64,000 nucleotides of DNA from Dehalococcoidia bacterium. GTDB taxonomy: Bacteria > Chloroflexota > Dehalococcoidia > E44-bin15. The translations under genes and the position numbers were made by a program. This document shows positions 1 through 64,000 of the stretch, one piece after another. The first letter of the stretch is position 1; every line of letters starts with the position of its first letter. The stretch is taken from contig DATKYK010000034.1 in assembly GCA_035528575.1 (NCBI GenBank), positions 1-64,000 of the forward strand, given 5' to 3'. A model generated the notes under the pieces. It was not told the origin of the DNA. It searched no databases and saw nothing but the letters and a program-made list of their open reading frames with translations.

Positions 1-7
1 GAAACGC

Positions 8-35
8 TTGACAATGCTATTGTATATTGTATACT
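8..35 (+). promoter_or_regulatory. Sigma70-type promoter for the small Cys/Lys peptide
   Basis: TTGACA at 8-13 and TATACT at 30-35 are separated by 16 bases. The pair lies just upstream of the strong ribosome binding site and small reading frame at 61. This is a sequence match only. Confidence 0.6.
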
Positions 36-60
36 ACCCTTAGAAACGAAAAGGGGGAGT

Positions 61-141
61 ATGATGTGTAAGACATGCGCAGCACATGCTAAAAAGGATA
101 AGGGCAAGAAAGAACCTGAGAAGAAATCAGTGAAGAAGTAA
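61..141 (+). CDS. Small Cys- and Lys-rich peptide, 26 residues, function unknown
   Basis: A very short reading frame starts at ATG 61, or at the second ATG at 64, directly after the purine-rich AAAAGGGGGAGT. The peptide begins MMCKTCAAHAKK and ends in a lysine/glutamate-rich tail (KKEPEKKSVKK). It has one CxxC pair and a nearby His, which could bind a metal, and no membrane segment. It is framed by a good promoter (8-35) and a strong intrinsic terminator (164-202), so it looks like a complete single-gene transcription unit rather than chance. I do not recognise the family. A role in metal or nucleic-acid binding is only a guess from composition. Confidence 0.55.
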   Translation: MMCKTCAAHAKKDKGKKEPEKKSVKK

Positions 142-163
142 ATCGGCGATAGGCGAACATATA

Positions 164-202
164 AAGACGAGGCGTGTTTTTAACATACCTCGTCTTGGTT
201 TT
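164..202 (+). terminator. Intrinsic terminator after the small peptide gene
   Basis: AAGACGAGG (164-172) pairs with CCTCGTCTT (188-196). The stem continues inward with a few more pairs (GTGTT with AACAT), and GGTTTT follows. It lies 22 bases after the small peptide stop codon. Confidence 0.75.
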
Positions 203-337
203 AAGTAGGCCTCTAAAGCAGCCTTCCTCAACACAAAATAGCGGTTTGTTAGATCACATTCCGATGAAATGTTCAAGTGAGGTAGCATTTAGTTTCTGTT
301 TGCGGATTTAGTTGGGCAGGAAAGAATAATCACATAC

Positions 338-346
338 TGCTATAAT
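338..346 (+). promoter_or_regulatory. Extended -10 promoter for the SemiSWEET gene
   Basis: TG-C-TATAAT at 338-346 is a consensus extended -10 element, 33 bases before the TTG start at 379. No convincing -35 is present, as is usual for this class. Confidence 0.45.
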
Positions 347-378
347 CAATCTAGTTGAATACCAAAGGAGGTTCAGTC

Positions 379-651
379 TTGCAGTTAGAACAGTCTTTGG
401 GTTTAGTCGCTGGAGCGCTGGTAACATGTAGTATGGTTCCGCAACTGGTTCGTGTCTTCCAATTAAAAAGTGCCCGTGAGATAAGTGGACTTTTTACCAT
501 ATTGCTTTTACTGGGTATGATTTGTTGGCTAGCCTATGGGATTTACCTCAGGCTCACTCCAGTTATTCTTTGGAATGCAATAGGGGCGGTTCTCGTCGCT
601 CTACTTATATATGCAAAGCTAAAGTATGGAGGATATAGGAAAGATAAATAG
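379..651 (+). CDS. SemiSWEET-family small sugar transporter (PQ-loop)
   Basis: A 90-residue membrane protein predicted to form one triple-helix bundle, the size of bacterial SemiSWEET proteins, which work as dimers moving sugars across the cytoplasmic membrane. The signature Pro-Gln lies at residues 21-22 in the first helix (CSMVPQLVRV), and three hydrophobic segments fill the protein. I place the start at TTG 379 because AAAGGAGG ends seven bases upstream; the in-frame ATG at 355 has no ribosome binding site. The last 26 bases overlap the next gene, which suggests translational coupling. The substrate cannot be read from sequence. Confidence 0.75.
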   Translation: MQLEQSLGLVAGALVTCSMVPQLVRVFQLKSAREISGLFTILLLLGMICWLAYGIYLRLTPVILWNAIGAVLVALLIYAKLKYGGYRKDK

Positions 652-1183
652 GGAGCAACTGTTCGACTTCGTTGACCAGCATTTTTTAGCAAAGTTGGAA
701 TACCCCCAGCTATTCACAGAGGCAGAGCGTCAGGTAGAAGGGTGGTTTAAAGGTGAGTTAATCTACCTTTTCAGTTCTCTCAAAGCGAACTGGGAACCTG
801 AAGCTTCAATACCAAGCCTTGGCAAAAAGAAGATTGATTTCAGGCTAAGGTTAGATGATAGCCCTGTTTATGCAGAAATAAAGGCCCTGTATCACGGCCG
901 GCAACGTGGACAAGTGGTTGACCTCGGTATCTACTTCTACAAGGACAACGTAGGCATTTGGGGAGATGTGCAAAAACTAGCTTCAGTTGCTGAGGGTCAC
1001 AGCTTCTGCATCTTGTTTATATACCCTCGGCCGGAGATAGGGCGTTGGCACAAGACCTTAGCTGCATATGGCCAGCGCATCGCGCCTATCACATTGGGAG
1101 AGGTAAGCGAAATCTTGCAGTTTCCGCCTGAACTATACATCGCAAAGCTGGAAGTATCCCTGAAACAGGGCTTAACATTATGA
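626..1183 (+). CDS. PD-(D/E)XK nuclease-like hypothetical protein
   Basis: A 185-residue soluble protein. A Lys-rich turn leads into a beta-hairpin with Asp71 (KKKIDFRLRL), and thirteen residues later comes YAEIKAL with Glu84 and Lys86. That D...E-x-K spacing is typical of PD-(D/E)XK restriction-endonuclease-like folds, in which Asp and Glu hold the catalytic metal. No second domain is visible. The gene overlaps the SemiSWEET reading frame by 26 bases. The family call rests on the motif alone, and the protein could be a non-catalytic member. No partner methylase or toxin gene lies beside it. Confidence 0.5.
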   Translation: MEDIGKINREQLFDFVDQHFLAKLEYPQLFTEAERQVEGWFKGELIYLFSSLKANWEPEASIPSLGKKKIDFRLRLDDSPVYAEIKALYHGRQRGQVVDLGIYFYKDNVGIWGDVQKLASVAEGHSFCILFIYPRPEIGRWHKTLAAYGQRIAPITLGEVSEILQFPPELYIAKLEVSLKQGLTL

Positions 1184-1198
1184 CGTATTGTTCACCCG

Positions 1199-1221
1199 GT
1201 CACATTCTAGCGTTTGGTTCA
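1199..1221 (+). repeat. Short intergenic repeat, copy A
   Basis: GTCACATTCTAGCG followed by TTTGGTTCA. A second copy (1976-1998) shares the first 14 bases exactly and then reads ATTTGTTCA. Both lie in gene-free DNA flanking the SRPBCC gene, on the same strand. Confidence 0.45.
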
Positions 1222-1347
1222 ACTGAAATGATCTGCTTACGGGGTGTTGACAACACTTTGGGAGAGGACTAGACTCAGGCTGAAAAACCTTCATTATTGT
1301 CATAATTCACAGTTAGGGTGGGTATACGCGGAAAGGGGGAAGCCAAA

Positions 1348-1788
1348 GTGAAAGTACAGAAGTCTATTGAAATTGCAGCACCACCAGAGAAAGTCTGGCC
1401 CTTCTTGGTTGAGCCTAAGAAGATCCTGAAGTGGTGTATTACCTTCAAAAAATTCGAGTACACCGGTAAGCAGCGCAGTGGCGTGGGCACAGCTCTCTAC
1501 GTTGAGGAAAAGGCCGGCGGCCCGCTTATGAAACTGAATTTTGCGGTTACGGAATGGGTGGAGAATAAGAAACTTGCCTTCAACATGACCTCGGGGAACT
1601 TTGTGAAAGGTTATGAACAAACATGGACGGTAGACGCCACTCCGCCTGGTAGCAGATTTACATTTATGGAGCAGGTTAAGTTGCCTTACGGGGTCATCGG
1701 GAAGGTCATGGAGTTGTTTGCCCGACGTAGTTCGGAAGCCACCGTGAGGGAAATGTTGGCCAAGCTGAAAAGCTTGGTGGAGACATAA
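1348..1788 (+). CDS. SRPBCC-fold protein (polyketide cyclase / START-like)
   Basis: A 147-residue protein with the N-terminal signature of the SRPBCC superfamily (KSIEIAAPPEKVWPFLVEP). Members form a helix-grip fold with a deep hydrophobic ligand pocket, and include polyketide cyclases, CoxG-like proteins and START-like lipid binders. The C-terminal long helix (VREMLAKLKSLVE) closes the fold. The GTG at 1348 is preferred over the upstream GTG at 1318 because AAAGGGGGA lies eight bases before it. The ligand is unknown, and the gene stands alone between two gene-free stretches. Confidence 0.7.
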   Translation: MKVQKSIEIAAPPEKVWPFLVEPKKILKWCITFKKFEYTGKQRSGVGTALYVEEKAGGPLMKLNFAVTEWVENKKLAFNMTSGNFVKGYEQTWTVDATPPGSRFTFMEQVKLPYGVIGKVMELFARRSSEATVREMLAKLKSLVET

Positions 1789-2194
1789 GAAGATAATCTT
1801 CTGCTGGTCTGCTCACATTATACACCTTCCTCTTGCACTTGATGATGCGTGGTACGAGTTCTATAGGTTGGTTCGTCTCCCCGGCTACTTCGTACTTGGC
1901 CTAACCAAAGTCCGGATCGTTTAATCAATCACACAAACTTCTATTCTGTTAAGTCATTTAACAATTGTCCGGAATGTCACATTCTAGCGATTTGTTCAGC
2001 GGTAGGATAGACTTCCACATCCGGCTACCTACAGACTACAATCATCACACTAAATGTGTTATATTCGTGTTGGGCGCACCATGAATTGTCTTTCTGGTTG
2101 CTAAGCGGAGCGCGGCCTGTGAAGTCATAAGCTGAGATTATCTAATTGAACGGTAAAGTGGAGCAAGGATAGACTAGAAGGAGGATGATGTATC
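1789..2194. other. Gene-free stretch before the dehydratase gene
   Basis: About 400 bases with no credible reading frame. It holds copy B of the short repeat (1976-1998) and, just before the next gene, the ribosome binding site GAAGGAGG. No clear consensus promoter or terminator was found. Confidence 0.5.
1976..1998 (+). repeat. Short intergenic repeat, copy B
   Basis: GTCACATTCTAGCG followed by ATTTGTTCA; the partner of copy A at 1199-1221. Confidence 0.45.
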
Positions 2195-3664
2195 ATGTCA
2201 TTGAAGGCTGCTGCGGAGTACATCGAGAGTCTGCGTGAGTTGAAACTGGATCTCTATCTACTCGGTGAAAAGGTGGGGAATTGGGTTGATAATCCTATTA
2301 TCAGACCATCAATTAACGCTGTGGCGATGACCTACAAGCTTGCTCACGAGCCCCAGAACAAGGATCTGGCGATCACGGACTCTATGCTTACAGGAAAGAA
2401 GGTAAACAGATTTAACTCTCTCTTCAAGAGCACTGGTGATATGGTCAGTAAGGTAAAATTACAGAGGGAGATGGGACAGAGGACAGCCTGTTGTTTCCAG
2501 AGGTGCGTTGGTCTTGACGGGATCAATGCTGTTTTTAGCACCACCTACGAAATTGACCAAGAGCGCGGAACCAAGTATCATCACAGGTTTAGAGAGTGGC
2601 TGAAGTATGTTCAACATAATGACCTCTGTGTCCAGGGTGCCATGACCGATGTCAAGGGCAACCGGGCGGTGGGTCCAAGCAAGCAGACTGACCCGGACAT
2701 GTTTGTGCATGTTGTGGAGCGAAGGAGTGACGGGATCGTCATAAGGGGGGCAAAGGCAAGTCAAACGGGAACCGTGAATTCACATGAAATGCTCATTATG
2801 CCAACCCTAAGAATGCGGGCCGGTGATGAAGACTATTCCCTGAGCTGCGCTATACCGACGGACGCTGAAGGCGTACACCTTATCTATGGAAGACAGTCCT
2901 GCGATACGCGCAAGCTTGAGGAGGGTGACATCGATGTCGGTAACTACAGCTTCGGGGGACAGGAGACACTGACTATCCTGGACTACGTCTTCGTCCCGTG
3001 GGATAGGGTTTTTATGTGCGGGGAGATCGAATTTGCCATCATGATGGTAGAGAGATTCGCCGCCTATCATAGGCAGAGCTACGGCGGTTGTAAGCCGGGC
3101 GTAGGCGATGTGCTTATTGGAGCGGCGGCCTCAATGGCTGATTACAACGGGACACGTAGAGCCCCTCACATCAGAGAGAAACTTGGGGAGATGATTCATC
3201 TCTCCGAAACGATACATGCCTGCGGATTAGCTTGCGCCTATGAAGGGTGGCAGACCATGGCTGGCAACTACCAGTCCAACATCCTTTTAGCCAATGTATG
3301 TAAGCACAATACGACGAGGTTTCCCTATGAGCTTTGCCGGCTTGCCGAGGACATAGCCGGCGGTATTCTGGTAACGCTGCCCTCCGAAAAAGACTTTAGG
3401 CACCCTGTAGTGGGTAAATATATCGATAAATACCTGAAGGGAGTAACTGTTGTACCTACAGAGCACCGAATCCGCATGTTGACGCTTATCCACTCCATTA
3501 CTTTTGGCCATGTCGCTCCCAATTATCGCACAGAGTCGCTACATGGGGCAGGATCGCCTCAGGCACAGAAAATTATGATTGAGCGCGAGACGGATATGGA
3601 CCTCAAGCAGAAGCTGGCCCGCAGTTTGGCTGGCATCGATAAAAGAGAAAACGTGATTGCTTAG
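2195..3664 (+). CDS. 4-hydroxybutyryl-CoA dehydratase / vinylacetyl-CoA isomerase family (HpaB fold)
   Basis: A 489-residue enzyme of the 4-hydroxyphenylacetate 3-hydroxylase (HpaB) superfamily. The residues that hold the [4Fe-4S] cluster in 4-hydroxybutyryl-CoA dehydratase are all present: Cys100 and Cys104 (CFQRC), then His292 and Cys299 (HRQSYGGCK). The catalytic Tyr296, the following Lys300 and Glu257 also match. Flavin monooxygenases of the superfamily lack this cluster, so a radical dehydratase or isomerase using FAD plus [4Fe-4S] is the better reading. Such enzymes are oxygen sensitive. The gene has a strong ribosome binding site and precedes a thiolase/DUF35/BKACE set. The exact CoA ester used is not evident, and no 4-hydroxybutyrate-forming genes are nearby. 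Confidence 0.85.
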   Translation: MSLKAAAEYIESLRELKLDLYLLGEKVGNWVDNPIIRPSINAVAMTYKLAHEPQNKDLAITDSMLTGKKVNRFNSLFKSTGDMVSKVKLQREMGQRTACCFQRCVGLDGINAVFSTTYEIDQERGTKYHHRFREWLKYVQHNDLCVQGAMTDVKGNRAVGPSKQTDPDMFVHVVERRSDGIVIRGAKASQTGTVNSHEMLIMPTLRMRAGDEDYSLSCAIPTDAEGVHLIYGRQSCDTRKLEEGDIDVGNYSFGGQETLTILDYVFVPWDRVFMCGEIEFAIMMVERFAAYHRQSYGGCKPGVGDVLIGAAASMADYNGTRRAPHIREKLGEMIHLSETIHACGLACAYEGWQTMAGNYQSNILLANVCKHNTTRFPYELCRLAEDIAGGILVTLPSEKDFRHPVVGKYIDKYLKGVTVVPTEHRIRMLTLIHSITFGHVAPNYRTESLHGAGSPQAQKIMIERETDMDLKQKLARSLAGIDKRENVIA

Positions 3665-3838
3665 TTTCCATAGGTAGCTAAACCGAGATAGATAGGCCTT
3701 CCTGGCGTGCAGTTTCCGCCTGATGATACCATCCCTGTACCACAGGCCGGTTGTTCGGGCGCATCATTACAGGTTTGCTACCTAGCGCTCTACAATTCCA
3801 GCGAATTGTGCAGTGTCTCCAGGTGGCCCCTGTCTAGC

Positions 3839-3867
3839 TTGACAGCCATGTCAAATGACGATATTAT
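3839..3867 (+). promoter_or_regulatory. Promoter upstream of the thiolase operon, with palindromic -35
   Basis: TTGACA (3839-3844), a 17-base spacer and TATTAT (3862-3867). The -35 is part of a palindrome, TTGACA-GCCA-TGTCAA (3839-3854), which could be a regulator site. The promoter lies about 330 bases before the thiolase gene, with a MITE copy between. The rest of the 3665-4200 gap shows nothing else. Confidence 0.5.
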
Positions 3868-3941
3868 GGTGTACCATATGGCAAGCTGCAATGGGAAATA
3901 CCGGGTGATATAACTAACCCAAACGATCGGGGACATTTAAT

Positions 3942-4063
3942 GAGACCGCTGAAAAAGAGGTGCAGGATACTTCCTGCCGGGGGTCTGGGGGTGTCCCCCA
4001 GTTTTAAAAAGTCCCCCAAGATTGGGGGATTAGGGGGTTGATTGAGGCTATTTCAGCAGTCTC
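3942..4063 (+). mobile_element. MITE-like repeat, copy 1 (122 bp)
   Basis: A non-coding element with inverted ends: GAGACCGCTGAAAAAG at the left, and a right end whose complement reads GAGACTGCTGAAATAG (14 of 16 match). Inside are three hairpins: GCAGGA/TTCCTGC, CTGGGG/CCCCAG and TCCCCCAA/TTGGGGGA. Near-identical copies are at 17408, 45197 and, reversed, at 52844. No transposase is encoded. No clear target duplication is seen at this copy. Confidence 0.8.
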
Positions 4064-4200
4064 TAGTTATAGGCCCATTTGAAAGCTTAGCTTAGCCCAC
4101 TAGTGGAGCCGTCATGCCATGATGATAGCGATTTCTAAAGCCTGGTGAGGGTATATATTCAAGCTTCTGCTTTATACAACATGCTTAAAAGGAGGGGAAA

Positions 4201-5352
4201 ATGCTCAGAAGGGTGGCAATAGTTGGGTATGCTCAATCTCATCATCAGCATAATATGCAAAAAACCAGAGAGGATATGGTCTTTGAGGTCTGTAAGGAGG
4301 CTTTGCACCATGCCGGCATCCTGAGAGAGGATCTGGATACCGTTATCACCGCCTCTAGCGATTTTCTGGATGGAAGGACAATTTCAAATGTCTTTCTCAG
4401 CATGGCTGTTGGAGCTTTTATGAAGGATGAATCGAAGGTGGAGGAGGACGGGACTTTTGCGCTCTATTATGCTTTGATGAGAATCCTTGCCGGCACCCAT
4501 GATGTAGCCCTGGTAGAGGCACATACACAGGGCTCGACCTTCAATCCCCATCAGGTAAGCTTTTACACCCTTGATCCATTATTTGATCGGCAGATTGGTG
4601 TGCTCAATGATATAGCGGCTGCCGCTCTTCAGGCGAGAATGTATATGAACAGGTACAGTGTGTCGGAAGAGCATCTGGCAATGGCAGCCGTTAAGAACAT
4701 TACCAATGCCGCCCAGAATCCTTGTGCGCACAGAAAGATGCCAGACGTGAGTGTGGAAGAGGTGATGAATTCAAAAGTCTTTTACGATCCCATCAGGGAG
4801 CTTACGATGTCCCCTATAAGTGACGGGGCGTGTGCTTTAATACTTGCCTCTGAGGAGAGGGCCAGGGAGATCACCGACAAACCGGTATGGATAGAAGGAG
4901 TCGGTAGTTGCCAGGATCCCTATCTTCGGGACAGAGATATCTCAAGTCTGGATTCTCTGAAGAGTGCTGCCAGTACAGCCTACAAGATGGCTGGTGTAAA
5001 GGAACCCTTTTCCGAGCTGGATGTTGCCGAGATTTCCGAGAAATTCGCCCATGAGGAGCTGATGATTTACGAAGCCCTGGGTTTATGCCAGGAGGGTCAA
5101 GGGAAAAATTTGATTGAAAGGGGCACAACTCGCAGAGATGGTAAGATGCCAGTAAATCCCAGCGGTGGGGCGCTGGGTGCTGACCCGGTCTGTGCTACCG
5201 GGTTGATAAGGGTAGTAGAGGCGGCAAAGCAGATAAGGGGTGAAGCGGATGGTTATCAGGTTCCCGGTGTCCGCAGGGCTCTTGCCCATGGACAATTCGG
5301 GATTTGTGCCCAGAAGAATATGATTTTTATCCTGGGGGGTAACGGATCATGA
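4201..5352 (+). CDS. Thiolase-fold protein lacking catalytic Cys (DUF35 partner)
   Basis: A 383-residue thiolase-superfamily protein of the SCP-x/non-specific lipid-transfer type, starting MLRRVAIVGYAQS after AAAGGAGGGG. Where thiolases carry the nucleophilic Cys (CASG), this protein reads VEEDGTFALYY with no Cys. Where they have GHP, it reads GADPVCATG, so that His is missing as well. The NPSGG loop and the terminal AHGQFG motif remain, so CoA binding is plausible. Cys-less thiolases paired with DUF35 proteins are known as retro-aldolases in steroid side-chain degradation (Ltp2-ChsH2). That makes carbon-carbon bond cleavage likelier than classical thiolysis here, but it is inference. The last four bases overlap the next thiolase gene. 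Confidence 0.75.
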   Translation: MLRRVAIVGYAQSHHQHNMQKTREDMVFEVCKEALHHAGILREDLDTVITASSDFLDGRTISNVFLSMAVGAFMKDESKVEEDGTFALYYALMRILAGTHDVALVEAHTQGSTFNPHQVSFYTLDPLFDRQIGVLNDIAAAALQARMYMNRYSVSEEHLAMAAVKNITNAAQNPCAHRKMPDVSVEEVMNSKVFYDPIRELTMSPISDGACALILASEERAREITDKPVWIEGVGSCQDPYLRDRDISSLDSLKSAASTAYKMAGVKEPFSELDVAEISEKFAHEELMIYEALGLCQEGQGKNLIERGTTRRDGKMPVNPSGGALGADPVCATGLIRVVEAAKQIRGEADGYQVPGVRRALAHGQFGICAQKNMIFILGGNGS

Positions 5353-6593
5353 GGAGAAATGTTGCAATAATCGGTTGTGGACAGACCAAACATTCGAGTA
5401 AGCGAAGAGATGTTAACATCGCCGAGATGGTATCGGAGGCGGTCTATAATGCGCTGGAAGACGCCCAGGTCAGTCCGCGGGAGGTCGACGCCTTCGTTGT
5501 TGGCAATATGCAGGGATTCGGTGGTATTGCCCAGCCAGAACAATGGCTGGGGGATTCAATTGGTGCCGCCGGGAAACCGGTCATCAGGATCGCCACTGGA
5601 GGGACGACCGGGGGATCGGTTGGACAGGGTGCTTATTATACTGTTGCCTCAGGACTTCACGATCTAGTTGTAGCTGTTGCCTGGGAAAAGCATTCAGATA
5701 GCAGAGAGGCTGGTGCCACGACCGGGCTACTGCATGTAGGGTTGGGCAATTTTTTCCACGCCGCCAGTTACGGGTTGAGTCTTAAGAACCTGGTTGCCAC
5801 CTCGGCGGTAGGAGCGGCGGCTGGCGTTGCCGTTTATCAGGCAGTGTTTTACATGCATAGGTCCGGGTGCACCATCGAACACTTTGATATGGTAGCGGCA
5901 AAGGCAAGGCGCAATGCTGCTAATAATAAATATGCGCACCTTCAGTGGCCAGGCTGCACTCCAGAGGATATTGCCAAGACCGAGATCGTCGCATATCCCT
6001 TCAGGTATGGACATATCTGCCCGGCAAGCGATGGTGCCTCAGCCATTGTCGTGGCTGAGGGAAACCTGGCCAGAAAAAAAGCCAGGCAACCAGCCTGGTT
6101 TAAGGGACTCGCCTCCTTCTCTGATGAGGAGAACCAGTTACAGAGTGAAAATTTCGGTGGCGTTGGAGTACTCGATCCCTCTGAACAAAAGGGATGCTGG
6201 ATGTCAGCAAACAAGGCATATAAGATGGCAGGGATAAAGGACCCCCAAAAAGAGATTGACATGGCAGAGGTATATCAGCCGTTCCCAAGTCAGGAGCTCA
6301 TATTTTCTGAAAGATTGGGCCTTTTCGATGAAGGCACCGCATGGATGGCTCTTGAAAAGGGGGAGACTGATATTAACGGCAGAATGCCCCTGGATCCCTC
6401 GGGTGGCGTCAATGCCACCAACGCCATTGGATCCACTGCCCTGCAGCGCATCCTTGAGTGCGCCCTGCAGATAATGGGAAAGGCAGAAGAGCATCAGGTC
6501 CCGAAAAAAGTTAGAAATGCCGTTGCCCATGGATGGGGTGGCGTAACCAATTATATCACGGTGACAGTTTTAGGGGATTCACCCGGGAGGTAA
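5349..6593 (+). CDS. Second thiolase-fold protein lacking catalytic Cys
   Basis: A 414-residue paralogue of the preceding gene and translationally coupled to it (ATGA overlap). The thiolase nucleophile region reads RIATGGTTGGSV, with Gly where the Cys should be. The GHP His region reads NATNAIGST, so His is replaced. The DPSGG loop and the C-terminal AHGWGG motif are kept. The two thiolase-fold proteins probably form a hetero-oligomer with the two DUF35 proteins that follow. The chemistry is probably not a Claisen condensation; retro-aldol cleavage or a structural CoA-binding role are the alternatives. Confidence 0.75.
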   Translation: MRRNVAIIGCGQTKHSSKRRDVNIAEMVSEAVYNALEDAQVSPREVDAFVVGNMQGFGGIAQPEQWLGDSIGAAGKPVIRIATGGTTGGSVGQGAYYTVASGLHDLVVAVAWEKHSDSREAGATTGLLHVGLGNFFHAASYGLSLKNLVATSAVGAAAGVAVYQAVFYMHRSGCTIEHFDMVAAKARRNAANNKYAHLQWPGCTPEDIAKTEIVAYPFRYGHICPASDGASAIVVAEGNLARKKARQPAWFKGLASFSDEENQLQSENFGGVGVLDPSEQKGCWMSANKAYKMAGIKDPQKEIDMAEVYQPFPSQELIFSERLGLFDEGTAWMALEKGETDINGRMPLDPSGGVNATNAIGSTALQRILECALQIMGKAEEHQVPKKVRNAVAHGWGGVTNYITVTVLGDSPGR

Positions 6594-6598
6594 ATAAG

Positions 6599-7102
6599 AT
6601 GGGATATATAAAGGAAGAAAGACCGACGACAATCGCTGTGGAAGGTATATGGAATGTAGGTTCCTATCACTATAAGGGTTCCAGGCTCCTGGAGGAATAC
6701 GTTAAGGGGCTTAAGCAGAAGAAATTAATCGGCTCATTCTGCCCCGGCTGTGGGAAGGTAATTGTGCCACCCAGAAACCTGTGCGGGAGATGTCACCGGA
6801 TAATGGACCGACGAAAGATCGTTAGTAATAGGGGGACTATTACCTGCTTTATAGTCACTCCCCCCATGGAGAAAGGAAAATTGAAGGTCCTGGGGATGGA
6901 TCCTGTGGAAGCGGGCTTAATAAAGGAGGGTGAGGTGGTTATTCCGGTCTTTGTGAAGTTCGATGGGTCAGACTCTAATACTGATACAATATTGCTCAAT
7001 GCGGACCCGAAGGCTGTTCACATAGGCATGAGGGTTAAAGTTCTTTGGTCGAAGGAGCCGCAGGGTGCACTAAGCGATTTCGAAGGCGTTGAACCAGCAT
7101 AG
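6599..7102 (+). CDS. DUF35 zinc-ribbon/OB-fold protein, thiolase partner 1
   Basis: A 167-residue protein with a zinc ribbon (Cys48, Cys51, Cys62, Cys65) followed by an OB-fold domain, the layout of DUF35 (ChsH2-type) proteins. In archaeal acetoacetyl-CoA thiolase/HMG-CoA synthase complexes and in steroid aldolases, DUF35 proteins bridge or complete the acyl-CoA site of the thiolase. I use ATG 6599, six bases after the thiolase stop, because GGGAGG sits just upstream. An upstream in-frame ATG at 6533 lies inside the thiolase gene and is less likely. It carries an N-terminal helical extension of about 45 residues before the ribbon. Confidence 0.85.
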   Translation: MGYIKEERPTTIAVEGIWNVGSYHYKGSRLLEEYVKGLKQKKLIGSFCPGCGKVIVPPRNLCGRCHRIMDRRKIVSNRGTITCFIVTPPMEKGKLKVLGMDPVEAGLIKEGEVVIPVFVKFDGSDSNTDTILLNADPKAVHIGMRVKVLWSKEPQGALSDFEGVEPA

Positions 7103-7149
7103 TAAATAAATGGATGTTATTATAAGTGACCGGGGGAGGGATATAAACC

Positions 7150-7620
7150 ATGAAAAGTAAATCTGAGATAGTTGACGTACAGGGTTTGCCGTTTGTTGCT
7201 GGCTTTAACTGGTCAACAGGCTTCCTGATGCAGAGGTTTATCGAAGAGCTTGCCAATAGAAAAATCCTGGGAGCAAAATGTCCCGATTGTGGATACACCT
7301 ATGTACCCCCAAGGTCGAGGTGCGGGAAATGCTATGCCAAAATAGAACAGAAAAACCTGATCACTCTATCTGGAAAGGGTACCCTGGTTGGCTATACAAC
7401 AGCGTATGTCGAATTAGATGGCAAGGGAAACTTTGGGGATTTAAAGGAACCCGGGATAATCGGGGCAATAAAGCTGGAGAACGCGGATTCAACGATCTTC
7501 ATGCCCCTTGAAGGGATTAAACCCCGGGATGTAACCGAAGGGCTCAAGGTTGAGGTCCAGTGGCGAGAGGAGACAAAAGGTGAGCTGGCAGATATAAAGT
7601 GTTTCAGGCTTGCTCGTTAA
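7150..7620 (+). CDS. DUF35 zinc-ribbon/OB-fold protein, thiolase partner 2
   Basis: A 156-residue DUF35 protein with zinc-ribbon Cys44, Cys47, Cys58 and Cys61 (CPDCGYTYVPPRSRCGKC), then an OB fold ending RLAR. It is a paralogue of the preceding gene, so the operon has two thiolase-fold and two DUF35 genes, one possible partner each. The start follows GGGGGAGGG. Like its neighbour it is presumably a non-catalytic, acyl-CoA-binding subunit. Confidence 0.85.
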   Translation: MKSKSEIVDVQGLPFVAGFNWSTGFLMQRFIEELANRKILGAKCPDCGYTYVPPRSRCGKCYAKIEQKNLITLSGKGTLVGYTTAYVELDGKGNFGDLKEPGIIGAIKLENADSTIFMPLEGIKPRDVTEGLKVEVQWREETKGELADIKCFRLAR

Positions 7621-7702
7621 CTGTGTAGGTCATTCCCAGGGGACCTAGACAATCGGAAACAGGGTACAGTAGTTCGAGGCGATAGAAAGGAGGTTAGATA
7701 TC

Positions 7703-8641
7703 ATGGCTAGAATGCCCAAACTGATAATCACCTGCGCTTTGACTGGATCTGCGGTAGCTCCGTCACAAACACCCTACCTTCCCATAACCCCGGGTCAGAT
7801 AGCTGATGAAGCATACCGAGCTTACAAAGCAGGAGCGGCGGTAGTGCATGTCCATGTAAGGGATCCAGAACAGGGCATTCCTACGGCTGATTTGAAGATC
7901 TGGAGAGAGACACTCACAAAGATCAAAGAAAAGTGCAATGTGGTGATTTGCACCACAACCGGTGGCGGCATGGGAATGACAGCGGAGCAGAGAATAGCAG
8001 TTGTTCCCGAGTTTGAACCCGAAATGTGCTCCTTGGATATTGAGAGCATGAACTTCAGCGTGTTTCCACTTGTTGAGAAGATCAAGGAATGGAAGTATCC
8101 CTGGGAGAAACTGATGATGGAACTGTCCAAGGATTTCGTTTTCAAGAACACCTTCGCAGACTTGGAAGTCTTCGCGAAGACCATGAAAAAGCACAACGTG
8201 AAGCCAGAGGTCGAAATCTATGGTACAAATGGACTCTACAACACTGGTTTCCTTATTAGAGCAGGCCAACTGGACTTGCCAGTCCATATACAGTACGTCC
8301 TTGGCGTTCTAGGCGGTACGTTCTCCACACCGTACGAACTCCTGCACCTTCAGACAGAGACGCACAGATGGCTAGGCGCGGACAACTACACATGGTCGGT
8401 CATTGGTGTCGGCTATCCGGCAGAGTTCCACCTGGGAGCTGTAGCGATAACCATGGGTGGCCATGTGAGAGTCGGCATGGAAGATAACATATTCGTCAAA
8501 TACAAGGTGCTGGCAAAGAGCAACGCGGAGCTGGTCGAGAAAATCCGCGAAGTCGCTGATGTTTTAGAGAGAGAAATTGCTACACCCGATGAGGCAAGAG
8601 AAATGCTTGGCCTTAAGGGTATAAACAAGGTGAAGTTTTAG
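7703..8641 (+). CDS. Beta-keto acid cleavage enzyme (BKACE, DUF849)
   Basis: A 312-residue TIM-barrel enzyme of the BKACE family, whose type member is 3-keto-5-aminohexanoate cleavage enzyme. The family condenses a beta-keto acid with acetyl-CoA and splits it into acetoacetyl-CoA and a shorter CoA ester, using a divalent metal. The metal-binding HVHVRD lies at residues 49-54, and the conserved GGHVRVGMEDN at 252-262. The start is ATG 7703 after AAAGGAGG. Position beside thiolase and DUF35 genes suggests it handles a beta-keto acid intermediate of the same pathway. Family members differ in substrate, so the acid is not assigned. Confidence 0.88.
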   Translation: MARMPKLIITCALTGSAVAPSQTPYLPITPGQIADEAYRAYKAGAAVVHVHVRDPEQGIPTADLKIWRETLTKIKEKCNVVICTTTGGGMGMTAEQRIAVVPEFEPEMCSLDIESMNFSVFPLVEKIKEWKYPWEKLMMELSKDFVFKNTFADLEVFAKTMKKHNVKPEVEIYGTNGLYNTGFLIRAGQLDLPVHIQYVLGVLGGTFSTPYELLHLQTETHRWLGADNYTWSVIGVGYPAEFHLGAVAITMGGHVRVGMEDNIFVKYKVLAKSNAELVEKIREVADVLEREIATPDEAREMLGLKGINKVKF

Positions 8642-8691
8642 AAAGTCCAGGGTGTTCAAGTAGCCAAACATCGGCTGGGCCGTCATCGAAG

Positions 8692-8904
8692 TTGTCGGTG
8701 AATGTAGGGAAACTAAAGGGCGGTTCGGTCGTTGGTGTGGAAGTTGTTCCTGGTATCGTTACCGACCTGGCGGTGATCGAGGTCAGTGACAAGGGACTGG
8801 TGCTCAAGGAGGTGGCCCCGGGGTGGACCGCCGGGGAGATTCAGGAGCTCACCGAGCCCAGGCTCGTCATAGCACCCGACCTGAAGGAAATAGAGCTGAT
8901 GTAA
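8692..8904 (+). pseudogene. Remnant of a CoA-transferase subunit B C-terminus
   Basis: The last 50 or so residues (TDLAVIEVSDKGLVLKEVAPGW, then TEPRLVIAPDLKEIEL) closely follow the C-terminus of 3-oxoacid CoA-transferase subunit B. The whole catalytic part with its Glu, and subunit A, are absent. Upstream in-frame sequence does not resemble the family, and the possible TTG start at 8692 has no good ribosome binding site. It is best read as a degraded gene. The rest of the 8642-9001 gap holds only the start region of the next gene. Confidence 0.7.
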
Positions 8905-9001
8905 ATACGCGTAGCTCAGGTTTTGTCGGGAGAAAGGTCAGTAATCATTGTGATAAAACAAAATACGAGGGCTATTAACTACCGTAGAGAGGTGTACTGA
9001 G

Positions 9002-10192
9002 TTGGACTTTCAATTTACCCCGGAGCAGGAGGCCTTACGGCAGGAGGTCAGGGATTGGCTGAAGAAGGCGATTCCGCCAAGGTGGACTGAGCTGGGGGTT
9101 GCCCTATGGGAGGAGGATGATGAGATATGGGCCATTGCCCGGGATTTCGAGCGAAAGCTTGCCGGGAAGGGCTGGCTTGCACCGGGATATCCGTCGAAAT
9201 ATGGTGGAATTGACGCTACCTCTATGGAGCAGGCTATACTCAGTGAGGAGAAGGCATATGCTAGAGCCCCCGCAATGCTGAGCGACGTACTGGCGGCGGG
9301 CTGGGTGGGTCCCACCATCCTTCTTTTCGGCACCGAGGAACAGAAAGAGAAGTATGTGGGAGGAATCGGCAGGGGGGAGCTGGTCTTTTGCCTGGGCTAC
9401 AGCGAGCCGGAGGCCGGATCAGACCTGGCGGCGGTTCAGACACTGGCGGTGGAGGATGGCGATCATTACGTCCTCAATGGCCAGAAGATATTCACCAGCC
9501 TGGCCCATCGCGCCGACTACTGCTGGCTGGCGGCCAGGACCGACCGCGACGCCCCCAAGCACAAGGGGATAAGCATGTTTATCATCGACATGAAGACGCC
9601 GGGCATCACCGTGAGCCCGCTTATAAACATGCTGGGGTTCCATGAATTCAACGAGGTCTTCTTGGACAATGTCCGGGTTCCCAAAGAGAATATGGTGGGT
9701 GAGAAGAACCGTGGCTGGTACACCCTGGCCGCTGCGCTCAACTTCGAGCGCTCAGTGGTCTACATTCCAGCGGCAAACCGCCGCTTCATTGAGGGCCTGG
9801 TAAGCTATGCCAGGAAGACGCCCTGGGATGGAGGGGTACTGGCCGATAACCCGCTAGTTCGGCACAAGCTGGCACAAATGGCGGTGGAGAACGAGGTCTG
9901 CCGCCTGCTTTGCTACCGCGTGGTGTGGATGCAGACACGGGGGATGATCCCCGCCTATGAGACCTCTGCATCTTATTTGCATACCGCGGAGCTCACCCGG
10001 CGACTGGCCCAGATCGGTATGGAGATACTGGGCCTTTACGGGCAACTGGACAAGTCTTCCGAGTGGGCGCCGCTTAAGGGGGCGATAAAGAGCCTGTGCC
10101 TGAGCGCGCTGGGCCTGGGTATCGGCGGAGGGACCAACGAGATCCAGCGTAACCTGATTGCCAGAATAGGATTGGGACTGCCCCGGGAGTAG
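9002..10192 (+). CDS. Acyl-CoA dehydrogenase
   Basis: A 396-residue flavoprotein of the acyl-CoA dehydrogenase family: N-terminal helical domain (FTPEQEALRQEVRDWL), middle beta domain with the flavin-contacting LGYSEPEAGSDLA, and a C-terminal helical domain ending GGTNEIQRNLIARIGLG. It oxidises an acyl-CoA to the 2-enoyl-CoA with FAD. The start is TTG 9002, seven bases after GAGAGGTG. Substrate and electron acceptor are unknown; no electron-transfer flavoprotein genes lie nearby. It sits between the BKACE region and an acyl-CoA ligase and is probably part of the same pathway. Confidence 0.88.
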   Translation: MDFQFTPEQEALRQEVRDWLKKAIPPRWTELGVALWEEDDEIWAIARDFERKLAGKGWLAPGYPSKYGGIDATSMEQAILSEEKAYARAPAMLSDVLAAGWVGPTILLFGTEEQKEKYVGGIGRGELVFCLGYSEPEAGSDLAAVQTLAVEDGDHYVLNGQKIFTSLAHRADYCWLAARTDRDAPKHKGISMFIIDMKTPGITVSPLINMLGFHEFNEVFLDNVRVPKENMVGEKNRGWYTLAAALNFERSVVYIPAANRRFIEGLVSYARKTPWDGGVLADNPLVRHKLAQMAVENEVCRLLCYRVVWMQTRGMIPAYETSASYLHTAELTRRLAQIGMEILGLYGQLDKSSEWAPLKGAIKSLCLSALGLGIGGGTNEIQRNLIARIGLGLPRE

Positions 10193-10276
10193 TCCCATGG
10201 AGTAGCGGCCAGGGAGAGGATCTGACTGAAGAAGAGGTCTTAGCGCTCTATGATGCCGAAGACGATAAAAAATACC

Positions 10277-10304
10277 AGCGGGCTCGTTATAGCTCTTGCC
10301 CGCT
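10277..10304 (+). other. Hairpin between acyl-CoA dehydrogenase and ligase genes
   Basis: AGCGGGC (10277-10283) pairs with GCCCGCT (10298-10304) around a 14-base loop. No T tract follows, so it may be a processing or stability element rather than a terminator. Confidence 0.35.
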
Positions 10305-10363
10305 GCCAAGGGTAACCCTTCAGTGTTGTTTGGTCGGATGGAAGTAAACTGGGATGGAGGCAT

Positions 10364-12070
10364 ATGGAAGCTAAAGTTAAGTACGATGAGAAGCCATGGT
10401 TAAAATTCTATCCTGAAGGAGTTCCGGCAAACGTCGAGATTCCGGAGCGCCCTTTGCCTGAGATCTTTGATGAGGTAGCCGACAAATACTCTAGCAGAGC
10501 CGCGGTGATCTTTTACGGTAATAAGATAAGCTTCGGAAAGTTAAGGGAGGAAGTAGACAGGTTTGCGACGGCCCTCCATGAGTTAGGAATACAGAAGGGG
10601 GATAAAGTTGCCCTCTATCTGCTCAACAGTCCTCAATTCATTATCGCCTATTTTGGCTCGCTCAAAGCGGGAGCTACGCTGACGCCGATCAGCCCAGTCT
10701 ATACCAGCATTGAGGTAAGGCATCAGCTTGAAGATAGTGAAGCCAAGTCCATTGTCTGCCAGGATTTCCTTTATGAGAACGTTGAAAGGGCAGGGGGCGG
10801 ACTCAAGAATGTCATTCTGACCGGTATCGGGGATTATTTGCCCCTGTCAAAGAGATTGGCGGGGAAAAGTGTTCTGGGAAGGTACGGCAAGATGGAAGTT
10901 CCCAGCCCCGAGTATATTGAAAGTCGCGGCTTCCACCAGTTCCAGAAGCTAATAAAGAAATACCCACCGAATCCTCCGAAAATCGAGATCAATGCCAAGG
11001 AGGATATTGCTGTTCTCCCCTATACCGGAGGAACCACGGGCCTGCCCAAGGGTGCTATGCTGACCCACTACAATCTGCTCGCATGTGGGATGCAGGTCCA
11101 GGCTTTTTGGCCCACATTTGAGGAAGGCAAGGAGGTTGTTCCGGCATTGCTGCCCTTTTACCATATATATGGCCAAGTAGTAGTTATGCTGAACGGCCTG
11201 ACTCAGGGGTCAACGCTGCTTCTGTTTACCACGCCTGACCTTGAGGAAATCCTATCCACCATGGAAAGGTACAGGGCAACGGTGTTCTTCAGTGTGCCAA
11301 CGGCATACCAATTCCTCAAGGACTACGATAAGACTGACCGGTTCAATTGGAAGGGGCTCAAGATGATTACCAGTGGCGCCGATACACTTCATGAGTCAAC
11401 GGTAACGGATTGGGAGAGAAGGACAGGGGCCAAGATTATAGAGGGTTACGGCTTGACTGAGTGTAGCGCTGTATCTCACGTCAACCCTTGGGGAAGGCCA
11501 AAGATCGGTTCATTTGGAGTTCCGCTACCCAACGTCGGGGCAGCGATAGTTAACCATGAAACAGGCGAGTACCTTCCTCCGGGGGAGGTCGGTGAACTAA
11601 TTATCGAGGGGCCAAACATTATGGAGGGCTACTGGAAGAGGCCAGAAGACACAAGAGAAAGCTTAATCGAGCTGGATGGCAGGACGTGGTTCAGAACAGG
11701 CGACCTGGTCAGGATGGACGATGAGGGCTACTTCTTCTTCTATGACCGGAAGAAGGATTTGATCAAGTACAAGGGCTATTCCGTCTTTGCCCGGGAGATT
11801 GAGGAGGTTCTGCACCAGCATCCAAAGGTAAAGGCAGCGGGTGTCCTGGGGGTTCCCGATCCCGGCGTGGGACAGTTGATCAAGGCGATCGTGGTGCTCG
11901 AAACCGATGCAAGAGGGAAGTTGACCGAAGAGGAAATAATCAAATACTGTGAGGAGAATCTGGCCCATTACAAGGTCCCCAAGATCGTTGAATTCAGGGG
12001 TGAGCTCCCAAAGACAGACGTGGGAAAGGTGTCCCACAGGGAACTCAGGGAAGAGCTGGAGGAGGAATGA
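10364..12070 (+). CDS. AMP-forming acyl-CoA ligase
   Basis: A 568-residue member of the ANL adenylating family. Visible motifs are the ATP loop YTGGTTGLPKGA near residue 220, EGYGLTECSA near 362, FRTGDLV near 443, the hinge region YDRKKDLIKYKGYS, and the C-terminal GKVSHRELREEL containing the expected catalytic Lys. It activates a carboxylic acid to an acyl-CoA at the expense of ATP. Two bases separate its stop from the livG start, so it is cotranscribed with the ABC ATPases; it may activate the compound imported by that system. A paralogue is at 24096-25793. Confidence 0.88.
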   Translation: MEAKVKYDEKPWLKFYPEGVPANVEIPERPLPEIFDEVADKYSSRAAVIFYGNKISFGKLREEVDRFATALHELGIQKGDKVALYLLNSPQFIIAYFGSLKAGATLTPISPVYTSIEVRHQLEDSEAKSIVCQDFLYENVERAGGGLKNVILTGIGDYLPLSKRLAGKSVLGRYGKMEVPSPEYIESRGFHQFQKLIKKYPPNPPKIEINAKEDIAVLPYTGGTTGLPKGAMLTHYNLLACGMQVQAFWPTFEEGKEVVPALLPFYHIYGQVVVMLNGLTQGSTLLLFTTPDLEEILSTMERYRATVFFSVPTAYQFLKDYDKTDRFNWKGLKMITSGADTLHESTVTDWERRTGAKIIEGYGLTECSAVSHVNPWGRPKIGSFGVPLPNVGAAIVNHETGEYLPPGEVGELIIEGPNIMEGYWKRPEDTRESLIELDGRTWFRTGDLVRMDDEGYFFFYDRKKDLIKYKGYSVFAREIEEVLHQHPKVKAAGVLGVPDPGVGQLIKAIVVLETDARGKLTEEEIIKYCEENLAHYKVPKIVEFRGELPKTDVGKVSHRELREELEEE

Positions 12071-12071
12071 G

Positions 12072-12839
12072 GTGAACCCACCCTTTTTTGAGGTTGAGAA
12101 GCTCACCAAGCGCTTCGGAGGTCTGACTGCAGTTAATGGGGTTAGCTTCCAGATTAGCAGTGATGAGATCGTTGGCATGATCGGTCCCAACGGGGCGGGA
12201 AAGACCACGATGCTGCGCCTGATAACAAGCATACTAAAGCCCGATTCCGGCAGGGTAAGGTTTAAGGGTAAGGATATCACCAGAGCCAAACCCTGGGCTA
12301 TCGTTAACCAGGGGATTGCCGGAACATTCCAGACTACTAGGCCATTTCGCCGTATGCCCATCATTGCCAATGTTATGGTAGCTTGCCTCAGTCCCAGGGC
12401 AATGAAGAGGGGGGAATGGATTAAGACAATCGAGGCAAGGGCTCTGGATGCGTTGGAGTTCGTCGGCATTTCCGACCTCGCCCGCGAGCCGGCTTCCTGC
12501 CTGTCTCACGGTGATCTAAGGCGTCTGGAGATGGCCCGGGCTATTGCCACCGACCCTGAGTTACTTCTGCTGGACGAGCCATTTAGCGGGCTCAATCCTG
12601 CTGAGACTGAGCTGATGGCCAAATCGATAAGTAGATTGCACAAGGGAGGCAGGTTTGGCAGATTACATAGTGAAGGGCCGACGATGATTATTATTGAGCA
12701 CAAGCTGCCAGAGCTCATGAAAATAGTTGGCCGGGTGATCGTGCTCGATTTCGGCGAGCTGATAGCCGATGGCACCCCGGAGGAGATAGTCAAGGATGAA
12801 AAGGTGATCGAAGCGTACATAGGCAAGGGGGTTATCTGA
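12072..12839 (+). CDS. livG: Branched-chain amino acid-type ABC ATPase LivG
   Basis: A 255-residue ABC ATPase: Walker A GPNGAGKTT at residues 38-46, signature LSHGDLRRLEMARA near 143, Walker B LLLLDEPFSGL near 164, and the LivG-type C-terminal tail (GTPEEIVKDEKVIEAYIG). The start is GTG 12072, one base after the ligase stop, with GGAGGAGG upstream. The signature motif has LSHGD rather than the usual LSGGQ, a variation common in LivG proteins. It works with LivF, LivH, LivM and LivK, whose membrane and binding-protein genes lie on the opposite strand from 13602 to 16994. Confidence 0.9.
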   Translation: MNPPFFEVEKLTKRFGGLTAVNGVSFQISSDEIVGMIGPNGAGKTTMLRLITSILKPDSGRVRFKGKDITRAKPWAIVNQGIAGTFQTTRPFRRMPIIANVMVACLSPRAMKRGEWIKTIEARALDALEFVGISDLAREPASCLSHGDLRRLEMARAIATDPELLLLDEPFSGLNPAETELMAKSISRLHKGGRFGRLHSEGPTMIIIEHKLPELMKIVGRVIVLDFGELIADGTPEEIVKDEKVIEAYIGKGVI

Positions 12840-12840
12840 G

Positions 12841-13590
12841 TTGCTTCTCGAGGTGGAAAGTCTTAATGTTTGTTATGATACCGCCATGATATTAAGCGAC
12901 ATGAATCTGTGCGTTGACGAGGGGGAAGTGGTCGGTCTGGTGGGTCCGAATGGCGCTGGAAAGACAACGCTGCTGCGAGCCATAACCGGACTGGTGAGAT
13001 GGGAAAAGGGTGCGATGAGGGGGGCGCGGGCTGGAGACATAACCATTGAAGGCACTGTGCGCTTTGCCGGGGAGAGGATCGATGGGCTGGCAGCACATGA
13101 GATTGTAAAAAGGCGCTTAGTTCATTGCCCGGAGAGAAGAAGGCCCTTTCGAGAGATGACAGTTACTGAAAATCTGAAGGCTGGAGGCTATCTGTGTAAA
13201 GAGAGAGGAGAGGTGCAGAGAGGGTTAGAAATGGCTTATCAGTTGTTCCCGGTGTTAAAAGAGAGGGGGAATCAGATATCTGGAACACTATCCGGTGGAG
13301 AGCAACAGATGCTCGCCATTGGAAGGGCATTGATGTTCCAGCCCAAGCTCCTCTGTATCGATGAACCTTCAACCGGGCTCAGTTCCAGGCTGAAACAGGA
13401 ATTGTTTGAGCGTATGAAGCAGATTAAAAGTTCGGGGATTGCCATGCTCCTGGTTGAGCAGGATGTCAGTTCGGCGTTTCAATTAGCCAGCAGGAACTAC
13501 GTTCTTTCTCACGGAAGGGTGATCGCCGAAGGAATAAGCGAGGAATTACTCAAAGACGAGACTATCAGAAAGACATACCTGGGCTTATAG
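12841..13590 (+). CDS. livF: Branched-chain amino acid-type ABC ATPase LivF
   Basis: A 249-residue ABC ATPase with Walker A GPNGAGKT at residues 35-42, signature LSGGEQQMLAIGRAL near 150 and Walker B LLCIDEPSTGLS. It starts at TTG 12841, one base after the livG stop. Compared with typical LivF, there is an insertion of roughly ten residues (EKGAMRGARAGD) after the first strand region. It ends 11 bases before the convergent livM stop, leaving almost no space for a terminator between the two converging units. Confidence 0.9.
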   Translation: MLLEVESLNVCYDTAMILSDMNLCVDEGEVVGLVGPNGAGKTTLLRAITGLVRWEKGAMRGARAGDITIEGTVRFAGERIDGLAAHEIVKRRLVHCPERRRPFREMTVTENLKAGGYLCKERGEVQRGLEMAYQLFPVLKERGNQISGTLSGGEQQMLAIGRALMFQPKLLCIDEPSTGLSSRLKQELFERMKQIKSSGIAMLLVEQDVSSAFQLASRNYVLSHGRVIAEGISEELLKDETIRKTYLGL

Positions 13591-13601
13591 CTTTGTAATT
13601 A

Positions 13602-14654
13602 CTAACCTAAATCCGCCCTACATACCCGGCATGACTTGCGGGTGCCTACGTTTCGTATCTTGCATCTGGGGCATACCTTTTCGATCTTATCCCGCACCCA
13701 GGTGGTGAGTCCCTCAGGCATAAACAGCATGGCAAGCACTACTATGATGGCAATGAGTAACATTCGTATCTCGGATACAACAGGCACGGATTCCAGAAGC
13801 GTGAGAGGGACATAGAGGATGAAGACCCCGGCTATTGGCCCATAGATGGTGGCGATACCCCCGAAAATCGCCCAGATGACAACCTGAAACGATAGCAGGA
13901 GCTCCAGTGTCGATGGGCCAGCAACCTTCATATAATGGACATAGAGGCCCCCGGCAATCCCGGCAAAAAATCCGCTCAGACAGAAGGCCATAAGCTTGTA
14001 CCTGGTGGTATTTATCCCCGATGCTCTTGCGGTAACCTCATCTTCCCGTATGGCGTGAAAAATGATGCCGGTCTTAGAAGCGGTGATCTTCCACATAACA
14101 AATCCCAGTCCGATCATAAGGGTGACCGCAATATAGTAATCGATCGTCCGCGAGCCGGAGAGGGGGTCTATGCCGGAAACGCCCATCTCACCACCAGTGA
14201 TATTCGGAATGGTGTGTACAACTGCGATCAGGATTAAGGGAAAGGCCAGGGTGGCAAGGGCCAGGTAAATTCCCCTCAACCTCAGGCAGGGCACACCGAT
14301 GATAAGCCCCGCCAGTACCGCAGCAAGCGCCCCAAGGGGTATGGTTAGCCACGGGGCCAAACCAAAGTGTAGATTTAGAAGGGCAGCCGTGTAGGCAGCA
14401 ACCCCGAAGAAGAGGGCATGGCCAAAATTCATCTGGCCGGTAAAGCCGGATAATAGATCCCAGCTAGCAGCGAAGATGGCAAATATGCTCGCCAGAAACA
14501 AGATGCCTAGATAGTACGGATGATCCATCACCAGGGGTAGCAATAATAGTGTCAAGCAGAAAAGCAAAACTATTGTTCTGCTGGGAAGGATCAGTACCTC
14601 CCCTCTCAACCCTTTATATGCCCTGCCGATATAGGCGCTTATAATGCCCATCAC
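13602..14654 (-). CDS. livM: ABC permease LivM with C-terminal zinc ribbon
   Basis: A 350-residue inner-membrane permease of the LivM type, with many transmembrane helices and the family signature SGFTGQMNFGHALFFGVAAY. Unusually, the cytoplasmic tail ends in a short zinc-ribbon-like module with Cys328, Cys331, Cys342 and Cys345 (CPRCKIRNVGTRKSCRVC). Standard LivM proteins stop soon after the last helix. The tail could sense metal or redox state, or dock a partner. Its start overlaps the livH stop by four bases, so the two are translationally coupled. Confidence 0.88.
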   Translation of the reverse strand: MMGIISAYIGRAYKGLRGEVLILPSRTIVLLFCLTLLLLPLVMDHPYYLGILFLASIFAIFAASWDLLSGFTGQMNFGHALFFGVAAYTAALLNLHFGLAPWLTIPLGALAAVLAGLIIGVPCLRLRGIYLALATLAFPLILIAVVHTIPNITGGEMGVSGIDPLSGSRTIDYYIAVTLMIGLGFVMWKITASKTGIIFHAIREDEVTARASGINTTRYKLMAFCLSGFFAGIAGGLYVHYMKVAGPSTLELLLSFQVVIWAIFGGIATIYGPIAGVFILYVPLTLLESVPVVSEIRMLLIAIIVVLAMLFMPEGLTTWVRDKIEKVCPRCKIRNVGTRKSCRVCRADLG

Positions 14655-15526
14655 CTTTCTTCCTCAAAGGATACCCCGAACAGGCCTTCAGGCCTTATCA
14701 GGATGACGGCTAACATGATCGCCAGCGCCACAGCCCCCTTTAAAAAGGCACCTGAAGGAGCCAGGAAAACAACCAGGGTCTCGGCAAACCCCAGGATAAA
14801 GGCCCCCACCAGACTCCCCTTGACGCTCCCCAACCCTCCGAGGACGATAATGGCCATGATCATCACCAGCGGATTCATCCACATATGGGGCGACAAAATG
14901 GCTAGGGGAGCCACCAGTGCGCCGGCGACGGCCGCCAGTGCCACCGATATAGCCATGGTTATCATTCCTGTTCTTGCCACGTTTATCCCCATAAGATTGG
15001 CAACCTCTCTATCCTGAGCTGTGGACCTAATAGCGATTCCCAGCCTGGTTTTCATCAAGAGAGCCCATGTGCCAAAAAGGATGATTAGAACCATCCCAAA
15101 TGTTAATATGTATTGATAGGTAACCCTGATCCCCAGTATCGTTGTGTATCCTGAAATCAGGTCGGGAACCCTCAGAAAGTGACCACCAAACGTCCATGGC
15201 AGGAGCATGATCTCCTGAATAATGATGGCCAGGGCTAGGGTCGCTATCAATGCCGTGGTCTCATGCCCACGTACGCGGTCAATGACCAGCTGATAGGTGA
15301 GTACTCCTATGATGGTTACAGCTGCTATCGAGAGGACGATGGATAAAAGGAGATTTAGACCGAGGAGACTGGCAAAGGTGTATATCAAATAGGCGGCCAA
15401 CATGTAAAATGCGGTGTGGGCCAGGTTGATGATACGGGCTGCCCCGAAAATGAGGGAGAAACCGACCGCCAACAGGGCATACACGCCGCCGCTTATTAAT
15501 CCGGTGATTATTATGCCCTCTATCAT
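14651..15526 (-). CDS. livH: ABC permease LivH
   Basis: A 291-residue inner-membrane permease of the LivH type, beginning with a hydrophobic helix (GLISGGVYALLAVGFSLIFG) and containing the family motif GGLGSVKGSLVGAFILGFAETL near the end. It forms the heterodimeric channel with LivM. It is transcribed from the minus strand after livK and overlaps livM by four bases. Confidence 0.9.
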   Translation of the reverse strand: MIEGIIITGLISGGVYALLAVGFSLIFGAARIINLAHTAFYMLAAYLIYTFASLLGLNLLLSIVLSIAAVTIIGVLTYQLVIDRVRGHETTALIATLALAIIIQEIMLLPWTFGGHFLRVPDLISGYTTILGIRVTYQYILTFGMVLIILFGTWALLMKTRLGIAIRSTAQDREVANLMGINVARTGMITMAISVALAAVAGALVAPLAILSPHMWMNPLVMIMAIIVLGGLGSVKGSLVGAFILGFAETLVVFLAPSGAFLKGAVALAIMLAVILIRPEGLFGVSFEEER

Positions 15527-15614
15527 GGCTCACTCAAATTGTGTCTATAAATACGAGAATATACCCCCTCTTAAGGCACATGCCCAGCCGAGGGGGTACA
15601 CCTCACCTAACTCC

Positions 15615-15635
15615 ATTCGTCAACCTGTGACGAAT
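15615..15635 (-). other. Hairpin between livK and livH
   Basis: ATTCGTCA (15615-15622) and TGACGAAT (15628-15635) form a perfect eight-pair stem with a five-base loop, 40 bases after the livK stop. No T run follows on the transcribed strand. Such hairpins often stabilise the upstream binding-protein message so that it outnumbers the permease. Confidence 0.5.
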
Positions 15636-15674
15636 GCAAAATCGAAGATACTCACCAGCGAACGGGCTAAAGCA

Positions 15675-16994
15675 TCATTCGGTCAACGCTTCTACCACCC
15701 AGGGTGGCAGTATGTAATCTACAGTACCCTCGTACTCTAATTCTCCCAGTGATCCCCCAGCATTAGGCCAAACGCACTCCAGTACCCCATCCTGCCACTG
15801 GACGCCGAGACCGGTTACATAACCTGGGCCCCAGGTTATGTCGTGAGGAGTCGTTGTATTTGCTGCCATGTACACCAGTCTGCCGGCGGGTCCCATGAGA
15901 TCGGTAGCTTCAAGTGCAGTAACAACGGCATCGGCATCCAGAGTATCCGCACTTTCAACAGCTGCCTTCAGTATGTATAGCGCTTCATAGGTGCCCGCAG
16001 TATATATGGGAATCTCTTCGAACTCCGCCACAAAGCTGTCGTAGAAGGGTATGGTTTCATCGGTGATCTCGACCCGGGCGTAGGTATTTAGAGTCGTCTC
16101 ATACGCGCCATATCCACCCGTTACAGTCAAGAAATCCCCCTTCTGTGCTTCAACATTGATACCCACCGAAGCTGCCGGGATTTGCGTCTCGCCCCATTGA
16201 GCTGTGTAGGCAACCCCCAGCGGCCCGGAGACCACCGTGTATATCATGTTGGCTCCGGCAAGCTCTATGGCCGTAAGTTCAGCCGTTACGTCGGTAGCCA
16301 TCTGGGAGGGCCGCCATGTCCCAACGACCTCAAGGCCCATGCCATAAGGAGGAGGAGCAGCAAAGTACGCTTCAGCTTTCGCAACCAGGGGATCTGCCCA
16401 CACATTATTCTCGGCCAGTATGGCCACCTTTGGCGCTTCTGGATACGTGAGCGCACCAACATCCTGGGCCACCATTCCTACAAGCATGAAACTGATCGTA
16501 GCAAGGTAATTGCCATTTACCGGGCTAACCCTGAACCAGTACTTGTACGTTTCATAGTCCTCGGCCACATTTTCACATAGCAGGAGGTCGCTGGCACCGC
16601 AACCGAGGAAAATCATTTCTTTATCCATGGCTGTCTGTTGCATCGCAATTACTGACTCACTCCTGAAGCCACCAACTACGAAGTCCACCTTGTCAACGGT
16701 TATCAGCTTCTCCATTGCAAGGACGGCATCTGTAGGGCTGGTTATTTCATTGGAGTCAGCTTGGACCAGTTTTATCTGGTACGACTCAGTTCCTAGCATT
16801 ATGCCGCCTGCATCATTTATCTCTCCAGCTGCCATCTGAGCCCCGGCCCAGTGGTGTTCGCCCTGTATGTAAGACATCGGGCCGATTACCCCTATCTTTA
16901 TCTCGTTCGCTTCTTCCGACGCACAGCCACTCACTCCCACCACTATTAGACATGCAAGTAGCGGGATAATGGCCACCTTCATTGCTCTATTCAT
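15675..16994 (-). CDS. livK: Branched-chain amino acid-type ABC substrate-binding lipoprotein
   Basis: A 439-residue periplasmic-binding protein of the Leu/Ile/Val family (type I fold). It has a lipoprotein signal peptide: positive start, hydrophobic stretch and lipobox VSGC with Cys24, then a mature start ASEE. The family N-terminus IKIGVIGPMSYIQGEHHWAGAQ follows. It delivers substrate to LivHM. The Liv family also binds amides, short-chain acids and aromatic compounds, so leucine or valine should not be assumed. ATG 16994 is preceded by GAGGAGG, and a promoter lies about 215 bases upstream. Confidence 0.9.
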   Translation of the reverse strand: MNRAMKVAIIPLLACLIVVGVSGCASEEANEIKIGVIGPMSYIQGEHHWAGAQMAAGEINDAGGIMLGTESYQIKLVQADSNEITSPTDAVLAMEKLITVDKVDFVVGGFRSESVIAMQQTAMDKEMIFLGCGASDLLLCENVAEDYETYKYWFRVSPVNGNYLATISFMLVGMVAQDVGALTYPEAPKVAILAENNVWADPLVAKAEAYFAAPPPYGMGLEVVGTWRPSQMATDVTAELTAIELAGANMIYTVVSGPLGVAYTAQWGETQIPAASVGINVEAQKGDFLTVTGGYGAYETTLNTYARVEITDETIPFYDSFVAEFEEIPIYTAGTYEALYILKAAVESADTLDADAVVTALEATDLMGPAGRLVYMAANTTTPHDITWGPGYVTGLGVQWQDGVLECVWPNAGGSLGELEYEGTVDYILPPWVVEALTE

Positions 16995-17208
16995 CTCCTA
17001 AACCTCCTCAATTTGCTTCAATCCTGACCGCGCTCTCCAGTCTCCTGTCCGCTACCATCACCCCCTTTCCAGGGATTTTGAGGTGAAAATACTCTATCTA
17101 TAACATTCTCCCTGTGCCCCCAGGCCAATCATATCTTCATCGATAATGTGCAACGCTTTCAAGCCCACAACACCCCTGCTCCGTCCCAAATGAGTGTTGA
17201 GTTGGCTT

Positions 17209-17237
17209 AGAATAACACCAGGCAGTGCTGTTGTCAA
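17209..17237 (-). promoter_or_regulatory. Promoter for livK-livH-livM
   Basis: On the minus strand TTGACA (17232-17237), 17 bases, then TATTCT (17209-17214). It leaves a leader of about 200 bases before livK. The remaining gene-free sequence (16995-17208 and 17238-17407) shows nothing else recognisable. Confidence 0.6.
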
Positions 17238-17407
17238 TAAGGGAGAGAACAGATTCACAAACTTACAGTTGCACTGTCACGAGCTTTGTCATTAACATGT
17301 GAGCAACCATTGACAACAATCCCGCCAACATCTACGATGTGCGCGCCAGCGATTAGCGTATAGTGCACCTGGGCTGGGAGAGTGAAATACCCTAAATTCA
17401 ATATATA

Positions 17408-17532
17408 GAGACTGCTGACAAATAGGTGCCCCGATATAATCGGGGCCGGGGGTCTGGGGGTGTCCCCCAGCTTTAAAGAGTCCCCCAAGATTGGGGGATT
17501 AGGGGGTTGATTGAGACTATTTCGGCAGTCTC
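17408..17532 (+). mobile_element. MITE-like repeat, copy 2 (125 bp)
   Basis: Same element as at 3942. Left end GAGACTGCTGA, right end complement GAGACTGCCGAAATAG. The left third differs from copy 1: it carries a GCCCCGAT/ATCGGGGC stem in place of the GCAGGA hairpin. Flanking ATATA on the left and ATAAA on the right may be an imperfect target duplication. It lies between livK and the isomerase gene. Confidence 0.8.
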
Positions 17533-17614
17533 ATAAAGAATATATAAGGGGCTAGGTTTTATAAATCGTGGGATGTTGATGGAGGTGTAAATCAAACGTT
17601 GTGGGAGGAAAGTG

Positions 17615-18430
17615 ATGCCTAAATTTGAAACTCTGACGATTAGTTCAGAAAATCGCGTTGCGAATATCCAGCTAAACCGACCCGAAAAGGCCAATGCAAT
17701 AAATGCCGCTATGTGGCAGGAAATAAAGGATGTATTCGATTTGGTTGATGAATCGCCAGAAGTGCGGGTCGCTGTGCTAAGCGGTCAGGGAAAACATTTT
17801 TCAGCAGGCATCGACTTCGAGTTTCTAGGGTCTATGTATAATAAGTTAAGCGGGCTATCAGAAGGACGGAAGCAGGAGCGTCTACGTCAAATTATCATTG
17901 GATTACAGGATTGCATTACAGCTATAGAGCGTTGCCGAAGACCTGTGATAGCTGCCATTCACGGGGCATGCATGGGCGGTGGAGTCGATTTAATTACAGC
18001 TTGCGACATACGCTATGCGACAGCCGATGCTCGCTTCTCTATCAAAGAGGTGGATCTAGCCATCGTTGCGGATACAGGTGCGTTGCAGCGGCTGCCCAGG
18101 ATTATCGGTGATGGCTTGTTTAGGGAGTTAGCTTATACAGGGCTTGAATTTGATGGTGTAAAAGCCCATTCGATGGGTCTGATTAATAAGGTATTTCCCA
18201 ATCAGATGAATTTACTAGCAGGGGTTAAGGAATTAGCTACTCAGATAGCGGCAAAATCTCCATTAGCCATACGCGGGATCAAAGAGACTATGATTTATAG
18301 TCGTGACCACACTGTAGCCGAGGGTCTCAAATATGTGGCAACATGGAATGCGGCAATTGGTCTGTCCAAAGATGTACAGGATGCGGTTACTGCCTATTTA
18401 CAGAAGCGGTGTGCAGAATTTGAGGATTAG
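17615..18430 (+). CDS. Enoyl-CoA hydratase/isomerase family, delta3,5-delta2,4-dienoyl-CoA isomerase type
   Basis: A 271-residue crotonase-fold enzyme. The oxyanion-hole segments are SAGIDFEFLG near residue 63 and HGACMGGGVDL near 117. Asp125, Glu145 and Asp153 are spaced 20 and 8 apart, exactly as the three acidic residues of dienoyl-CoA isomerase (rat Asp176, Glu196, Asp204), in the contexts GGGVD, KEVD and VADTG. It should move double bonds in a 3,5-dienoyl-CoA to the 2,4-dienoyl-CoA. ATG 17615 is chosen over GTG 17612 because GGGAGG ends six bases before it. The gene stands alone downstream of a MITE. Confidence 0.82.
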   Translation: MPKFETLTISSENRVANIQLNRPEKANAINAAMWQEIKDVFDLVDESPEVRVAVLSGQGKHFSAGIDFEFLGSMYNKLSGLSEGRKQERLRQIIIGLQDCITAIERCRRPVIAAIHGACMGGGVDLITACDIRYATADARFSIKEVDLAIVADTGALQRLPRIIGDGLFRELAYTGLEFDGVKAHSMGLINKVFPNQMNLLAGVKELATQIAAKSPLAIRGIKETMIYSRDHTVAEGLKYVATWNAAIGLSKDVQDAVTAYLQKRCAEFED

Positions 18431-18946
18431 GCAGCGAGCGAGGGGCAAGTATTGGCATTACCCTCGTTGCACCCCTAACGCGGCTAAACTCAAGCTTAAC
18501 CATATAGCGGTCTATGAAATTTTAAACTGTTACGACAACTAACAGAGGGAGTATATCGCAGCACCATCTCTAGGCTTTCCTATTGTCCTCCATGCCGCAT
18601 CATGCCAACCCCGTATTCTAATGACTGAGAGCGTGTTCTCGCGCACATACGCCTGAGGGATCAACCGGTATGAAATAGGCAAACCCATGCTAACGAGATT
18701 GACAGGTAAAACTCCCCGGAGTATGCTTATCCCACACAAGAATCACATACAACTCGATCCAACTTGTTATCTTAATATACCTTAATAAAAACGATGCCTT
18801 GATTTAAATGGAGGTTACCAGCGGGTGTTCAGAAAAGGATGGAATAAGTAGAAACAGATTGGCGAGCAAAGGGGACGAAGTTCGTTGGTTAATTAGGCGT
18901 AAATTTTAATAGTCTTTTACAATAGAGACGAAGGAGGATATTAAAG
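18431..18946. other. Gene-free stretch before the TPP enzyme
   Basis: About 515 bases with only short chance reading frames. The final 50 bases are A+T-rich and end in the ribosome binding site AAGGAGG. No convincing consensus promoter, repeat or terminator was found. Confidence 0.4.
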
Positions 18947-20674
18947 ATGACTATCATGAAAGGGGCCGAAGCCCTGGTGCGATGTCTAATGGAAGAGGGT
19001 GTGCGTTATGTGTTTGGCGTTCCCGGTGACCAGTGCAACCCTATCACTGATGCCATCTACAGGTTGGGGGGTGAGGTTGGAATGAGGTTCGTAACCACCC
19101 GGCACGAGCAGGCGGCGGCCCACATGGCCGATGCCTGGGCTCGGGTGACCGGTGAGCCTGGTGTGTGCCTGGGCACGGTGGGGCCAGGGGTAGCCGACCT
19201 GGTGCCCGGCGTATACCCGGCCTGGGCTGACTCGGTTCCTGTAATTGTTCTAGGAGCGCAGAACCAGACCTGGCGCTGCTACCCCGAGCACGGCTCCATG
19301 CAGGCTCTGGATCAGATATCTCTAATGACTCCCATTACCAAATGGCGGGCACTGGTGAACGACGTGAGGCGGATGCCTGAGTTGGTGCAACTAGCGTTCC
19401 GTGCAGCTACATCTGGACGCCAGGCACCTGTGTACCTGGATCTGCCCTCTAACATACTTTGTGATAAGATAGATAGCGAGGAGTGTCCCATTCTGCCCCC
19501 GCAGCGATACCGTGCCACTACCGCCCCGGTTGCCGATGCAGGTCTAATTGAACAGGCGGCGGATATGCTGGCACGGGCAGAGTGGCCGCTAATTCACACC
19601 GGTGGCGGGGTACTGCGGTCTGGGGCCTGGGTGGAGGTGAGGGAGTTGGTGGAATATCTATCAGCGCCGGTAACCACTAGCCTGGGTGCACGGGGGGCTA
19701 TCCCCGAGGATCATCCCCTGTGCTTAATTCCTGGGGCCACTGCCGCATTCAAAGCTCAAGCTGCGGCTGACGTGGTGCTCCTCGTGGGCGGTCGCATGGG
19801 CGATGTCGATTTCTGGGGGCGTCAACCGATATGGGGAGAGCCGGACAAACAGCGCTTTATACAGATTGACATAGAACCCCAGAACATAGGTCTGAACCGG
19901 CAGGTGGAAATAGCCCTGGTTGGGGATGCCAAGAGCACTCTTCGCGCTTTGCTTGAAGCTGTTCGAGTAAGGACCGGGTCGAAGACGGAGAACCCCATGT
20001 TTGAAGAGGCGCGGCAGGTTCAACAGGCATGGGTGGATGGCTGGGAGGATGGCGCTCATTCCGACCAGGTTCCCCTTCACCCCCTGCGCCTCATGCGTGA
20101 GGTGCGCCAGTTCTTCCCCCGCGAGGCTATCTTCGCTCCGGATGGAGGCAACACATCAGTCTGGTCCTTCTATCAGAACCGTATCTACGAGCCGCGGTCA
20201 TTCCTTTGGGCTGCCGATTCGGGTCACCTGGGCTCAGGCGTACCCTACGCTGTAGCGGCCAAGCTGGCCCGCCCTGAAGTACCGGTCTACTGCATTACCG
20301 GTGATGGTTCCTTTGGCTTAAACGCTATGGAGATGGAAACTGCGCGGCGGGAAAACGTACCCATTGTTGTAATCATAGCCAATGATAAAGCCTGGGGAAT
20401 GATCAAGGGCGGTCAGAGGCTGGTCTACGATGCACGCTACATTGGGGTCGACTTCACCGATGCCCGCTATGATAAACTGGCGGAGGCTCTTGGGTGCTAC
20501 GGTGAGCGGGTCACCGAGCCTGCGCAGATTCGGCCTGCCTTGGAGCGGGCGGTGGGCTCCGGGTTGCCTGCGGTGCTGGATGTTATTGTGGATATCGATG
20601 TGCACATGGTGCCGCCTGACCTGGTAATGCTGGATAGCGTATGGATGGAAGGCTGCGATACCGGGGCTTCTTAA
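18947..20674 (+). CDS. Thiamine diphosphate-dependent enzyme, acetolactate synthase-like
   Basis: A 575-residue three-domain TPP enzyme: N-terminal PYR domain with catalytic Glu54 (TRHEQAAAHMADAWAR), a central nucleotide-binding-like domain, and a C-terminal PP domain with the TPP/Mg motif starting GDGSFG near residue 452 and ending in NDKAWG. The family includes acetolactate synthase, benzoylformate decarboxylase, oxalyl-CoA decarboxylase and 2-hydroxyacyl-CoA lyase. No regulatory small subunit gene lies beside it, so a catabolic decarboxylase or lyase is as likely as branched-chain amino acid synthesis. It starts at ATG 18947 after AAGGAGG and precedes an alcohol dehydrogenase by 34 bases, which may act on its product. 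Confidence 0.8.
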   Translation: MTIMKGAEALVRCLMEEGVRYVFGVPGDQCNPITDAIYRLGGEVGMRFVTTRHEQAAAHMADAWARVTGEPGVCLGTVGPGVADLVPGVYPAWADSVPVIVLGAQNQTWRCYPEHGSMQALDQISLMTPITKWRALVNDVRRMPELVQLAFRAATSGRQAPVYLDLPSNILCDKIDSEECPILPPQRYRATTAPVADAGLIEQAADMLARAEWPLIHTGGGVLRSGAWVEVRELVEYLSAPVTTSLGARGAIPEDHPLCLIPGATAAFKAQAAADVVLLVGGRMGDVDFWGRQPIWGEPDKQRFIQIDIEPQNIGLNRQVEIALVGDAKSTLRALLEAVRVRTGSKTENPMFEEARQVQQAWVDGWEDGAHSDQVPLHPLRLMREVRQFFPREAIFAPDGGNTSVWSFYQNRIYEPRSFLWAADSGHLGSGVPYAVAAKLARPEVPVYCITGDGSFGLNAMEMETARRENVPIVVIIANDKAWGMIKGGQRLVYDARYIGVDFTDARYDKLAEALGCYGERVTEPAQIRPALERAVGSGLPAVLDVIVDIDVHMVPPDLVMLDSVWMEGCDTGAS

Positions 20675-20708
20675 TAAAAGCAGTAGCTCCCTGAGGATGG
20701 ACTAGAAG

Positions 20709-21926
20709 ATGAAGGCCTTGCAGTTCTCGGTTTCCATTCCGCAATTTGCAGCACTGAAGGTCTTGGGGAGCATTAGCAAACGCTCTTACTATCATGGCCC
20801 CCTTGCTACGATACGGCTTGTCGATGTCCCCGAGCCGCAATTGCCTTCCGCTGACTGGGTAAAGATCAGGACACACATTTGTGGGTTTTGTGGAAGCGAT
20901 ATTAACATCATCCTCTTAAGGGATTCCCCAACGGTAACCCCTTTCGCCTCATTTCCATGTACCATAGGCCACGAGCTTTGTGGAGAGATCATGGAAGTGG
21001 GGAGTAGTGTCGCTGGAATAAAGGTAGGAGATGTGGTTACTATAGCACCCTATCTTAGCTGCTCCGCACGAGGGATTGAACCTGTATGTAGAAGCTGTCA
21101 GATGGGTAGACCATCCCATTGTGAGAACTTCGCCGAGGGCAATCTTTCTCCAGGTATAATAACGGGTGCTTGTCGCGATGTAGGCGGAGGCTTTGCGCCA
21201 TATCTGGTGGCACACAAGGACCAGGTTTTTAAATTGCCTCCGGAAATATCTCCTAAAGAGGGCGCTATGATAGAGCCGGCTGCGGTAGCCCTTCAGGCAG
21301 TGATGGATAACACACCCAGCGAGGATGATAAGGTTCTTGTTATCGGTGGTGGGGTTATAGGCAACCTTATCGTTCAAGCAATACGTGCCTTCGATATAGG
21401 CTGTTCTATCACTGTTGCTGAGCCCTCAAAATTCCATGCTGAGCTGACATCCGAAGCAGGGGCCGATCACCTGATTACAGACGGTGAGATCTTGTATCAC
21501 ACGAGACACATCACTGGCGCCAGGGCATACAAGCCGATGTTGGGTAAGGACATCCTTATGGGGGGATTCTCAAAGATCTTCGATACTGTAGCTAATACCG
21601 AGACGCTTGACGCTAGTATGTGGAGCCTACAGACAGGGGGTGTATTAAGTGTGGTGGGGATCGGCAAGGAAGTAATGACCGATCTCACACCCCTCTGGAT
21701 GAAGCTTCAGACCCTGAAAGGTGTCTACAGCTATGGCTATATGGATATGCACGGTGAGAGAAAACACATTTTTGAGATAGCAATTGATTATGTAAAGCAT
21801 AAAAGGCTTAATATCGAGTCTATGATAACCCATACGTTCGCTATTGAAGACTACCGTAAGATGATCGAAATCAACCTGAATAAAAAGAAACACAGGGCGG
21901 TCAAGACAGCGGTTTGCTTTACCTAG
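20709..21926 (+). CDS. Zinc-containing alcohol dehydrogenase (MDR family)
   Basis: A 405-residue medium-chain dehydrogenase/reductase. The N-terminal GroES-like domain has the catalytic-zinc region CGFCGSD and GHELCGE, and a second, structural-type Cys cluster (SCSARGIEPVCRSCQMGRPSHC). The nucleotide-binding domain has VLVIGGGVIGNLIVQA. It should oxidise an alcohol or polyol, or reduce an aldehyde, with NAD(P). It probably forms an operon with the TPP enzyme upstream. The substrate cannot be told. Confidence 0.82.
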   Translation: MKALQFSVSIPQFAALKVLGSISKRSYYHGPLATIRLVDVPEPQLPSADWVKIRTHICGFCGSDINIILLRDSPTVTPFASFPCTIGHELCGEIMEVGSSVAGIKVGDVVTIAPYLSCSARGIEPVCRSCQMGRPSHCENFAEGNLSPGIITGACRDVGGGFAPYLVAHKDQVFKLPPEISPKEGAMIEPAAVALQAVMDNTPSEDDKVLVIGGGVIGNLIVQAIRAFDIGCSITVAEPSKFHAELTSEAGADHLITDGEILYHTRHITGARAYKPMLGKDILMGGFSKIFDTVANTETLDASMWSLQTGGVLSVVGIGKEVMTDLTPLWMKLQTLKGVYSYGYMDMHGERKHIFEIAIDYVKHKRLNIESMITHTFAIEDYRKMIEINLNKKKHRAVKTAVCFT

Positions 21927-22104
21927 CGGGTATGTCCCGCTTACCGCTGACACCGGATTATCACATATTTCCTCCGCCGGTAGCGCCATACTCCATGGGC
22001 AACCGGCATGTTATATCGTTGCCATGCTCTAGGGTGACTACACGGCCACAGTGTCCCCCAAGTTAACTTTTCTTCCCATTCGAGGCTTTTTAATCCGGTA
22101 AGGG

Positions 22105-22133
22105 TTGACAAAGTATTATTTAATATCTATAAT
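22105..22133 (+). promoter_or_regulatory. Consensus promoter for the marR-epimerase operon
   Basis: TTGACA (22105-22110), 17 bases, TATAAT (22128-22133): a perfect match to both sigma70 boxes. It lies 80 bases before the MarR gene and abuts the operator. Confidence 0.85.
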
Positions 22134-22134
22134 A

Positions 22135-22163
22135 CTAATAGTTAGCTTGAGGCTAATAATTAG
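22135..22163 (+). promoter_or_regulatory. Palindromic operator, probable MarR autoregulatory site
   Basis: CTAATAGTTAGC (22135-22146), spacer TTGAG, then GCTAATAATTAG (22152-22163). The arms match at 10 of 12 positions. It starts just after the -10 box, so a bound dimer would block transcription start. MarR proteins commonly repress their own operon from such sites. Confidence 0.7.
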
Positions 22164-22212
22164 CAGTATGTATATAATAAGCATTACCTGAATTATGCAT
22201 TGGGGGCTTTAG

Positions 22213-22716
22213 ATGGCACAGGAGCCACAAAAAGAGGAACTCATTGAGAGCATTCTCCAGCTTTCGGACAGGGCATTCAGAGAGCTGTTCCCCATATTGC
22301 CTAAGCAGTGGCTGCGCCTGGACCTTACCATGTCTCAGCTCAAGGTGGTTTTGCTCATTTTTGTAAGCGGTCCTATGCGGATGGGCGTTATCGCTTCCGA
22401 GCTGGGGGTGAGTCTGGCTACAGCGAGCGGGGTGGTAGAACGCCTGGTAGAGCGGGGCATTCTGCTCCGGGAAGGGGAAGCTGGGGACCGCCGTGTGGTA
22501 CTGTGCCGCCTTTCGGATGAGGGGGAGAGGCTGATAGGTAATCTGTGGCAGCTTTCCCGGGACCAGGTCGGTGAGCTGATGCGAGTGATGGCTCCCTCAA
22601 AGCTGCTGATAATTGCCGAAATGCTGCAGGCGCTCCTGGAAGCAGGGGAGGCGATGAAGGGTGATTTGCAGCTCAAGGGGCAAAAAGAGGGATATACAGT
22701 CGCAGGTTCAAAATAA
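22213..22716 (+). CDS. MarR-family transcriptional regulator
   Basis: A 167-residue winged-helix protein. Recognition helix region MGVIASELGVSLATASGVVERLVERGIL, then the wing with GDRRVVLCRLSDEGERL, both typical of MarR. N- and C-terminal helices form the dimer interface. MarR regulators usually sense small phenolic or acyl ligands and release DNA when bound. The gene has its own consensus promoter with a palindromic operator in front, and the downstream epimerase gene is 30 bases away, so the pair is probably autoregulated. Confidence 0.88.
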   Translation: MAQEPQKEELIESILQLSDRAFRELFPILPKQWLRLDLTMSQLKVVLLIFVSGPMRMGVIASELGVSLATASGVVERLVERGILLREGEAGDRRVVLCRLSDEGERLIGNLWQLSRDQVGELMRVMAPSKLLIIAEMLQALLEAGEAMKGDLQLKGQKEGYTVAGSK

Positions 22717-22746
22717 ACTTTGCTTAAATAATTGTAGGAGTATCGA

Positions 22747-23703
22747 ATGCGGGTGTTAGTAACAGGTGGGGCTGGAAGGTTGGGGGTAAATGTATGCAAA
22801 GCCTTACAGGGAAACGGATTCCGGGTGCGTGTATTTGACCTGGATAATGACCGCAACCGGAAGAGCATTAAGGAACTCGGCAGAAAGGCAGAAATCGTGT
22901 GGGGAGATATCACACAACCCGATTCGGTTCGGAAGGCGCTGGAGAAAGTAGACGTGGTGGTCCATATGGCTGGCATCTTGCCCCCTGTAGCCTATGAAAA
23001 GCCAGAACTGGCAAGGAGGGTGAATGTAGGGGGAACCAGAATAGTTGTTGACCTCATAAAAGATATGGGAGGCAATATTCCACTGGTATTTACTTCATCG
23101 GTAGCGGTGTTTGGCACCACCCCCGATGCCACGGAACCCATTTCACCGGAGAAGAATGATCCCAATCCCAGGGGCGCCTACGGCGAGACCAAGCTTGAAG
23201 CGGAGAACCTGATCAAAGAATCGGGGATCGACTATCTCATCCTGAGGCTCACTGCAGTCATGTACTTTGACCATGAAGTGAGCGACCTGAAGCGCATGTT
23301 TTCCATTCCACTGGATAATCGAGTTGAGTTCTGCCATCCGGATGATTTGTCTTTAGCAATACTAAACGCGGTCAAGAATATCAGCACCATAAAGGGGAAC
23401 ACGCTGGTTATCAGCGGTGGGCCTGGTGAGCAAATGCTGTATAAAGATATGGTCGGCTCCATTCTTGGCGTTATGGGGTTGCCCCTGCCACCGGCTGACA
23501 AATTCACCCGGCGACCCTACTACCTGGACTGGTATGACACGAGCAAGTCCCAGCAACTGCTCAACTTCCAGCGAAGGTCGTTTACAGACTATCTGAAAGA
23601 TTATTCCCGCGGTCTAACCAGGCAGTACTCGGCCCTGTTCCTGCCCTTTATGCGTTACTTCGTTTCGCCGTTGTTCGGTAAGGCTGTGGTTCAGTTTATG
23701 TAA
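22747..23703 (+). CDS. NAD-dependent epimerase/dehydratase (extended SDR), paralogue 1
   Basis: A 318-residue extended short-chain dehydrogenase: Rossmann motif GGAGRLG at residues 7-13, the catalytic Ser region (FTSSVAVFG) and YGETK as the YxxxK motif. The C-terminal half binds substrate. It resembles sugar epimerases and 3-beta-hydroxysteroid dehydrogenases; sequence alone does not choose between them. It is clearly paralogous to the protein at 34988-35950, sharing the same order of motifs and the Asp-Thr-Ser/Gln-x-Leu-Leu-Asn segment near the end. It lies under the MarR promoter. Confidence 0.8.
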   Translation: MRVLVTGGAGRLGVNVCKALQGNGFRVRVFDLDNDRNRKSIKELGRKAEIVWGDITQPDSVRKALEKVDVVVHMAGILPPVAYEKPELARRVNVGGTRIVVDLIKDMGGNIPLVFTSSVAVFGTTPDATEPISPEKNDPNPRGAYGETKLEAENLIKESGIDYLILRLTAVMYFDHEVSDLKRMFSIPLDNRVEFCHPDDLSLAILNAVKNISTIKGNTLVISGGPGEQMLYKDMVGSILGVMGLPLPPADKFTRRPYYLDWYDTSKSQQLLNFQRRSFTDYLKDYSRGLTRQYSALFLPFMRYFVSPLFGKAVVQFM

Positions 23704-23751
23704 ACCGGTTGTAAAATAACCTCTCGGGCTGACCGGTGAGGATACTTGGCT

Positions 23752-23784
23752 AAGGGCTCCGATCTATCGGGGCCCTTCTTGTAA
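23752..23784 (+). terminator. Intrinsic terminator after the marR-epimerase operon
   Basis: AAGGGCTCCGAT (23752-23763) pairs with ATCGGGGCCCTT (23766-23777) with one G-U pair, followed by CTTCTTGT. Confidence 0.65.
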
Positions 23785-23899
23785 TTGGTAGTAAGCCTTA
23801 TCCCACCAAACAACGCCTATTCACTTTGCTACCGGGCACGGTAATACCCTGTGAGAATGAGGGTCGTTAGAGAAGTCGCCTCTGAGAGCCGATTGACCA

Positions 23900-24097
23900 T
23901 TAACACAACTCGGCGTAAGCTCCGGAAAGGAGTGTATCGACATCGGGTACCGTTACCTCAGTTCCATCATCGCTCAGCGGCTTGAGCAGCAGGTCGGGCA
24001 GGTGGCAGTCGTCGGCAGGGGTCAGCCCACGGCGCAGGTTTAGCATTCGCTTAAGCGTGACGATGCGTTTTGCCCAGCGTCGTCGGGTCTTCCGCCT
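23900..24097 (-). pseudogene. Remnant of an aldehyde ferredoxin oxidoreductase C-terminus
   Basis: Read on the minus strand, an open frame with no start ends at TAA 23900-23902. It encodes RIVTLKRMLNLRRGLTPADD, then LPDLLLKPLSDDG and an acidic end. This matches the C-terminal region of AOR proteins, where the intact AOR at 25805 has ARVFSVREGLTRADDTLPPRLLEDPLPDG. The frame is cut at its 5' side by the end of the acyl-CoA synthetase gene. It is probably a leftover of a duplicated or rearranged AOR gene. Confidence 0.6.
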
Positions 24098-25793
24098 AAA
24101 TGAGTAATCCTTGCTCCTTCATTTTCTTGATCTCTTCTTCTCTTAATACCCTTTTGAATATCTTCTCTGTGACGGTTAAGGGCAGGTCATCTCTGAACTC
24201 TACAGATTTGGGTACGGCAATGGCTGGGAGCTTATCCTTGCAATACGCGATAATCTCATCAGCAGTGAGCTTGCCTTTGTATTCCTCCTTTGGTTTTATG
24301 AAAACCTTTATCCTCTCGCTCCCCGGGCGCTCGGGATCGGGAATGCCCACCGCTGCAGCCATAGCCACCCCCGGATATTTAAACAAGATTTCGTCAACTT
24401 CTGTTGTGTAGACTTTATACCCTGAGATATTTGCCATATCCTTGATCCGATCCTCGAGGACAAAGTACCCGTTCTCATCCATTCTTCCGATATCACCGGT
24501 GTGAAGCCAGCCATCGGCGTCAAGGCCGCTGCCCGGTGTAGGCCAGTATCCCTTCATAGTCTGTGGGCCACGAATTACTATTTCGCCGCTTTCACCCGCA
24601 CCAAGCTCCTCACCGGTCTCCAGGTCTACAATTTTCACCTCGGTATCAGGCACTGGCAGCCCTATGCCCAGCGTCTCCTTGGCAGTGAAACCGGTGATTT
24701 TGGAAAAAGTGGTAAGATTTGCATGAGTTAGAGGGCCACACTCGGTTAAACCGTAGCCTTCCGTTACCGGCATCATAATTTCCCTCTTGATGGTTTCAAA
24801 AATCCCCTCTGGAAGTGGCGCTGCAGCTGACATTAGTAGAACTGGCAACCTTCCCACTTTTTTCTCGGCTATCTTCATTAGATGAGTAGGAACAACGAAA
24901 ATCACCAGGGGGCGATGCTCCTTCATAATGCTTATGACTTGATCGGTATCCCTAGGGTCGGAAACCAGGAAAATACGCAGGCCTAAAGCAATGCAGCATA
25001 GCACTGACATATGTCCGTATGCATGGAATAAGGGAACAACTACTTCACCGGCAGCTTTTCCCTTAATCCCCCGCCACAGAGGCTCGAGCACCCATGTCAT
25101 TTGCCTTATATTACAGGCCCTATTGTAATGGGTTATCATCACACCTTTTGGTACTCCTGTGGCACCTCCAGTAAAGGAAAGATAGGCCAAGTCCTCCTCG
25201 GGATCGATGTCAACCTGGGGAGGTTTTGGCTCATGCTCGGCTATGAGGTATTTGAACTGGTAAGCACCGGGTACTTCTTTTACCTCGGGCTCCTCTGTGG
25301 AATAATCCATAGGTGAGGTAACGATTACGTTCTTGAGTTTTGTTTTATCCTTTATTGAATTAACCAGACTCAGAGCCTCATCTGAGCAAATTACTGTCTC
25401 TGCCCCTGATTCGCCTATCTCGTATTCCAGGTCGAGAACCTTGTGAAGTGTACTACAGGGAACAAGGGTGGCACCCGTTTTCGACACGGCAAAATCAGAT
25501 ATGATACATTGTGGGCAATTCGGCAGAATTGTTGCCACTTTATCACCCTTCTTTATCCCCAACCCTGCAAGGGCATTTGACAGCCGGTCTACATAGTCCC
25601 TCAGTTCGCTGTACCTTATTTTCTTTCCAAGGTAGTCAATGGCCACCTGATCAGGATATGCCTCCGCTGAATCATCCAAGAACGTATACACCGGAATTTT
25701 GGGATACGGCTCCAGAGTCTTCTTCAACGGATACGGCCCGAGCTTATAATTCTTGAGCCAGGGCTTATCACTTCCCTTTATCTTCTCCACCAT
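24096..25793 (-). CDS. AMP-forming acyl-CoA synthetase
   Basis: A 565-residue ANL-family ligase: ATP loop FTGGATGVPKGVMITH, EGYGLTECGP, HTGDIGRMDENGYF, the hinge EDRIKDMANISGYKV, and a C-terminal Lys region VTEKIFKRVLREEE. It converts a carboxylic acid to its CoA ester. It starts 11 bases after the AOR stop with AAAGGA before ATG 25793, so the two are probably cotranscribed: AOR would oxidise an aldehyde to an acid, or reduce the acid, and this enzyme would link the acid to CoA. It is a paralogue of the ligase at 10364-12070. Confidence 0.88.
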   Translation of the reverse strand: MVEKIKGSDKPWLKNYKLGPYPLKKTLEPYPKIPVYTFLDDSAEAYPDQVAIDYLGKKIRYSELRDYVDRLSNALAGLGIKKGDKVATILPNCPQCIISDFAVSKTGATLVPCSTLHKVLDLEYEIGESGAETVICSDEALSLVNSIKDKTKLKNVIVTSPMDYSTEEPEVKEVPGAYQFKYLIAEHEPKPPQVDIDPEEDLAYLSFTGGATGVPKGVMITHYNRACNIRQMTWVLEPLWRGIKGKAAGEVVVPLFHAYGHMSVLCCIALGLRIFLVSDPRDTDQVISIMKEHRPLVIFVVPTHLMKIAEKKVGRLPVLLMSAAAPLPEGIFETIKREIMMPVTEGYGLTECGPLTHANLTTFSKITGFTAKETLGIGLPVPDTEVKIVDLETGEELGAGESGEIVIRGPQTMKGYWPTPGSGLDADGWLHTGDIGRMDENGYFVLEDRIKDMANISGYKVYTTEVDEILFKYPGVAMAAAVGIPDPERPGSERIKVFIKPKEEYKGKLTADEIIAYCKDKLPAIAVPKSVEFRDDLPLTVTEKIFKRVLREEEIKKMKEQGLLI

Positions 25794-25804
25794 GGCAGTC
25801 CTTT

Positions 25805-27673
25805 CTATTTCCCCCAGATATCAGGGATATACTCTTCTAATCCTAACTCTTTGAGCTTTTCCGGGGTGGGCTTCCCTGTAGCCTTATCCCATCCTCGCAG
25901 CTCATAGTATTTATCCAGCATCTCGGTTAAATTCTCATTAACCTTACCTTTGGCTGGGCCATCGGGCAGTGGATCCTCTAGCAATCGGGGAGGTAGAGTA
26001 TCATCAGCTCTGGTCAGCCCCTCCCTTACACTGAAGACCCTGGCAAGGTTATAGGCTCTCTCGCCGAGCTGCACCATATCATCATACGTGAATTTCCGGC
26101 CGAGACAATGCTCTACCAACTCTACCCACTCATCTGAATCTACACAGAATCCCATGAACTTGCACGCCCCAAGTGTGTCAAGTGCAGTCATGACATTCTC
26201 CAGATCCACTAAAACGTGAACCTCATTTGGATCGGCCACAAGTGAATCCTTGATCCTGCTATCTGGGATGCAAAGGAACGGTATATCAAAAAAGCTTGGG
26301 CCTTGTATATATGCGGTAACATGGTCGCCACCCCTGTTGGCAACAGCATATGCTAGCCCGGTTATCTGAACTGCCCTGGAATCATAGGCTGGAAGCTCCA
26401 AGCCCTTAACATTCATAGCGAATTTTTCGCTTCCCTTGCCCAACTTCTGGGACATCCTTCTCGTTCCCTCAGCCAGTAAATCACCGACACCCTCTCTCTT
26501 GGCTATCTTGTGTACCAGCTCTACCACGATGTCAGCGTCACCAAATTTGAGCTCCAATCCATCCGTATCCGATTTGGTCAGTATTCCCTTTTCATAGCAT
26601 TCCATGGCGAAGGCAATGGTACTTCCTGTCGAGATCGTATCGAGGCCATAGTCATCGCACAGGTAATGTGCCTTTGTAATTGCTTCCATATCAGTGACCT
26701 GGCACTGACCACCGAGGGTTCCAACACTTTCGTACTCCGGTCCTCCCCCACTGGCACCCTTGTATTTACCCTTCCTGATTTCACTTCGTCTTCCACATTT
26801 AATTGGGCAAGCGAAACACCCCCAGGACTCTACGAGAACCTTTTCGCTGAGGGCTTCCGCGTTTATTTCCTCTAAGTTTGGAAAGACACCGGTTTGCCAG
26901 TTTCTTGTAGGAAATCCACCCTTTTCATTCACCATATCAATAACGGCGTTCGTGCCAAATGTCTCCAATGCCACTTTCAGCAAAGACTCATCGACCAGCT
27001 CGAACTGTTTCCTTGCTACCTTGGCAAAAGCAGTTGCATCTGCCAACTTTACTGGCTTTTTCCCATATACAGCAATAGCTTTCAATCGCTTCGAGCCCAT
27101 TACTGCTCCGCCGCCGCACCTTCCTGCTGCTCTATGGACGTCGCTCATAGTGCTGGCATATCTAACTTTGTTTTCACCTGCTAATCCAATACAAACAACA
27201 TTGAACTTGTCACCTAGCTCTTTCTTTATCTGGTCTGTAGTTTGAGAAACATCTTTACCCCATAAGTTTTTCGCATCTCTAAGCTCAGCTTTACCCTCCT
27301 CAATTAAAAGGTAAACAGGTTCTGGTGAGATGCCCTGAAAAATAATTCCGTCAAAGCCTGTTCTCTTAAAGTCTACCCCCCAAAAGCCGCCTACATTTGC
27401 TTGTGCCCATATACCAGTTAACGGCGATTTGAAAACCAGGTTGTATCTCCCGGTGCTGGGAGCCTGAGCTCCTGTTATTGCTCCAGACATAAATATGAGC
27501 TCATTTTTAGGGCCTAACGGGTCTGCCCCCTTGGGAACCTCATGATAGAGGTAATGGGTTGCCAGCCCGGCTCCAGTTAAGTACTTGTCAAACAGATCTT
27601 CAGGAATTTCCTCTTCTGAAACTTTGGACTCCGACAAATTGACCCTTAGAATTTTCCCATGGCCTCCAAACAT
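25805..27673 (-). CDS. aor: Aldehyde ferredoxin oxidoreductase, tungsten type
   Basis: A 622-residue protein covering the full AOR family: N-terminal domain GKILRVNLSESKVSEEEIP, pterin-binding segments, and [4Fe-4S] Cys residues in GCFACPIKCGR, with a further Cys in LGACKFMGFC. The enzyme carries tungsto-bispterin and oxidises aldehydes with ferredoxin, or reduces acids in reverse. ATG 27673 (MFGGHGKIL) is preferred over ATG 27685, because GGAGG lies five bases before it and the family N-terminus begins there. It is cotranscribed with the acyl-CoA synthetase. It fits a strictly anaerobic lifestyle. Confidence 0.9.
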   Translation of the reverse strand: MFGGHGKILRVNLSESKVSEEEIPEDLFDKYLTGAGLATHYLYHEVPKGADPLGPKNELIFMSGAITGAQAPSTGRYNLVFKSPLTGIWAQANVGGFWGVDFKRTGFDGIIFQGISPEPVYLLIEEGKAELRDAKNLWGKDVSQTTDQIKKELGDKFNVVCIGLAGENKVRYASTMSDVHRAAGRCGGGAVMGSKRLKAIAVYGKKPVKLADATAFAKVARKQFELVDESLLKVALETFGTNAVIDMVNEKGGFPTRNWQTGVFPNLEEINAEALSEKVLVESWGCFACPIKCGRRSEIRKGKYKGASGGGPEYESVGTLGGQCQVTDMEAITKAHYLCDDYGLDTISTGSTIAFAMECYEKGILTKSDTDGLELKFGDADIVVELVHKIAKREGVGDLLAEGTRRMSQKLGKGSEKFAMNVKGLELPAYDSRAVQITGLAYAVANRGGDHVTAYIQGPSFFDIPFLCIPDSRIKDSLVADPNEVHVLVDLENVMTALDTLGACKFMGFCVDSDEWVELVEHCLGRKFTYDDMVQLGERAYNLARVFSVREGLTRADDTLPPRLLEDPLPDGPAKGKVNENLTEMLDKYYELRGWDKATGKPTPEKLKELGLEEYIPDIWGK

Positions 27674-27713
27674 TTTTACCTCCATTACTCTTAATTATCA
27701 TCATTATAGCAAT

Positions 27714-27741
27714 GTAGGGGCGCAGCATGCTGCGCCCCTAC
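27714..27741. repeat. Perfect 28-bp palindrome between AOR and alcohol dehydrogenase
   Basis: GTAGGGGCGCAGCA (27714-27727) is followed at once by its exact reverse complement. In RNA from the minus strand it forms a long hairpin between the iron alcohol dehydrogenase stop and the AOR gene. It could be a REP-like repeat or a bidirectional terminator; no long T run follows. Confidence 0.65.
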
Positions 27742-27749
27742 CGAAACAT

Positions 27750-28913
27750 CTAGAAGTCCACCGAGCGGCCGTCGTAGGCGTAGAGGAAAAGCTTACTCAG
27801 TTCCTCATAGGAGGGGGCACGGACAGCGGTGATTATCTGTGTGTCATTGAAAGCATCGTCTACTAGCTTTTCCAATTGTGCTTCGTAAGCCTTGCGCTCG
27901 ATGCCCATTTCTGCAACCTTGATTGGATTCCCTACCTTCTGGCATAGATCACGAATGTATTTTGCGAGAGCCCGTGCTGCTTTTTCACCTTCTTCCGTAG
28001 AGCATCCGATGAAAGAGGCCAGTTCCGCGAACCTCTCCGGTTCTTCGTTGGCCGCGAACTCTATAGTATACGGAAGGAAGAGAGTGACGGCGCGACCGTG
28101 GGGTATATGGAATACTGCTCCGAGCACATGTCCCATTGCGTGAGCCATTGAGGCCATGGCATTGCCATAGCCCAGGCCGGCGCAGGTGGCCGCATTATGC
28201 ATTCTCTCCCTGGCTTCAATATCGGAGCCGTCGGCAACGGCGCGTGGTAAGTACTGAAAGATGAGGCGCATAGCGTTGAGGCACAGGCCATCGGTGATGT
28301 CGGTATGCCACGTGCATGTGTAGCCTTCAACGGCTTGGGTCAGCGCGTCCAGGCCGGTGTCGGCAGTCAACTGGGGGGGCATTCCCGCTGCCATCTCCGG
28401 GTCCACGATAGCGATGTCGGCGGTGTTTTCTCGGTTGCCCAATCCCATCTTGCGCTGCTCCTCGGTATCGGTTAAAACGATAGCCCAGGTGACTTCGGCC
28501 CCGGTGCCGCTGGTGGTGGGTATGGTAATCAGGCGCGCCTTCTGACGCAGAACCAGGTCCGCAATGGGATTGATGGCGGCTGGCTCCATATCAGGCTGCT
28601 CGTAGAGCACCCAGATGGCCTTGGCGGCGTCTAGCGGCGAGCCTCCACCCAAGCCGACGATCCAGTCGGGTGCAACCTCCATGGCGATCTGCGCTCCACG
28701 TCGCACTGTCTGCACACTGGGCTCGGGCTCGATCTCGTCGAATACGTGCACTTCGATGCCGGCTATGTCCAGATGGGCCTTTACCTTGTCTACCAGGCCA
28801 AGTTGGACCATCATGCCGTCGGTGACAATGAGGGCGCGTTTTCCCTCCAACTCGTCGAGCACTTCCAGCGCCCCCTCACCAAATACGATTCGCGGCGAGA
28901 CGAAGTTCCACAT
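27750..28913 (-). CDS. Iron-containing alcohol dehydrogenase
   Basis: A 387-residue group III (Fe-dependent) alcohol dehydrogenase: N-terminal NAD(P)-binding domain with GGGSPLDAAKA and TIPTTSGTGAEVT, and a C-terminal helical domain with metal-binding His residues in MAHAMGHVLGAVFHIPHG. It interconverts alcohols and aldehydes or ketones. GGGAGGT lies before ATG 28913. It is followed by the AOR and acyl-CoA synthetase genes on the same strand, so an alcohol to aldehyde to acid to acyl-CoA route is a fair inference. Confidence 0.88.
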   Translation of the reverse strand: MWNFVSPRIVFGEGALEVLDELEGKRALIVTDGMMVQLGLVDKVKAHLDIAGIEVHVFDEIEPEPSVQTVRRGAQIAMEVAPDWIVGLGGGSPLDAAKAIWVLYEQPDMEPAAINPIADLVLRQKARLITIPTTSGTGAEVTWAIVLTDTEEQRKMGLGNRENTADIAIVDPEMAAGMPPQLTADTGLDALTQAVEGYTCTWHTDITDGLCLNAMRLIFQYLPRAVADGSDIEARERMHNAATCAGLGYGNAMASMAHAMGHVLGAVFHIPHGRAVTLFLPYTIEFAANEEPERFAELASFIGCSTEEGEKAARALAKYIRDLCQKVGNPIKVAEMGIERKAYEAQLEKLVDDAFNDTQIITAVRAPSYEELSKLFLYAYDGRSVDF

Positions 28914-29031
28914 CGCGACTACCTCCCTCTGATAAACGATCCAAGACGATTGACGAAAGACAGATGATAGATAACGAAGGGCGAATTGCCAGTTATGCCC
29001 GTTCTATACCCGTCGGTCACTGTCCTTGATG

Positions 29032-29442
29032 TCAGTCACCGAAGTCGGTGGGTACACGCGAGACGCAGTTGACTAGCTCCTTGGCTGCCTTGGGGTAGCG
29101 CATGACTTTCATCATATCACCCTTCAACTTTAATTTGCGTGTCATCATTCCCGCAATAGGGTCCAACTTCCCTTCGATGACCTTGCGCCAGTTGCTGAAT
29201 TGGGCGCGGATGATGAACTGTGCCTCTCGCTCGCCCTCGCTGGCTAGCTCTATTGCATCGGTACACTTGCCGTGATATAGGCCGACGAAGAGATACCGGG
29301 TCTCGGGATAAGCTTTATCGGGCTCGCAAATGAAGATGAAGTCCCCTTCCCAGTCCTTAGCTGATCTCTCGTATGCCTCGCTGGCATTGAGTTGACTGGC
29401 GAACTCCTTAACCCATTCGTCGGATGGAAATTTAAGAGCCAT
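29032..29442 (-). CDS. SCP2 sterol-carrier-like domain protein
   Basis: A 136-residue protein matching the stand-alone SCP2 sterol-binding domain: an alpha/beta fold with a hydrophobic tunnel that holds fatty acyl-CoA or sterol-like lipids. The typical final hydrophobic strand-helix region (KLKLKGDMMKVMRYPKAAKELV) is present. It starts at ATG 29442 after GAAAGGAGGAAG. It probably belongs with the alcohol dehydrogenase/AOR/acyl-CoA synthetase genes downstream, perhaps carrying a hydrophobic substrate. Confidence 0.8.
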   Translation of the reverse strand: MALKFPSDEWVKEFASQLNASEAYERSAKDWEGDFIFICEPDKAYPETRYLFVGLYHGKCTDAIELASEGEREAQFIIRAQFSNWRKVIEGKLDPIAGMMTRKLKLKGDMMKVMRYPKAAKELVNCVSRVPTDFGD

Positions 29443-29509
29443 GACTCTTCCTCCTTTCTCTGACCTTTGCTCTCAGGTATTTAGCCCCACCGCCTGGAGT
29501 GTGGCGCTC

Positions 29510-29539
29510 AGTCTAGCACCCAATTGGGGTGAAAGTCAA
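29510..29539 (-). promoter_or_regulatory. Probable promoter for the SCP2-ADH-AOR-ligase run
   Basis: On the minus strand TTGACT (29534-29539), 18 bases, TAGACT (29510-29515). The spacer holds a CACCC...GGGTG inverted repeat, a possible operator. It is about 70 bases before the SCP2 gene. Confidence 0.45.
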
Positions 29540-29684
29540 TATATGAATTTGCCAGCATGGTTGCTAGAAACACCTGCCTATTTCTCCTAAATAGCTATAC
29601 TCTCCTCTCTTTTAGAAACTACAACCAATCCCTTAGTAGTTTTACCGTTTCTAAACATCTGGCATTCGCTGAGCGAGGGCCTTC

Positions 29685-30587
29685 CTATAAATTGGCTGCC
29701 CGTTCCACGCAGCGTTTCCACCTGGCATTTACCCGTTCCTGCAGTTTGTTAATCTGCTCTTGGGTAATACTGTTAAACCTCCCCTGTTCCATGAGAAATT
29801 CTCTCACCGGCCTTAGATTACCCTTTCGGGCAATGGATTCACTGGCCGATGTGAGGTGGAAAACGCCGTCCTCAACCTCATAGAGTACGACCCATCCCGT
29901 CTGTACAGCGAGCTCGCCGATCTTGATGGTGTCACTGAAGGGGAAGCGCCATCCCGGGGGGCAGGGTGTGAATACGTGTATGAACCTGGTTCCCTCTATT
30001 GCCTTTGCCTTGCTGACCTTCTGGTAAAGGTCCAGGGGATAGGAAGCATTGGCTGTAGCGACATAGGGGATGCCGTGCGCTTCCATTATCGCGGTCATAT
30101 CCTTCTGATTCTGCTGCTTGCCCAGTATAGGCGTGGTACCTGAAATGGCGCCCAGGGGGGTGGAGCCAGAGCGCTGATTGCCGGTGTTCATATAGCCCTC
30201 GTTATCGTAGCAGATATAGATGAAATCCTCTCCCCTTTCAGCGGCGCCGCTCAACGCCTGGATCCCGATATCGTGTGTGCCGCCGTCACCGGCGATGGCC
30301 AGTACAGTTAATCCCTTTCTGCCCAGGGCTTTCAGCCCGGCAACCAGTCCGGTAGCCGATGCGGCGGTGGAGGCGAATGGCGTGTTTACACAGGGGACAT
30401 TTACCGATGTTACCGGGTACATGCCGTGCAGTACGGTTAGGCAACTGGCTGGCACTGTCACGATAACCTGCCCATCCAGCGCTTTCAGGATATGGCGGTA
30501 GGCTAGAGACAGGGCGCAGCCGGGGCAGGTCCTGTTGCCTGGCAGCAGATATTCTATTTCGGGAAGGTTAACTGCATTAGTTTTCAA
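29685..30587 (-). CDS. porB: 2-oxoacid:ferredoxin oxidoreductase, beta subunit
   Basis: A 300-residue TPP-binding subunit. The N-terminal CPGCALSLAYR supplies cluster-ligand Cys residues. The TPP/Mg motif is GDGGTHDIGIQAL to CYDNEGYMNTGNQRSG. With the alpha, gamma and delta subunits it oxidises a 2-oxoacid plus CoA to an acyl-CoA, CO2 and reduced ferredoxin. The last gene of a four-gene minus-strand operon, 13 bases after the alpha gene. Substrate preference (pyruvate, branched-chain or aromatic 2-oxoacid) cannot be told, so the por symbols are only nominal. Confidence 0.88.
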   Translation of the reverse strand: MKTNAVNLPEIEYLLPGNRTCPGCALSLAYRHILKALDGQVIVTVPASCLTVLHGMYPVTSVNVPCVNTPFASTAASATGLVAGLKALGRKGLTVLAIAGDGGTHDIGIQALSGAAERGEDFIYICYDNEGYMNTGNQRSGSTPLGAISGTTPILGKQQNQKDMTAIMEAHGIPYVATANASYPLDLYQKVSKAKAIEGTRFIHVFTPCPPGWRFPFSDTIKIGELAVQTGWVVLYEVEDGVFHLTSASESIARKGNLRPVREFLMEQGRFNSITQEQINKLQERVNARWKRCVERAANL

Positions 30588-30600
30588 ACCGGCAGGCCTC

Positions 30601-31836
30601 TCAAATATGACATATCCATTCGGGGTATTCGCGGTTCAAAACCCCCTCTTTAAGAGATGGCAGCGCCTTCCTAACCGCATCCGCTATCTCTCTGGCTTTT
30701 ACATCACGACCACCCAGTCCGACAATGAAGTTTCTTATTACCGCATTTATACCACTTCCGTAGAGGGCTGATTTGATTTCCGAGCAGGTGGCTCCTTCCG
30801 AGCCGTAGCTGATATTCTTATCGAAAACCGCGATAAGGCGGGTTCTCTTGAGCGCCTTCACCAGATCAATTTTAGGGAAGGGTCTTAGCACTCTCAAGCC
30901 CAGGACACCCGCCCGGTGTCCTTCTTCACGGAGCATGTTTGCCGCCACTACTGCCTCCATCGCCAGGCTGCCCGTTGCCACAATAGCTATATCGGCATCA
31001 TCCATTCTGTCTTCCCAGAACATACTGGCGTAGCTTCTTCCGAATAGCTCGCTGAATTCCCGGCTGACCTTGCTTATGGTCTCCCTTGAATTCTGCAGAG
31101 CCTCCTGGAGCAGAAACCTCAGCTCCATATACCCGTGGCAGAGCACGCCCTCAGCGTTAACCCTGGGGTTTGCCAGGGTTACCAGGTTGTAGTTCCTGGG
31201 GTTGGCCGGGTCCAGTGTGGTGTGGGGGCTGTAGTGGGGTAGAAACCTGTCCACTTCCCCCTGTGACGGCACATCCACCGGCATTTCAGTATGAGATAGG
31301 ATATAACCGTCGTAGCAAACCATAACCGGCACATAGACTGTCTCGGCAATCTTATAGGCCTGGATCACCGAATCCAGTATCTCCTGGTTGTTTCGGGCGT
31401 ATATTTGTATCCAGCCGGTATCCCGTTGGGATATAGAGTCCTGTTGGTCATTGAGAATACTCCAGGGTGCTCCGATAGCACGGTTTACGCAGGCGAGAAC
31501 CAGGGGGAGGCGTGTCCCGGCAGCCCAGTGCAGCATCTCGTGCATGTAGGCCAAGCCGTGTGAACTGGTGGCGGTGAAGGTCCTGGCTCCTACAATAGAA
31601 GCCGAGGTGCATACGGCGAGGGCGCTGTGCTCACTCTCGACGGCAATATACTCGGCATTCAACTCCCCTCGTTCCACGAATTCAGAGAGGATTTCGGTGA
31701 CCGGTGACTGGGGCGTAATAGGGTAGGCAGCGATCACCTGGACACGGCTGAGCTTTGCCCCCTGGGCTGCAGCGTGATTGCCATCAATTATCCGTATATC
31801 GGCTTCGCTATCTGTCTTCTTGCTCAAATCACTCAA
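30601..31836 (-). CDS. porA: 2-oxoacid:ferredoxin oxidoreductase, alpha subunit
   Basis: A 411-residue subunit with the PYR-domain N-terminus (GNHAAAQGAKLSRVQVIAAYPITPQSPVTE), the conserved ESEHSALAVC segment and a C-terminal transketolase-like domain (VLGLRVLRPFPKIDLVKAL). It forms the active site together with the beta subunit. It starts five bases after the delta gene. Confidence 0.88.
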   Translation of the reverse strand: MSDLSKKTDSEADIRIIDGNHAAAQGAKLSRVQVIAAYPITPQSPVTEILSEFVERGELNAEYIAVESEHSALAVCTSASIVGARTFTATSSHGLAYMHEMLHWAAGTRLPLVLACVNRAIGAPWSILNDQQDSISQRDTGWIQIYARNNQEILDSVIQAYKIAETVYVPVMVCYDGYILSHTEMPVDVPSQGEVDRFLPHYSPHTTLDPANPRNYNLVTLANPRVNAEGVLCHGYMELRFLLQEALQNSRETISKVSREFSELFGRSYASMFWEDRMDDADIAIVATGSLAMEAVVAANMLREEGHRAGVLGLRVLRPFPKIDLVKALKRTRLIAVFDKNISYGSEGATCSEIKSALYGSGINAVIRNFIVGLGGRDVKAREIADAVRKALPSLKEGVLNREYPEWICHI

Positions 31837-31841
31837 TCTGT

Positions 31842-32132
31842 TTAGAGGTCCTCTTCATTTACCATGGTTATAGCCTGTGCCGGGCATACCTGAGCGCATA
31901 TTCCACACCCTTTGCAGTACTCTAGGTTTATCTGGACCGGTATGGTTTTACTGATGAGTGCGTCCGGGCAGTAGAGCCAGCATATAAAACAGGCTGGCTT
32001 GCCGCGCTTTGCAGGGATGCACTTTTCGGGGTCTATTACTGGAAGTGAACTGCGCCACTCGCCTGTCCTCCCGGCTTCTCCAATACCCGGTGACGATTCA
32101 CCACATATATGCTGGCAACTCCTGGTTCCCAT
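31842..32132 (-). CDS. porD: 2-oxoacid:ferredoxin oxidoreductase, delta (ferredoxin) subunit
   Basis: A 96-residue double [4Fe-4S] ferredoxin. The second cluster motif is regular (CKGCGICAQVCP). The first is stretched, with nine residues between the first two Cys (CIPAKRGKPACFICWLYCP), a pattern common to the delta subunits of this enzyme. It carries electrons from TPP to soluble ferredoxin. Nine bases separate it from the gamma gene. Confidence 0.88.
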   Translation of the reverse strand: MGTRSCQHICGESSPGIGEAGRTGEWRSSLPVIDPEKCIPAKRGKPACFICWLYCPDALISKTIPVQINLEYCKGCGICAQVCPAQAITMVNEEDL

Positions 32133-32141
32133 AACTTTCTA

Positions 32142-32720
32142 TCACCCTGTTTTCTGTAGCCTGGTTATCTCGTAGGTCTTCCTGAATGCGATGATGTTAT
32201 TATCTACTAGGCTATCGGAGAATCTTTCTCTTATTACCTTTTCTATGCTTGCTATATCTACCAGCTCAGTAGCACGGACTAACGCGCCCAGTATAGCTGT
32301 ATTCACCACGGTTAAGCCGGCAACTATGAGGCCCAGCTCCCGGCATACCCTGGTGGCATCAGCAGTAGCGATGTTGAAATCACCGTTAACCTCGAGTTCA
32401 TCTGGACGCTGACGTGAGTTCACCACCAGCCATCCCCCCCTACTCAGTCCGCCGATTACATCCTTGTCTCTCAGCAGGGTGTGGTCTAGGACTACTACAA
32501 CGTCGGGTTCTTCCACCTGTGACGTAACCATGATTGGCTGCGGGGAAATCCTGGTTGATGCGCTTACCGGAGCGCCTCTCCTCTCGGCGCCAAACCATGG
32601 TGCAGCCGTTACCCCCTGATAGCCTTTGAGGTAGGCTGCCTGTGCCACTATCTTGGCGGCCGTTATGGCCCCCTGACCGCCCCGGCCATGCCATCTAATC
32701 TCGTAAAGCCTTGTTTCCAT
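32142..32720 (-). CDS. porG: 2-oxoacid:ferredoxin oxidoreductase, gamma subunit
   Basis: A 192-residue gamma subunit with the family start (RWHGRGGQGAITAAKIVAQAA) and APWFGAERRGAPVSASTRIS. It binds CoA and contacts the alpha subunit. First gene of the gamma-delta-alpha-beta operon. No good ribosome binding site is visible before ATG 32720, so the message may be leaderless or weakly translated at this gene. Confidence 0.88.
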   Translation of the reverse strand: METRLYEIRWHGRGGQGAITAAKIVAQAAYLKGYQGVTAAPWFGAERRGAPVSASTRISPQPIMVTSQVEEPDVVVVLDHTLLRDKDVIGGLSRGGWLVVNSRQRPDELEVNGDFNIATADATRVCRELGLIVAGLTVVNTAILGALVRATELVDIASIEKVIRERFSDSLVDNNIIAFRKTYEITRLQKTG

Positions 32721-33213
32721 AGACAGTTTTGTAGCTATTCCACTAACCTCAGATGATTTGTCTTTTTAAGTTGTAGAAGGCGCAGGCTTATGTTAACGCT
32801 CTTTACTGGAATGTGTCAAATCTGGAGTTTGACCCGATCCACGATGTGATCAGATATGTGCGCCGCATTAAGGCTAATGGGCTACGGAAAAATATTAGAT
32901 GGGGAGGCATTTGCTGGCCGTGCTAAATAGCTATCTATCTCTTGACAGCCGGCACTCTTAAGAGCAAGGGCTCGTATTTGGCGTATAGGGTGTGTAGCAG
33001 TAACTGGATTCGTCCAGCCTCCACCAGATCTCCGTTTTTCGGGCGCATTGAATGATGGGCCATAGTTCACCTCCCAATCAGATTGTATTCCGACAAGGGT
33101 TCTCCGTTGACCTAGTGTACTGAACGGAGAACGGCAGATTGACAAGTTGGGGTGGAGGGGGTACTCTATTCGTACACGAGACGGGTTGCCACTTTTCAAT
33201 TATACGTCAATTA
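32721..33213. other. Gene-free stretch between divergent operons
   Basis: About 490 bases between the minus-strand oxidoreductase operon and the plus-strand DUF1295 gene. It holds only short chance reading frames, and it presumably carries both promoters. A candidate structured leader follows at 33214. Confidence 0.4.
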
Positions 33214-33304
33214 TGGCTTCCGGGAAGGGTAAGCCGCAAGCGGTTGCGGGACGCAAAGCTGTGATATTCACCCTAATGATGGTACTTCAAGGCTGCTTAT
33301 AGCC
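33214..33304 (+). ncRNA. Candidate structured leader, weakly cyclic-di-GMP-I (GEMM)-like
   Basis: The leader of the DUF1295 gene contains GGGTAAGCC and then GGGACGCAAAGC, both close to core segments of the cyclic-di-GMP-I aptamer (GGGCAAACC, GGGACGCAAAGC). The downstream half fits poorly. Local folding gives alternative stems: CGCAA at 33234 and CGCAA at 33252 can each pair with the TTGCG between them. GTGA-TAT-TCAC and GGCT/AGCC hairpins follow. It may be a diverged riboswitch or a coincidence. Confidence 0.3.
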
Positions 33305-33390
33305 TGCGTATATTGGGTTTATACTTAAATTGGCGCTGCGCCTTTATAAGAAATTTGGACATATTTTTAATGTCTTAAGGAATAAATAGT

Positions 33391-34287
33391 ATGCAGAACT
33401 CGCATACAAAATCAAAAAGTCTACCTAAGACCTTTGCCCTCTGCGCTTTCGCCTATATTATCGCTTTGTGCATTGCTGTTTCTGTTGGGTATGCGCTCGG
33501 TGACAGGCATCCAATCTGGATTGTTTTAACGGCAGACATTGCAGCTACGCTGGTCATTTATGCTTTCGCCCGCGTATTTCAAAATGCAAGCTTTTATGAC
33601 GCATACTGGAGTGTCGCCCCGCTTGCGATTGCGCTCTATTATTTATTGGGAGCCTCATCGGGAGATGCAGTCTTAACGCGTCAAGTGGTGGTTGTCACCC
33701 TGGTATTTATTTGGGGTGTCCGGTTAACGTGTAACTGGGCCAGACAGTGGCGGGGACTGGGGCATGAAGACTGGCGCTATGCGAATATGAGGCATAAATG
33801 GAACCGTCTGTTCTGGATCATTGAATTATCTGGAATAGAAATGATGCCGACGATAATCGTTTTTCTCGGCTGCCTTTCGCTCTACCCTGCCCTCTCTACC
33901 GGGACGAGCACATTCGGAGTGCTCGACTGGGTTGCCATCGTGGTAACCGCTGCTGCGATCATTATAGAAACAACGGCAGACCAGCAGCTAAGAAGGTTTG
34001 TTAGGACAAACTCGCAGCCGCGAAAGATTATGTCAACTGGCTTGTGGGCTTATTCCAGGCATCCGAACTATCTTGGCGAGATAATGTTCTGGTGGGGGCT
34101 CTTTATATTCGCACTGGCGGCTGATCTTTCCTACTGGTGGGTGATCGTCGGGCCGCTGGCTATGACCGTGCTCTTTGTCTTTGTGAGTATCCCCATGATG
34201 GATAAAAGGAGCCTGGAAAGAAGGACGGGGTACGAGGAGCATATGAGGAGGGTTTCCGCACTCATTCCGTGGTTTCCCAGGAAGTGA
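33391..34287 (+). CDS. DUF1295 membrane protein (steroid 5-alpha-reductase/methyltransferase-like)
   Basis: A 298-residue integral membrane protein with about seven hydrophobic helices. The C-terminal half has the DUF1295 signature: a Gln-rich SRHPNYLGEIMFWWGLFIFA segment preceded by LWAYSR, and a final EEHMRRVSALIPWFP. The family is related to 3-oxo-5-alpha-steroid 4-dehydrogenases and isoprenylcysteine methyltransferases; its exact reaction is generally unknown. It stands alone on the plus strand behind a possible structured leader. Confidence 0.8.
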   Translation: MQNSHTKSKSLPKTFALCAFAYIIALCIAVSVGYALGDRHPIWIVLTADIAATLVIYAFARVFQNASFYDAYWSVAPLAIALYYLLGASSGDAVLTRQVVVVTLVFIWGVRLTCNWARQWRGLGHEDWRYANMRHKWNRLFWIIELSGIEMMPTIIVFLGCLSLYPALSTGTSTFGVLDWVAIVVTAAAIIIETTADQQLRRFVRTNSQPRKIMSTGLWAYSRHPNYLGEIMFWWGLFIFALAADLSYWWVIVGPLAMTVLFVFVSIPMMDKRSLERRTGYEEHMRRVSALIPWFPRK

Positions 34288-34471
34288 ACAAGTCGACATC
34301 GGTTTTAATATATAGGGCTGGCTTCCCCATCAGTAGAGATCCATTAGGCCGATCTCATAGGAGATGGGAAGGCAATGGGAGGTTGTAACATCAAGGCCTA
34401 GTGAAGCTCTGAGCTGGGGGGAAATGGTGGAGAAGTCAGAAATTCGAGAGTAATCACTGGAGGGGGTAAGC

Positions 34472-34804
34472 ATGATTAAAGTTATGGTGATGATCAAGAG
34501 GAAGCCTGGCATTTCGCATGAGGAGTTCTGCAAGCACTACGAGGAAGTGCACGCGCCACTGGCGCTTAAAGTGCTGCCCACAATTAAAAAATATGTGCGG
34601 AACCATGTTGTCGCACTCCCCGGCACGGAAGAGCCCGGTTTCGATTGCATTACCGAGTTCTGGTATGATGACATGGAGGGGGCGCAGGCATCGCTCGATA
34701 CCCTTAATTCCGATGCTGGCCAGGTTATACGAGACGACGAAGCGACTTTCATGGACAAGGATAAGCAGGTCGTCCTCCTGGTCGATGAGAGGGAGACAAA
34801 GTAA
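34472..34804 (+). CDS. EthD-domain protein
   Basis: A 110-residue ferredoxin-like (dimeric alpha/beta barrel) protein with the EthD pattern: MIKVMVMIKRKPGISHEEFCKHYEEVHAPLA at the start, and a conserved ITEFWYDDMEGAQASLD later. Members are small accessory or degradative enzymes in ring-cleavage and ether degradation pathways; the reaction is not predictable. ATG 34472 follows GGAGGGGG. It may be cotranscribed with the epimerase downstream. Confidence 0.75.
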   Translation: MIKVMVMIKRKPGISHEEFCKHYEEVHAPLALKVLPTIKKYVRNHVVALPGTEEPGFDCITEFWYDDMEGAQASLDTLNSDAGQVIRDDEATFMDKDKQVVLLVDERETK

Positions 34805-34987
34805 CCGGGAGGTGTTTCCATATTATTCATCTACGCTTTATGGTCTTGTACCTATTACCATGAGCCTTTACCGGGCAGTTATTACATACCAATGTATCAC
34901 AAGAGCGCACAAATATTACCCTCTGACTAGCCGGCAGAGTCCTCAGATTGAAATACTGAGATGACCGGCAGCAAGATAGGGAGGAGA

Positions 34988-35950
34988 ATGCCAGTGAAGG
35001 TGCTACTAACCGGTGCCTTGGGCAACATAGGCAGGAATACTACCAACAAGCTCATAGAGCAGGGGCATCAAGTGAGGTGCTTCGACCTTAAAACGAGGGC
35101 AAATGAAAAAGCTGCCCAGAGGATCGAGGACCAGATAGAGGTAGTATGGGGAGATGTGCGTAGCCCCGATGACCTGGCTGCCGCCGTTAAGGACCAGGAT
35201 GTCATTATGCATCTGGCGTTTATCATGCCTCCCACGAGCGAAGACCGTCCCCAGTGGGCGAGGGAGATTAACGTGGCTGGTACTGAAAATCTGCTCCAAG
35301 CCATGAAAACAGTGTTACCACCACCTAAGATTATCTTCTCTTCGACGTTTAGTGTCTTTGGCGATACCCAAAGCCAGCCACCACCGCGCACCGTCACCGA
35401 TCCGGTCAAACCAGTGGACAACTATACACGGCACAAGGTTGAATGCGAGAGATTGGTCCAGGAATCCGGGTTGGATTGGGCCATCTTCCGATTCGCTGTT
35501 GTGCCCCCAATGTCGTTGGGTGGGGTTGAAGAACTTCCGAAGATGTTCGATTTCCCTCTGGATATGCGAATTGAATTTGTCCATCCGCGTGACGCTGGGC
35601 TGGCTCTTGCCAATGCGGTGAACAGTAAAAAAGTATGGGGCAAGATATTACTTATCGGAGGTGGGCCTAGTAGCCAGCTTTACTATAGAGATTTTATGGG
35701 GCGGATGATGGATGCCATGGGTATCGGGATGCTTCCTGAAAGGGCCTTCGGTTCCAAAGCTGCTATGACTGACTGGTTAGATACCAGTGAAAGCCAGAGT
35801 TTGCTCAACTATCAGCAGCACACGTTTGAGGATTTCGTGCAGGAGATAGCCTCGCTATTGGGTTATAAGCGGTATCTGGTGCCACTTTTTCGCCCCCTGG
35901 TTCGCCGTTGGGTATTGCAGAAATCACCCTACTTTCGGGCTAAAAGGTAG
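34988..35950 (+). CDS. NAD-dependent epimerase/dehydratase (extended SDR), paralogue 2
   Basis: A 320-residue extended SDR with Rossmann motif LTGALGNIGRN at residues 6-16, FSSTFSVFGD and YTRHK as the catalytic YxxxK. It is paralogous to the protein at 22747. The start could be ATG 34988, very close to GGGAGGAG, or GTG 34994, which is better spaced. An upstream ATG at 34961 lacks a ribosome binding site. The C-terminal Arg/Leu-rich segment (LVPLFRPLVRRWVLQ) resembles a membrane-associating helix, also present in the paralogue. Confidence 0.8.
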   Translation: MPVKVLLTGALGNIGRNTTNKLIEQGHQVRCFDLKTRANEKAAQRIEDQIEVVWGDVRSPDDLAAAVKDQDVIMHLAFIMPPTSEDRPQWAREINVAGTENLLQAMKTVLPPPKIIFSSTFSVFGDTQSQPPPRTVTDPVKPVDNYTRHKVECERLVQESGLDWAIFRFAVVPPMSLGGVEELPKMFDFPLDMRIEFVHPRDAGLALANAVNSKKVWGKILLIGGGPSSQLYYRDFMGRMMDAMGIGMLPERAFGSKAAMTDWLDTSESQSLLNYQQHTFEDFVQEIASLLGYKRYLVPLFRPLVRRWVLQKSPYFRAKR

Positions 35951-35953
35951 GCG

Positions 35954-35985
35954 TACTTCACATTAACGTAAGATACTTCACATTA
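35954..35985 (+). repeat. Two copies of TACTTCACATTA, 20 bases apart
   Basis: TACTTCACATTA occurs at 35954-35965 and 35974-35985, between the epimerase stop and a terminator hairpin. Meaning unknown. Confidence 0.4.
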
Positions 35986-35996
35986 GTGTCAATAAG

Positions 35997-36038
35997 CCGG
36001 GTGCTGCGACGCGATAGCGGATACCCGACTCCTTTATT
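35997..36038. terminator. Possible terminator between convergent operons
   Basis: CGGGT (35998-36002) and ACCCG (36023-36027), with weaker inner pairing, then CCTTTATT on the plus strand. It lies between the converging epimerase and cooC genes. Confidence 0.4.
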
Positions 36039-36080
36039 AAGGATTAAGGGCATGCGTTCGCAGAGCTGATTAGAAAGAAT

Positions 36081-36878
36081 CTAGCTAAAGCGTTCCGCAA
36101 AAATGCGTTTTTCCACGATATTGCGAACGGCGGCAAGGCCTGGTGATGTGGTGAGCTCCATTAAGGGCTTGCCCAGCAGATCGTAGTGGGCGATATCTTC
36201 ATCCTGGGGGATATAACCAAAAACCTCCAGTCCCATATCCTGTGCGGCTTGTCTTAATAATTCCTCGTTACCCTGCACCCTATTAAATACCAGGCCCAGC
36301 CTCTCACACTGGATCACCCTCTCGCTCTGAGCCATCCCTTTTATCTGGGCTGCGGTCTGCAAGCCCCTGGATGTAGCATCACTAATTATAATCAGGGTAT
36401 CGACGTGGCCCATGACCTGCCTATTTATCTGTTCCAGGCCGGCCTCGCCATCGATGAGGATGGTGTCGAAGCTCTTGGAGAGGGTTTCTATCGCCCCACG
36501 CATAAGGTTGTTGACCGGACAGTAGCAGCCCAGCGTTTCGGTGCGTCCCATAGCCAGCAGGGCGAAGTTGTCCATCTCCTCGAGGGCCTCAAATACCATG
36601 TAGTCGAGCTTATCGACCAGTTGGCGACTTTCTTCCTGCTTGCCCTTCCTGGCAGTCCTGATTATCTCCTCACGGATTTGGCCCATGGTTCGTCTGACGG
36701 TTATGCCAAGGGCGAGGGGCAGGCCCATGGCCGGATCGGCGTCAATGAGCAGCAGCTTGCCTCTCTGGCCATTATCCAGTAGGACCTTGGTCATCATGGC
36801 AGTGAATGCGGTCTTACCTGTGCCTCCTTTGCCGCATACAGCGACAAGCCTGTTTTTTGGAGTGGTAGATTCAGCCAT
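36081..36878 (-). CDS. cooC: CooC-type P-loop ATPase (nickel insertion/maturation)
   Basis: A 265-residue MinD/SIMIBI-class ATPase. The deviant Walker A CGKGGTGKT lies at residues 15-23, and LLLIDADPAMG and TILIDGEAGLEQ are the switch regions. The motif GCYCPVNN has the Cys-x-Cys of CooC proteins, which bind metal at the dimer interface and help insert nickel into carbon monoxide dehydrogenase or acetyl-CoA synthase. The second ATG (36878) is preferred because AAGGAG is eight bases away. It follows an acetyl-CoA-synthase-like gene by 29 bases, so that protein is its likely client. No CODH catalytic subunit is in the window. Confidence 0.82.
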   Translation of the reverse strand: MAESTTPKNRLVAVCGKGGTGKTAFTAMMTKVLLDNGQRGKLLLIDADPAMGLPLALGITVRRTMGQIREEIIRTARKGKQEESRQLVDKLDYMVFEALEEMDNFALLAMGRTETLGCYCPVNNLMRGAIETLSKSFDTILIDGEAGLEQINRQVMGHVDTLIIISDATSRGLQTAAQIKGMAQSERVIQCERLGLVFNRVQGNEELLRQAAQDMGLEVFGYIPQDEDIAHYDLLGKPLMELTTSPGLAAVRNIVEKRIFAERFS

Positions 36879-36907
36879 GGGCATTTCTCCTTCTCAGATC
36901 AACAAGG

Positions 36908-37708
36908 CTATGAATTAGCAGCGGTCTTAGTTTTCTTTGTTTTTTTCTTGCGCACCTTAACTACCGTCCTGATTTCATCGCACACCGGTTTATATTCGCA
37001 GGAGCGGCAGTCCCAGCCGAGGGTGCACTCGATTTCATCCAGGTCGTAGCCTTTAGCCTTCCAGACATCCTTGGTGATGTTATGGGATATCTCCCGCACC
37101 TGCTCGTCGATGCTCTCCAGGGGCTTAAGGTCCTCCCTGCTCGAGGTAACGAAGATAATCTCCATTGCCTGTATCTTGGACACCTCTGACTTGAAGATGG
37201 CCATTAGCGCCCTTCCCAGGGTCTCGAAACAAAAGCCCTTCTCCGCCGCCTCATTACTCACCCTGCTCCACATGTGCTGAGGTATGCTTCTTATCATGTA
37301 GCCCTCTATCTGGTCGGCTATGTACTGGTTACGCGCCAGCTCTTCGTGCTCTTTTTCGCTGAGGCTCTCTCCACTAACCATGAGGACCTGGCCGAAGGGC
37401 AGGCTGCCCCCTGACGATTCCGGGATATCGGGGCCGATGAGTGTAATCCTGCCGTCTCTGAGCAGGGAGGTGTTATCGGTCCATAGCAGGAAGGCGGAGG
37501 AACCGCAATCCGGATTCCCCAGCTCGATGAAGGTGTCTCCCCTGAGTATTATTCCTGGGCTCGCCCCGGGGCCAACCCGCACCGGAAGCCCTTCAAGAAG
37601 CTCGCTGACCGAGAGAGGACAATCGATCTCTCTGACTTCGCCACCCTTCTGGCGCACCTCCGCCCTGTATTGAGTCAGCTTCTTAATGTATATGTCGAAG
37701 ATTGCCAT
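36908..37708 (-). CDS. Truncated acetyl-CoA synthase beta-subunit-like protein (CdhC/AcsB family)
   Basis: A 266-residue protein aligning by eye with the region of CdhC/AcsB before and around the A-cluster: FIELGNPDCGSSAF, then DGRITLIGPDIPE and FGQVLMVSGESL, then GFCFETLGRALMAIFKSEV. Real A-clusters have CTLC...C...C and a distal Cys-Gly-Cys that holds the two nickel ions. Here the cluster region reads CTLGWDCRSCEYKPVC (four Cys, different spacing), and the protein ends in a Lys-rich tail with no Cys-Gly-Cys. It therefore cannot be an ordinary acetyl-CoA synthase. It may hold a simpler Fe-S or metal site, matured by the neighbouring CooC. Start ATG 37708. Confidence 0.65.
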   Translation of the reverse strand: MAIFDIYIKKLTQYRAEVRQKGGEVREIDCPLSVSELLEGLPVRVGPGASPGIILRGDTFIELGNPDCGSSAFLLWTDNTSLLRDGRITLIGPDIPESSGGSLPFGQVLMVSGESLSEKEHEELARNQYIADQIEGYMIRSIPQHMWSRVSNEAAEKGFCFETLGRALMAIFKSEVSKIQAMEIIFVTSSREDLKPLESIDEQVREISHNITKDVWKAKGYDLDEIECTLGWDCRSCEYKPVCDEIRTVVKVRKKKTKKTKTAANS

Positions 37709-37877
37709 GATCTGTTTCCGCTTGGCAGGTCTGGATTCCTTGAGATGTTTAATAACCGTATCCGTAATTCTAAGCGAAGTGAAGAATCGGTACCATTCGC
37801 TGTCGCTCAGAGTAACAGAACAATGAAGGCTGCCAGTTCAATTGGGCTATGTGGTATGTTGACAGGGGGGAATCGGC

Positions 37878-38666
37878 TCAGGATTTCTTACTCAGTCGCT
37901 CCCTGGCGATGAGGGCTGCCCCTATCGCCCCGGCGATCTGGGGGTCTGAGGGCAGCTTTATCACGCTTACCTTTAGCTTCTCCTCAAGTGCCTTGGCCAG
38001 CCCTTCGTTCTTGGCGCATCCGCCGGTCAGCGCCAGGTCTTCGACGAGGCCCACCTTCCGCACCATGGAATTCAACCTGCCCGCCACCGCGTTGTTGACA
38101 CCGGCGGCTATATCGACCACTTCTGTACCCTCGTTGATCAGGGTTACAACCTCGGACTCAGAAAATACGCTGCACTGGCTGGTTATGATGGCCGGGCTCT
38201 CTGACTTGAGCGAAAGAGATGAGATTCCCTCCAACCCACATTCGAGCACGCGGGCCATCGCCTCGAAGAACCTGCCCGTACCCGCAGCGCACCTGTCATT
38301 CATAACGAACTCGAGGACATTGCCCTTATCATCTAAGGACATCACCTTGCAGTCCTGCCCACCGATGTCGACAACCGTTCTCACTGTGGGGCAGAGCCAG
38401 TGGGCGCCGCGGGCGTGGCACGTTATCTCCGAGATGTTTTCATTGGCGAAGGGAACCTTGAGACGGCCGTAGCCGGTTCCCACGATATATCCCAAGTCAT
38501 CCAGCGATGACAGACCAGCCTTCTTAAGCGCCTCATCCATGGCGGTACGCGCCGTAATCTCTGGCTTGGTAGTGGAGGGGATAATCACGTACGAGGTGAC
38601 TTCACCGTTCTTCATCACAACCGCCTTGCCGGTAGCAGAACCTACATCACAGCCTCCAACAATCAT
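37878..38666 (-). CDS. ATP-dependent activator of 2-hydroxyacyl-CoA dehydratase/benzoyl-CoA reductase type
   Basis: A 262-residue ASKHA-fold ATPase of the HgdC/BcrA-D/BadF family: GGCDVGSATGKAVVMKNG at the start, DIGGQDCKVM and NDRCAAGTGRFFE with the two Cys that bridge a [4Fe-4S] cluster between the two monomers, and GGCAKNEGL near the end. It hydrolyses ATP to push an electron onto the partner at very low potential. ATG 38666 (MIVGGCDVG) is chosen: AAAGGAGA precedes it. It lies 31 bases after the partner gene. Confidence 0.9.
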   Translation of the reverse strand: MIVGGCDVGSATGKAVVMKNGEVTSYVIIPSTTKPEITARTAMDEALKKAGLSSLDDLGYIVGTGYGRLKVPFANENISEITCHARGAHWLCPTVRTVVDIGGQDCKVMSLDDKGNVLEFVMNDRCAAGTGRFFEAMARVLECGLEGISSLSLKSESPAIITSQCSVFSESEVVTLINEGTEVVDIAAGVNNAVAGRLNSMVRKVGLVEDLALTGGCAKNEGLAKALEEKLKVSVIKLPSDPQIAGAIGAALIARERLSKKS

Positions 38667-38697
38667 ACTATCTCCTTTCTTGCTTTGTAATCTATAC

Positions 38698-40008
38698 CTA
38701 TTTCTGGCCCAGCCCCGTTGCGCTGAAGAACTTGGAAAACTTGTCCTTGACCTCGTCCACCGAGGTGTACCTCTTGTCAAAAATATCGACGCCGAGGTGC
38801 AGGTAAGGAACCCCTAGCTCACGGCACTTCTCCCTCATCATGCCGGTGTTGGCCGAGCCGTCCTTGTGGCCCATATGCGCTGGCCAGACGACGCAGTCGA
38901 TCTTGTAGTCTTTGACAATTCTCTCTATATCGCCGAGGAAGTGGTCAGCCACACCCCGCGCCTGCCGGATCATGGGATACTGGGTGAGGGATCGCTTGGA
39001 CAGGTCCCGGAACATGGTGTCCTCGTTCTTAGTGTCTATTGGCTCATACGGGGTATGGCCGAACATGTTCATGACGATGCTCACTCCCCACTCCGACTCC
39101 AACCACGGTTGTATGTCGAACTGCCACATCAGCGGCAGGATGTCAAACCACAGCATCCTGATCTTCTCCCCACCCGGCACACCGCTTACCCCTGCCTTTA
39201 CCCGTTTCTCTGCGTTGGCAATGAGTCTCTTGAACCATTCGGCGCCCCCGGGCTTGCCGGGATAGTAGAAGGTAGCCATGGCGAAGCATTGCGGCGGGCC
39301 GATGGTCCAGTCGTGGGGACATGGCACCACCCGCCTGAGTTCGTTGTATTCCTGCCACAGCGCGTACTCCTTGTTGGACTCCTCGCATACCTCCCGCAGC
39401 CGGTCGATATCCAGCTTGTATCCGGTGTGCTCGGTGACAAAGTCCACCATACGCCTGAGCTCCTCGGCATAGTACTCATAGCTTCGCTCATCCTCCCAGT
39501 AAGGGGGGTCAGCGCCGAACATCGGGACGTCATGCCACTTGCCGTGTTTAATCGCCTGGTGGACTATTGTGGTACCGTCGCAGGGGTGAAGCAGGGCGAT
39601 ACATGCAGTCGGCTTTGGACTCATATCGGCCTCTACATAGTACAGTGAAAGCCTGAGCACGGTACAGAAATCGCTGCCCAGCAGCCTCTCGGATCCATCG
39701 ATATCGTCGGTGATGTGTGGCGCTTCGATCCCGAGGAATGCAGTCTGGGGAAACATCCACCACGGGACACCCATGGCGGTAAATAGCTCCGCTGCATAGG
39801 CGAACCAGCTCGCGATGAATGGCTTGTCGTTTTCGGCACAATCCAGTACTTCGTCATACTTATCCAAAACCGCCTTTATTACGCCCTTATTGATCTCTGC
39901 TTCCTCGGATTCATCCAGCGAAAGCGCATCCAGGAGCATCTGCATATAGGCTTTATCATCTCTATATAGTTTAAGTGCTTTTTCAGGTTGTTTTCTCTTT
40001 GTAGTCAC
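38698..40008 (-). CDS. 2-hydroxyacyl-CoA dehydratase/benzoyl-CoA reductase-like subunit, larger
   Basis: A 436-residue member of the HgdB/BcrB superfamily. The C-terminal Rossmann-like half has CVVWPAHMGHKDGSANTGMM and REKCRELGVPYLHLGVDIFDKRYTS, the family pattern for the DxxD...R end. Where many members have a Cys in this HxxCK motif, this one has His (HMGHK), so its cluster ligation may differ. Start GTG 40008, three bases after the other subunit's stop and preceded by GGGGAGG. With the 40012 gene it should form a heterodimer that takes electrons from the activator. Substrate unknown; reductase, dehydratase and double-cubane-type protein are all open. Confidence 0.8.
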   Translation of the reverse strand: MTTKRKQPEKALKLYRDDKAYMQMLLDALSLDESEEAEINKGVIKAVLDKYDEVLDCAENDKPFIASWFAYAAELFTAMGVPWWMFPQTAFLGIEAPHITDDIDGSERLLGSDFCTVLRLSLYYVEADMSPKPTACIALLHPCDGTTIVHQAIKHGKWHDVPMFGADPPYWEDERSYEYYAEELRRMVDFVTEHTGYKLDIDRLREVCEESNKEYALWQEYNELRRVVPCPHDWTIGPPQCFAMATFYYPGKPGGAEWFKRLIANAEKRVKAGVSGVPGGEKIRMLWFDILPLMWQFDIQPWLESEWGVSIVMNMFGHTPYEPIDTKNEDTMFRDLSKRSLTQYPMIRQARGVADHFLGDIERIVKDYKIDCVVWPAHMGHKDGSANTGMMREKCRELGVPYLHLGVDIFDKRYTSVDEVKDKFSKFFSATGLGQK

Positions 40009-40011
40009 CGT

Positions 40012-41157
40012 TTACCTCCCCATGCTTTCCAGGAATGCCTGGGCCCTGGTTCTCAACTGGCCAGCGCCGGCCATGATATATTCCCTATCCAGCTTGAGGA
40101 AAGGAATACCCTCCTCTTTTAAATCCCCGCCGAGCATGAAATTCTCACCTGTCCACAGGTCGCAGAAGATCATCCGCTCGCCGATAACCCCGTCAACCTT
40201 GAATTCCTTGACCATGTCTATAACGAACTTGGACCTTTGCGGTTGAGTATCGAACATGCGCGGACAGGCGGGTTTATCCTGGATGTAGTAACGCGCCAGG
40301 GCAGCAAGCGGGTCATTGGACTTCTCATCGACCTCATTCCATATGATTCTGGTGCCGAAACACATCGAGTCGGTGACCACCAGACCTCCCTGCTCCTCGA
40401 TGACTTTAATGAACGCCGGATCATCGAGTATGCCAGCCACGATCATCAACCTCGCCCGATAATCCTTGATGCCTTCCGCGTCGCTCAGCTCTTGCAGCAG
40501 CTCCTTGAGCATCTGGTTAAACGGCTCCCTCGGCATGGCGGTGCTGGCCACGACAACGGCAAGTGCTTCCGCACCGGTTATCGGCGGGTTATCCTTTTTC
40601 CTGAGCTCATAGAGCTGCCTCAGCAGGCGCCGCGTCTGGTTGTGGAGCTTTATCGCCTTCCATAACTTTTCATCGCTGATGGTGATGCCTAGATGCTTTT
40701 CCAGAGCCTCCTTCAGTATTTTTAATTCGTCGCGGAACCACTGCACCTGCACATCGGTGGTCATCTTGGGGAGGCTCATCATTTTGGTGAACGGTGTGTC
40801 CACCTTGCGTATCCAGTTATCGTATATGCGCCGGACGTGGTCGCAGTTGTTGAGCCAGATGAGCCCCTCGAGGAAATCGTAGTCGCCCTGCAGCCCCATA
40901 TTGTAGCAGTGACGGCAGAAACTGCAGTTGATGCTGCTCAGATAAGCATCCGCCAGCTCCGTCCCCCTGCTGCCTGTGGCCCTCATGCGGAAGGGGACCA
41001 TACCTGCGGCGGTGATGATCTCCTCCGGCCCATAGGAGCAGAAGTGGCCCACCACCTTGCCGCCCTGCTCTATCCATTTCTTCAATTCAGGGTTAACGAT
41101 GGTCTCGGTTGCTTCCTGGAATTGCTGCAATACCTTCGATTTTACTGTGGTCTCCAA
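40012..41157 (-). CDS. 2-hydroxyacyl-CoA dehydratase/benzoyl-CoA reductase-like subunit, smaller
   Basis: A 381-residue HgdB/BcrC-type subunit. Typical N-terminal segment HFCSYGPEEIITAAGMVPFRM, then INCSFCRHCYN with closely spaced Cys for an Fe-S cluster, and a C-terminal GVIGERMIFCDLWTGEN plus EEGIPFLKLDREY. Start TTG 41157, because AAAGGGGGAAA sits upstream and no ATG is in frame there. First gene of a five-gene minus-strand operon (two subunits, activator, acetyl-CoA-synthase-like, CooC), driven by a promoter at 41287-41315. Confidence 0.85.
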   Translation of the reverse strand: METTVKSKVLQQFQEATETIVNPELKKWIEQGGKVVGHFCSYGPEEIITAAGMVPFRMRATGSRGTELADAYLSSINCSFCRHCYNMGLQGDYDFLEGLIWLNNCDHVRRIYDNWIRKVDTPFTKMMSLPKMTTDVQVQWFRDELKILKEALEKHLGITISDEKLWKAIKLHNQTRRLLRQLYELRKKDNPPITGAEALAVVVASTAMPREPFNQMLKELLQELSDAEGIKDYRARLMIVAGILDDPAFIKVIEEQGGLVVTDSMCFGTRIIWNEVDEKSNDPLAALARYYIQDKPACPRMFDTQPQRSKFVIDMVKEFKVDGVIGERMIFCDLWTGENFMLGGDLKEEGIPFLKLDREYIMAGAGQLRTRAQAFLESMGR

Positions 41158-41269
41158 TTCATTTCCCCCTTTCCAGGCACCTATTTTTTGGGATGCACTA
41201 CCTCTATAAAGAGACAGCTTTGTACTGCTCCCGGTAAATTATTTTTGAGGCGAATAATCTGGGTGGCGC

Positions 41270-41289
41270 AGTATACTACACTATATACT
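41270..41289. promoter_or_regulatory. Possible operator at the dehydratase-operon start site
   Basis: AGTATA (41270-41275) and TATACT (41284-41289) form an inverted repeat with an eight-base spacer, overlapping the -10 box and the expected start of transcription. Confidence 0.4.
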
Positions 41290-41315
41290 ATAAATCGAAT
41301 TTAACTGGGTGTCAA
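41287..41315 (-). promoter_or_regulatory. Promoter for the dehydratase/reductase-like operon
   Basis: On the minus strand TTGACA (41310-41315), 17 bases, TATAGT (41287-41292). It gives a leader of about 125 bases before the TTG start at 41157. The rest of the 41316-41615 gap shows only the ribosome binding site of the next gene on the other strand. Confidence 0.7.
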
Positions 41316-41615
41316 CGGTTCACCTGCTCCATAAAGGTTTAGCAGCGGCGCTTCGAGCGTGATTGAAGGCGGGGGCAGATCACTGCTACACGGTGATTGG
41401 GGGAGGGGGTATAGTTGATGGCTAATGCTCCTGGCAATGGCAGTAACAAATGGCTAGGGGTGACGGGTAAGTGATGTGCTGGTCACAGAGGCTTGCCCGC
41501 ACAATTTTTCTATCGTAAAATGGAACGTGCACAAAAAGGAGCACATTGTTAGTAGTTTAGCGTTCAGGCAAACAGGGTAAAGTTTGCTGGGCACCGTTGC
41601 AGAAGGAGGTTACTA

Positions 41616-42623
41616 ATGGAAACAGGCGATGTATACACCGAACTGGTTAAGAGGCTGAATTATACCGGGTCGGAAAGTCTGCTCCGGGTATTGCAGAAGC
41701 TTTTTACCCCTGATGAGGGTAGGCTGCTGCTCCAATTACCGGCTGAGCCATCTGACTTGGCCCGTAAATCGGGAACGGACGAGGAGACGGTGCAGCGGAA
41801 GCTCGAGGAGTTCATGGAGAGAGGACTGGTCATCCCCACCAGTAAGGGGTTTTGCTTCGCCCGAGATGTGACGCAGCTGCATGATTCCACGCTTTCTAGC
41901 GATGAGAAATGGATCGATACCGAGATTCTGGACCTGTGGAAGGAGCTTCAGGAAACTGAGTGGATTCAGCGAATGGCAAGCGGCCTCGGGGATTCGTATG
42001 TGCAGTTTATCAGGGTTCTTCCCGCCTGGAAGGCGATCGAGCGGAGCCCTGAAATCTCGGACGGCGAGCTTTTACCCGAGGAGAATATCAGGGAGCTAAT
42101 TAAAGGAGCAGACCACATCGCAGTGATTCCCTGTAGCTGCCGCAGGTCGATGAGGGGGTGTGATGCCCCGATTGATGTCTGCCTTCAATTCAACCGGGGA
42201 GCGGAATATGCCATCAATCGGGGTGCCGGAAACAGGATTTCCGCGGAGGAGGCCGTCGCTATCGCCGATCGAGCTGAGGATGTGGGCCTGATACACACCT
42301 GGCCCATGGCGGCATACGGTCGTCTGAATGAGATATGTAACTGTTGCCGCGATTGCTGTGCCATCTTCGCTATCGGCATCAAGCTGGGCAATATGGAGCA
42401 AATTCTGGAGAAGAGCCGTTTTCGTGCTGAAGTCGATCAGGAGCTTTGTAACGGCTGCCAGGACTGTGTGGAGCGGTGCTTTTTTGAGGCAATAGAAATG
42501 AAGAAGTCTTCCACATCCAGGAAGCTCAAGGCCACGATCGATTTGGCAAAGTGCTTCGGTTGCGGCCTGTGTGCTGTCGTCTGCGACCCTGGTGCTATTA
42601 TCATGAAGGTGGAGCAAGCATAG
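41616..42623 (+). CDS. Winged-helix plus multi-cluster ferredoxin protein
   Basis: A 335-residue protein. The N-terminal 85 residues look like a winged helix (LARKSGTDEETVQRKLEEFMERGLV). A middle domain has Cys-rich motifs IPCSCRRSMRGCDAPIDVC and ICNCCRDCC. The C-terminus is a two-cluster ferredoxin (CNGCQDCVERC and CFGCGLCAVVC). Similar proteins in anaerobes are annotated only as 4Fe-4S binding proteins. It is divergent from the dehydratase operon, so it may donate electrons to it, or sense redox state and regulate. ATG 41616 follows AAGGAGG. Function is inferred only. Confidence 0.7.
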   Translation: METGDVYTELVKRLNYTGSESLLRVLQKLFTPDEGRLLLQLPAEPSDLARKSGTDEETVQRKLEEFMERGLVIPTSKGFCFARDVTQLHDSTLSSDEKWIDTEILDLWKELQETEWIQRMASGLGDSYVQFIRVLPAWKAIERSPEISDGELLPEENIRELIKGADHIAVIPCSCRRSMRGCDAPIDVCLQFNRGAEYAINRGAGNRISAEEAVAIADRAEDVGLIHTWPMAAYGRLNEICNCCRDCCAIFAIGIKLGNMEQILEKSRFRAEVDQELCNGCQDCVERCFFEAIEMKKSSTSRKLKATIDLAKCFGCGLCAVVCDPGAIIMKVEQA

Positions 42624-42702
42624 AGAGCGTGGATATCCAGGAAAGATCGCTTACGCGCTGGCTAATTGGAATACACAGTGGTTAGGGGCGCCAAGAGCAC
42701 TA

Positions 42703-43773
42703 CTAACGCTCCACGGTCCGGGCAAGCGACTTCCTTGCCGAATCTGGCTCCTGACACCGTCTGAGTGCCTCTTCCAGGGAGATGATCCGTCTATGGTATA
42801 GTTGCATTATCGCTTGATCTATCGTTTGCATGCCATAACGGGAGCTCGTCTGCATGGTGCTCCACATCTGGGAAGTCCTCGACTCCCGAATGAGGTTTCT
42901 TATGGCATCGTTGGCGACCATAACCTCCACGGCGACGGCACGCCCTCTGCCGTCAAGACGCGGAATCAGTGTTTGATATAGCACACCTTGCAGAACGGTG
43001 GAGAGCTGAACTCGCACCTGTTGCTGTTGGTAAGGGGGGAAGACGTCGATGACCCTGTCGATGGCTTGAGGGGCGCTGGGAGTGTGGAGCGTGGCGAGAA
43101 TAAGGTGTCCGGTTTCCGCAGCGGTTAACGCTATGGCGATGGTCTCCAGGTCCCGCATCTCTCCTACCAGGACAACATTGGGGTCCTGGCGCAGGGTGTG
43201 CTTAAGGGCGTTAGCGAAGCTCATGGTGTCGGTCCCAACCTCTCGTTGCGTGATTAAGCATTTATCGTTCTTATGGAGAAACTCGATAGGGTCTTCGATG
43301 GTGACAACACTTCGGCTCCTCAGGCTATTGAGATGCTTGATCATTGCGGCAAGGGTGGTCGATTTGCCACTACCTGCGGGGCCGGTGACCAGCACCAACC
43401 CGTGTTCCTTCAAGACCAGGTCTTTGCATACATCGGGCAGCCCTAGCTGCTCAATTTCGGGGAGATCTGTTTGAAGCATACGGAAGCAGAGACTAATGGT
43501 ACCCCTCTGTATGCAGGCATTGGCGCGGAAGCGTCCAACTTCCGAAATGCTATAGGCGAAGTCCAGTTCCCATTCCCGTTCAAATGTCACCCTTTGTTCC
43601 TCAGTGGTAGTATCTTTAAGGATCTGCTCCATGTCCTGGGCGGTTAGGCTTGGCAGACTATCGTTGGGAACTAGTTCACCGTCGACGCGTGCCACCGGCG
43701 GAACACCGGCAGTGAGATGAAGGTCTGACGCACCTCTTTCTACGGTATCCCGTAGCAAATCATCGATATGCAT
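42703..43773 (-). CDS. pilT: Twitching motility ATPase PilT
   Basis: A 356-residue hexameric ATPase of the PilT subfamily: N-terminal PAS-like domain, Walker A GPAGSGKST at residues 131-139, the Asp box, and the Walker B/His box region LVGEMRDLETIAIALTAAETGHLILATLHT. It powers retraction of type IV pili at the inner membrane. A prepilin gene lies about 9 kb away at 52272, but no PilB, PilC or secretin gene is in the window. Two tandem promoters lie upstream. Confidence 0.92.
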   Translation of the reverse strand: MHIDDLLRDTVERGASDLHLTAGVPPVARVDGELVPNDSLPSLTAQDMEQILKDTTTEEQRVTFEREWELDFAYSISEVGRFRANACIQRGTISLCFRMLQTDLPEIEQLGLPDVCKDLVLKEHGLVLVTGPAGSGKSTTLAAMIKHLNSLRSRSVVTIEDPIEFLHKNDKCLITQREVGTDTMSFANALKHTLRQDPNVVLVGEMRDLETIAIALTAAETGHLILATLHTPSAPQAIDRVIDVFPPYQQQQVRVQLSTVLQGVLYQTLIPRLDGRGRAVAVEVMVANDAIRNLIRESRTSQMWSTMQTSSRYGMQTIDQAIMQLYHRRIISLEEALRRCQEPDSARKSLARTVER

Positions 43774-43799
43774 GTTAGCTCTTTAACCTTGCTTGCATT

Positions 43800-43828
43800 A
43801 TCTTACTATATTGTGTTATATTTGTCAA
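43800..43828 (-). promoter_or_regulatory. pilT promoter P1
   Basis: On the minus strand TTGACA (43823-43828), 17 bases, TAAGAT (43800-43805), about 30 bases before the pilT start. Confidence 0.6.
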
Positions 43829-43862
43829 TATATATACATAGTATAATAAATAACATTATCTT

Positions 43863-43891
43863 ATTATGTATATTTCGGAGGTGTTTGTCAA
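43863..43891 (-). promoter_or_regulatory. pilT promoter P2
   Basis: On the minus strand TTGACA (43886-43891), 17 bases, CATAAT (43863-43868), directly after the rimI stop. The intervening DNA is very A+T-rich. Confidence 0.5.
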
Positions 43892-43895
43892 TACC

Positions 43896-44588
43896 TCAAC
43901 CAATATTTCGATCCAGAATGCGAGTTGCTGTTCTCCATCTCTCGGCATAGGCTCGCTTCAGTAGCTGGAACTGGCTCTGAAAGAGGGCAGAGGTGAGCGT
44001 GTCTGTGGTCATAATAACGGCATCCTCTCGATTATCGGTATAATAACCTATTCTAACCCCCCTTTTGGTGAAGCCGTATTTTTGGTAGAGTTCCTGGGCT
44101 GCTATATTGGAGAGGCGCACCTCCAGTGTTATCACCTCGGCCTGCCGTGTTAGGGCCAGATCGATTGCGGAAATAAGCAGCAGTTCGCCGATCCCCAGCC
44201 GTTGATATGCCTGTCGTACCCCTATAGTGGTGATATGAGCCTCCCCTGCCATGAGCCAGAAGCCAATGATGCCAACAACTAGTTGACTGGGAGGAGATGC
44301 CCCTGCTTTGTAAAAGAGGCGTCTTGCCCCTACCCGGGGGTGGTCGAGCGGGGAGCCGCGCTGCTCCCTTTTTCCCAATGGCGCAGCATGGTTCTCATTC
44401 TCACAAGCTACCAGGTAACGGGCTGGCCTGTTGAACAGGAGATCACTTCTGTAGGGTGGTGGAGGCCACTGAGTGGGGAAGCATTCCTGATCGATCTCGG
44501 TGGCCTGGGGAACATCGGCCAACCGCATTGGTCGTACTGTATAGCTCAAGGTATCCTCGTTAGGGTGATAGTGGATCAATGTTACCAT
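43896..44588 (-). CDS. rimI: GNAT acetyltransferase, RimI-like, with an internal insertion
   Basis: A 230-residue GNAT protein. The acetyl-CoA-binding motif VRQAYQRLGIGELLL and the C-terminal EVRLSNIAAQELYQKYGFTKRGVRIGYYTDNREDAVIM match RimI, the ribosomal protein S18 N-acetyltransferase. RimI is usually about 150 residues long. The excess includes an insertion of roughly 37 residues (about 65-101, DNA 44286-44396) between the early strands, rich in Arg, Gly and Pro, whose DNA carries GCCCCTAC and GCGCAGCATG pieces like the 27714 palindrome. The reading frame stays open, so the protein may still be made. There is also a C-terminal extension of about 35 residues. Confidence 0.75.
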   Translation of the reverse strand: MVTLIHYHPNEDTLSYTVRPMRLADVPQATEIDQECFPTQWPPPPYRSDLLFNRPARYLVACENENHAAPLGKREQRGSPLDHPRVGARRLFYKAGASPPSQLVVGIIGFWLMAGEAHITTIGVRQAYQRLGIGELLLISAIDLALTRQAEVITLEVRLSNIAAQELYQKYGFTKRGVRIGYYTDNREDAVIMTTDTLTSALFQSQFQLLKRAYAERWRTATRILDRNIG

Positions 44589-44729
44589 ATTGTGCTACCT
44601 GCCGCTATCTTTTTACGCTCCTTCTGATGTCAACTTGACAAACTGGGTGTATATCGGCAGTATATATCATGCAAGTCTACCGAATGCAAATTCAGTCGAA
44701 TTTCTAAGTTAAAAGTGAGGACCTGGGCT

Positions 44730-45197
44730 ATGCAAGATATGAGTGATGAGAACCAGAGACTACAGGGAGCGATGGGCCTTCTAACAAGGTATCATCCCTT
44801 CCATGAACTCTTGGGCATGACGGTTGAGCCGCTGGACACTGACAGTATATGCATCAAACTTGCAATGCGAGATGAACTGTGCGGATATCCAGGGCAAGGT
44901 ATTCTATATGGAGGGGTTATCGCGGCCGTGATAGATATTATTGGGGGCATTATAGTTGCCTGGAGTGTATTAAAGGATATCAAAGAACAAACCGTGCAAG
45001 AACAGGTGAAAAGACTGAAAAACATGAGTACCGTTGACCTGCGCATTGACTATCTGCGACCAGGTAAAGGCAAGATTTTCACGGCAACCGCTTCCGTCCT
45101 ACGAACTGGCAAAAAGTTAGCAGTCACACGTATGGAATTGTGCAATGAGGAAAAGCATCTTATTGCAGTCGGTACAGGAACATATACAGTTAGTTAG
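44730..45197 (+). CDS. PaaI-type hotdog thioesterase
   Basis: A 155-residue hotdog-fold protein with the PaaI/YdiI pattern: HPFHELLGMTVEPLD, then GYPGQGILYGGVIAAVIDIIGG (central helix and catalytic region), and VDLRIDYLRPGKGKIFTATASVLRTGKKL. Such enzymes hydrolyse acyl-CoA thioesters. ATG 44730 is chosen, with GAGG about nine bases before it; the GTG at 44715 is less well placed. The final TAG uses the first base of the MITE inserted right behind the gene. Confidence 0.82.
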   Translation: MQDMSDENQRLQGAMGLLTRYHPFHELLGMTVEPLDTDSICIKLAMRDELCGYPGQGILYGGVIAAVIDIIGGIIVAWSVLKDIKEQTVQEQVKRLKNMSTVDLRIDYLRPGKGKIFTATASVLRTGKKLAVTRMELCNEEKHLIAVGTGTYTVS

Positions 45198-45318
45198 AGA
45201 CCGCTAAAAAAGAGGTGCAGGATACTTCCTGCCGGGGGTCTGGGGGTGTCCCCCAGCTTTAAAAAGTCCCCCAAGATTGGGGGATTAGGGGGTTGATTGA
45301 GACTATTCCATCTGTCTC
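45197..45318 (+). mobile_element. MITE-like repeat, copy 3 (122 bp)
   Basis: Nearly identical to copy 1 in its internal part. Left end GAGACCGCTAAAAAAG. The right end has two altered bases in the inverted repeat (CCATCTGTCTC). It is flanked by AGTTA on both sides (45192-45196 and 45319-45323), a five-base target duplication. The element begins inside the stop codon of the thioesterase gene. The following 45324-45580 stretch holds nothing I can identify. Confidence 0.85.
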
Positions 45319-45580
45319 AGTTAATATGCTACGTCTCGTATAGCTTGCCGCCATTAGGTTGACTCTTACTTTAAGTTTTATAACCGCATCACGTACGTAC
45401 ACCCATTCACTATGCAATCTACCTCAGTTCTGCCTTCACTACAAAAAGCATGCTAGTCCCTATGTGACGGTCATGCATATGGTGATAAATGCGAGATAGA
45501 TATCCGAACACGGGAGCTTCTTGGGGTGAGATGCCCTGGCGGGCATTTCTCTGCAAACTACCGAGAGGAGACGTAGGCGA

Positions 45581-45988
45581 ATGATGTTACGGGCGCATCA
45601 TCTGATTTGCCTCCTTGGCTTCAGGGGGCTGGGCTATTCCCCCGAGTTTCTGCAAGATATGATTAAAATAGTATTTAAGCTCCTCTCATGTCCAGAGACC
45701 CTGATCGAGGTAATCAGTGAGCCCGATGATATCTGTACCCCCTGCCCTTTCCTCAAGGATGGGGGCTGCCGTGAAGAAGGTCCTCAATCGGAAGAGATGG
45801 TAAAGAAGCGGGACCGCGCTGTTATGATGAGGTTGGGGTTGGTATCGGGTGATAAAGTAACCTGGTCCGCTGTTGAGCAGAGGATTCGCTCCTCTATAAG
45901 CCGCCGGGATTTGGAGCAGATATGCCAGGACTGCCAGTGGCTGCCCCTGGGCTACTGCGTGGCTGGCCTTGAGAGGTTGAGGGAGTAA
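45581..45988 (+). CDS. DUF1284 protein, Cys-rich
   Basis: A 135-residue protein matching DUF1284: start LRAHHLICLLGFRGLGYSPEF, then Cys pairs in ICTPCPFLKDGGC and a C-terminal ICQDCQWLPLGYC. The Cys spacing suggests an Fe-S cluster or zinc site. The family is found mostly in anaerobes and has no proven function. The start could be either of two adjacent Met codons beginning at 45581, after GAGAGGAG. Confidence 0.75.
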   Translation: MMLRAHHLICLLGFRGLGYSPEFLQDMIKIVFKLLSCPETLIEVISEPDDICTPCPFLKDGGCREEGPQSEEMVKKRDRAVMMRLGLVSGDKVTWSAVEQRIRSSISRRDLEQICQDCQWLPLGYCVAGLERLRE

Positions 45989-46257
45989 TATTCAATATCG
46001 AGATAGGTCGGCGATTTTGGAGTAGAAATAAAGCTGAGAGAGGCGATTTGATCTGGAGGTGAAGATTGCGTGGAGCAGTTTAAGCGAATCTGAGAATAAA
46101 GCTGAGCGAAAATTAAAAGGCCTCGGATAATTAAATGCTTGAAGCTAGAAAAACGGTAGTCACTCTGGATGAAAAGTAACCTTTTGGGACTTCAGAGGAA
46201 CATTATCAAAGCTGCCGTTACTGCGAATATGTTAGAAGGCTGAGGGGTTTAACCGCC

Positions 46258-46809
46258 CTAAACCTTTACTCCCATTACCGCGTTAAGAACCTCAAGGATT
46301 TCGGGTACCTGAAAGGGCTTCCTGATGAAATACATAGGTCCAAGCGCCATAGCCTCCAGGGCTATGGGGTAGTCGCCATATCCCGTAATAACAGCCACGA
46401 CTGTTCTCCCGTTCTTGGCCTTTATCTCCCGTAGTACCTCCAATCCACTCATATTAGGCAACACCAGGTCAAGGAATATCAGGTCGAATCGCTTCCTATT
46501 TATCTCCTCCAGGGCCCTCTCGCCCGTTTCACAGCAGGTAACCTTGTGACCCTGCCCTACAACAACATCTTCAATAAGTTGCAGAATTTTAACATCATCG
46601 TCAACGACGAGTACTCCTTCCCCATCCCCTCGCCACATGCTGAGAAAATTATCGATGTCCTCAGGTCGAAACCTCCTGTCGCCACGGGGGCCAACGTGAT
46701 AGCTTTTTATAAGCCCTTTATCCCCCCATTGCCTCACCGTATTTGGGTGCACATTAAGTATAGCGGCTACCTCTTTCACCTTGATCATCCTTACTGGATT
46801 CCCGTTCAT
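46258..46809 (-). CDS. HTH-REC regulator (excisionase-type helix-turn-helix fused to receiver)
   Basis: A 183-residue protein with the DNA-binding part first: residues 8-58 are a MerR/excisionase-type winged helix (KVKEVAAILNVHPNTVRQWGDKGLI, then GDRRFRPEDIDNFL). A receiver domain follows, with the acidic pocket Asp70-72, phospho-acceptor Asp114 (IFLDLVLPN), Thr142 and Lys164 (RKPF). Common response regulators have the receiver first, so the order is reversed. No histidine kinase gene is in the window. ATG 46809 follows GTGGGAG. It may control the surface-protein island on the other strand. Confidence 0.85.
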   Translation of the reverse strand: MNGNPVRMIKVKEVAAILNVHPNTVRQWGDKGLIKSYHVGPRGDRRFRPEDIDNFLSMWRGDGEGVLVVDDDVKILQLIEDVVVGQGHKVTCCETGERALEEINRKRFDLIFLDLVLPNMSGLEVLREIKAKNGRTVVAVITGYGDYPIALEAMALGPMYFIRKPFQVPEILEVLNAVMGVKV

Positions 46810-46881
46810 TTTCTTGACTCCCACTCCCTATTAATTAGCGTTAATAAATGGTAACTGTTAAGAGGATATGCTAAGATATTT

Positions 46882-46910
46882 ATAATAATGTAATTTTGTG
46901 CAAAAGTCAA
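46882..46910 (-). promoter_or_regulatory. Promoter for the HTH-REC regulator
   Basis: On the minus strand TTGACT (46905-46910), 17 bases, TATTAT (46882-46887), about 75 bases before the gene. Confidence 0.65.
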
Positions 46911-47053
46911 GTCCGAAATGTTAGGTGATTAAGATAGCATCTAATTCCCTACGTAATGGGTGGGGAGGTGAAAAAAAAGGAGGTGTGGACTAGCTCGCAT
47001 CCAGGCAATTCGCATTATTAGGACCTGACAGCCTGTTGCCGTGCATTATGATA

Positions 47054-47067
47054 TTGACGTGTGTCAA
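47054..47067. promoter_or_regulatory. Small palindrome TTGAC-N4-GTCAA
   Basis: TTGAC (47054-47058), GTGT, GTCAA (47063-47067). It is a possible regulator site in the gene-free region between the HTH-REC gene and the surface-protein island. Confidence 0.3.
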
Positions 47068-47076
47068 AACGTCCCT

Positions 47077-47180
47077 CCCCACAAGGATACATACGCTCCC
47101 TACAAAAAACCACTTATTTGTAAGGGAATTCCCCACACAAATAAATACATACTTTCCCCACAAAAAATACATACTTTCCC
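47077..47180 (+). repeat. Three imperfect repeats of CCCCACAA...ATACATACTTTCC
   Basis: Copies start at 47077, 47131 and 47156; each runs CCCCACA, an A-rich stretch, ATACATAC, then a pyrimidine tail with CCC. Spacing is irregular, 54 and 25 bases. They sit 330 to 430 bases before the CFI-box gene and may be binding sites for a regulator. Confidence 0.5.
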
Positions 47181-47248
47181 GACAGACAAATGGCGCATCT
47201 TGTGTTAGCATGAAATTGAGCGTTTCGCCAGGGGCGCTTCCTGCAGAT

Positions 47249-47387
47249 AGGCAAAACTGGGGATTCACACAAAAAAAAGAATATCGGCTCAGGGAAGTGT
47301 GATGGCCTATGGTGATTCTGTGGTTTTGCCTAAAAAAAGAACCTTTAAGCGGGGTGTAGAAGCCCGTAGCTTAAGGTTTTTTATTTT
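47249..47387 (+). ncRNA. Structured leader with terminator before the CFI-box gene
   Basis: AGGCAAAAC (47249-47257) pairs with GTTTTGCCT (47323-47331), enclosing about 65 bases. Directly after it comes a strong intrinsic terminator: AACCTTTAAGC (47340-47350) with GCTTAAGGTT (47369-47378), inner GGG/CCC, and a T run to 47387. The layout resembles a leader that folds and then terminates, but no known riboswitch class fits. It could equally be a small RNA with its own terminator. Confidence 0.45.
47340..47387 (+). terminator. Intrinsic terminator in the CFI-box leader
   Basis: A stem of 10 pairs with one bulged T (47340-47350 with 47369-47378), GGG/CCC inside, then TTTTTTATTTT. Confidence 0.75.
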
Positions 47388-47508
47388 CAAGCTCCGCTTC
47401 ACCATCGTTATCTGCCTCATGGACAATATTTTAGGCAAAGATAATCAGCTAAATTCAGCGGGTTAGAGTAGAGTCGGTTAGGTTTCAAAGTAGAATGGGA
47501 GTGAAGAA

Positions 47509-48336
47509 GTGAAAGCGAGGATAGTTTATGTGGCACTGGCCCTGGTGCTGGTCTTATCGCTGGCAGCGGCGGTAGCAGTATCTGTGGTCAGCGCCCAGAG
47601 TCCAGTGGACTATGTGGACATCGGCGACACAACAAGCGAAGCAGGCCATAACCTGCAAGGATGGGGTCCTATAGAACCTGCGACAAGTGGAGGGGGTTAC
47701 GGTGGGATCGACGACTGCCGCTGCACGGTGAATGGCTCGGAGTGTAGTAACCCTGAACTGTTCTGGGGATCATTAACCCTAGACACCGGCACAGGAATGA
47801 CCGCTACAGAACTGCTGCTGAGCGTGCTTGACGGAAGTGGCAACGACAGTTTCGAGGTGTATGTGAACTCTCATCTAGTCAAGACCTATACCGATCCGGA
47901 CCCTATAATTGACCCTGAGACATGGTACACCCACAATATCAGCATATCCGATCTGAATTTGAGCGGAAGCATAACGGTGAAGGTAGACTGTACAGCATCG
48001 GCGTGGAGTGGTTGCCCCACTTACGGCCAGCTAGCCGTTGACTGGGCTGAGCTCTATGCCGAGACTACCCCTGAGGGAGAAGGGCCCTGCTTCATCGCCA
48101 CTGCTGCCTATGGCACAGCGAGTGCTTCGGAGATCGATGTGCTACGGGCCTTCAGGGATGAGGTGCTGCTGGAAAGCAAAGTGGGCTCTCAACTTGTGGA
48201 GTGGTACTACCAGACCAGCCCTCCGGTAGCGGACTTCATATCGGAGCACGAGGGGTTAAGGACTCTGGTAAGGGAGCTCCTGGTTGACCCGGTTGCTTCG
48301 TTAGTCGAAGCCACGGAGGTTCTCTGGGGAGATTAG
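47509..48336 (+). CDS. Secreted protein with CFI-box C-terminal domain
   Basis: A 275-residue exported protein. A signal peptide covers residues 1-29 (hydrophobic stretch ALALVLVLSLAAAVAVSVV, cleavage near SAQ). The middle is a beta-rich domain with paired Cys. From Cys194 it has the CFI-box C-terminal domain (CFIATAAYGTASASEIDVLRAFRD, then SPPVADFI), which recurs at the C-terminus of many unrelated secreted proteins and probably serves in surface attachment or processing. GTG 47509 follows GGGAG. It opens the surface-protein island and is preceded by a structured leader. Confidence 0.75.
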   Translation: MKARIVYVALALVLVLSLAAAVAVSVVSAQSPVDYVDIGDTTSEAGHNLQGWGPIEPATSGGGYGGIDDCRCTVNGSECSNPELFWGSLTLDTGTGMTATELLLSVLDGSGNDSFEVYVNSHLVKTYTDPDPIIDPETWYTHNISISDLNLSGSITVKVDCTASAWSGCPTYGQLAVDWAELYAETTPEGEGPCFIATAAYGTASASEIDVLRAFRDEVLLESKVGSQLVEWYYQTSPPVADFISEHEGLRTLVRELLVDPVASLVEATEVLWGD

Positions 48337-48588
48337 GACGCCAGCCTTACCAGCAAATTGTGTAGGAAACCGAAACTAAATGAGCGATAATGCAGGTTGA
48401 CAATAAAGGTAGCTTGTATCAAGATGATGTGGGGAGATATTTTCGTAAATAGTTGATGAAGTTAATGATGGCGCATATTGTTTGTTGATTAGCTTAGGCT
48501 AAATAAGAGGTTGTTTGAGGGTTGGTTTTCACTTAGGAGATGCAGGGGGGGAGATAATTCTTAGTTAATAATAATATAAATATAAAAT

Positions 48589-48742
48589 AGCCCCGAATGA
48601 GTGTTGGCTCACCGGGGCAAAGGCATCAGGCACGCACAGCACCTATACGCCCATTTGTTATTCTAACAAAAATAGCTAGAAAAGTCAAATGGATTGAGCC
48701 GGCCGTGCCGCCTGATGCGGGGTACAGCCGGCTCTTTATTTT
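48589..48742 (+). ncRNA. Candidate cis-regulatory RNA with terminator and competing pairings
   Basis: A GCCCCG/CGGGGC hairpin opens the region (48589-48618, with TGAG/CTCA inside). GCATCAGGCACG (48623-48634) can pair with the CGTG-CCG-CCTGATGC segment at 48704-48718, enclosing CCATTTG/CAAATGG. That segment is also the loop of an intrinsic terminator, GAGCCGGC (48696-48703) with GCCGGCTC (48727-48734), followed by TTTATTTT. The loop-to-upstream pairing could control termination. No known riboswitch family was recognised. It lies about 270 bases before the TasA-like gene. The flanking 48337-48588 stretch is A+T-rich and otherwise empty. Confidence 0.5.
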
Positions 48743-48850
48743 GAGCTTTTCGAACCTTTCAAACTTAATAATAGATAGTTAACAAAGGCTGATATGTCCT
48801 GCCCGGCAGGAAGCATGACTCACCCTTAATTGATAGGGTTGCTCTCTGTG

Positions 48851-48976
48851 ACGGGGGTCGATGAGGGCGATAGAACGAAAACTGAATAGAAGTGAAGAAG
48901 CCGAAGATTCCTGCCCGTGAGGAGCGTCACGTGGCTGTTGGATGAGGTGACGCATACGGTACGGGGGTCGATGAGG
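48851..48976 (+). repeat. 16-bp direct repeat 110 bases apart in the TasA-like gene leader
   Basis: ACGGGGGTCGATGAGG occurs at 48851-48866 and 48961-48976. Between them, GCGTCAC and GTGACGC form an inverted repeat. Position just before the gene suggests a regulatory or RNA role. Confidence 0.5.
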
Positions 48977-49009
48977 AAGAGGCTAAAATAAAAAAGGAGA
49001 AAAAGAAAG

Positions 49010-49687
49010 ATGAAAAAGATTCTAATTAGCGTGATGGTGATTGCCGTGGCTGTTGCCATTGTTGCCGGTGGCACCATGGCCTACTTCAGCGACACCGAGA
49101 AGAGCACCGGCAACGTCATGACCGCCGGAACTTTGAACATGACGATAGCCGATAACAATGAAGGTTGGAATAATGGTGTTCCTGTTACTGCATCATGGCA
49201 GTCACCAAGTGGCTGGGCACCAGGAGAGACTTTTACTACTGGCGTAATTAGCTTGCGTAATGTAGGAAGTATCCCCATTAACTACCTGTTCACCACCTAC
49301 TACAATTACAGCTACACTGTTGCTGACCTAGCTAAAGTAATAGAGGTTGTGGAGTATAATGAGTACATACCCGGGTATGGTTGGATAGACAGTATGCAAC
49401 CAACCCAGGATCTATGGAAGCTGGTGGGTGATAACCTGCAACCGTTGACACTCAAGGAGCTGATACTCGCTTCGTGGGTGGGAGACACCACTTGGGTAGA
49501 CTACTGCACTGGTGATGGCTATGATGTGGTACCCGCGGGCAACCCTGCTATACCGGTAGGCGGAACTTACCAGATTTACCTAGTGCTCAAATTCGCGGAT
49601 GCTGCTGGAAATAGTTATCAAGGAGCTTCGTGCTCGTTTGATATCGAGTTCGAGGGGGTCCAAGATAATGTAAGTCAGAAGCATTAA
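49010..49687 (+). CDS. TasA/camelysin-like secreted protein with SipW-type signal
   Basis: A 225-residue exported protein. The N-terminus has the SipW-dependent signal pattern: Lys pair, hydrophobic stretch VMVIAVAVAIVAGGTMA, then AYFSDTEKSTGN. The mature part is beta-rich, with the TasA/camelysin-like pattern ISLRNVGSIPINYLF and a strand-rich end (GGTYQIYLVLKF). In Bacillus such proteins form matrix fibres after cleavage by the ER-type signal peptidase SipW, which is encoded here at 50549. ATG 49010 follows AAGGAG. Confidence 0.85.
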   Translation: MKKILISVMVIAVAVAIVAGGTMAYFSDTEKSTGNVMTAGTLNMTIADNNEGWNNGVPVTASWQSPSGWAPGETFTTGVISLRNVGSIPINYLFTTYYNYSYTVADLAKVIEVVEYNEYIPGYGWIDSMQPTQDLWKLVGDNLQPLTLKELILASWVGDTTWVDYCTGDGYDVVPAGNPAIPVGGTYQIYLVLKFADAAGNSYQGASCSFDIEFEGVQDNVSQKH

Positions 49688-49784
49688 CCAGTAACCCAAC
49701 CCTAACCGGTCAGCAGAGGTAGGGCAGGGCAACCTCCCTGTCCTGCCTACTCTCCCTAGACACTAGAAAGGAGGGTCAGTCAAT

Positions 49785-50406
49785 ATGGAGAAGTTTCTGC
49801 TGAGAAAGCTTCTGCTTTCAATGCTGGCTGCCTTTCTGGTGATAGGGTTGGTAGGAACCGGCACCTTTGCCTGATTTCAGGACACCGAGACCAGCACGGG
49901 AAACACTTTCACTGCTGGAACCCTTGACCTGAAGTTGAAGGACAACAGTGAGCCCTGGGGGGACGGCGTCACTGCAACCTGGACGATGTCGAACATGAAG
50001 CCGGGAGACGAGCTCACAGGCACAGTAGAGGAACTCGGCCTGAATAACGTGGGCTCGGTACCGGCAAGCACGTTGGACATCACGGTGATTAACACCGTCA
50101 TCGACCCTCTTGGCCCGGAGTCGGACACGGAAGAGGGCACCACCGACATGGACTGGTTCATGCAGGTAACGTGGATGGAATACGAAGATGGCGCTGGCGT
50201 AATCAACTGTTTGCTCCTCTTCGAGGATGTCAAGAGTAACGGGTGGAAAGACCTGGACGACTTGGAGAAGGATCCCATCATCGGGCCTACCGGCCCCGGT
50301 TGGCACCGGACGCTTCCAGCTGGGTCTAAAGTTCCACCCAACCGCCGACAACGACTATCAGGGTGATCAGTTGGTCAGCGACTTCGTATTCACTCTGAAC
50401 CAGTGA
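49785..50406 (+). pseudogene. TasA/camelysin-like gene with in-frame TGA and a frameshift
   Basis: From ATG 49785 (AAAGGAGGG upstream) a signal-like start runs to GTGTFA, then TGA at 49872-49874 where the family has Tyr (A-YFSDTE), and continues FQDTETSTGNTFTAGTLDL. Near 50297 a frameshift is needed to reach RFQLGLKFHPTADNDYQGD and the normal family end FVFTLNQ with stop at 50404. Everything else is well kept, so inactivation looks recent. TGA recoding is unlikely, because other genes here end in TGA and the second lesion is independent. It is a paralogue of the 49010 gene. Confidence 0.75.
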
Positions 50407-50451
50407 ACCAGTAGAGTAGCCAGTAAGTTATGCTGCAACGGCATCTTGATT

Positions 50452-50481
50452 GGGTGCCCCCCGATTTATCGGGGGGCACCC
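50452..50481. terminator. Strong hairpin before the signal peptidase gene
   Basis: GGGTGCCCCCCGA (50452-50464) and its exact complement (50469-50481) form a 13-pair stem with loop TTTA. No long T run follows, so it may attenuate rather than fully stop transcription into sipW. Confidence 0.55.
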
Positions 50482-50548
50482 GTAGTGGGGTATTATTGAA
50501 GGAATCTTCATAATTTGTTATTCGAACAGCGACAAGGTAGAAGGGTAA

Positions 50549-51094
50549 ATGCTGACAAGGATTTTTGAGGCTCTGGCAACCGTGCTTCTGGTGATGGCTA
50601 TCCTGGTGTCGGTGGGTATCTTCGTTGGCCCGAAGGTCGGCTGGCAGGTCGATGCTGTATATGGCGGCAGCATGGAGCCGGCAATAAAGCTGGGAAGCCT
50701 GGCGGTGATAAGGCCGGTAGAGCCTAAAACCGTTAGCGAGGGAGATATTATCACCTTTGCACCCCCCACCGATACCAGCGTTAGAGTTACCCACAGGGTG
50801 ACGCAGGTGATCGATGGGGAAAGCGGACTGGTATTTCGCACCAAGGGCGATGCCAATGAGGAACCCGATGCTTACACTGTGCCGGCGCAGAATGTCGTGG
50901 GCAGGGTGTGGGTGAGCGTCCCTTACGCGGGATATTTTACGGACTTTGTTAGGAGCACGCTCGGCCTTGGTCTCCTCATCGGCATACCGGCTGCTATCAT
51001 CATCGGGATCGAGCTGAGGAACATTTTTATTGCCTCCAGGGATTTGCGGCGAAAACGTGAAAACGTTATGTTAGACAGGCTTCAAAATGAGTAA
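50549..51094 (+). CDS. sipW: Signal peptidase I, SipW/ER type (family S26B)
   Basis: A 181-residue membrane peptidase with an N-terminal and a C-terminal hydrophobic helix. The catalytic Ser41 lies in GGSMEPAI. His82 in THRV replaces the Lys of bacterial LepB, which marks the ER/archaeal/SipW class, and Asp101 and Asp107 follow in KGDANEEPD. It should cleave the SipW-type signals of the neighbouring TasA-like proteins. The last eight bases overlap the next gene, so the PT-repeat protein is probably coupled to it. Confidence 0.88.
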
Positions 51095-52160
51095 GGTTCG
51101 AATCATATTCATTCTGGGCGTAGCCCTTCTGCTGGTGGTGAACTCGATGCAGCTTTTGCTGACGGCGGCCTCGATGGATGTGGGAGACAGCCGGGCCTAC
51201 TTCAGCGATACGGAGACGACCAGTGTCACCATTCAGGCAGGGGTCTGGTGGCATGAGGCCGATGACCTGGTCGTGGACAAAGATAAGGCCGAGCTGGTTG
51301 GGTCCCCTTATGGTGCTCATACCAGACTTCATGGCATGAAGATTGGAAACGGCGGTGAATATAACATCACCATAGACAAGGTCAAGGTTAGCTGGACTCC
51401 TAATGGGGCGGATATTCGGATAGTGAACATTTGGTTTTGGGGCGAGGTGGAATGGACTGGTGAGAAGCCCTCTGGGACGGAACTGGATATTGGAAATTGC
51501 ACCATTGCACCAGAGGAAAAATACAAGATCGATTTCACCTTCGATGAGAACATGGAGGGGAAGGTTTTCATCATCGATTTCATCATGAGCGATGGCTCAA
51601 TACTACCCGACCCCTTTGGACCGGTTGCTGTGGCGGAGGGAGAGCTTATGCCTACGCCCACACCAGAGCCTACGCCCACCCCAGAGCCAACACCGACGCC
51701 AGAGCCAACACCTACACCGGAGCCTACTCCTACTCCAGAGCCGACGCCGACGCCAGAGCCGACATCCACACCGGAACCAACACCGACGCCAGAGCCGACA
51801 CCCACACCGGAACCAACACCTACGCCCACACCAGAGCCAACACCTACACCGGGTCCAACGCCTACGCCAGAGCCGACACCCACACCCGAGCCAACACCTA
51901 CGCCAGAGCCAACACCCACACCGGAGCCTACACAGACACCAGAGCCAACACCCACACCAGAGCCAACGCCCACACCAGAGCCAACACCTACGCCTGGGCC
52001 AACGCCCACTCCAGAGCCAACGCCCACGCCAGAGCCAACACACACTCCAGAGCCAACGCCTACACCTGGGCCGACACCTACTCCAGAGCCAACGCCCACA
52101 CCGGAGCCAACGCCTACACCGACTCCAGAACCGACACCGGAGCCAACGCCAAGTCCATAG
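51087..52160 (+). CDS. Exported protein with SipW-type N-terminus and long Pro-Thr-Glu repeat tail
   Basis: A 357-residue protein. N-terminal hydrophobic segment ([20 protein letters not shown]), then [13 protein letters not shown], the SipW-type motif. Residues 40-187 form a beta-rich domain. From about residue 188 to the end it is an array of EPTPT-type units, a stiff Pro/Thr tail such as spans cell walls or presents glycans. No LPXTG or C-terminal membrane anchor follows. Coupled to sipW by an eight-base overlap. It may be a minor subunit or anchor of the TasA-like fibre, as TapA is in Bacillus; that is inference. Confidence 0.8.
51650..52157 (+). repeat. Pro/Thr-coding tandem repeat tract
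   Basis: About 500 bases of degenerate repeats around CCAGAGCCAACACCTA, with units of 12 and 18 bases, coding [11 protein letters not shown] few units vary ([19 protein letters not shown]). Such tracts change length easily by slippage. Confidence 0.85.
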
Positions 52161-52271
52161 CGTATACCCAACAGAGGATGGATTACCCACCCGCTAAAAT
52201 GATGGCGATGTCTACCGCGCTCGATTGCCTTCTCACCAACAAGCTCTGTCTGTTTCACCACACATCGGCGA

Positions 52272-52799
52272 TTACGGCCAAACACCCTGGTAGTCATCAG
52301 ACGCATCGCTGCTGCAACCGCCACCATTGGCATCGGTATTTTTGCACACGGAGATCACCTCTCCCCTGGTTCCGATAGCCCAAGTGTAGTGCGCCTCAGT
52401 CTCACAGCCGGTGCAACTTGCATTTCCCGACCCAGCGCAGTTGTCGTCGTCCTCAGCGGTACCCTGCCAGCAACCGGTAGGCACCTTTGTTAGTAGTCCC
52501 TCTGGGCCGGTCAGCGCGCAGATGTCAATGATGTTGTAGGGGTCCCCATCTATATTAATTGTAGTGCCGGTTACGGGGAAACTCGCAGATGAAATCAGGT
52601 GGACGATGACTGCGTTCTGTATTTGAGACCTGACCTCGTCGTAAGCGATTTGACGGGCCCGGTCGGCTATACCACCAGCGGATAGGACTACTATACTGGC
52701 GAGGATGGATATTATTATCAGCACGATCAGGAGTTCTATCAGGGTGAAGCCACGCTTGCCGCCAGGGCGCATGAGCCCTAAATTCTTTATACGTTTCAT
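52272..52799 (-). CDS. Type IV prepilin / pseudopilin
   Basis: A 176-residue prepilin. The leader MKRIKNLGLMRPGGKRG is followed by the PilD cleavage site Gly17-Phe18 and the hydrophobic helix FTLIELLIVLIIISILASIV, with the conserved Glu at mature position 5 (Glu22). The C-terminal globular part is Cys-rich (CWQGT..., CAGSG, CTGCE, CSSD) and Ala/Gly-rich. ATG 52799 is used, with AAAGGAG upstream; the GTG at 52805 in the same frame is possible. It fits with PilT at 42703, but no other pilus genes are close. Confidence 0.85.
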   Translation of the reverse strand: MKRIKNLGLMRPGGKRGFTLIELLIVLIIISILASIVVLSAGGIADRARQIAYDEVRSQIQNAVIVHLISSASFPVTGTTINIDGDPYNIIDICALTGPEGLLTKVPTGCWQGTAEDDDNCAGSGNASCTGCETEAHYTWAIGTRGEVISVCKNTDANGGGCSSDASDDYQGVWP

Positions 52800-52843
52800 A
52801 TCCACGCGTCTCCTTTCAATACATAAACATGCTTTTAAAGATA

Positions 52844-52969
52844 GAGACTGCTGAAATAGTCTCAATCAACCCCCTCATCCCCCAATCTTGGGGGACTTTT
52901 TAAAGCTGCCCCGATACATCGGGGAGACCCCCGGCAGGAAGTATCCTACACCTCTTTTTCAGCGGTCTC
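52844..52969 (-). mobile_element. MITE-like repeat, copy 4 (126 bp, reversed)
   Basis: Reverse-orientation copy. Its ends read GAGACTGCTGAAATAG and, at the other side, the complement of GAGACCGCTGAAAAAG. It combines the GCAGGA hairpin of copies 1 and 3 with a CCCCGAT/ATCGGGG segment as in copy 2. Flanks AGATA and ATATA may be a mutated target duplication. It lies just upstream of the prepilin gene and may carry or alter its promoter. Confidence 0.8.
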
Positions 52970-53010
52970 ATATAGTACAATGTAGTTATTTCCCCCGTCT
53001 ACCTTTCGAA

Positions 53011-53550
53011 TTAGCGGGTGGGTTTTCCGAAGCGTTCCCACTCGCTATAGACGCAGCCGCAGTACTTCTGGTGGTATAGATTCAGCTCCCTCGATAGGCG
53101 CTGGCTTTCCCTGAAGCCAGTTCGAAAATCCTCGTAGTGAAAATCGATGCCCTGCTCTTTCGCCGCCGTTTCACCGACCTCGCGCAGCAGCTCATGCTTC
53201 TGATAGAGGCTGATCAGCAGCGTGGTGGTGAAGCTGGTAAAACCCTTCTCGCGGGCAACTGCGGCGGTCCTTCTGAGGCGCATCTTAAAGCAGTCTCCGC
53301 AGCGCTCATCCTCGTGTCCCACCACCGCCCGGAAGTAGGCGATCATATCGTAGCCCTCTGTAGCGATGAGCGGTAGCTCCACTAACTGTGCCAGAGTGCG
53401 CATCGCCTCCAGGCGACTACGGTGCTCGGTGAAGGGGTGGATGTTGGGGTTGTACCAGAAAGCGGTTACCTGAAACCCCTCTTCCCTGAGCCGGTTCACC
53501 GTATAGGTGGCACAGGGGCCGCAGCAGCAATGAAGCAGGATTTGGTTCAT
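53011..53550 (-). CDS. queH: Epoxyqueuosine reductase QueH
   Basis: A 179-residue QueH (DUF208) protein: CCCGPC at residues 8-13, DERCGDCFKMRL and the C-terminal KYCGCVYSE supply the Cys residues for the [4Fe-4S]-iron centre and redox pair. It reduces epoxyqueuosine to queuosine in tRNA, replacing cobalamin-dependent QueG. The queuine transglycosylase Tgt, an earlier step, is encoded at 57609. Confidence 0.92.
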   Translation of the reverse strand: MNQILLHCCCGPCATYTVNRLREEGFQVTAFWYNPNIHPFTEHRSRLEAMRTLAQLVELPLIATEGYDMIAYFRAVVGHEDERCGDCFKMRLRRTAAVAREKGFTSFTTTLLISLYQKHELLREVGETAAKEQGIDFHYEDFRTGFRESQRLSRELNLYHQKYCGCVYSEWERFGKPTR

Positions 53551-53619
53551 TTCGTGTCTCGGAATTTAGATTTGCCCTGGACGGTAGTTGCCAAGGTTAC
53601 TTAAAAAGTCTTGGAAAAT

Positions 53620-54663
53620 TCATGTTTGCTCGAACAGGCCTAGCTGTGGTGGCTGTTTGTAGGGCAGCCCCAGGTGCTCATATGCGTGGCGGGTCACCGC
53701 CCTTCCCCTGGGGGTTCGCTCCAGAAAGCCCAACTGCAACAGGTATGGCTCATAGACATCCATAATAGTATCGGCCTCCTCGCTTATGGAGGCGGCGATA
53801 GTGTCCAGCCCCACCGGCCCGCCATCGAATTTCTGGATAATGGTCAGCAGTACCTTGTGGTCCAGTTCATCCAACCCCAGTTTGTCCACCTCAAGCCGGG
53901 ATAGTGCCTCGAGAGACACCTTCTGGGTGATCACCCCCTCCGCTATCACCTGGGCGTAGTCCCTGACCCTCCTGAGCAGGCGATTCGCCACCCTGGGTGT
54001 GCCTCGGGAGCGTCGTGCTATCTCACTGATGCCACCCTCCTCGGCCTCGATCCCCATTATGCGCGCCGAGCGCCTGATTATTGCTGCAATGGACTCCTCA
54101 TCGTAGAAATCGAGTCGATAGACCACTCCAAACCTGTCCCTGAGCGGTGGACTGAGCATGGCGAAGCGAGTAGTGGCCCCGATCAGGGTGAATCTGGGCA
54201 GATTGAGTCGCAGGTTCCTTGCCCCCGGCCCCTTGCCCAGGATGAGGTCAAGCACGAAGTCCTCCATCGTGGGGTAGAGTTTCTCCTCCACCGCCCGGTT
54301 GAGGCGGTGGATCTCGTCAATGAATAAGACATCGTTCTCTTTGAGGCTGGTGATGATGGCGGCGATATCTCCGGTGCGCTCTACCGCGGGTCCTGAGGTG
54401 GTCCTGATGTTCACCCTCATCTCGGCGGCGATGATGTTGGCCAGCGTGGTTTTACCCAGGCCCGGGGGTCCGTATAGCAGGATATGATCCAGTGGTTCAC
54501 CTCTGCCCTGGGCGGCGGCGATGGCGATCTTCAGGTTATCCTTTACCTTCTCCTGCCCTAGAAAATCGGTAATACGCTTGGGGCGTAGGGTGGTATCCAG
54601 GGAGACATCCTCCTCCTTGGGCTTCCCCGATACAACTCGCTCCGTGCCATCTTGTGAAGACAT
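53620..54663 (-). CDS. ruvB: Holliday junction ATPase RuvB
   Basis: A 347-residue AAA+ helicase: Walker [10 protein letters not shown] at residues 65-73, Walker [10 protein letters not shown], arginine finger region, and a C-terminal winged-helix domain ending [21 protein letters not shown]. It drives branch migration with RuvA at Holliday junctions. The start codon lies only six bases after a good -10 box and has no ribosome binding site, so its message is probably leaderless. Confidence 0.95.
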
Positions 54664-54669
54664 CGATTT

Positions 54670-54698
54670 ATTATAATAATTTGGCTACCATTAATCAA
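54670..54698 (-). promoter_or_regulatory. ruvB promoter, giving a leaderless mRNA
   Basis: On the minus strand TTGATT (54693-54698), 17 bases, TATAAT (54670-54675). The ATG at 54663 begins seven bases after the -10 box, where transcription should start. Confidence 0.7.
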
Positions 54699-54789
54699 AC
54701 GATTCTTGTGCGGTGTCCAGGACATTCTAAGCACTTTTCAGGCTATGGAGTGGGAGAAGTATGAGAGCTAGACCCCGTATATTCCCCGA

Positions 54790-54818
54790 TTGACACCTAT
54801 CTAAAGATAGGATAAACT
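54790..54818 (+). promoter_or_regulatory. Promoter with palindromic operator for the methylmalonyl-CoA mutase operon
   Basis: TTGACA (54790-54795), 17 bases, TAAACT (54813-54818). Almost the whole spacer is a perfect palindrome, CCTATCT-AA-AGATAGG (54796-54811). A repressor bound there would occlude polymerase. The start codon is about 40 bases downstream. Confidence 0.7.
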
Positions 54819-54860
54819 CAAGCTAGTTAATTCGTTCACAATCTATAAGTGGGAGGTGCT

Positions 54861-56516
54861 ATGCCGAGCAAAAGCAAGCATGAATGGCAGGATACGGCGC
54901 TGGCAAAGGCGCTACAAAAGGCCCCTGAGCGACAGGAGCGATTCGAGTTTACATCGGGAACAGAGGTTAAGGCCCTGTACGCCCCTGAGGACCTCGATGG
55001 GCAGGACTACAGTGAGCGCATTGGCTACCCTGGCGAGTACCCCTTCACCCGTGGCATCCAGCCTACTATGTATCGGGGAAGGCTTTGGACAATGCGGCAG
55101 TACGCCGGGTTTGCCTCCGCCGAGGAGTCAAACGAGCGATATCGCTATCTGCTGGAGCAGGGGCAAACCGGTCTGAGCATTGCCTTTGATCTTCCCACCC
55201 AGATCGGCTATGATTCCGACCATCCGCTTGCCCGGGGAGAGATCGGGAAGGTCGGTGTTGCCATCGACACGCTGGGTGATATGGAGGTGCTGTTTCAGCA
55301 GATCCCCCTGGATAGGGTGAGCACATCGATGACGATAAATTCCACTGCCCCTGTCCTGCTGGCGATGTATATTGCCCTGGCGCAAAAGCGGGGGGTTGAC
55401 CCGGCGAAGCTCAATGGCACCATTCAGAACGATATACTGAAGGAGTATGTCGCTCGCGGTACTTATATATTGCCGCCCCGCCCCTCTATGAGGTTGATCA
55501 CCGATATATTCAAATACTGCGGGGAGTATGTGCCGCGCTGGAACACCATCAGCATTAGTGGATACCACATCAGGGAGGCGGGGGCTACAGCAGCTCAAGA
55601 GCTGGCCTTCACCCTGGCCAATGGCATCGCCTATGTTCAGGCTGCCATTGACGTAGGGCTCGACGTGGATGACTTCGCCGGTAGGCTTTCCTTCTTCTTT
55701 GCCAGCCACAACAACCTGTTTGAGGAGGTAGCCAAGTTTCGGGCGGCTCGCCGCTTGTGGGCCAGGATCATGAAGGAGCGCTTCGGCGCTAAGGATCCCC
55801 GCTCCTGGATGTTGCGTTTTCATACCCAGACCGGTGGCTGCACTCTCACCGCACAGCAGCCCGATAATAATGTAATCCGCACCACGATGCAGGCGCTGGC
55901 CGCTGTCCTGGGGGGGACACAGTCGCTGCATACCAACTCCCGCGACGAGGCCTATGCCACGCCCAGCGAGGAGGCGGTAACCATTGCCCTGAGAACTCAG
56001 CAGGTGCTGGCCTATGAGAGCGGGGTTGCCGATAGCGTGGATCCGCTGGCGGGCTCGTATTTTGTGGAGTCGCTGACCGATACGCTGGAGGCGGAGGCGA
56101 TGGAGTATATCGAGAGGATAGATAGTATGGGCGGCGCGCTGGCGGCCATCGAGCAGGGATTCCCGCAACGGGAGATTCAGGAAAGCTCATATCGCTATCA
56201 GAAGGATATCGAGAGCGAGAAGCGGGTCGTGGTCGGGGTTAACAAGTTCGTCTCCTCCTATCCCAAGCCGAGCGGTCTGCTTCGTCTCGATCCCGAAGTG
56301 GCGAAGCGGCAGAAGGAACGCCTGGCCCGGGTGAAACAGGAACGGAACGGCGATGCAGTGGGCGCTGCCCTGAAGAAGCTCGAAGGGGCTGCCCGCGGAA
56401 CTGAGAATACCATGCCTGCCTTTCTGGAGTGCGTGGCAGCCTATGCTACCATTGGCGAGATATGCGATGTGCTGCGGGGTGTCTTCGGGGAGCAGCGGGA
56501 AATCGCTGCATTCTAG
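54861..56516 (+). CDS. mcmA1: Methylmalonyl-CoA mutase, large (catalytic) subunit
   Basis: A 551-residue TIM-barrel mutase subunit with the family N-terminus ([19 protein letters not shown] and [25 protein letters not shown]), the central [25 protein letters not shown] and [32 protein letters not shown]. The B12 domain is a separate gene (57101), as in archaea and many anaerobes. It interconverts methylmalonyl-CoA and succinyl-CoA. ATG 54861 follows GGGAGGT. First gene of the mutase-epimerase-B12 subunit operon. Confidence 0.93.
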
Positions 56517-56685
56517 GTGTTTTGCCGTATGAATAAAGCGTTGGAAGGAGAGGAAGTTGTCGGCGCTAATCTGCGGAGTATTTCACTTGATTGCTTTATG
56601 AAAAGGATAATGCAAGTAAAGCAAATCGAGTATCCTGGATACAGGTAACCTAAGCGCGAGAAAGGCGAAAAAGAGGAGGCAAAAG

Positions 56686-57084
56686 GTGCTTAAGAAGGTT
56701 GATCATATAGCGATTGCGGTAAAGAGTCTCTATGAGGCGCTGGGGGTCTTTGACAGCGTCCTGGGGCTAAAGGTGGAGCATATCGAGGATATCCCCGACC
56801 AGGGGGTTAAGGCGGCAACTGTCCATGTGGGCGACACCAGTATCGAGTTTCTGGAGCCCACTGACCCCCAGGGGGGGGTGGCTAAATTCATTGAGAGGAA
56901 GGGGGAGGGCATTCATCATATCTGTATCGAGGTGGACAACATCGATGAGGAGCTCAAGTCACTGGCGGCAAAGGGCGTGGAGCTTATCGATAGGCATGCA
57001 AGAGATGGACTAGCTGGTAAGATCGGCTTCCTGCATCCCCGTTCAACCAAAGGGGTGCTCATCGAGCTGGTTGAGAAGGTCTGA
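56686..57084 (+). CDS. mce: Methylmalonyl-CoA epimerase
   Basis: A 132-residue vicinal-oxygen-chelate protein starting [17 protein letters not shown], with [32 protein letters not shown] and a final VLIELVEK. His7, the His in IHHI and Glu in the last strand bind the metal. It interconverts the methylmalonyl-CoA epimers so the mutase can use both. GTG 56686 follows GAGGAGG. It lies 169 bases after the mutase gene and 16 before the B12 subunit. Confidence 0.92.
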
Positions 57085-57100
57085 GATAGGAAGGATTATC

Positions 57101-57502
57101 ATGGCAGAAACCATCAGAGTGTTGATTAGCAAGCCGGGCCTGGATGGACACGACCGGGGAGCCAAGTACGTGGTGCGTATCCTGCGCGATGCAGGAATGG
57201 AGGTTATCTATAGTGGGCTTCGCCAGACACCGGAGATGATCGCTGAAACCGCCCTGCAGGAGGACGTGGATGTTGTGGGCCTCAGCATTCTTTCCGGTGC
57301 GCACCGGGACCTCCTCCCCGCCATTATGGAGCAGATCAAAGAGAGGGGGCTGGATGTCACCGTGGTTGCGGGTGGAATAATCCCGGAGGATGATATCCCC
57401 TTGCTTGAGCAGATAGGAGTTAGTGCCGTCTTCGGCCCCGGCACGCCATCGCAGGAGATTGTAGACTATATCAGGGGCGCTGTAGTGTCAGAGAAGGCGT
57501 GA
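57101..57502 (+). CDS. mcmA2: Methylmalonyl-CoA mutase, small (B12-binding) subunit
   Basis: A 133-residue cobalamin-binding domain. The motif [14 protein letters not shown] carries Asp15-x-His17-x-x-Gly20, where His binds cobalt from below; GLSILSGAH and [11 protein letters not shown] complete the nucleotide-loop pocket. It works with the 54861 subunit. ATG 57101 follows ATAGGAAGG; an upstream in-frame start at 57071 would overlap the epimerase gene. Confidence 0.92.
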
Positions 57503-57608
57503 TAGGTAGGTTAGATAGCGAAGCGGCAGGTGAAACTAAACTTCCCCCGGAGCTGGTTGCCGAGCGGGTAATCTATATATAGTCTCACCATTAGTGAATT
57601 GATCATAG

Positions 57609-58802
57609 TTAAGCATCTCCATTGCTAGCGTCAATACCAGACTTTTTGCCCCGCCACTTCATTCCCTTCTCTCTTTGGGATAGCCTCACCGCTTCATCGG
57701 TAGGCCGGTAGCTGGCGAGGAATGAATCCTTAAATGAGGGGAAGCTCCCGTTAGTTATGCTCCTCCGCATCTCTTCCATAAGCCTCATTATAAAGCGCAG
57801 GTTGTGGATGGTGGCGAGCCGGTAGGCCAGAAGCTCCTCGCAGCGGAAAAGGTGATGAATGTAGGCTGTGGAGAAGTTTTGGCAGGTATAGCAGTCGCAC
57901 CCCTCATCCAGAGGGATGTCACGATCCCTGAAGTGAGCGTTCCTTATGATTTTCCTGCCGTTACGGGTGAAGAACCCTCCGTTTCTGGCGATGCGGGTGG
58001 GCAGGGCGCTATCGAAGATGTCGATCCCCATCGAGACGCCAGCGACGAGGTCCTCAGGTGAGCCTACACCCATTAGATAGCGAGGCTTGTCCTCGGGGAG
58101 CAGTGATACTGTCTCCTCCACGATAGAGTAGGTTACCTGCTTGGGCTCGCCAATGCTCAGCCCCCCGATGGCATAGCCATCAAAGCCTGAGGCGGTAAGG
58201 AAGTTCGCTGAATGGCGGCGAAGCTCCATGAAGGCGCCTCCCTGAACTATCCCGTAGAGGGCTTGGTCTACCCTTTGCCTGCTCCTCTGGCACCTCTCTG
58301 CCCAGAGATGGGTTCTTTCTACCGCCTCCTGTACCGCGTTGTGGTCGTCGGTATAAGGGGGGCACTCATCGAAGGCCATGATAATATCGGCACCCAGCGC
58401 CTCCTGGAACTGTATGGAGAGCTCCGGGGTGATGAAGTGCTCGCTGCCATCGATATGGGAGCGGAAGAGCACCCCATCGTCGCTTACCCGGCGCAGGTGG
58501 GCCAGGCTGAGGACCTGGTAGCCTCCGCTATCGGTAAGCAGGGGGCCGGACCAGCTCATGAAGCGATGCAGACCCCCCAGCTTCTCGATGACCGCGATGC
58601 CGGGCCTGAGGTAGAGATGGTAGGTGTTCCCCAGAACTATATTTGTACCCAGGGCGGAGAACTCCTGGGGGGTAAGGGATTTAACCGTTGCCTGGCTGCC
58701 CACCGGAATGAAAGCAGGGGTCGGCACCAAGCCGTGGTGGGTGGTGAGCATGCCGGCGCGCGCCCCGGTACGGGGGCAGGATTTTATTAACTCAAAGCTC
58801 AA
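57609..58802 (-). CDS. tgt: tRNA-guanine transglycosylase
   Basis: A 397-residue TIM-barrel enzyme that swaps guanine 34 for a queuosine precursor in tRNA. Visible are VGSQATVKSLTPQEF, SWSGPLLTDSGGYQVLSLA with the first catalytic Asp, the second Asp in VSMGIDIFDSALPTR, and the zinc site CDCYTCQNFS...HHLF. It pairs with QueH in queuosine formation. It is followed upstream by an acyl-CoA dehydrogenase gene with only three bases between, so the two are cotranscribed. Confidence 0.94.
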   Translation of the reverse strand: MSFELIKSCPRTGARAGMLTTHHGLVPTPAFIPVGSQATVKSLTPQEFSALGTNIVLGNTYHLYLRPGIAVIEKLGGLHRFMSWSGPLLTDSGGYQVLSLAHLRRVSDDGVLFRSHIDGSEHFITPELSIQFQEALGADIIMAFDECPPYTDDHNAVQEAVERTHLWAERCQRSRQRVDQALYGIVQGGAFMELRRHSANFLTASGFDGYAIGGLSIGEPKQVTYSIVEETVSLLPEDKPRYLMGVGSPEDLVAGVSMGIDIFDSALPTRIARNGGFFTRNGRKIIRNAHFRDRDIPLDEGCDCYTCQNFSTAYIHHLFRCEELLAYRLATIHNLRFIMRLMEEMRRSITNGSFPSFKDSFLASYRPTDEAVRLSQREKGMKWRGKKSGIDASNGDA

Positions 58803-58805
58803 CTC

Positions 58806-59948
58806 TCAGCCCTTTTCCTGCAGGAGGTGATCGGCAATGATTACCCGCTGTATCTCGGAGACCCCTTCATAGATCTCGGTAAGCTTGGCATCCCGATACA
58901 GCCGTTCGATCTCCATATCCTTCATGTATCCGTAAGCCCCATGGACCTGCATCGCCATACCGGTAACCTCGACCGCTGCCTGAGAGGCGAAAAGCTTCGC
59001 TGTTGCCGATTCCTTCGCTATTTTACCTCCCCCGTCGCGGAGAGAGGCTGCCCTATAGGTCAGCCACCGTGACGCCTCCACTCGCGATGTCATCTCGGCG
59101 AGCAGCCACTTTATCGAGAGCAGCTCCGCTATGGGATTGCCATGGGCCTTCCTATCCTGCGCATAGTTTAAGGCGAGCTCCAGGGCGCCCTGTCCCACCC
59201 CCACCGCCTCGGCGGCCACCGCCAGTTTCCCCACACTTATCGCCTCCAGCATGATCCCATAACCTGCGGCCGGCTCGTCGAGCAGGTTCCCCCTGGGCAC
59301 CCGAACATCGTCGAGGTAAATCACCGCAGGGGAGAGCCCCCTCACCCCCAGGGTCTCGCAGGGTTGTCGCATGTTGTATCCCGGGGAGGAAGTATCTACG
59401 ATGAAGGCGCTCAACCGCCCCTTTTCATCCTTTTCGTTCCTGGCAAAGACCACCGCCACCTGAGACGCTGGGGCAAGAGCGACAAACTGCTTCTGACCGC
59501 TGATGATGAAGTCATCGCCATCGGGTCGGGCCCGGGTCTCGATGGCCCTGGGGTCGGAGCCGGTTGCCGCTTCGGTGAAGGCGAAGGAGGAGAGCCTCTC
59601 TCCTTTAGTAAGGGGAACGAGGAATCTCTGCTTTTGCTCTTCGCTGCCGTAGCGGAAGATGCTCTCCTCAGCCAGGCTGTTTACCCCGATAATGGCTCCG
59701 GCAACCATGGCAATGCGGCAGAGTTGCTCGATAACCAGTACGTAGCCGATGTACCCCGCGCCCGCGCCCCCGTATCCGGGAGGATAGGGCAGCCCGAAGT
59801 ATCCCATGCTGCCCATCTCCCCGGCCAGCTCGAAGGGGAACTCGCACTTGCGATCGATCTCCATCGCCACCGGCCTCACCGACTTATGGGCAAAGTCCCT
59901 GGCAGTGCCCTGGATCATTTTTTCTTGCTCGCCCAGATTAAAGTCCAT
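58806..59948 (-). CDS. Acyl-CoA dehydrogenase, short/branched-chain type
   Basis: A 380-residue acyl-CoA dehydrogenase: N-terminal helical domain, FAFTEAATGSDPRAIETRA with flavin contacts, RGLSPAVIYLDDVRVPRGNLL, and a C-terminal QVHGAYGYMKDMEIERLYRDAKLTEIYEGVSEIQRVIIADHLL. The Glu of IYEGVSEIQR is where the catalytic base lies in short-chain and related members. It starts at ATG 59948. Position next to tgt is unlikely to mean functional linkage; it more likely serves general beta-oxidation. Confidence 0.9.
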   Translation of the reverse strand: MDFNLGEQEKMIQGTARDFAHKSVRPVAMEIDRKCEFPFELAGEMGSMGYFGLPYPPGYGGAGAGYIGYVLVIEQLCRIAMVAGAIIGVNSLAEESIFRYGSEEQKQRFLVPLTKGERLSSFAFTEAATGSDPRAIETRARPDGDDFIISGQKQFVALAPASQVAVVFARNEKDEKGRLSAFIVDTSSPGYNMRQPCETLGVRGLSPAVIYLDDVRVPRGNLLDEPAAGYGIMLEAISVGKLAVAAEAVGVGQGALELALNYAQDRKAHGNPIAELLSIKWLLAEMTSRVEASRWLTYRAASLRDGGGKIAKESATAKLFASQAAVEVTGMAMQVHGAYGYMKDMEIERLYRDAKLTEIYEGVSEIQRVIIADHLLQEKG

Positions 59949-60031
59949 TTTTTCGTCCTAAATGAAGGTTTTTCGTATTGACTAAGTCTGGAATAGGTTG
60001 AAGCCCTTTTCTAGTTATCATTAAGGTCTCC

Positions 60032-60919
60032 TCATAGTAGCCAGAGGTCTAAGACCATGGTGAGGAAGAGGATGCCCAAAAAGGGGAAGGCGGTTAGCTT
60101 ATAGACTCGCCAGGCATCGTGTGAAATGCCGGTGAGCACCAGGCGGGCGGTGGTAAAAACCGTCAGTGTCCCCAGGATGCTCGCCGCCACCAGATAGGGC
60201 ATGCCTAAACCACTATCGCTAAAGTAGTAGAGGGAGATGGAGCTCCCCAGGAGGAGCACGGCGAGTAGCAGGAGCACCTTTATGGCATCCTTGACCTCCC
60301 ATGAGATGGGGAAGTAGGTGATCCCGGCCTGGCGATAGTCCTCCCGATTGGCAATCATCACGCTCCATACGTGAAGGGGGGTCCAGAGCGTGATCAGGAT
60401 GCAGAGAAGCAGGATGGTCAAATCCAGCTGGTGGCTGATTGCCACGTACCCGATTAGAACCGGGGAGCACCCGGCTACTGCACCCTGGGGAAAGGCGCAG
60501 GTTATCCGCTTTCGCCATGTTGACGCGGCGGTAATGCCTAATAAACCGAAGAGAAAGCAGAGGGGGTGGAGAAACCAGGCTATAATCAGGGCGCCTACCG
60601 ACAGACCTATCGCCAGTGGCAGCATCTTCCAGGCGGGGAATATCCTCTTTGAGGGGAGGGGGCGGTGACTGACCCGCTGCATCCTGGCATCTACCTCGCG
60701 GTCGAGGTAGTTGGTGATGCCGTTGGCACCGCTGCTCCCCAGGAGGATAGCCAGCGTGGCGAGGAGGAGTATATCTATTGGTGGTTGCCCCCCGCTAGCG
60801 ATAACCGCGGCGCAAAAGCCGATGAAGGTGAGCAGGACGGTTTCGCGGGGCTTTAACACCTCGATATAGTTAAGCATGGTTTTGAATGTCACCCTTGATT
60901 GAATGCTCTGGATAAACAC
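60032..60919 (-). CDS. ctaB: Protoheme IX farnesyltransferase CtaB (UbiA family)
   Basis: A 295-residue membrane prenyltransferase with about eight helices. The first Asp-rich motif is NYLDREVDARMQR (N-x3-D-x3-D), followed by RPLPSKRI. The second motif region is LWTPLHVWSVMIANREDYRQAGITYFP, typical of CtaB. It makes heme O from heme B for terminal oxidases. A heme O enzyme is unexpected beside so many oxygen-sensitive enzymes. GTG 60919 has AAAGGAG nine bases before it; ATG 60877 is an alternative. Confidence 0.85.
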   Translation of the reverse strand: MFIQSIQSRVTFKTMLNYIEVLKPRETVLLTFIGFCAAVIASGGQPPIDILLLATLAILLGSSGANGITNYLDREVDARMQRVSHRPLPSKRIFPAWKMLPLAIGLSVGALIIAWFLHPLCFLFGLLGITAASTWRKRITCAFPQGAVAGCSPVLIGYVAISHQLDLTILLLCILITLWTPLHVWSVMIANREDYRQAGITYFPISWEVKDAIKVLLLLAVLLLGSSISLYYFSDSGLGMPYLVAASILGTLTVFTTARLVLTGISHDAWRVYKLTAFPFLGILFLTMVLDLWLL

Positions 60920-60958
60920 TTAGGTAAGCTCCTTTCACCAAAGTAGCTTCTTCGGCCA

Positions 60959-60980
60959 TGCCACCCGTGTCGCGGTGGCA
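60959..60980. other. Hairpin between the ClC and ctaB genes
   Basis: TGCCACC (60959-60965) and GGTGGCA (60974-60980) form a seven-pair stem with an eight-base loop. No T run; possible processing site or weak terminator. Confidence 0.4.
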
Positions 60981-61015
60981 GCCTCTTTATGCTTTTCTAT
61001 GCCAGCATTACTTGA

Positions 61016-62764
61016 TTAACCCGGCCCTCTCTTTCTGGCATCGGCCACTGCTTTGTTGTATGCCCTAATAATATCATGTCTGCGCAGTACACCCAGTATC
61101 TGGGAGGGGTCGGCTCTGGACACTACAGGTATCCGCCCCACATCCATAGTCCCTAACCTCAACATGATATCACGCACGCTCTGGTCAGGGTAGGCGGTAA
61201 CCGGATTGCTGGTGGCAATATCGCCCACCTTTTGGTGGGGAACATTCCTTTTCAGGCCCTCCTCCACATCGCTCAGGGTAACACAGCCATAGAGGCTTCC
61301 ATCCTTGCCCACAACAGGGAAGCCGTGATGCCCTGTTCTTTCCAGCATGCGCACCAGCTTGGTAACCGGCATCTCTGTTGAGACAGTGGGGAAATCATGA
61401 GTCATTATTTCCCCTACGGTGATAGACTGCAGCGGGTCCATCTCCCCCTCAATAATCCTACCGCCCCTCCTCAGTACCTTTAACGTGTAGATGGATTCAC
61501 GGCTCATGCGCCGTGCGATATAGGTGCTGATTACTACTGCCAGCATCAAGGGCAGGATAATCGTATAGTCGCGGGTCATCTCGAAAATGATGAGGATGGC
61601 TGTTATGGGGGCATGGGCAGTGGCGGCAAACACCGCTCCCATGCCCACAAGCCCGAAGGCCCCGGGTTCGGTAGCTATTGAGGGAAACAATGCGTTAGCT
61701 CCCCTGCCAAAGACCTCCCCGAGCATGGCCCCGATGAATAGCGATGGGGCAAATACGCCACCACTGCCGCCGCTCCCGAGAGTGAAGGAGGTAGCCACTA
61801 TCTTGAGAACGCACAGCGCTACGAGCAAGCCAATGGCAAACTCGCCCAGGATGGCACTCTCCATCCCGTCATAGCCGACACCGAAGAGCTGGGGGTAGTA
61901 AAGCCCGATCAGGCCCACGGCGAGACCACCGACAGCGGGTTTTATATACTCGGGGAAGCGCCATGCCTCGAAAATATCTTCGCACTTGTAAAGGGTCTTA
62001 ACGAAGCCCAGGGCGACGACGGCAGCGGCAATACCCAGCAGGATATAAAGGGGTAGTTCCCAGCCGCTGCTCCAGATGTATGGCGGTATCCGGGTGAAGG
62101 TGGGACTCTGACCCAGGAAGACAGTGGCGATCGCAGCGGCGATGATGGCACTGAGTCCGACGAATAGGAAGTTGCGGACGGTGAAGCGGCGCAGGATCAG
62201 CTCCAGCCCGAAGAATATCCCGGCGATGGGGGCATTGAAGGTAGCGGCGATTCCACCTGCAGCCCCACAGGCAACCAGCAACCTGACCCAGTCCTCAGGC
62301 AGGCGGAACCATTGACCCACGGCTGAGCCTATGGAGGAGCCGATCTGGACAATGGGACCCTCGCGCCCGGCGGAACCACCGCTCCCGATGCAGATGGCAG
62401 AGGCCAGTGACTTGACTGCGGCTACCCGCGGCCTGATGCGCCCCTTTTGCGTGGCAACTGCCAGCATCACCTCGGGGACGCCATGCCCTTTAGCCTCGCG
62501 GGCGAGGAAACGGATCAGGAGCCCGACTACCAGCCCCCCTAATGCGGGGAGTATGATCACATAGTATTTACCCAGGAAGCCGAATGCGGTCTCACCGCCA
62601 TCGAAGAAGAGCGTATGAAATTCTAAGATCAACCATCTGAAGAGCACCGCCCCCAGTCCCGAGGCAAACCCTACCAGGATGATCAGGGTGACCCCTCGGG
62701 TCGTCTCCGAGGTGCGCCAGAAATCGGGGATCTGTCGCAGCCTCGCTCCCAGTTGAAAAATCAA
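61016..62764 (-). CDS. clcA: ClC-family chloride channel/exchanger with CBS pair
   Basis: A 582-residue ClC protein. Selectivity-filter segments are GSGGSAGREGPIVQIGSSIG, GSGGSGGVFAPSLFIGA and a GxFxP-like LVGMGAVFAATAHAPI. The gating Glu of GREGP is present, as in H+/Cl- exchangers and gated channels. After the membrane part come two CBS domains (TVGEIMTHDFPTVSTEMPVTKL and VGDIATSNPVTAYPDQSVRD), which bind adenine nucleotides and regulate gating. Its start overlaps the aroB stop by four bases, so it is translationally coupled to aroB. Confidence 0.9.
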   Translation of the reverse strand: MIFQLGARLRQIPDFWRTSETTRGVTLIILVGFASGLGAVLFRWLILEFHTLFFDGGETAFGFLGKYYVIILPALGGLVVGLLIRFLAREAKGHGVPEVMLAVATQKGRIRPRVAAVKSLASAICIGSGGSAGREGPIVQIGSSIGSAVGQWFRLPEDWVRLLVACGAAGGIAATFNAPIAGIFFGLELILRRFTVRNFLFVGLSAIIAAAIATVFLGQSPTFTRIPPYIWSSGWELPLYILLGIAAAVVALGFVKTLYKCEDIFEAWRFPEYIKPAVGGLAVGLIGLYYPQLFGVGYDGMESAILGEFAIGLLVALCVLKIVATSFTLGSGGSGGVFAPSLFIGAMLGEVFGRGANALFPSIATEPGAFGLVGMGAVFAATAHAPITAILIIFEMTRDYTIILPLMLAVVISTYIARRMSRESIYTLKVLRRGGRIIEGEMDPLQSITVGEIMTHDFPTVSTEMPVTKLVRMLERTGHHGFPVVGKDGSLYGCVTLSDVEEGLKRNVPHQKVGDIATSNPVTAYPDQSVRDIMLRLGTMDVGRIPVVSRADPSQILGVLRRHDIIRAYNKAVADARKRGPG

Positions 62765-64000
62765 TCTGTCAGTAACTCCTCGAGCACACTAGCCACATCC
62801 TCCGCTGAAACATCATTGCGGAAGGTGGTGCGGCCGATGCCCTCGAGCAGCACCCACTTTATCTCCCGCCCCCTCACCTTCTTGTCCAGTGCCATAGCCT
62901 GTAGCACCCTGTTCTGGTTCACACCCGAGCAGGAGGTAGGCAGTCCAAACCTCTCGATGAGCTGCTTCTGTCGCGTTACGATTTCCGCCGGGATAAGCCC
63001 CAGTCGCTCGCTGAGCATGGCAGCGCCGGTCATGCCGATGGCGACCGCCTCGCCGTGGAGGAAGCGCTCATATTCGGTGGCTGCCTCAAGCCCGTGGGCG
63101 ATGGTGTGCCCGTAGTTCAGTACCATGCGCCGCCCCTGCTCCTTCTCGTCCTGGCTTACCACTGTGGCTTTAAGCATAGCGCTTCGCCTTATTGCCTCTG
63201 TGGTCGGTGCAGCCTCAAGAGCCTTAAGTTCGGTAGCATGAACTTCCAGGAATTGGACAAACTCGGCATCCAGGATTAAGCCGTGTTTTATCACCTCGGC
63301 CCATCCCGAGACGAGCTCCCGCTCTGAAAGTGTGGTCAGGGTGCTCACATCGGCGGTGACCAGTCGGGGCTGATAGAAGGCGCCGATGAGGTTTTTTGCC
63401 CTGGGGTGATTTACCGCTACCTTCCCACCAATGGCGGCATCGGCCATGGCGATGAGTGAGGTGGGTACCTGAACCAGGGGCAGGCCGCGGAGGAAGGTAG
63501 CGGCAGCGAAGCCGGCGAGGTCGCCCACCATGCCCCCTCCCAGGGCGACGATGGCATGGACCCGCTCGGTACGGCGCTCCACCAGCCAGTCGTAGAGCTT
63601 CACTGCAGTATCGATGGTCTTCGTCGTTTCTCCAGTGGGCACGAGGAATGACTCCACGTCGAAGCCAGCCTGCTCCAGGGCTGTGCAGGCTCGGTGGCCA
63701 TAGTGGTGAAATACGTTCTCGTCACTGATGATGCTGGCTCGATCGCTGAGACCTAGCTGGAGCATCCTCCTGCCAATATCATCAAGTAAACCCCAGCCCA
63801 CGAAGACCGGGTAGCTCCCGGTGGGCGTGGTGACCACGAAGGGGGCATTGCCATTGGGGGCGCTTGCCTGCCCCATGCCGCGAACCACCTCATCGACGAC
63901 CTCGTTAAGGGAGAGGATATCGGTATAAACCGACCAGTCGGCCGTGGCATAGTAGGGCTGGCGAGACGCCTTCAGTTGTGTAATGCGCTCCAGTGGGTCG
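62761..64000 (-). CDS. aroB: Shikimate kinase-dehydroquinate synthase fusion (AroK-AroB), cut by window edge
   Basis: The 3-dehydroquinate synthase part covers about 375 residues: GGGMVGDLAGFAAATFLRGLPLVQVPTSLIAMADAAIGGKVAVNH, then GWAEVIKHGLI and LNYGHTIAHGLEAA, with Glu, Lys and His residues that bind zinc and substrate. The frame stays open upstream to the window edge, and its preceding 38 residues (DPLERITQLKASRQPYYATADW, then SLNEVVDEVV) match the C-terminus of shikimate kinase. So the gene is probably a fused AroK-AroB, with its start outside the window. A GTG at 63888 could give a shorter AroB but has no good ribosome binding site. Confidence 0.88.
   Translation of the reverse strand, partial: DPLERITQLKASRQPYYATADWSVYTDILSLNEVVDEVVRGMGQASAPNGNAPFVVTTPTGSYPVFVGWGLLDDIGRRMLQLGLSDRASIISDENVFHHYGHRACTALEQAGFDVESFLVPTGETTKTIDTAVKLYDWLVERRTERVHAIVALGGGMVGDLAGFAAATFLRGLPLVQVPTSLIAMADAAIGGKVAVNHPRAKNLIGAFYQPRLVTADVSTLTTLSERELVSGWAEVIKHGLILDAEFVQFLEVHATELKALEAAPTTEAIRRSAMLKATVVSQDEKEQGRRMVLNYGHTIAHGLEAATEYERFLHGEAVAIGMTGAAMLSERLGLIPAEIVTRQKQLIERFGLPTSCSGVNQNRVLQAMALDKKVRGREIKWVLLEGIGRTTFRNDVSAEDVASVLEELLTD

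Follow-up and report, generated by a model that had tools for sequence, protein, structure and literature searches.

A recurrent gene module in Dehalococcoidia and two other bacterial lineages that couples a benzoyl-CoA reductase/dehydratase-like core to an acetyl-CoA-synthase-related protein and a CooC-type ATPase

Results

Gene content and layout of the locus

The window, which is the whole 64,000-nucleotide stretch of DNA analysed, comes from a 2.3 Mb genome of the class Dehalococcoidia. Five genes between 36081 and 41157, all on the minus strand, encode in order C1, B2, an activase, ACSL and CooC, separated by gaps of 3, 31, 169 and 23 bp. C1 (40012-41157, minus strand, TTG start) is a BzdN-type HGD-D subunit (PF06050, E 5e-99) and B2 (38698-40008, minus strand, GTG start) a divergent HGD-D subunit of the BzdO/HadB type (PF06050, E 4e-46). 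The activase (37878-38666, minus strand) is an ATPase of the HgdC/BcrAD/BzdPQ type and, by TIGR00241 (E 3e-76, 256 bits against a cutoff of 125), a standard acyl-CoA dehydratase activase; a longer, 300-aa open reading frame for it begins at 38780, at an upstream start that looks false. ACSL (36908-37708, minus strand) matches the CdhC domain of acetyl-CoA synthase (ACS; PF03598, E 1e-18, 67.7 bits), and the last gene (36081-36884, minus strand) encodes a CooC/AcsF-type P-loop ATPase. Domain and family matches thus bear out the description in an earlier note on this DNA of two HgdB/BcrBC-type subunits and their activator among five genes on one strand, with no carbon monoxide dehydrogenase (CODH) among them.

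That note also placed a promoter at 41287-41315 on the minus strand. The candidate sigma-70-type site there (TTGACA-17 nt-TATAGT) agrees with the consensus at 11 of 12 bases. Promoter-like matches, however, are about as frequent across the region as chance would give (5 against an expected 4.4), and the promoter is therefore unproven. A protein with Pfam HTH and 4Fe-4S ferredoxin (Fer4) domains, a possible regulator, is encoded divergently at 41616-42623 on the plus strand and is kept beside the module at loci L042 and L043.

Across genomes, neighbours of the module include thiolase/OB-ChsH2 pairs, acyl-CoA dehydrogenase, SCP2, a linalool dehydratase/isomerase family protein, a 2-oxoacid:ferredoxin oxidoreductase and, in Bacteroidales, an SBF-like transporter. 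Elsewhere in the window there are acyl-CoA ligases, an acyl-CoA dehydrogenase, BKACE, an aldehyde ferredoxin oxidoreductase and POR. These neighbours point to acyl-CoA (CoA thioester) chemistry and to reduced ferredoxin or other low-potential electrons.

A reductase/dehydratase-like core with a variant cluster site

The closest solved structure to C1 is BzdN of class I benzoyl-CoA reductase (8s02_B, E 1.4e-52), whose [8Fe-9S] cluster is held by C36/73/100/263/293/327 (PMC11971306). All six cysteines have counterparts in C1 (C40, C78, C105, C266, C298 and C332), and these are invariant in 50/50 module homologues. From these residues C1 is predicted to carry a double-cubane [8Fe-9S] cluster, and it scores 220.7 bits against the model for the double-cubane cluster protein (NF040772), under the 350-bit cutoff. 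The cluster cysteines of the activase, C126 and C165, are likewise conserved in 49/49 sequences; one activase copy is present in the window operon and two in many Desulfobacterota modules.

As a single sequence B2 scarcely reaches any PDB chain. Its family profile matches BzdO (2.5e-34) and HadB (2.4e-32), its predicted model superposes on BzdO with a TM of 0.75, and it is the predicted active-site subunit. Of the three BzdO cluster ligands, two have their counterparts in C115 and C143, which are conserved without exception in 55/55 module B2 proteins. At the site of the third, BzdO Cys380, a His is found in 22/55 and a Cys in 33/55. By alignment with BzdO, the His occurs in the clade of the window (His381, codon 38866-38868, minus strand) and in Bacteroidales, and Cys in the other clades. 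BzdO His131, which lies beside a cluster-bound water, corresponds to Thr146 of B2 in a hand-counted alignment, and benzoyl-CoA-type chemistry should therefore not be presumed for the module.

The His motif goes with ACSL. In the Dehalococcoidia draw, ACSL is present in 21/23 genomes with the motif and in 4/271 without it (Fisher p 5e-26, treating genomes as unrelated and so ignoring phylogeny). Genomes G451 and G469, 72% and 85% complete, have a genuine His-type B2 with ACSL not detected. A search of Desulfobacterota for the His-motif pattern gave, besides G557 and G560, 11 genomes with a single match, and none of the 7 checked matched the module families.

ACSL forms a family of its own

ACSL is 266 aa long and matches only the middle (A2) domain of ACS and the opening portion of the A-cluster loop, its family profile aligning with residues 314-517 of Carboxydothermus hydrogenoformans ACS. 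The predicted model is confident apart from the tail (mean pLDDT 86.8), and all 23 of its Foldseek matches at E <= 0.001 are ACS chains. The tail holds the cysteines C228-x5-C234-x2-C237-x5-C243 (36980-37027, minus strand), a possible Fe-S or metal site. The first three cluster cysteines of ACS have aligned counterparts in C228, C234 and C243, and C237 is peculiar to ACSL; C234, C237 and C243 are invariant in every sequence covering the tail, and C228 is missing in one Desulfobacterota group. ACSL ends ahead of the A3 nickel-site region, so that the CGC motif is absent. In a quick tree with long branches flagged, 65/65 ACSL sequences fall on one side of a branch with 100% support and 44 ACS sequences on the other. 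The protein had been described as truncated and like the ACS beta subunit. The relationship to ACS stands, but ACSL is a separate family (A2 plus a Cys tail, lacking the CGC nickel site) and not a cut-down catalytic beta subunit. A broken ACS pseudogene is ruled out by the intact conserved family, its group-specific cysteines and the clean split of the tree. Judged from its sequence, ACSL is an ACS-derived family, of which we found no description in the open-licence literature.

ACSL might have a catalytic metal site of its own, for example a CooC-loaded nickel, and react with what C1-B2 consumes or produces. Nickel insertion is the only known precedent for a CooC-type ATPase with an ACS-fold protein and C234 aligns with an A-cluster cysteine, yet ACSL has neither the CGC motif nor the remainder of A3 and there are ACSL sub-types with no neighbouring CooC; we hold this reading to be unlikely.

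The module CooC is distinct from that of CODH/ACS

The module CooC has a deviant Walker A P-loop (GKGGTGKT) and a CxC motif (C120/C122) found in 41/41 sequences. Together with its best match among solved structures (CooC, 3kje, E 7e-12), the conserved CxC upholds its earlier assignment as a CooC-type ATPase. The equivalent cysteines of CooC1 lie at the dimer interface, where they coordinate Zn or Ni (PMC6006190). Module CooC proteins and five CooC proteins from CODH/ACS loci form separate clades with 100% support in a quick tree.

With regard to INDEPENDENCE from CODH/ACS, the window genome encodes CODH on contig C32 and ACS on contig C12. The earlier note had considered that a full CODH/ACS elsewhere in the genome might use this CooC. 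CODH and ACS do exist there, but the ACS locus on contig C12 has its own CooC, 37% identical to that of the module. Furthermore, in two Bacteroidales draft genomes that carry the module, both in agreement, the CODH catalytic model matched nothing and ACSL accounted for every CdhC domain. As the module is present in genomes with no detectable CODH/ACS, maturation of CODH/ACS does not account for the module CooC. A role for ACSL and the module CooC in maturing the cell's own CODH/ACS accords with the presence of both enzymes in the window genome, but the separate CooC of the ACS locus and the two Bacteroidales genomes make it highly improbable. The module CooC as the maturase of CODH/ACS was rejected on the same two grounds.

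Linkage and co-occurrence across genomes

Profile searches found ACSL in 25/294 Dehalococcoidia genomes, with true ACSL separated by our own cut between a group at E < 1e-37 and ordinary ACS/CdhC, and in roughly 29/297 Desulfobacterota genomes. In Bacteroidota it is seldom met: in a draw of 238 genomes, the centre genome alone carried it. Among 67 ACSL loci from Chloroflexota, Desulfobacterota and Bacteroidota, C1 or B2 lies beside ACSL (within 8 kb, same strand) in 56, and the counts by gene are C1 53, B2 56, activase 49 and CooC 42; the sample consists of metagenome-assembled genomes, and the family profiles were seeded from the same loci. Of the 11 loci with neither C1 nor B2, 7 reach the end of a contig within 1 kb, and L178-L180 and L188 are real exceptions. 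The most frequent order is C1-B2-activase-ACSL-CooC, with variants in which the activase comes first or B2 or the activase is doubled. The five genes thus do tend to stay together. The two halves remain linked in three phyla rather than occurring independently and being adjacent only here, and chance adjacency is ruled out by a gene order kept in many genomes.

The linkage has exceptions of several kinds. One consistent ACSL sub-type has an SCP2-like protein before ACSL, an acyl-CoA dehydrogenase upstream and no neighbouring CooC. At L046, ACSL-CooC stands on its own beside MTHFR genes, and C1-B2 loci with no neighbouring ACSL are found (L189-L192, L194-L196), also in the same genomes. Because of the sub-type lacking CooC and the occasional separation of ACSL from C1/B2, the module is a looser unit than one fixed five-subunit enzyme.

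Loci of these kinds could also be read as an ordinary enzyme of the 2-hydroxyacyl-CoA dehydratase (HAD) or benzoyl-CoA reductase (BCR) type with ACSL and CooC as linked bystanders of unrelated function. C1, B2 and the activase already make a complete HAD/BCR set, C1-B2 occurs with no ACSL nearby (L189-L192, L194-L196, also in the same genomes), and ACSL-CooC can sit alone next to MTHFR genes (L046). Such a reading is nonetheless improbable in view of the tight linkage in three phyla, the parallel divergence of ACSL with C1 and CooC, and the co-occurrence of His-type B2 with ACSL. Pairwise distance correlations, with species phylogeny ignored, are high for all pairs of module proteins and highest for ACSL-CooC (0.83).

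Copy numbers suggest action in trans

In several genomes C1-B2 pairs outnumber ACSL. G557 has one ACSL-CooC pair apart from C1/B2 and four His-type C1-B2 pairs elsewhere. Beyond the window module, the window genome (G000) has one more His-type pair and an unpaired His-type B2. Several C1-B2 pairs for a single ACSL-CooC, unlinked in G557, suggest action in trans. The surplus of C1-B2 pairs, taken with the co-occurrence of the His motif and ACSL, favours but does not prove that ACSL-CooC is an accessory serving several cores rather than a fixed subunit.

These numbers also bear on whether ACSL is a working subunit, active in electron transfer or CoA-thioester binding and docking on C1-B2 or the activase, the part of CooC being limited to loading its cluster. 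C1/B2 lie next to ACSL more often (56/67) than CooC does (42/67), the tail cysteines of ACSL resemble an Fe-S site and ACS is itself a CoA binder. Against that, C1-B2 pairs exceed ACSL in G557 and the window genome, ACSL-CooC lies apart in G557, and known BCR and HAD enzymes function with no such subunit (PMC11971306). We consider a working subunit possible but doubtful, though the strongest of the alternatives.

Discussion

Our preferred reading, to which we give about an even chance, is that the module encodes an ATP-driven, low-potential acyl-CoA reductase or dehydratase belonging to the class I benzoyl-CoA reductase/2-hydroxyacyl-CoA dehydratase (BCR-I/HAD) superfamily and served by an ACS-derived maturation or activation pair, ACSL-CooC. 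Established at the level of sequence are the domain identities, the ligand residues, the linkage and co-occurrence, and a line of descent of their own for ACSL and for the module CooC. In the mechanism we propose, reduced ferredoxin would pass electrons to the activase, which would hydrolyse ATP and deliver them to the double-cubane cluster of C1. From there they would move on to B2, whose active-site cluster would have two Cys and probably a His as ligands; at this cluster a CoA thioester, presumably the substrate, would be reduced or dehydrated. By analogy with established BCR/HAD biochemistry, this route from ferredoxin to the B2 cluster is likely.

AcsF acting on ACS is a precedent for a CooC-type ATPase working with ACS. 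Because of that precedent, the adjacency of the two genes and their parallel divergence, we infer that CooC, having bound a metal through the cysteines of its dimer interface, would use ATP to work on ACSL as AcsF does on ACS. Linkage and co-occurrence in turn suggest that the loaded ACSL, bearing a cluster or metal on its Cys tail, may mature or re-activate the C1-B2 core. BzdNO gains both of its clusters in E. coli with neither ACSL nor CooC (PMC11971306), and the role of the pair must therefore be specific to this sub-family. The same observation disfavours ACSL-CooC as general double-cubane maturases (PMC11971306). A more novel proposal, that CooC inserts Ni or another metal via ACSL to give a heterometallic or non-standard site at the B2 Cys-Cys-His or the ACSL tail, is rather unlikely. 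If it is true, the enzymes would be a BCR-I/HAD branch that depends on metal and carries out hitherto undescribed chemistry.

Several observations run against the preferred explanation: the ACSL sub-type with no neighbouring CooC, the ACSL loci L178-L180 with C1 and B2 missing nearby, and the His-type B2 of the incomplete genomes G451 and G469 with no ACSL detected.

The core adds a new variant to the BCR-I/HAD superfamily. Like the module, the class I benzoyl-CoA reductases BzdNOPQ (8s02) and MbdONPQ (9gai) and the tetrahydronaphthoyl-CoA reductase ThnB-E have a BzdN-type double-cubane subunit with a BzdO-type partner, an ATP-hydrolysing activase and an acyl-CoA catabolic setting. Class I benzoyl-CoA reductases, however, have two different activase subunits where the window operon has one, and three Cys ligands on the BzdO-type cluster where the window B2 has His381 as the third; BzdO His131 is not conserved in the window B2 either. 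ACSL and CooC are extra in the module and absent from the entries of the thn operon table considered here (PMC12016498). A link to tetrahydronaphthoyl-CoA reductase was set aside, as those entries include neither (PMC12016498). A class I benzoyl-CoA reductase has been reported in deep-sea Chloroflexi, with CooC unmentioned (PMC5736913).

The 2-hydroxyacyl-CoA dehydratases HadBC-HadI and HgdAB-HgdC, enzymes that act on (R)-2-hydroxyacyl-CoA, resemble the module in having two HGD-D subunits and one activase. The second HAD subunit carries a [4Fe-5S] cluster, whereas C1 retains the six double-cubane cysteines, and here too ACSL and CooC are additional. DCCP/YjiM with its reductase shares the double-cubane cysteines and an activase, but DCCP is homodimeric, while C1 and B2 are distinct proteins and C1 falls under the NF040772 cutoff. 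On the other side, ACS/CdhC with AcsF/CooC shares with ACSL the A2 fold, part of the A-cluster loop and an adjoining CooC-type ATPase, and differs in that ACSL has neither A1 nor the nickel-site part of A3, the operon has no CODH and the proteins form separate clades. The isr operon of Acetobacterium, encoding a putative isoprene reductase, is a precedent for a reductase and nickel-chaperone-type proteins in one operon (PMC10134865). It consists of a flavin/Fe-S reductase with HypA and HypB and, going by its description, is unrelated in sequence (PMC10134865).

Among open-licence papers we found none joining the BCR/HAD-type half to the ACSL-CooC half. The five-gene set recurs in three phyla and has the look of a genuine metalloenzyme system that has yet to be described; the suggestion of one made from the window alone apparently holds, as far as the open-licence literature goes.

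Relatives of class I benzoyl-CoA reductase catalyse reactions that rank among the most reducing in biology. That one sub-family travels, across three phyla, with a remodelled piece of ACS and its ATP-driven chaperone hints at an extra metal, cluster or step of activation, and at a Wood-Ljungdahl component put to new use beyond C1 metabolism. Assigning a function to the module would do so for many hitherto unassigned genes in sediment Dehalococcoidia and Desulfobacterota, and the Cys-to-His change at the catalytic cluster is directly testable.

Genomic context and variants of the module

Divergent from the five-gene module in the window lies a gene (41616-42623) for an HTH protein with a 4Fe-4S ferredoxin domain, which is kept beside the module in close relatives and whose product is possibly a redox-sensing regulator. 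The stretches 4201-12070 and 24096-32720 hold genes of acyl-CoA catabolism, which encode thiolase, BKACE, acyl-CoA dehydrogenase and ligases, together with those for aldehyde ferredoxin oxidoreductase and POR; the last two enzymes could supply low-potential ferredoxin.

A paralogous sub-type of the module (loci L056, 1-3666; L057, 5075-10908; and L112-L117) encodes an SCP2-like protein between B2/activase and the acetyl-CoA synthase-like ACSL, with acyl-CoA dehydrogenase as the upstream gene and no neighbouring CooC; its B2 subunit retains the third Cys ligand. In the Desulfobacterota loci L175, L176, L177, L182 and L185, two activases are followed by ACSL-CooC and then by a second set of the subunits C1 and B2. 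Flavodoxin/ferredoxin or ferredoxin-domain proteins accompany these modules, and their ACSL lacks the first tail cysteine. Bacteroidales loci L047 and L049 (about 1000-9700) carry an SBF-like transporter between B2 and ACSL, with a linalool dehydratase/isomerase family protein upstream in L049.

ACSL-like proteins with no C1/B2 nearby are encoded in L178 (9511-10314), L179 (2024-2827, preceded by acyl-CoA dehydrogenase) and L180 (1944-2747), and join other ACSL weakly in the tree. A lone Desulfobacterales ACSL-CooC pair (L046, 4290-9658; also L188) lies downstream of methylenetetrahydrofolate reductase genes, and the L046 genome also holds several unlinked C1-B2 pairs of the His type, in which His stands at the position of the third Cys ligand of the B2 cluster.

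Follow-up and report, generated by a model that had tools for sequence, protein, structure and literature searches.

A piece of acetyl-CoA synthase (ACS) that lacks the nickel site of this enzyme seems to have been recruited as a helper protein by an ATP-driven iron-sulfur enzyme family related to benzoyl-CoA reductase (BCR); the arrangement occurs in three anaerobic bacterial groups. ACS is regarded as among the oldest enzymes. In a 64,000-nucleotide stretch of DNA from a Dehalococcoidia bacterium, referred to here as the window, one ACS domain is encoded as a separate protein, which we name ACSL, in a compact group of genes for two subunits resembling BzdN and BzdO, an activase, and a CooC-type ATPase. 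The fold and the enzyme family are known; we rate the combination as new. The features of the ACSL gene are as follows.

36908..37708, minus strand: ACSL, a stand-alone ACS middle-domain protein of 266 aa (PF03598, AF2 model, VIA-align, dN/dS).
37058..37612, minus strand: ACS middle-domain fold, ACSL residues 33-217 corresponding to ACS residues 316-495 of 3git_B (VIA-align).
36980..37027, minus strand: four-cysteine tail C-x5-C-x2-C-x5-C, residues 228-243, CTLGWDCRSCEYKPVC (alignment of relatives and profile alignment).

The reading frame was confirmed, and all of the stretches quoted in an earlier sequence-only reading of this DNA, which had described a CdhC/AcsB-like protein that lost its Cys-Gly-Cys site, are present in its product. 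Both parts of that description stand. In Pfam, residues 42-190 match PF03598 (CdhC) with 67.7 bits (E 1.3e-18, cut-off 24), the profile search yielded no assignment to an unrelated family, and in a PDB sequence search every match at E <= 8.6e-9 is an ACS. The NCBIfam models for CdhC/ACS are matched at 1e-17 to 1e-21, yet with about a fifth or less of their curated cut-offs, and the scores lie beneath the equivalog thresholds of TIGR00316 (68.6 against 355.95 bits) and NF040764 (63.9 against 800). An AlphaFold (AF2) model built from 62 relatives, with a mean pLDDT of 86 that falls to low values at residues 226-233 and 252-254 and to about 50-60 where the cysteines lie, fits only ACS structures: in Foldseek (E 1.5e-13) all 23 matches at E <= 0.001 are ACS. 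VIA-align places 177 residues of the model on 3git_B with a Z score of 20.6 and an rmsd of 2.1 Å, and because the range so aligned is residues 33-217 on ACS 316-495, ACSL is only the middle domain of ACS, existing as a separate protein. These fold comparisons rule out an unrelated family with a chance CdhC score. A match to PDDEXK_1 (16.3 bits, under the cut-off of 22) spans the CxxCx5C region, which resembles that of AddB/Cas4 nucleases; a nuclease reading was rejected, and the likeness is taken as convergent since the fold search returns ACS alone.

The C-terminal A-cluster domain of ACS, PF19436, has no Pfam match in ACSL, and Cys-Gly-Cys, the distal nickel site, occurs nowhere in its 266 residues. 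The possibility raised earlier, that a frameshift conceals this domain, did not hold up: the CooC gene starts 23 bp past the ACSL stop codon, and the full-length relatives, of 237-332 aa, have the same kind of C-terminal end. In an alignment of 66 relatives, which includes fragments and one near-copy, W147 and R149 are invariant, as are the last three cysteines of the tail (C234, C237, and C243), while the first tail cysteine is present in 53 and absent in 13. When a profile of 62 relatives is aligned with solved ACS structures, three of the four tail cysteines fall on the first three cysteines of the A-cluster, although the spacing differs, being C-x2-C-x8-C-x9-C plus Cys-Gly-Cys in ACS. The earlier proposal that the A-cluster has been replaced is thus correct as to the altered spacing and the missing Cys-Gly-Cys, but the correspondence of three cysteines speaks against mere replacement. 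Given this overlap in three columns with the start of the A-cluster motif, the tail would most simply be what is left of the cubane portion of that site, severed from the nickel half. From the cysteine pattern we infer that the tail binds a predicted [4Fe-4S] cluster; that it can hold at most such a simple, putative cluster is plausible.

ACSL thus resembles ACS (CdhC and AcsB; PF03598 plus PF19436) in the fold of its middle domain and in a cysteine motif directly after it, and differs in the absence of the C-terminal domain, in its cysteine spacing, in the absence of the N-terminal CODH-binding domain, and in having no CODH or CFeSP genes beside it. ACSL is not a broken ACS, for it forms its own supported clade, is under purifying selection, and shares its genome with an intact AcsB. 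In a tree, a branch with 100/100 support divides 63 ACSL rows from 23 ACS rows, the latter all from the window's class, and dN/dS is 0.31 against the relative at locus L003 (dS 0.10) and 0.11 against that at L004 (dS 1.48). The AcsB, of 745 aa, lies on contig C12, the only contig of this genome with PF19436, and carries both the A-cluster motif and Cys-Gly-Cys. By eye, it adjoins genes resembling those for a corrinoid protein and a methyltransferase, and a CooC. That ACSL is a decaying, truncated, frameshifted, or mis-assembled acsB fragment, as its shortness relative to ACS could suggest, is ruled out by the fact that full-length copies from many genomes group in a clade of their own with full support, by the dN/dS values, and by the invariance of W147, R149, and three cysteines; we assign this explanation practically no probability.

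With a complete AcsB elsewhere in the genome, the earlier conclusion that ACSL does something other than acetyl-CoA synthesis holds. It is extremely improbable that ACSL still forms C-C bonds as an ACS variant without the distal nickel. The middle domain shared with ACS and the adjacent CooC would fit such an activity; against it, ACSL lacks PF19436 and Cys-Gly-Cys, and its operon contains no CODH or corrinoid protein. An ACS C-domain was found in 35 of the 51 genomes with ACSL, where a true ACS thus runs in parallel, and none was detected in the other 16, several of the 51 being incomplete or of unknown completeness. By these counts, a coupling of ACSL to the Wood-Ljungdahl pathway is not obligatory. 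In a Dehalococcoidia locus (L051, 3783-12425) we observed a divergent ACS-like arrangement of two CdhC-type proteins, one of 454 aa and one of 481 aa, and after each of them a protein of roughly 835 aa.

The sequence-only reading overlooked the operon in which ACSL lies, with its BzdN/BzdO-like pair, activase, and CooC. In minus-strand order, with ACSL itself the fourth of five genes, its members and the features ahead of them are as follows.

41616..42623, plus strand: divergent neighbour with a helix-turn-helix-like start and a 2x[4Fe-4S] ferredoxin end (NCBIfam and neighbourhood clustering).
41287..41315, minus strand: weakly supported promoter-like hexamers (11 of 12) upstream of the five-gene group.
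40012..41157, minus strand: HGDC, a BzdN-like subunit with six cysteines (PF06050, 332.5 bits; closest PDB match BzdN of class I BCR, 1.4e-52).
38698..40008, minus strand: HGDB, a BzdO/HadB-like catalytic-type subunit (PF06050, 158.6 bits; BzdO profile match).
37878..38666, minus strand: BcrAD/HgdC-type activase (PF01869, 202.8 bits; TIGR00241, 255.4 bits, cut-off 125.4).
36081..36884, minus strand: CooC-type P-loop ATPase with GKGGTGKT and GCYC motifs (nearest PDB match CooC-1 of Carboxydothermus, 3kje, 7e-12).

The gaps between the five genes are 3, 31, 169, and 23 bp, and we infer that they form one transcript. The activase frame runs to 38780, and the ATG at 38666 is its likely start. As 5 promoter-like sites were found against 4.4 expected, their number is not significant. 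The product of the divergent gene is possibly an electron donor or a regulator. Elsewhere in the window lie a 2-oxoacid:ferredoxin oxidoreductase cluster (29685-32720) and, by eye, two secreted proteins with TasA/camelysin-like starts that flank a signal-peptidase-like gene (49010-52160).

HGDC and HGDB both have the HGD-D fold (PF06050) and are accompanied by an activase of the BcrAD type (PF01869), which is the composition of the class I BCR/2-hydroxyacyl-CoA dehydratase family. In HGDC, C40, C78, C105, C266, C298, and C332 align with the [8Fe-9S] cysteines of BzdN, and these six double-cubane cysteines are kept in all 56 rows of its alignment. A profile of HGDB relatives matches BzdO at 2.7e-42 and HadB at 9e-40; the predicted cluster ligands of HGDB are C115, C143, and H381, of which the two cysteines are kept in 71/71 rows. 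The catalytic cluster of BzdO is ligated by Cys95, Cys128, and Cys380 (excerpts of PMC11971306). Position 381 of HGDB, aligned to C380 of BzdO, is cysteine in 44 of the 71 rows, histidine in 26 (the window included), and a gap in one; with H381, this radical reductase family possibly includes a naturally occurring Cys2His cluster. As read from the alignment, the catalytic His131 of BzdO is not kept, its column being occupied by Thr146.

The operon therefore matches the class I BCRs (BzdNOPQ, BcrCBAD) in having a BzdN-like subunit in which all six cysteines of the double cubane are present, a BzdO-like subunit, and one or two ATP-dependent activases, and differs from them in the third ligand of the catalytic cluster, which is His in the window, in the unconserved His131, and in the additional ACSL and CooC. 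Its HGD proteins score below all NCBIfam BCR cut-offs (TIGR03190, 192.4 of 453.8 bits; TIGR02263, 154.3 of 421.15; TIGR03191, 23.3 of 448.6). With the (R)-2-hydroxyacyl-CoA dehydratases (HadBC, HgdAB) and DCCP it has in common the HGD-D superfamily and an activase; in contrast to these, the system is heteromeric with ACSL and CooC, and the best NCBIfam score of HGDC, 220.7 bits to a double-cubane model, lies under the DCCP cut-off of 350. Like CooC-1, the nickel ATPase of CODH, the operon CooC has a GKGGxGKT Walker A and a CxC metal motif, and this deviant Walker A and the metal motif are both kept in 42 of 43 copies. Unlike CooC-1, the operon proteins have no CODH gene adjacent and form a clade separate from five Wood-Ljungdahl CooC.

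At a threshold of E <= 1e-25, ACSL occurs in Dehalococcoidia, in the phylum of the Desulfobacterales, and in Bacteroidetes. Matches were found in 26 of 294 genomes of the window's class, one of which (G674) encodes a CdhC-length protein in a 415-aa frame and was left out of the ACSL counts; in 24 of 297 genomes from the phylum of a Desulfobacterales metagenome-assembled genome; in one of 149 from the order of a Bacteroidetes one, namely that genome itself; and in one of 51 drawn evenly across the window's phylum, which is the window's own copy. The 64 loci compared were fetched by ACSL alone and not by their neighbours; 50 of them have at least 4.5 kb of upstream and 59 at least 1.5 kb of downstream sequence. 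HGDC and HGDB both lie on the same strand within 8 kb of ACSL in 47 of the 50, which rules out a chance neighbourhood, and an activase is beside it in 42 of the 50. The association of ACSL with the reductase operon is well supported. CooC was found within 8 kb in 41 of the 59 loci, and wherever the two share a strand they are adjacent (43/43), CooC lying directly downstream in 42 cases and directly upstream in one. Clustering of the neighbourhoods further returned recurrent neighbours: acyl-CoA dehydrogenases at 20 loci, the ferredoxin-like protein at 9, and an SCP2-like protein at 7.

The three exceptions among the 50 loci are L007, L105, which has HGDB only, and L111, which has neither gene. 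At the Desulfobacterales locus L007 (3579-10658), an ACSL-CooC pair lies beside other redox genes; by eye, methylenetetrahydrofolate reductase/heterodisulfide-reductase parts are nearby, and a cysteine-desulfurase-like gene is just downstream of the pair. L111 (8811-9614) belongs to a divergent ACSL group without HGD genes and of unsure tree position, as do L112 (1944-2747) and L113 (2024-2827), whose upstream sequence is too short to be counted and which look like L111. An acyl-CoA dehydrogenase gene adjoins ACSL in L112 and L113, and likewise, by eye, in L111. The relatives with three tail cysteines (CxxCx5C), found at the 13 loci L099, L102, L105, L106, L108-L110, L114-L118, and L120, form one clade of the tree, and for 12 of the 13 no ACS C-domain was detected in the genome.

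The window's own genome contains 12 HGD-D matches in total. Four further HGD pairs in it (L139, L140, L141, and L142, of which L140 and L142 are on short contigs) have no ACSL adjacent, so that ACSL generally has HGD proteins beside it but does not generally accompany them. L139 has two activases and looks like an ordinary BCR cluster. L142 (4705-9766, contig C3) has an acyl-CoA dehydrogenase, the HGD pair, an activase, and an SCP2-like gene, a gene set that corresponds to a second type of ACSL operon, which usually carries ACSL. At L140 (1014-9196, contig C45), a His-type HGD pair is beside CoA-transferase genes and a PFL2/3-family glycyl-radical enzyme with its activator, and the contig has no activase for the HGD pair.

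In BzdNO, which holds one [8Fe-9S] and a catalytic [4Fe-4S] cluster, an activase dimer uses ATP to drive ferredoxin electrons onto the clusters (excerpts of PMC11971306). Because the parts of this system are present here with their ligands, the natural reading is that the five genes encode a predicted ATP-driven acyl-CoA reductase or dehydratase. CoA contacts the middle domain of ACS in Clostridium autoethanogenum, as cited in the portion of PMC12289521 that we draw on, and for this reason we tentatively favour, at somewhat below an even chance, a role of ACSL as a putative accessory iron-sulfur subunit of the BzdNO-like enzyme, perhaps recognising CoA or gating electrons. The tail of ACSL would bind a [4Fe-4S] cluster, and the protein would dock on the BzdNO-like pair or its activase; through the middle domain, which in ACS contacts CoA, it may recognise the CoA moiety of the substrate or control the delivery of electrons. 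With ATP hydrolysis, the activase would energise electrons from ferredoxin, which would then be held in the double cubane of HGDC; reduction or dehydration of an acyl-CoA, supplied by neighbouring pathways of the acyl-CoA dehydrogenase type, would take place on the BzdO-like subunit. CooC would be the dedicated ATPase of ACSL, for metal loading or assembly.

The intact cluster sites of HGDC and HGDB, the presence of both subunits at 47 of 50 loci, the position of CooC directly after ACSL, and the acyl-CoA gene context support this subunit role. Counted against it are the low confidence of the model around the cysteines, the 13 of 66 relatives with three cysteines, the three of 50 loci without a full pair, and the HGD pairs of the window's own genome that lack ACSL. 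A CoA role in particular is opposed by the column of W418 (Moorella numbering), which we take to be the CoA-near tryptophan of ACS: it is Met138 in ACSL, and archaeal CdhC likewise has Met there. Furthermore, BzdO-type subunits themselves bind CoA (excerpts of PMC11971306), and a second CoA-binding domain may therefore be superfluous.

The main rival to the accessory subunit is cluster maturation, which we consider possible though doubtful: ACSL would be a scaffold or metal-transfer protein that, with CooC, builds or loads a cluster of the BzdNO-like enzyme without itself belonging to the active complex. AcsF loads the A-cluster site of ACS, and it is with this site that the tail cysteines align. 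The strict adjacency of ACSL and CooC is consistent with a shared maturation function, as are the persistence of the pair without reductase genes in L007 and the finding that the 12 CooC of the three-cysteine loci group together in one clade, just like the ACSL proteins of these loci. In addition, CooC proteins load nickel in CODH; each CooC-1 dimer takes up one Ni, and Cys112/Cys114 coordinate Zn (excerpts of PMC6006190). Against maturation, CooC is missing within 8 kb of ACSL in 18 of 59 loci, most of which still have ACSL next to the reductase pair. Moreover, the clusters of known class I reductases are present without an ACSL, and the BCR-like pair at L139 has none.

We regard it as rather unlikely that ACSL serves electron transfer only, carrying electrons from ferredoxin to the activase with the ACS fold as a docking platform and no CoA role. 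The conserved cysteine tail, the ferredoxin-type neighbours at 9 loci, and the 2-oxoacid:ferredoxin oxidoreductase cluster in the window would agree with such a carrier, but the three-cysteine forms would leave an open iron site, unusual in a pure electron carrier, and canonical BCR activases receive electrons straight from ferredoxin (excerpts of PMC11971306).

A more far-reaching idea, to which we give a still smaller probability, is that these operons encode a further, third line of ATP-dependent radical reductases acting on acyl-CoA, combining a double-cubane BzdN-like subunit, a BzdO-like subunit with a mixed Cys2His cluster site, and a former ACS domain, and that by way of CooC they may contain nickel or another second metal. 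With such a second metal, this would be a new metalloenzyme joining parts of ACS to parts of BCR. Nickel at His381 of HGDB was considered by comparing the presence of CooC with the residue at this position, and no link was found, as loci with Cys381 and CooC (for example L046, L097, and L100) and loci with His381 and no CooC (L091 and L092) both exist.

In our searches of open-access papers, we found no account of an association of ACSL with an HGD pair and CooC, and none is reported in the excerpts of PMC2996986, PMC10936416, PMC13056359, PMC5736913, PMC10134865, PMC6006190, PMC12289521, and PMC11971306. As ACSL scores well with CdhC profiles, it may be miscounted as ACS in surveys of the Wood-Ljungdahl pathway. 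In these bacteria one ACS domain persists as a conserved protein family of its own, linked to another family of radical enzymes. Should ACSL prove to belong to the enzyme, it would bring to the BCR/dehydratase family a novel feature, an additional iron-sulfur subunit.
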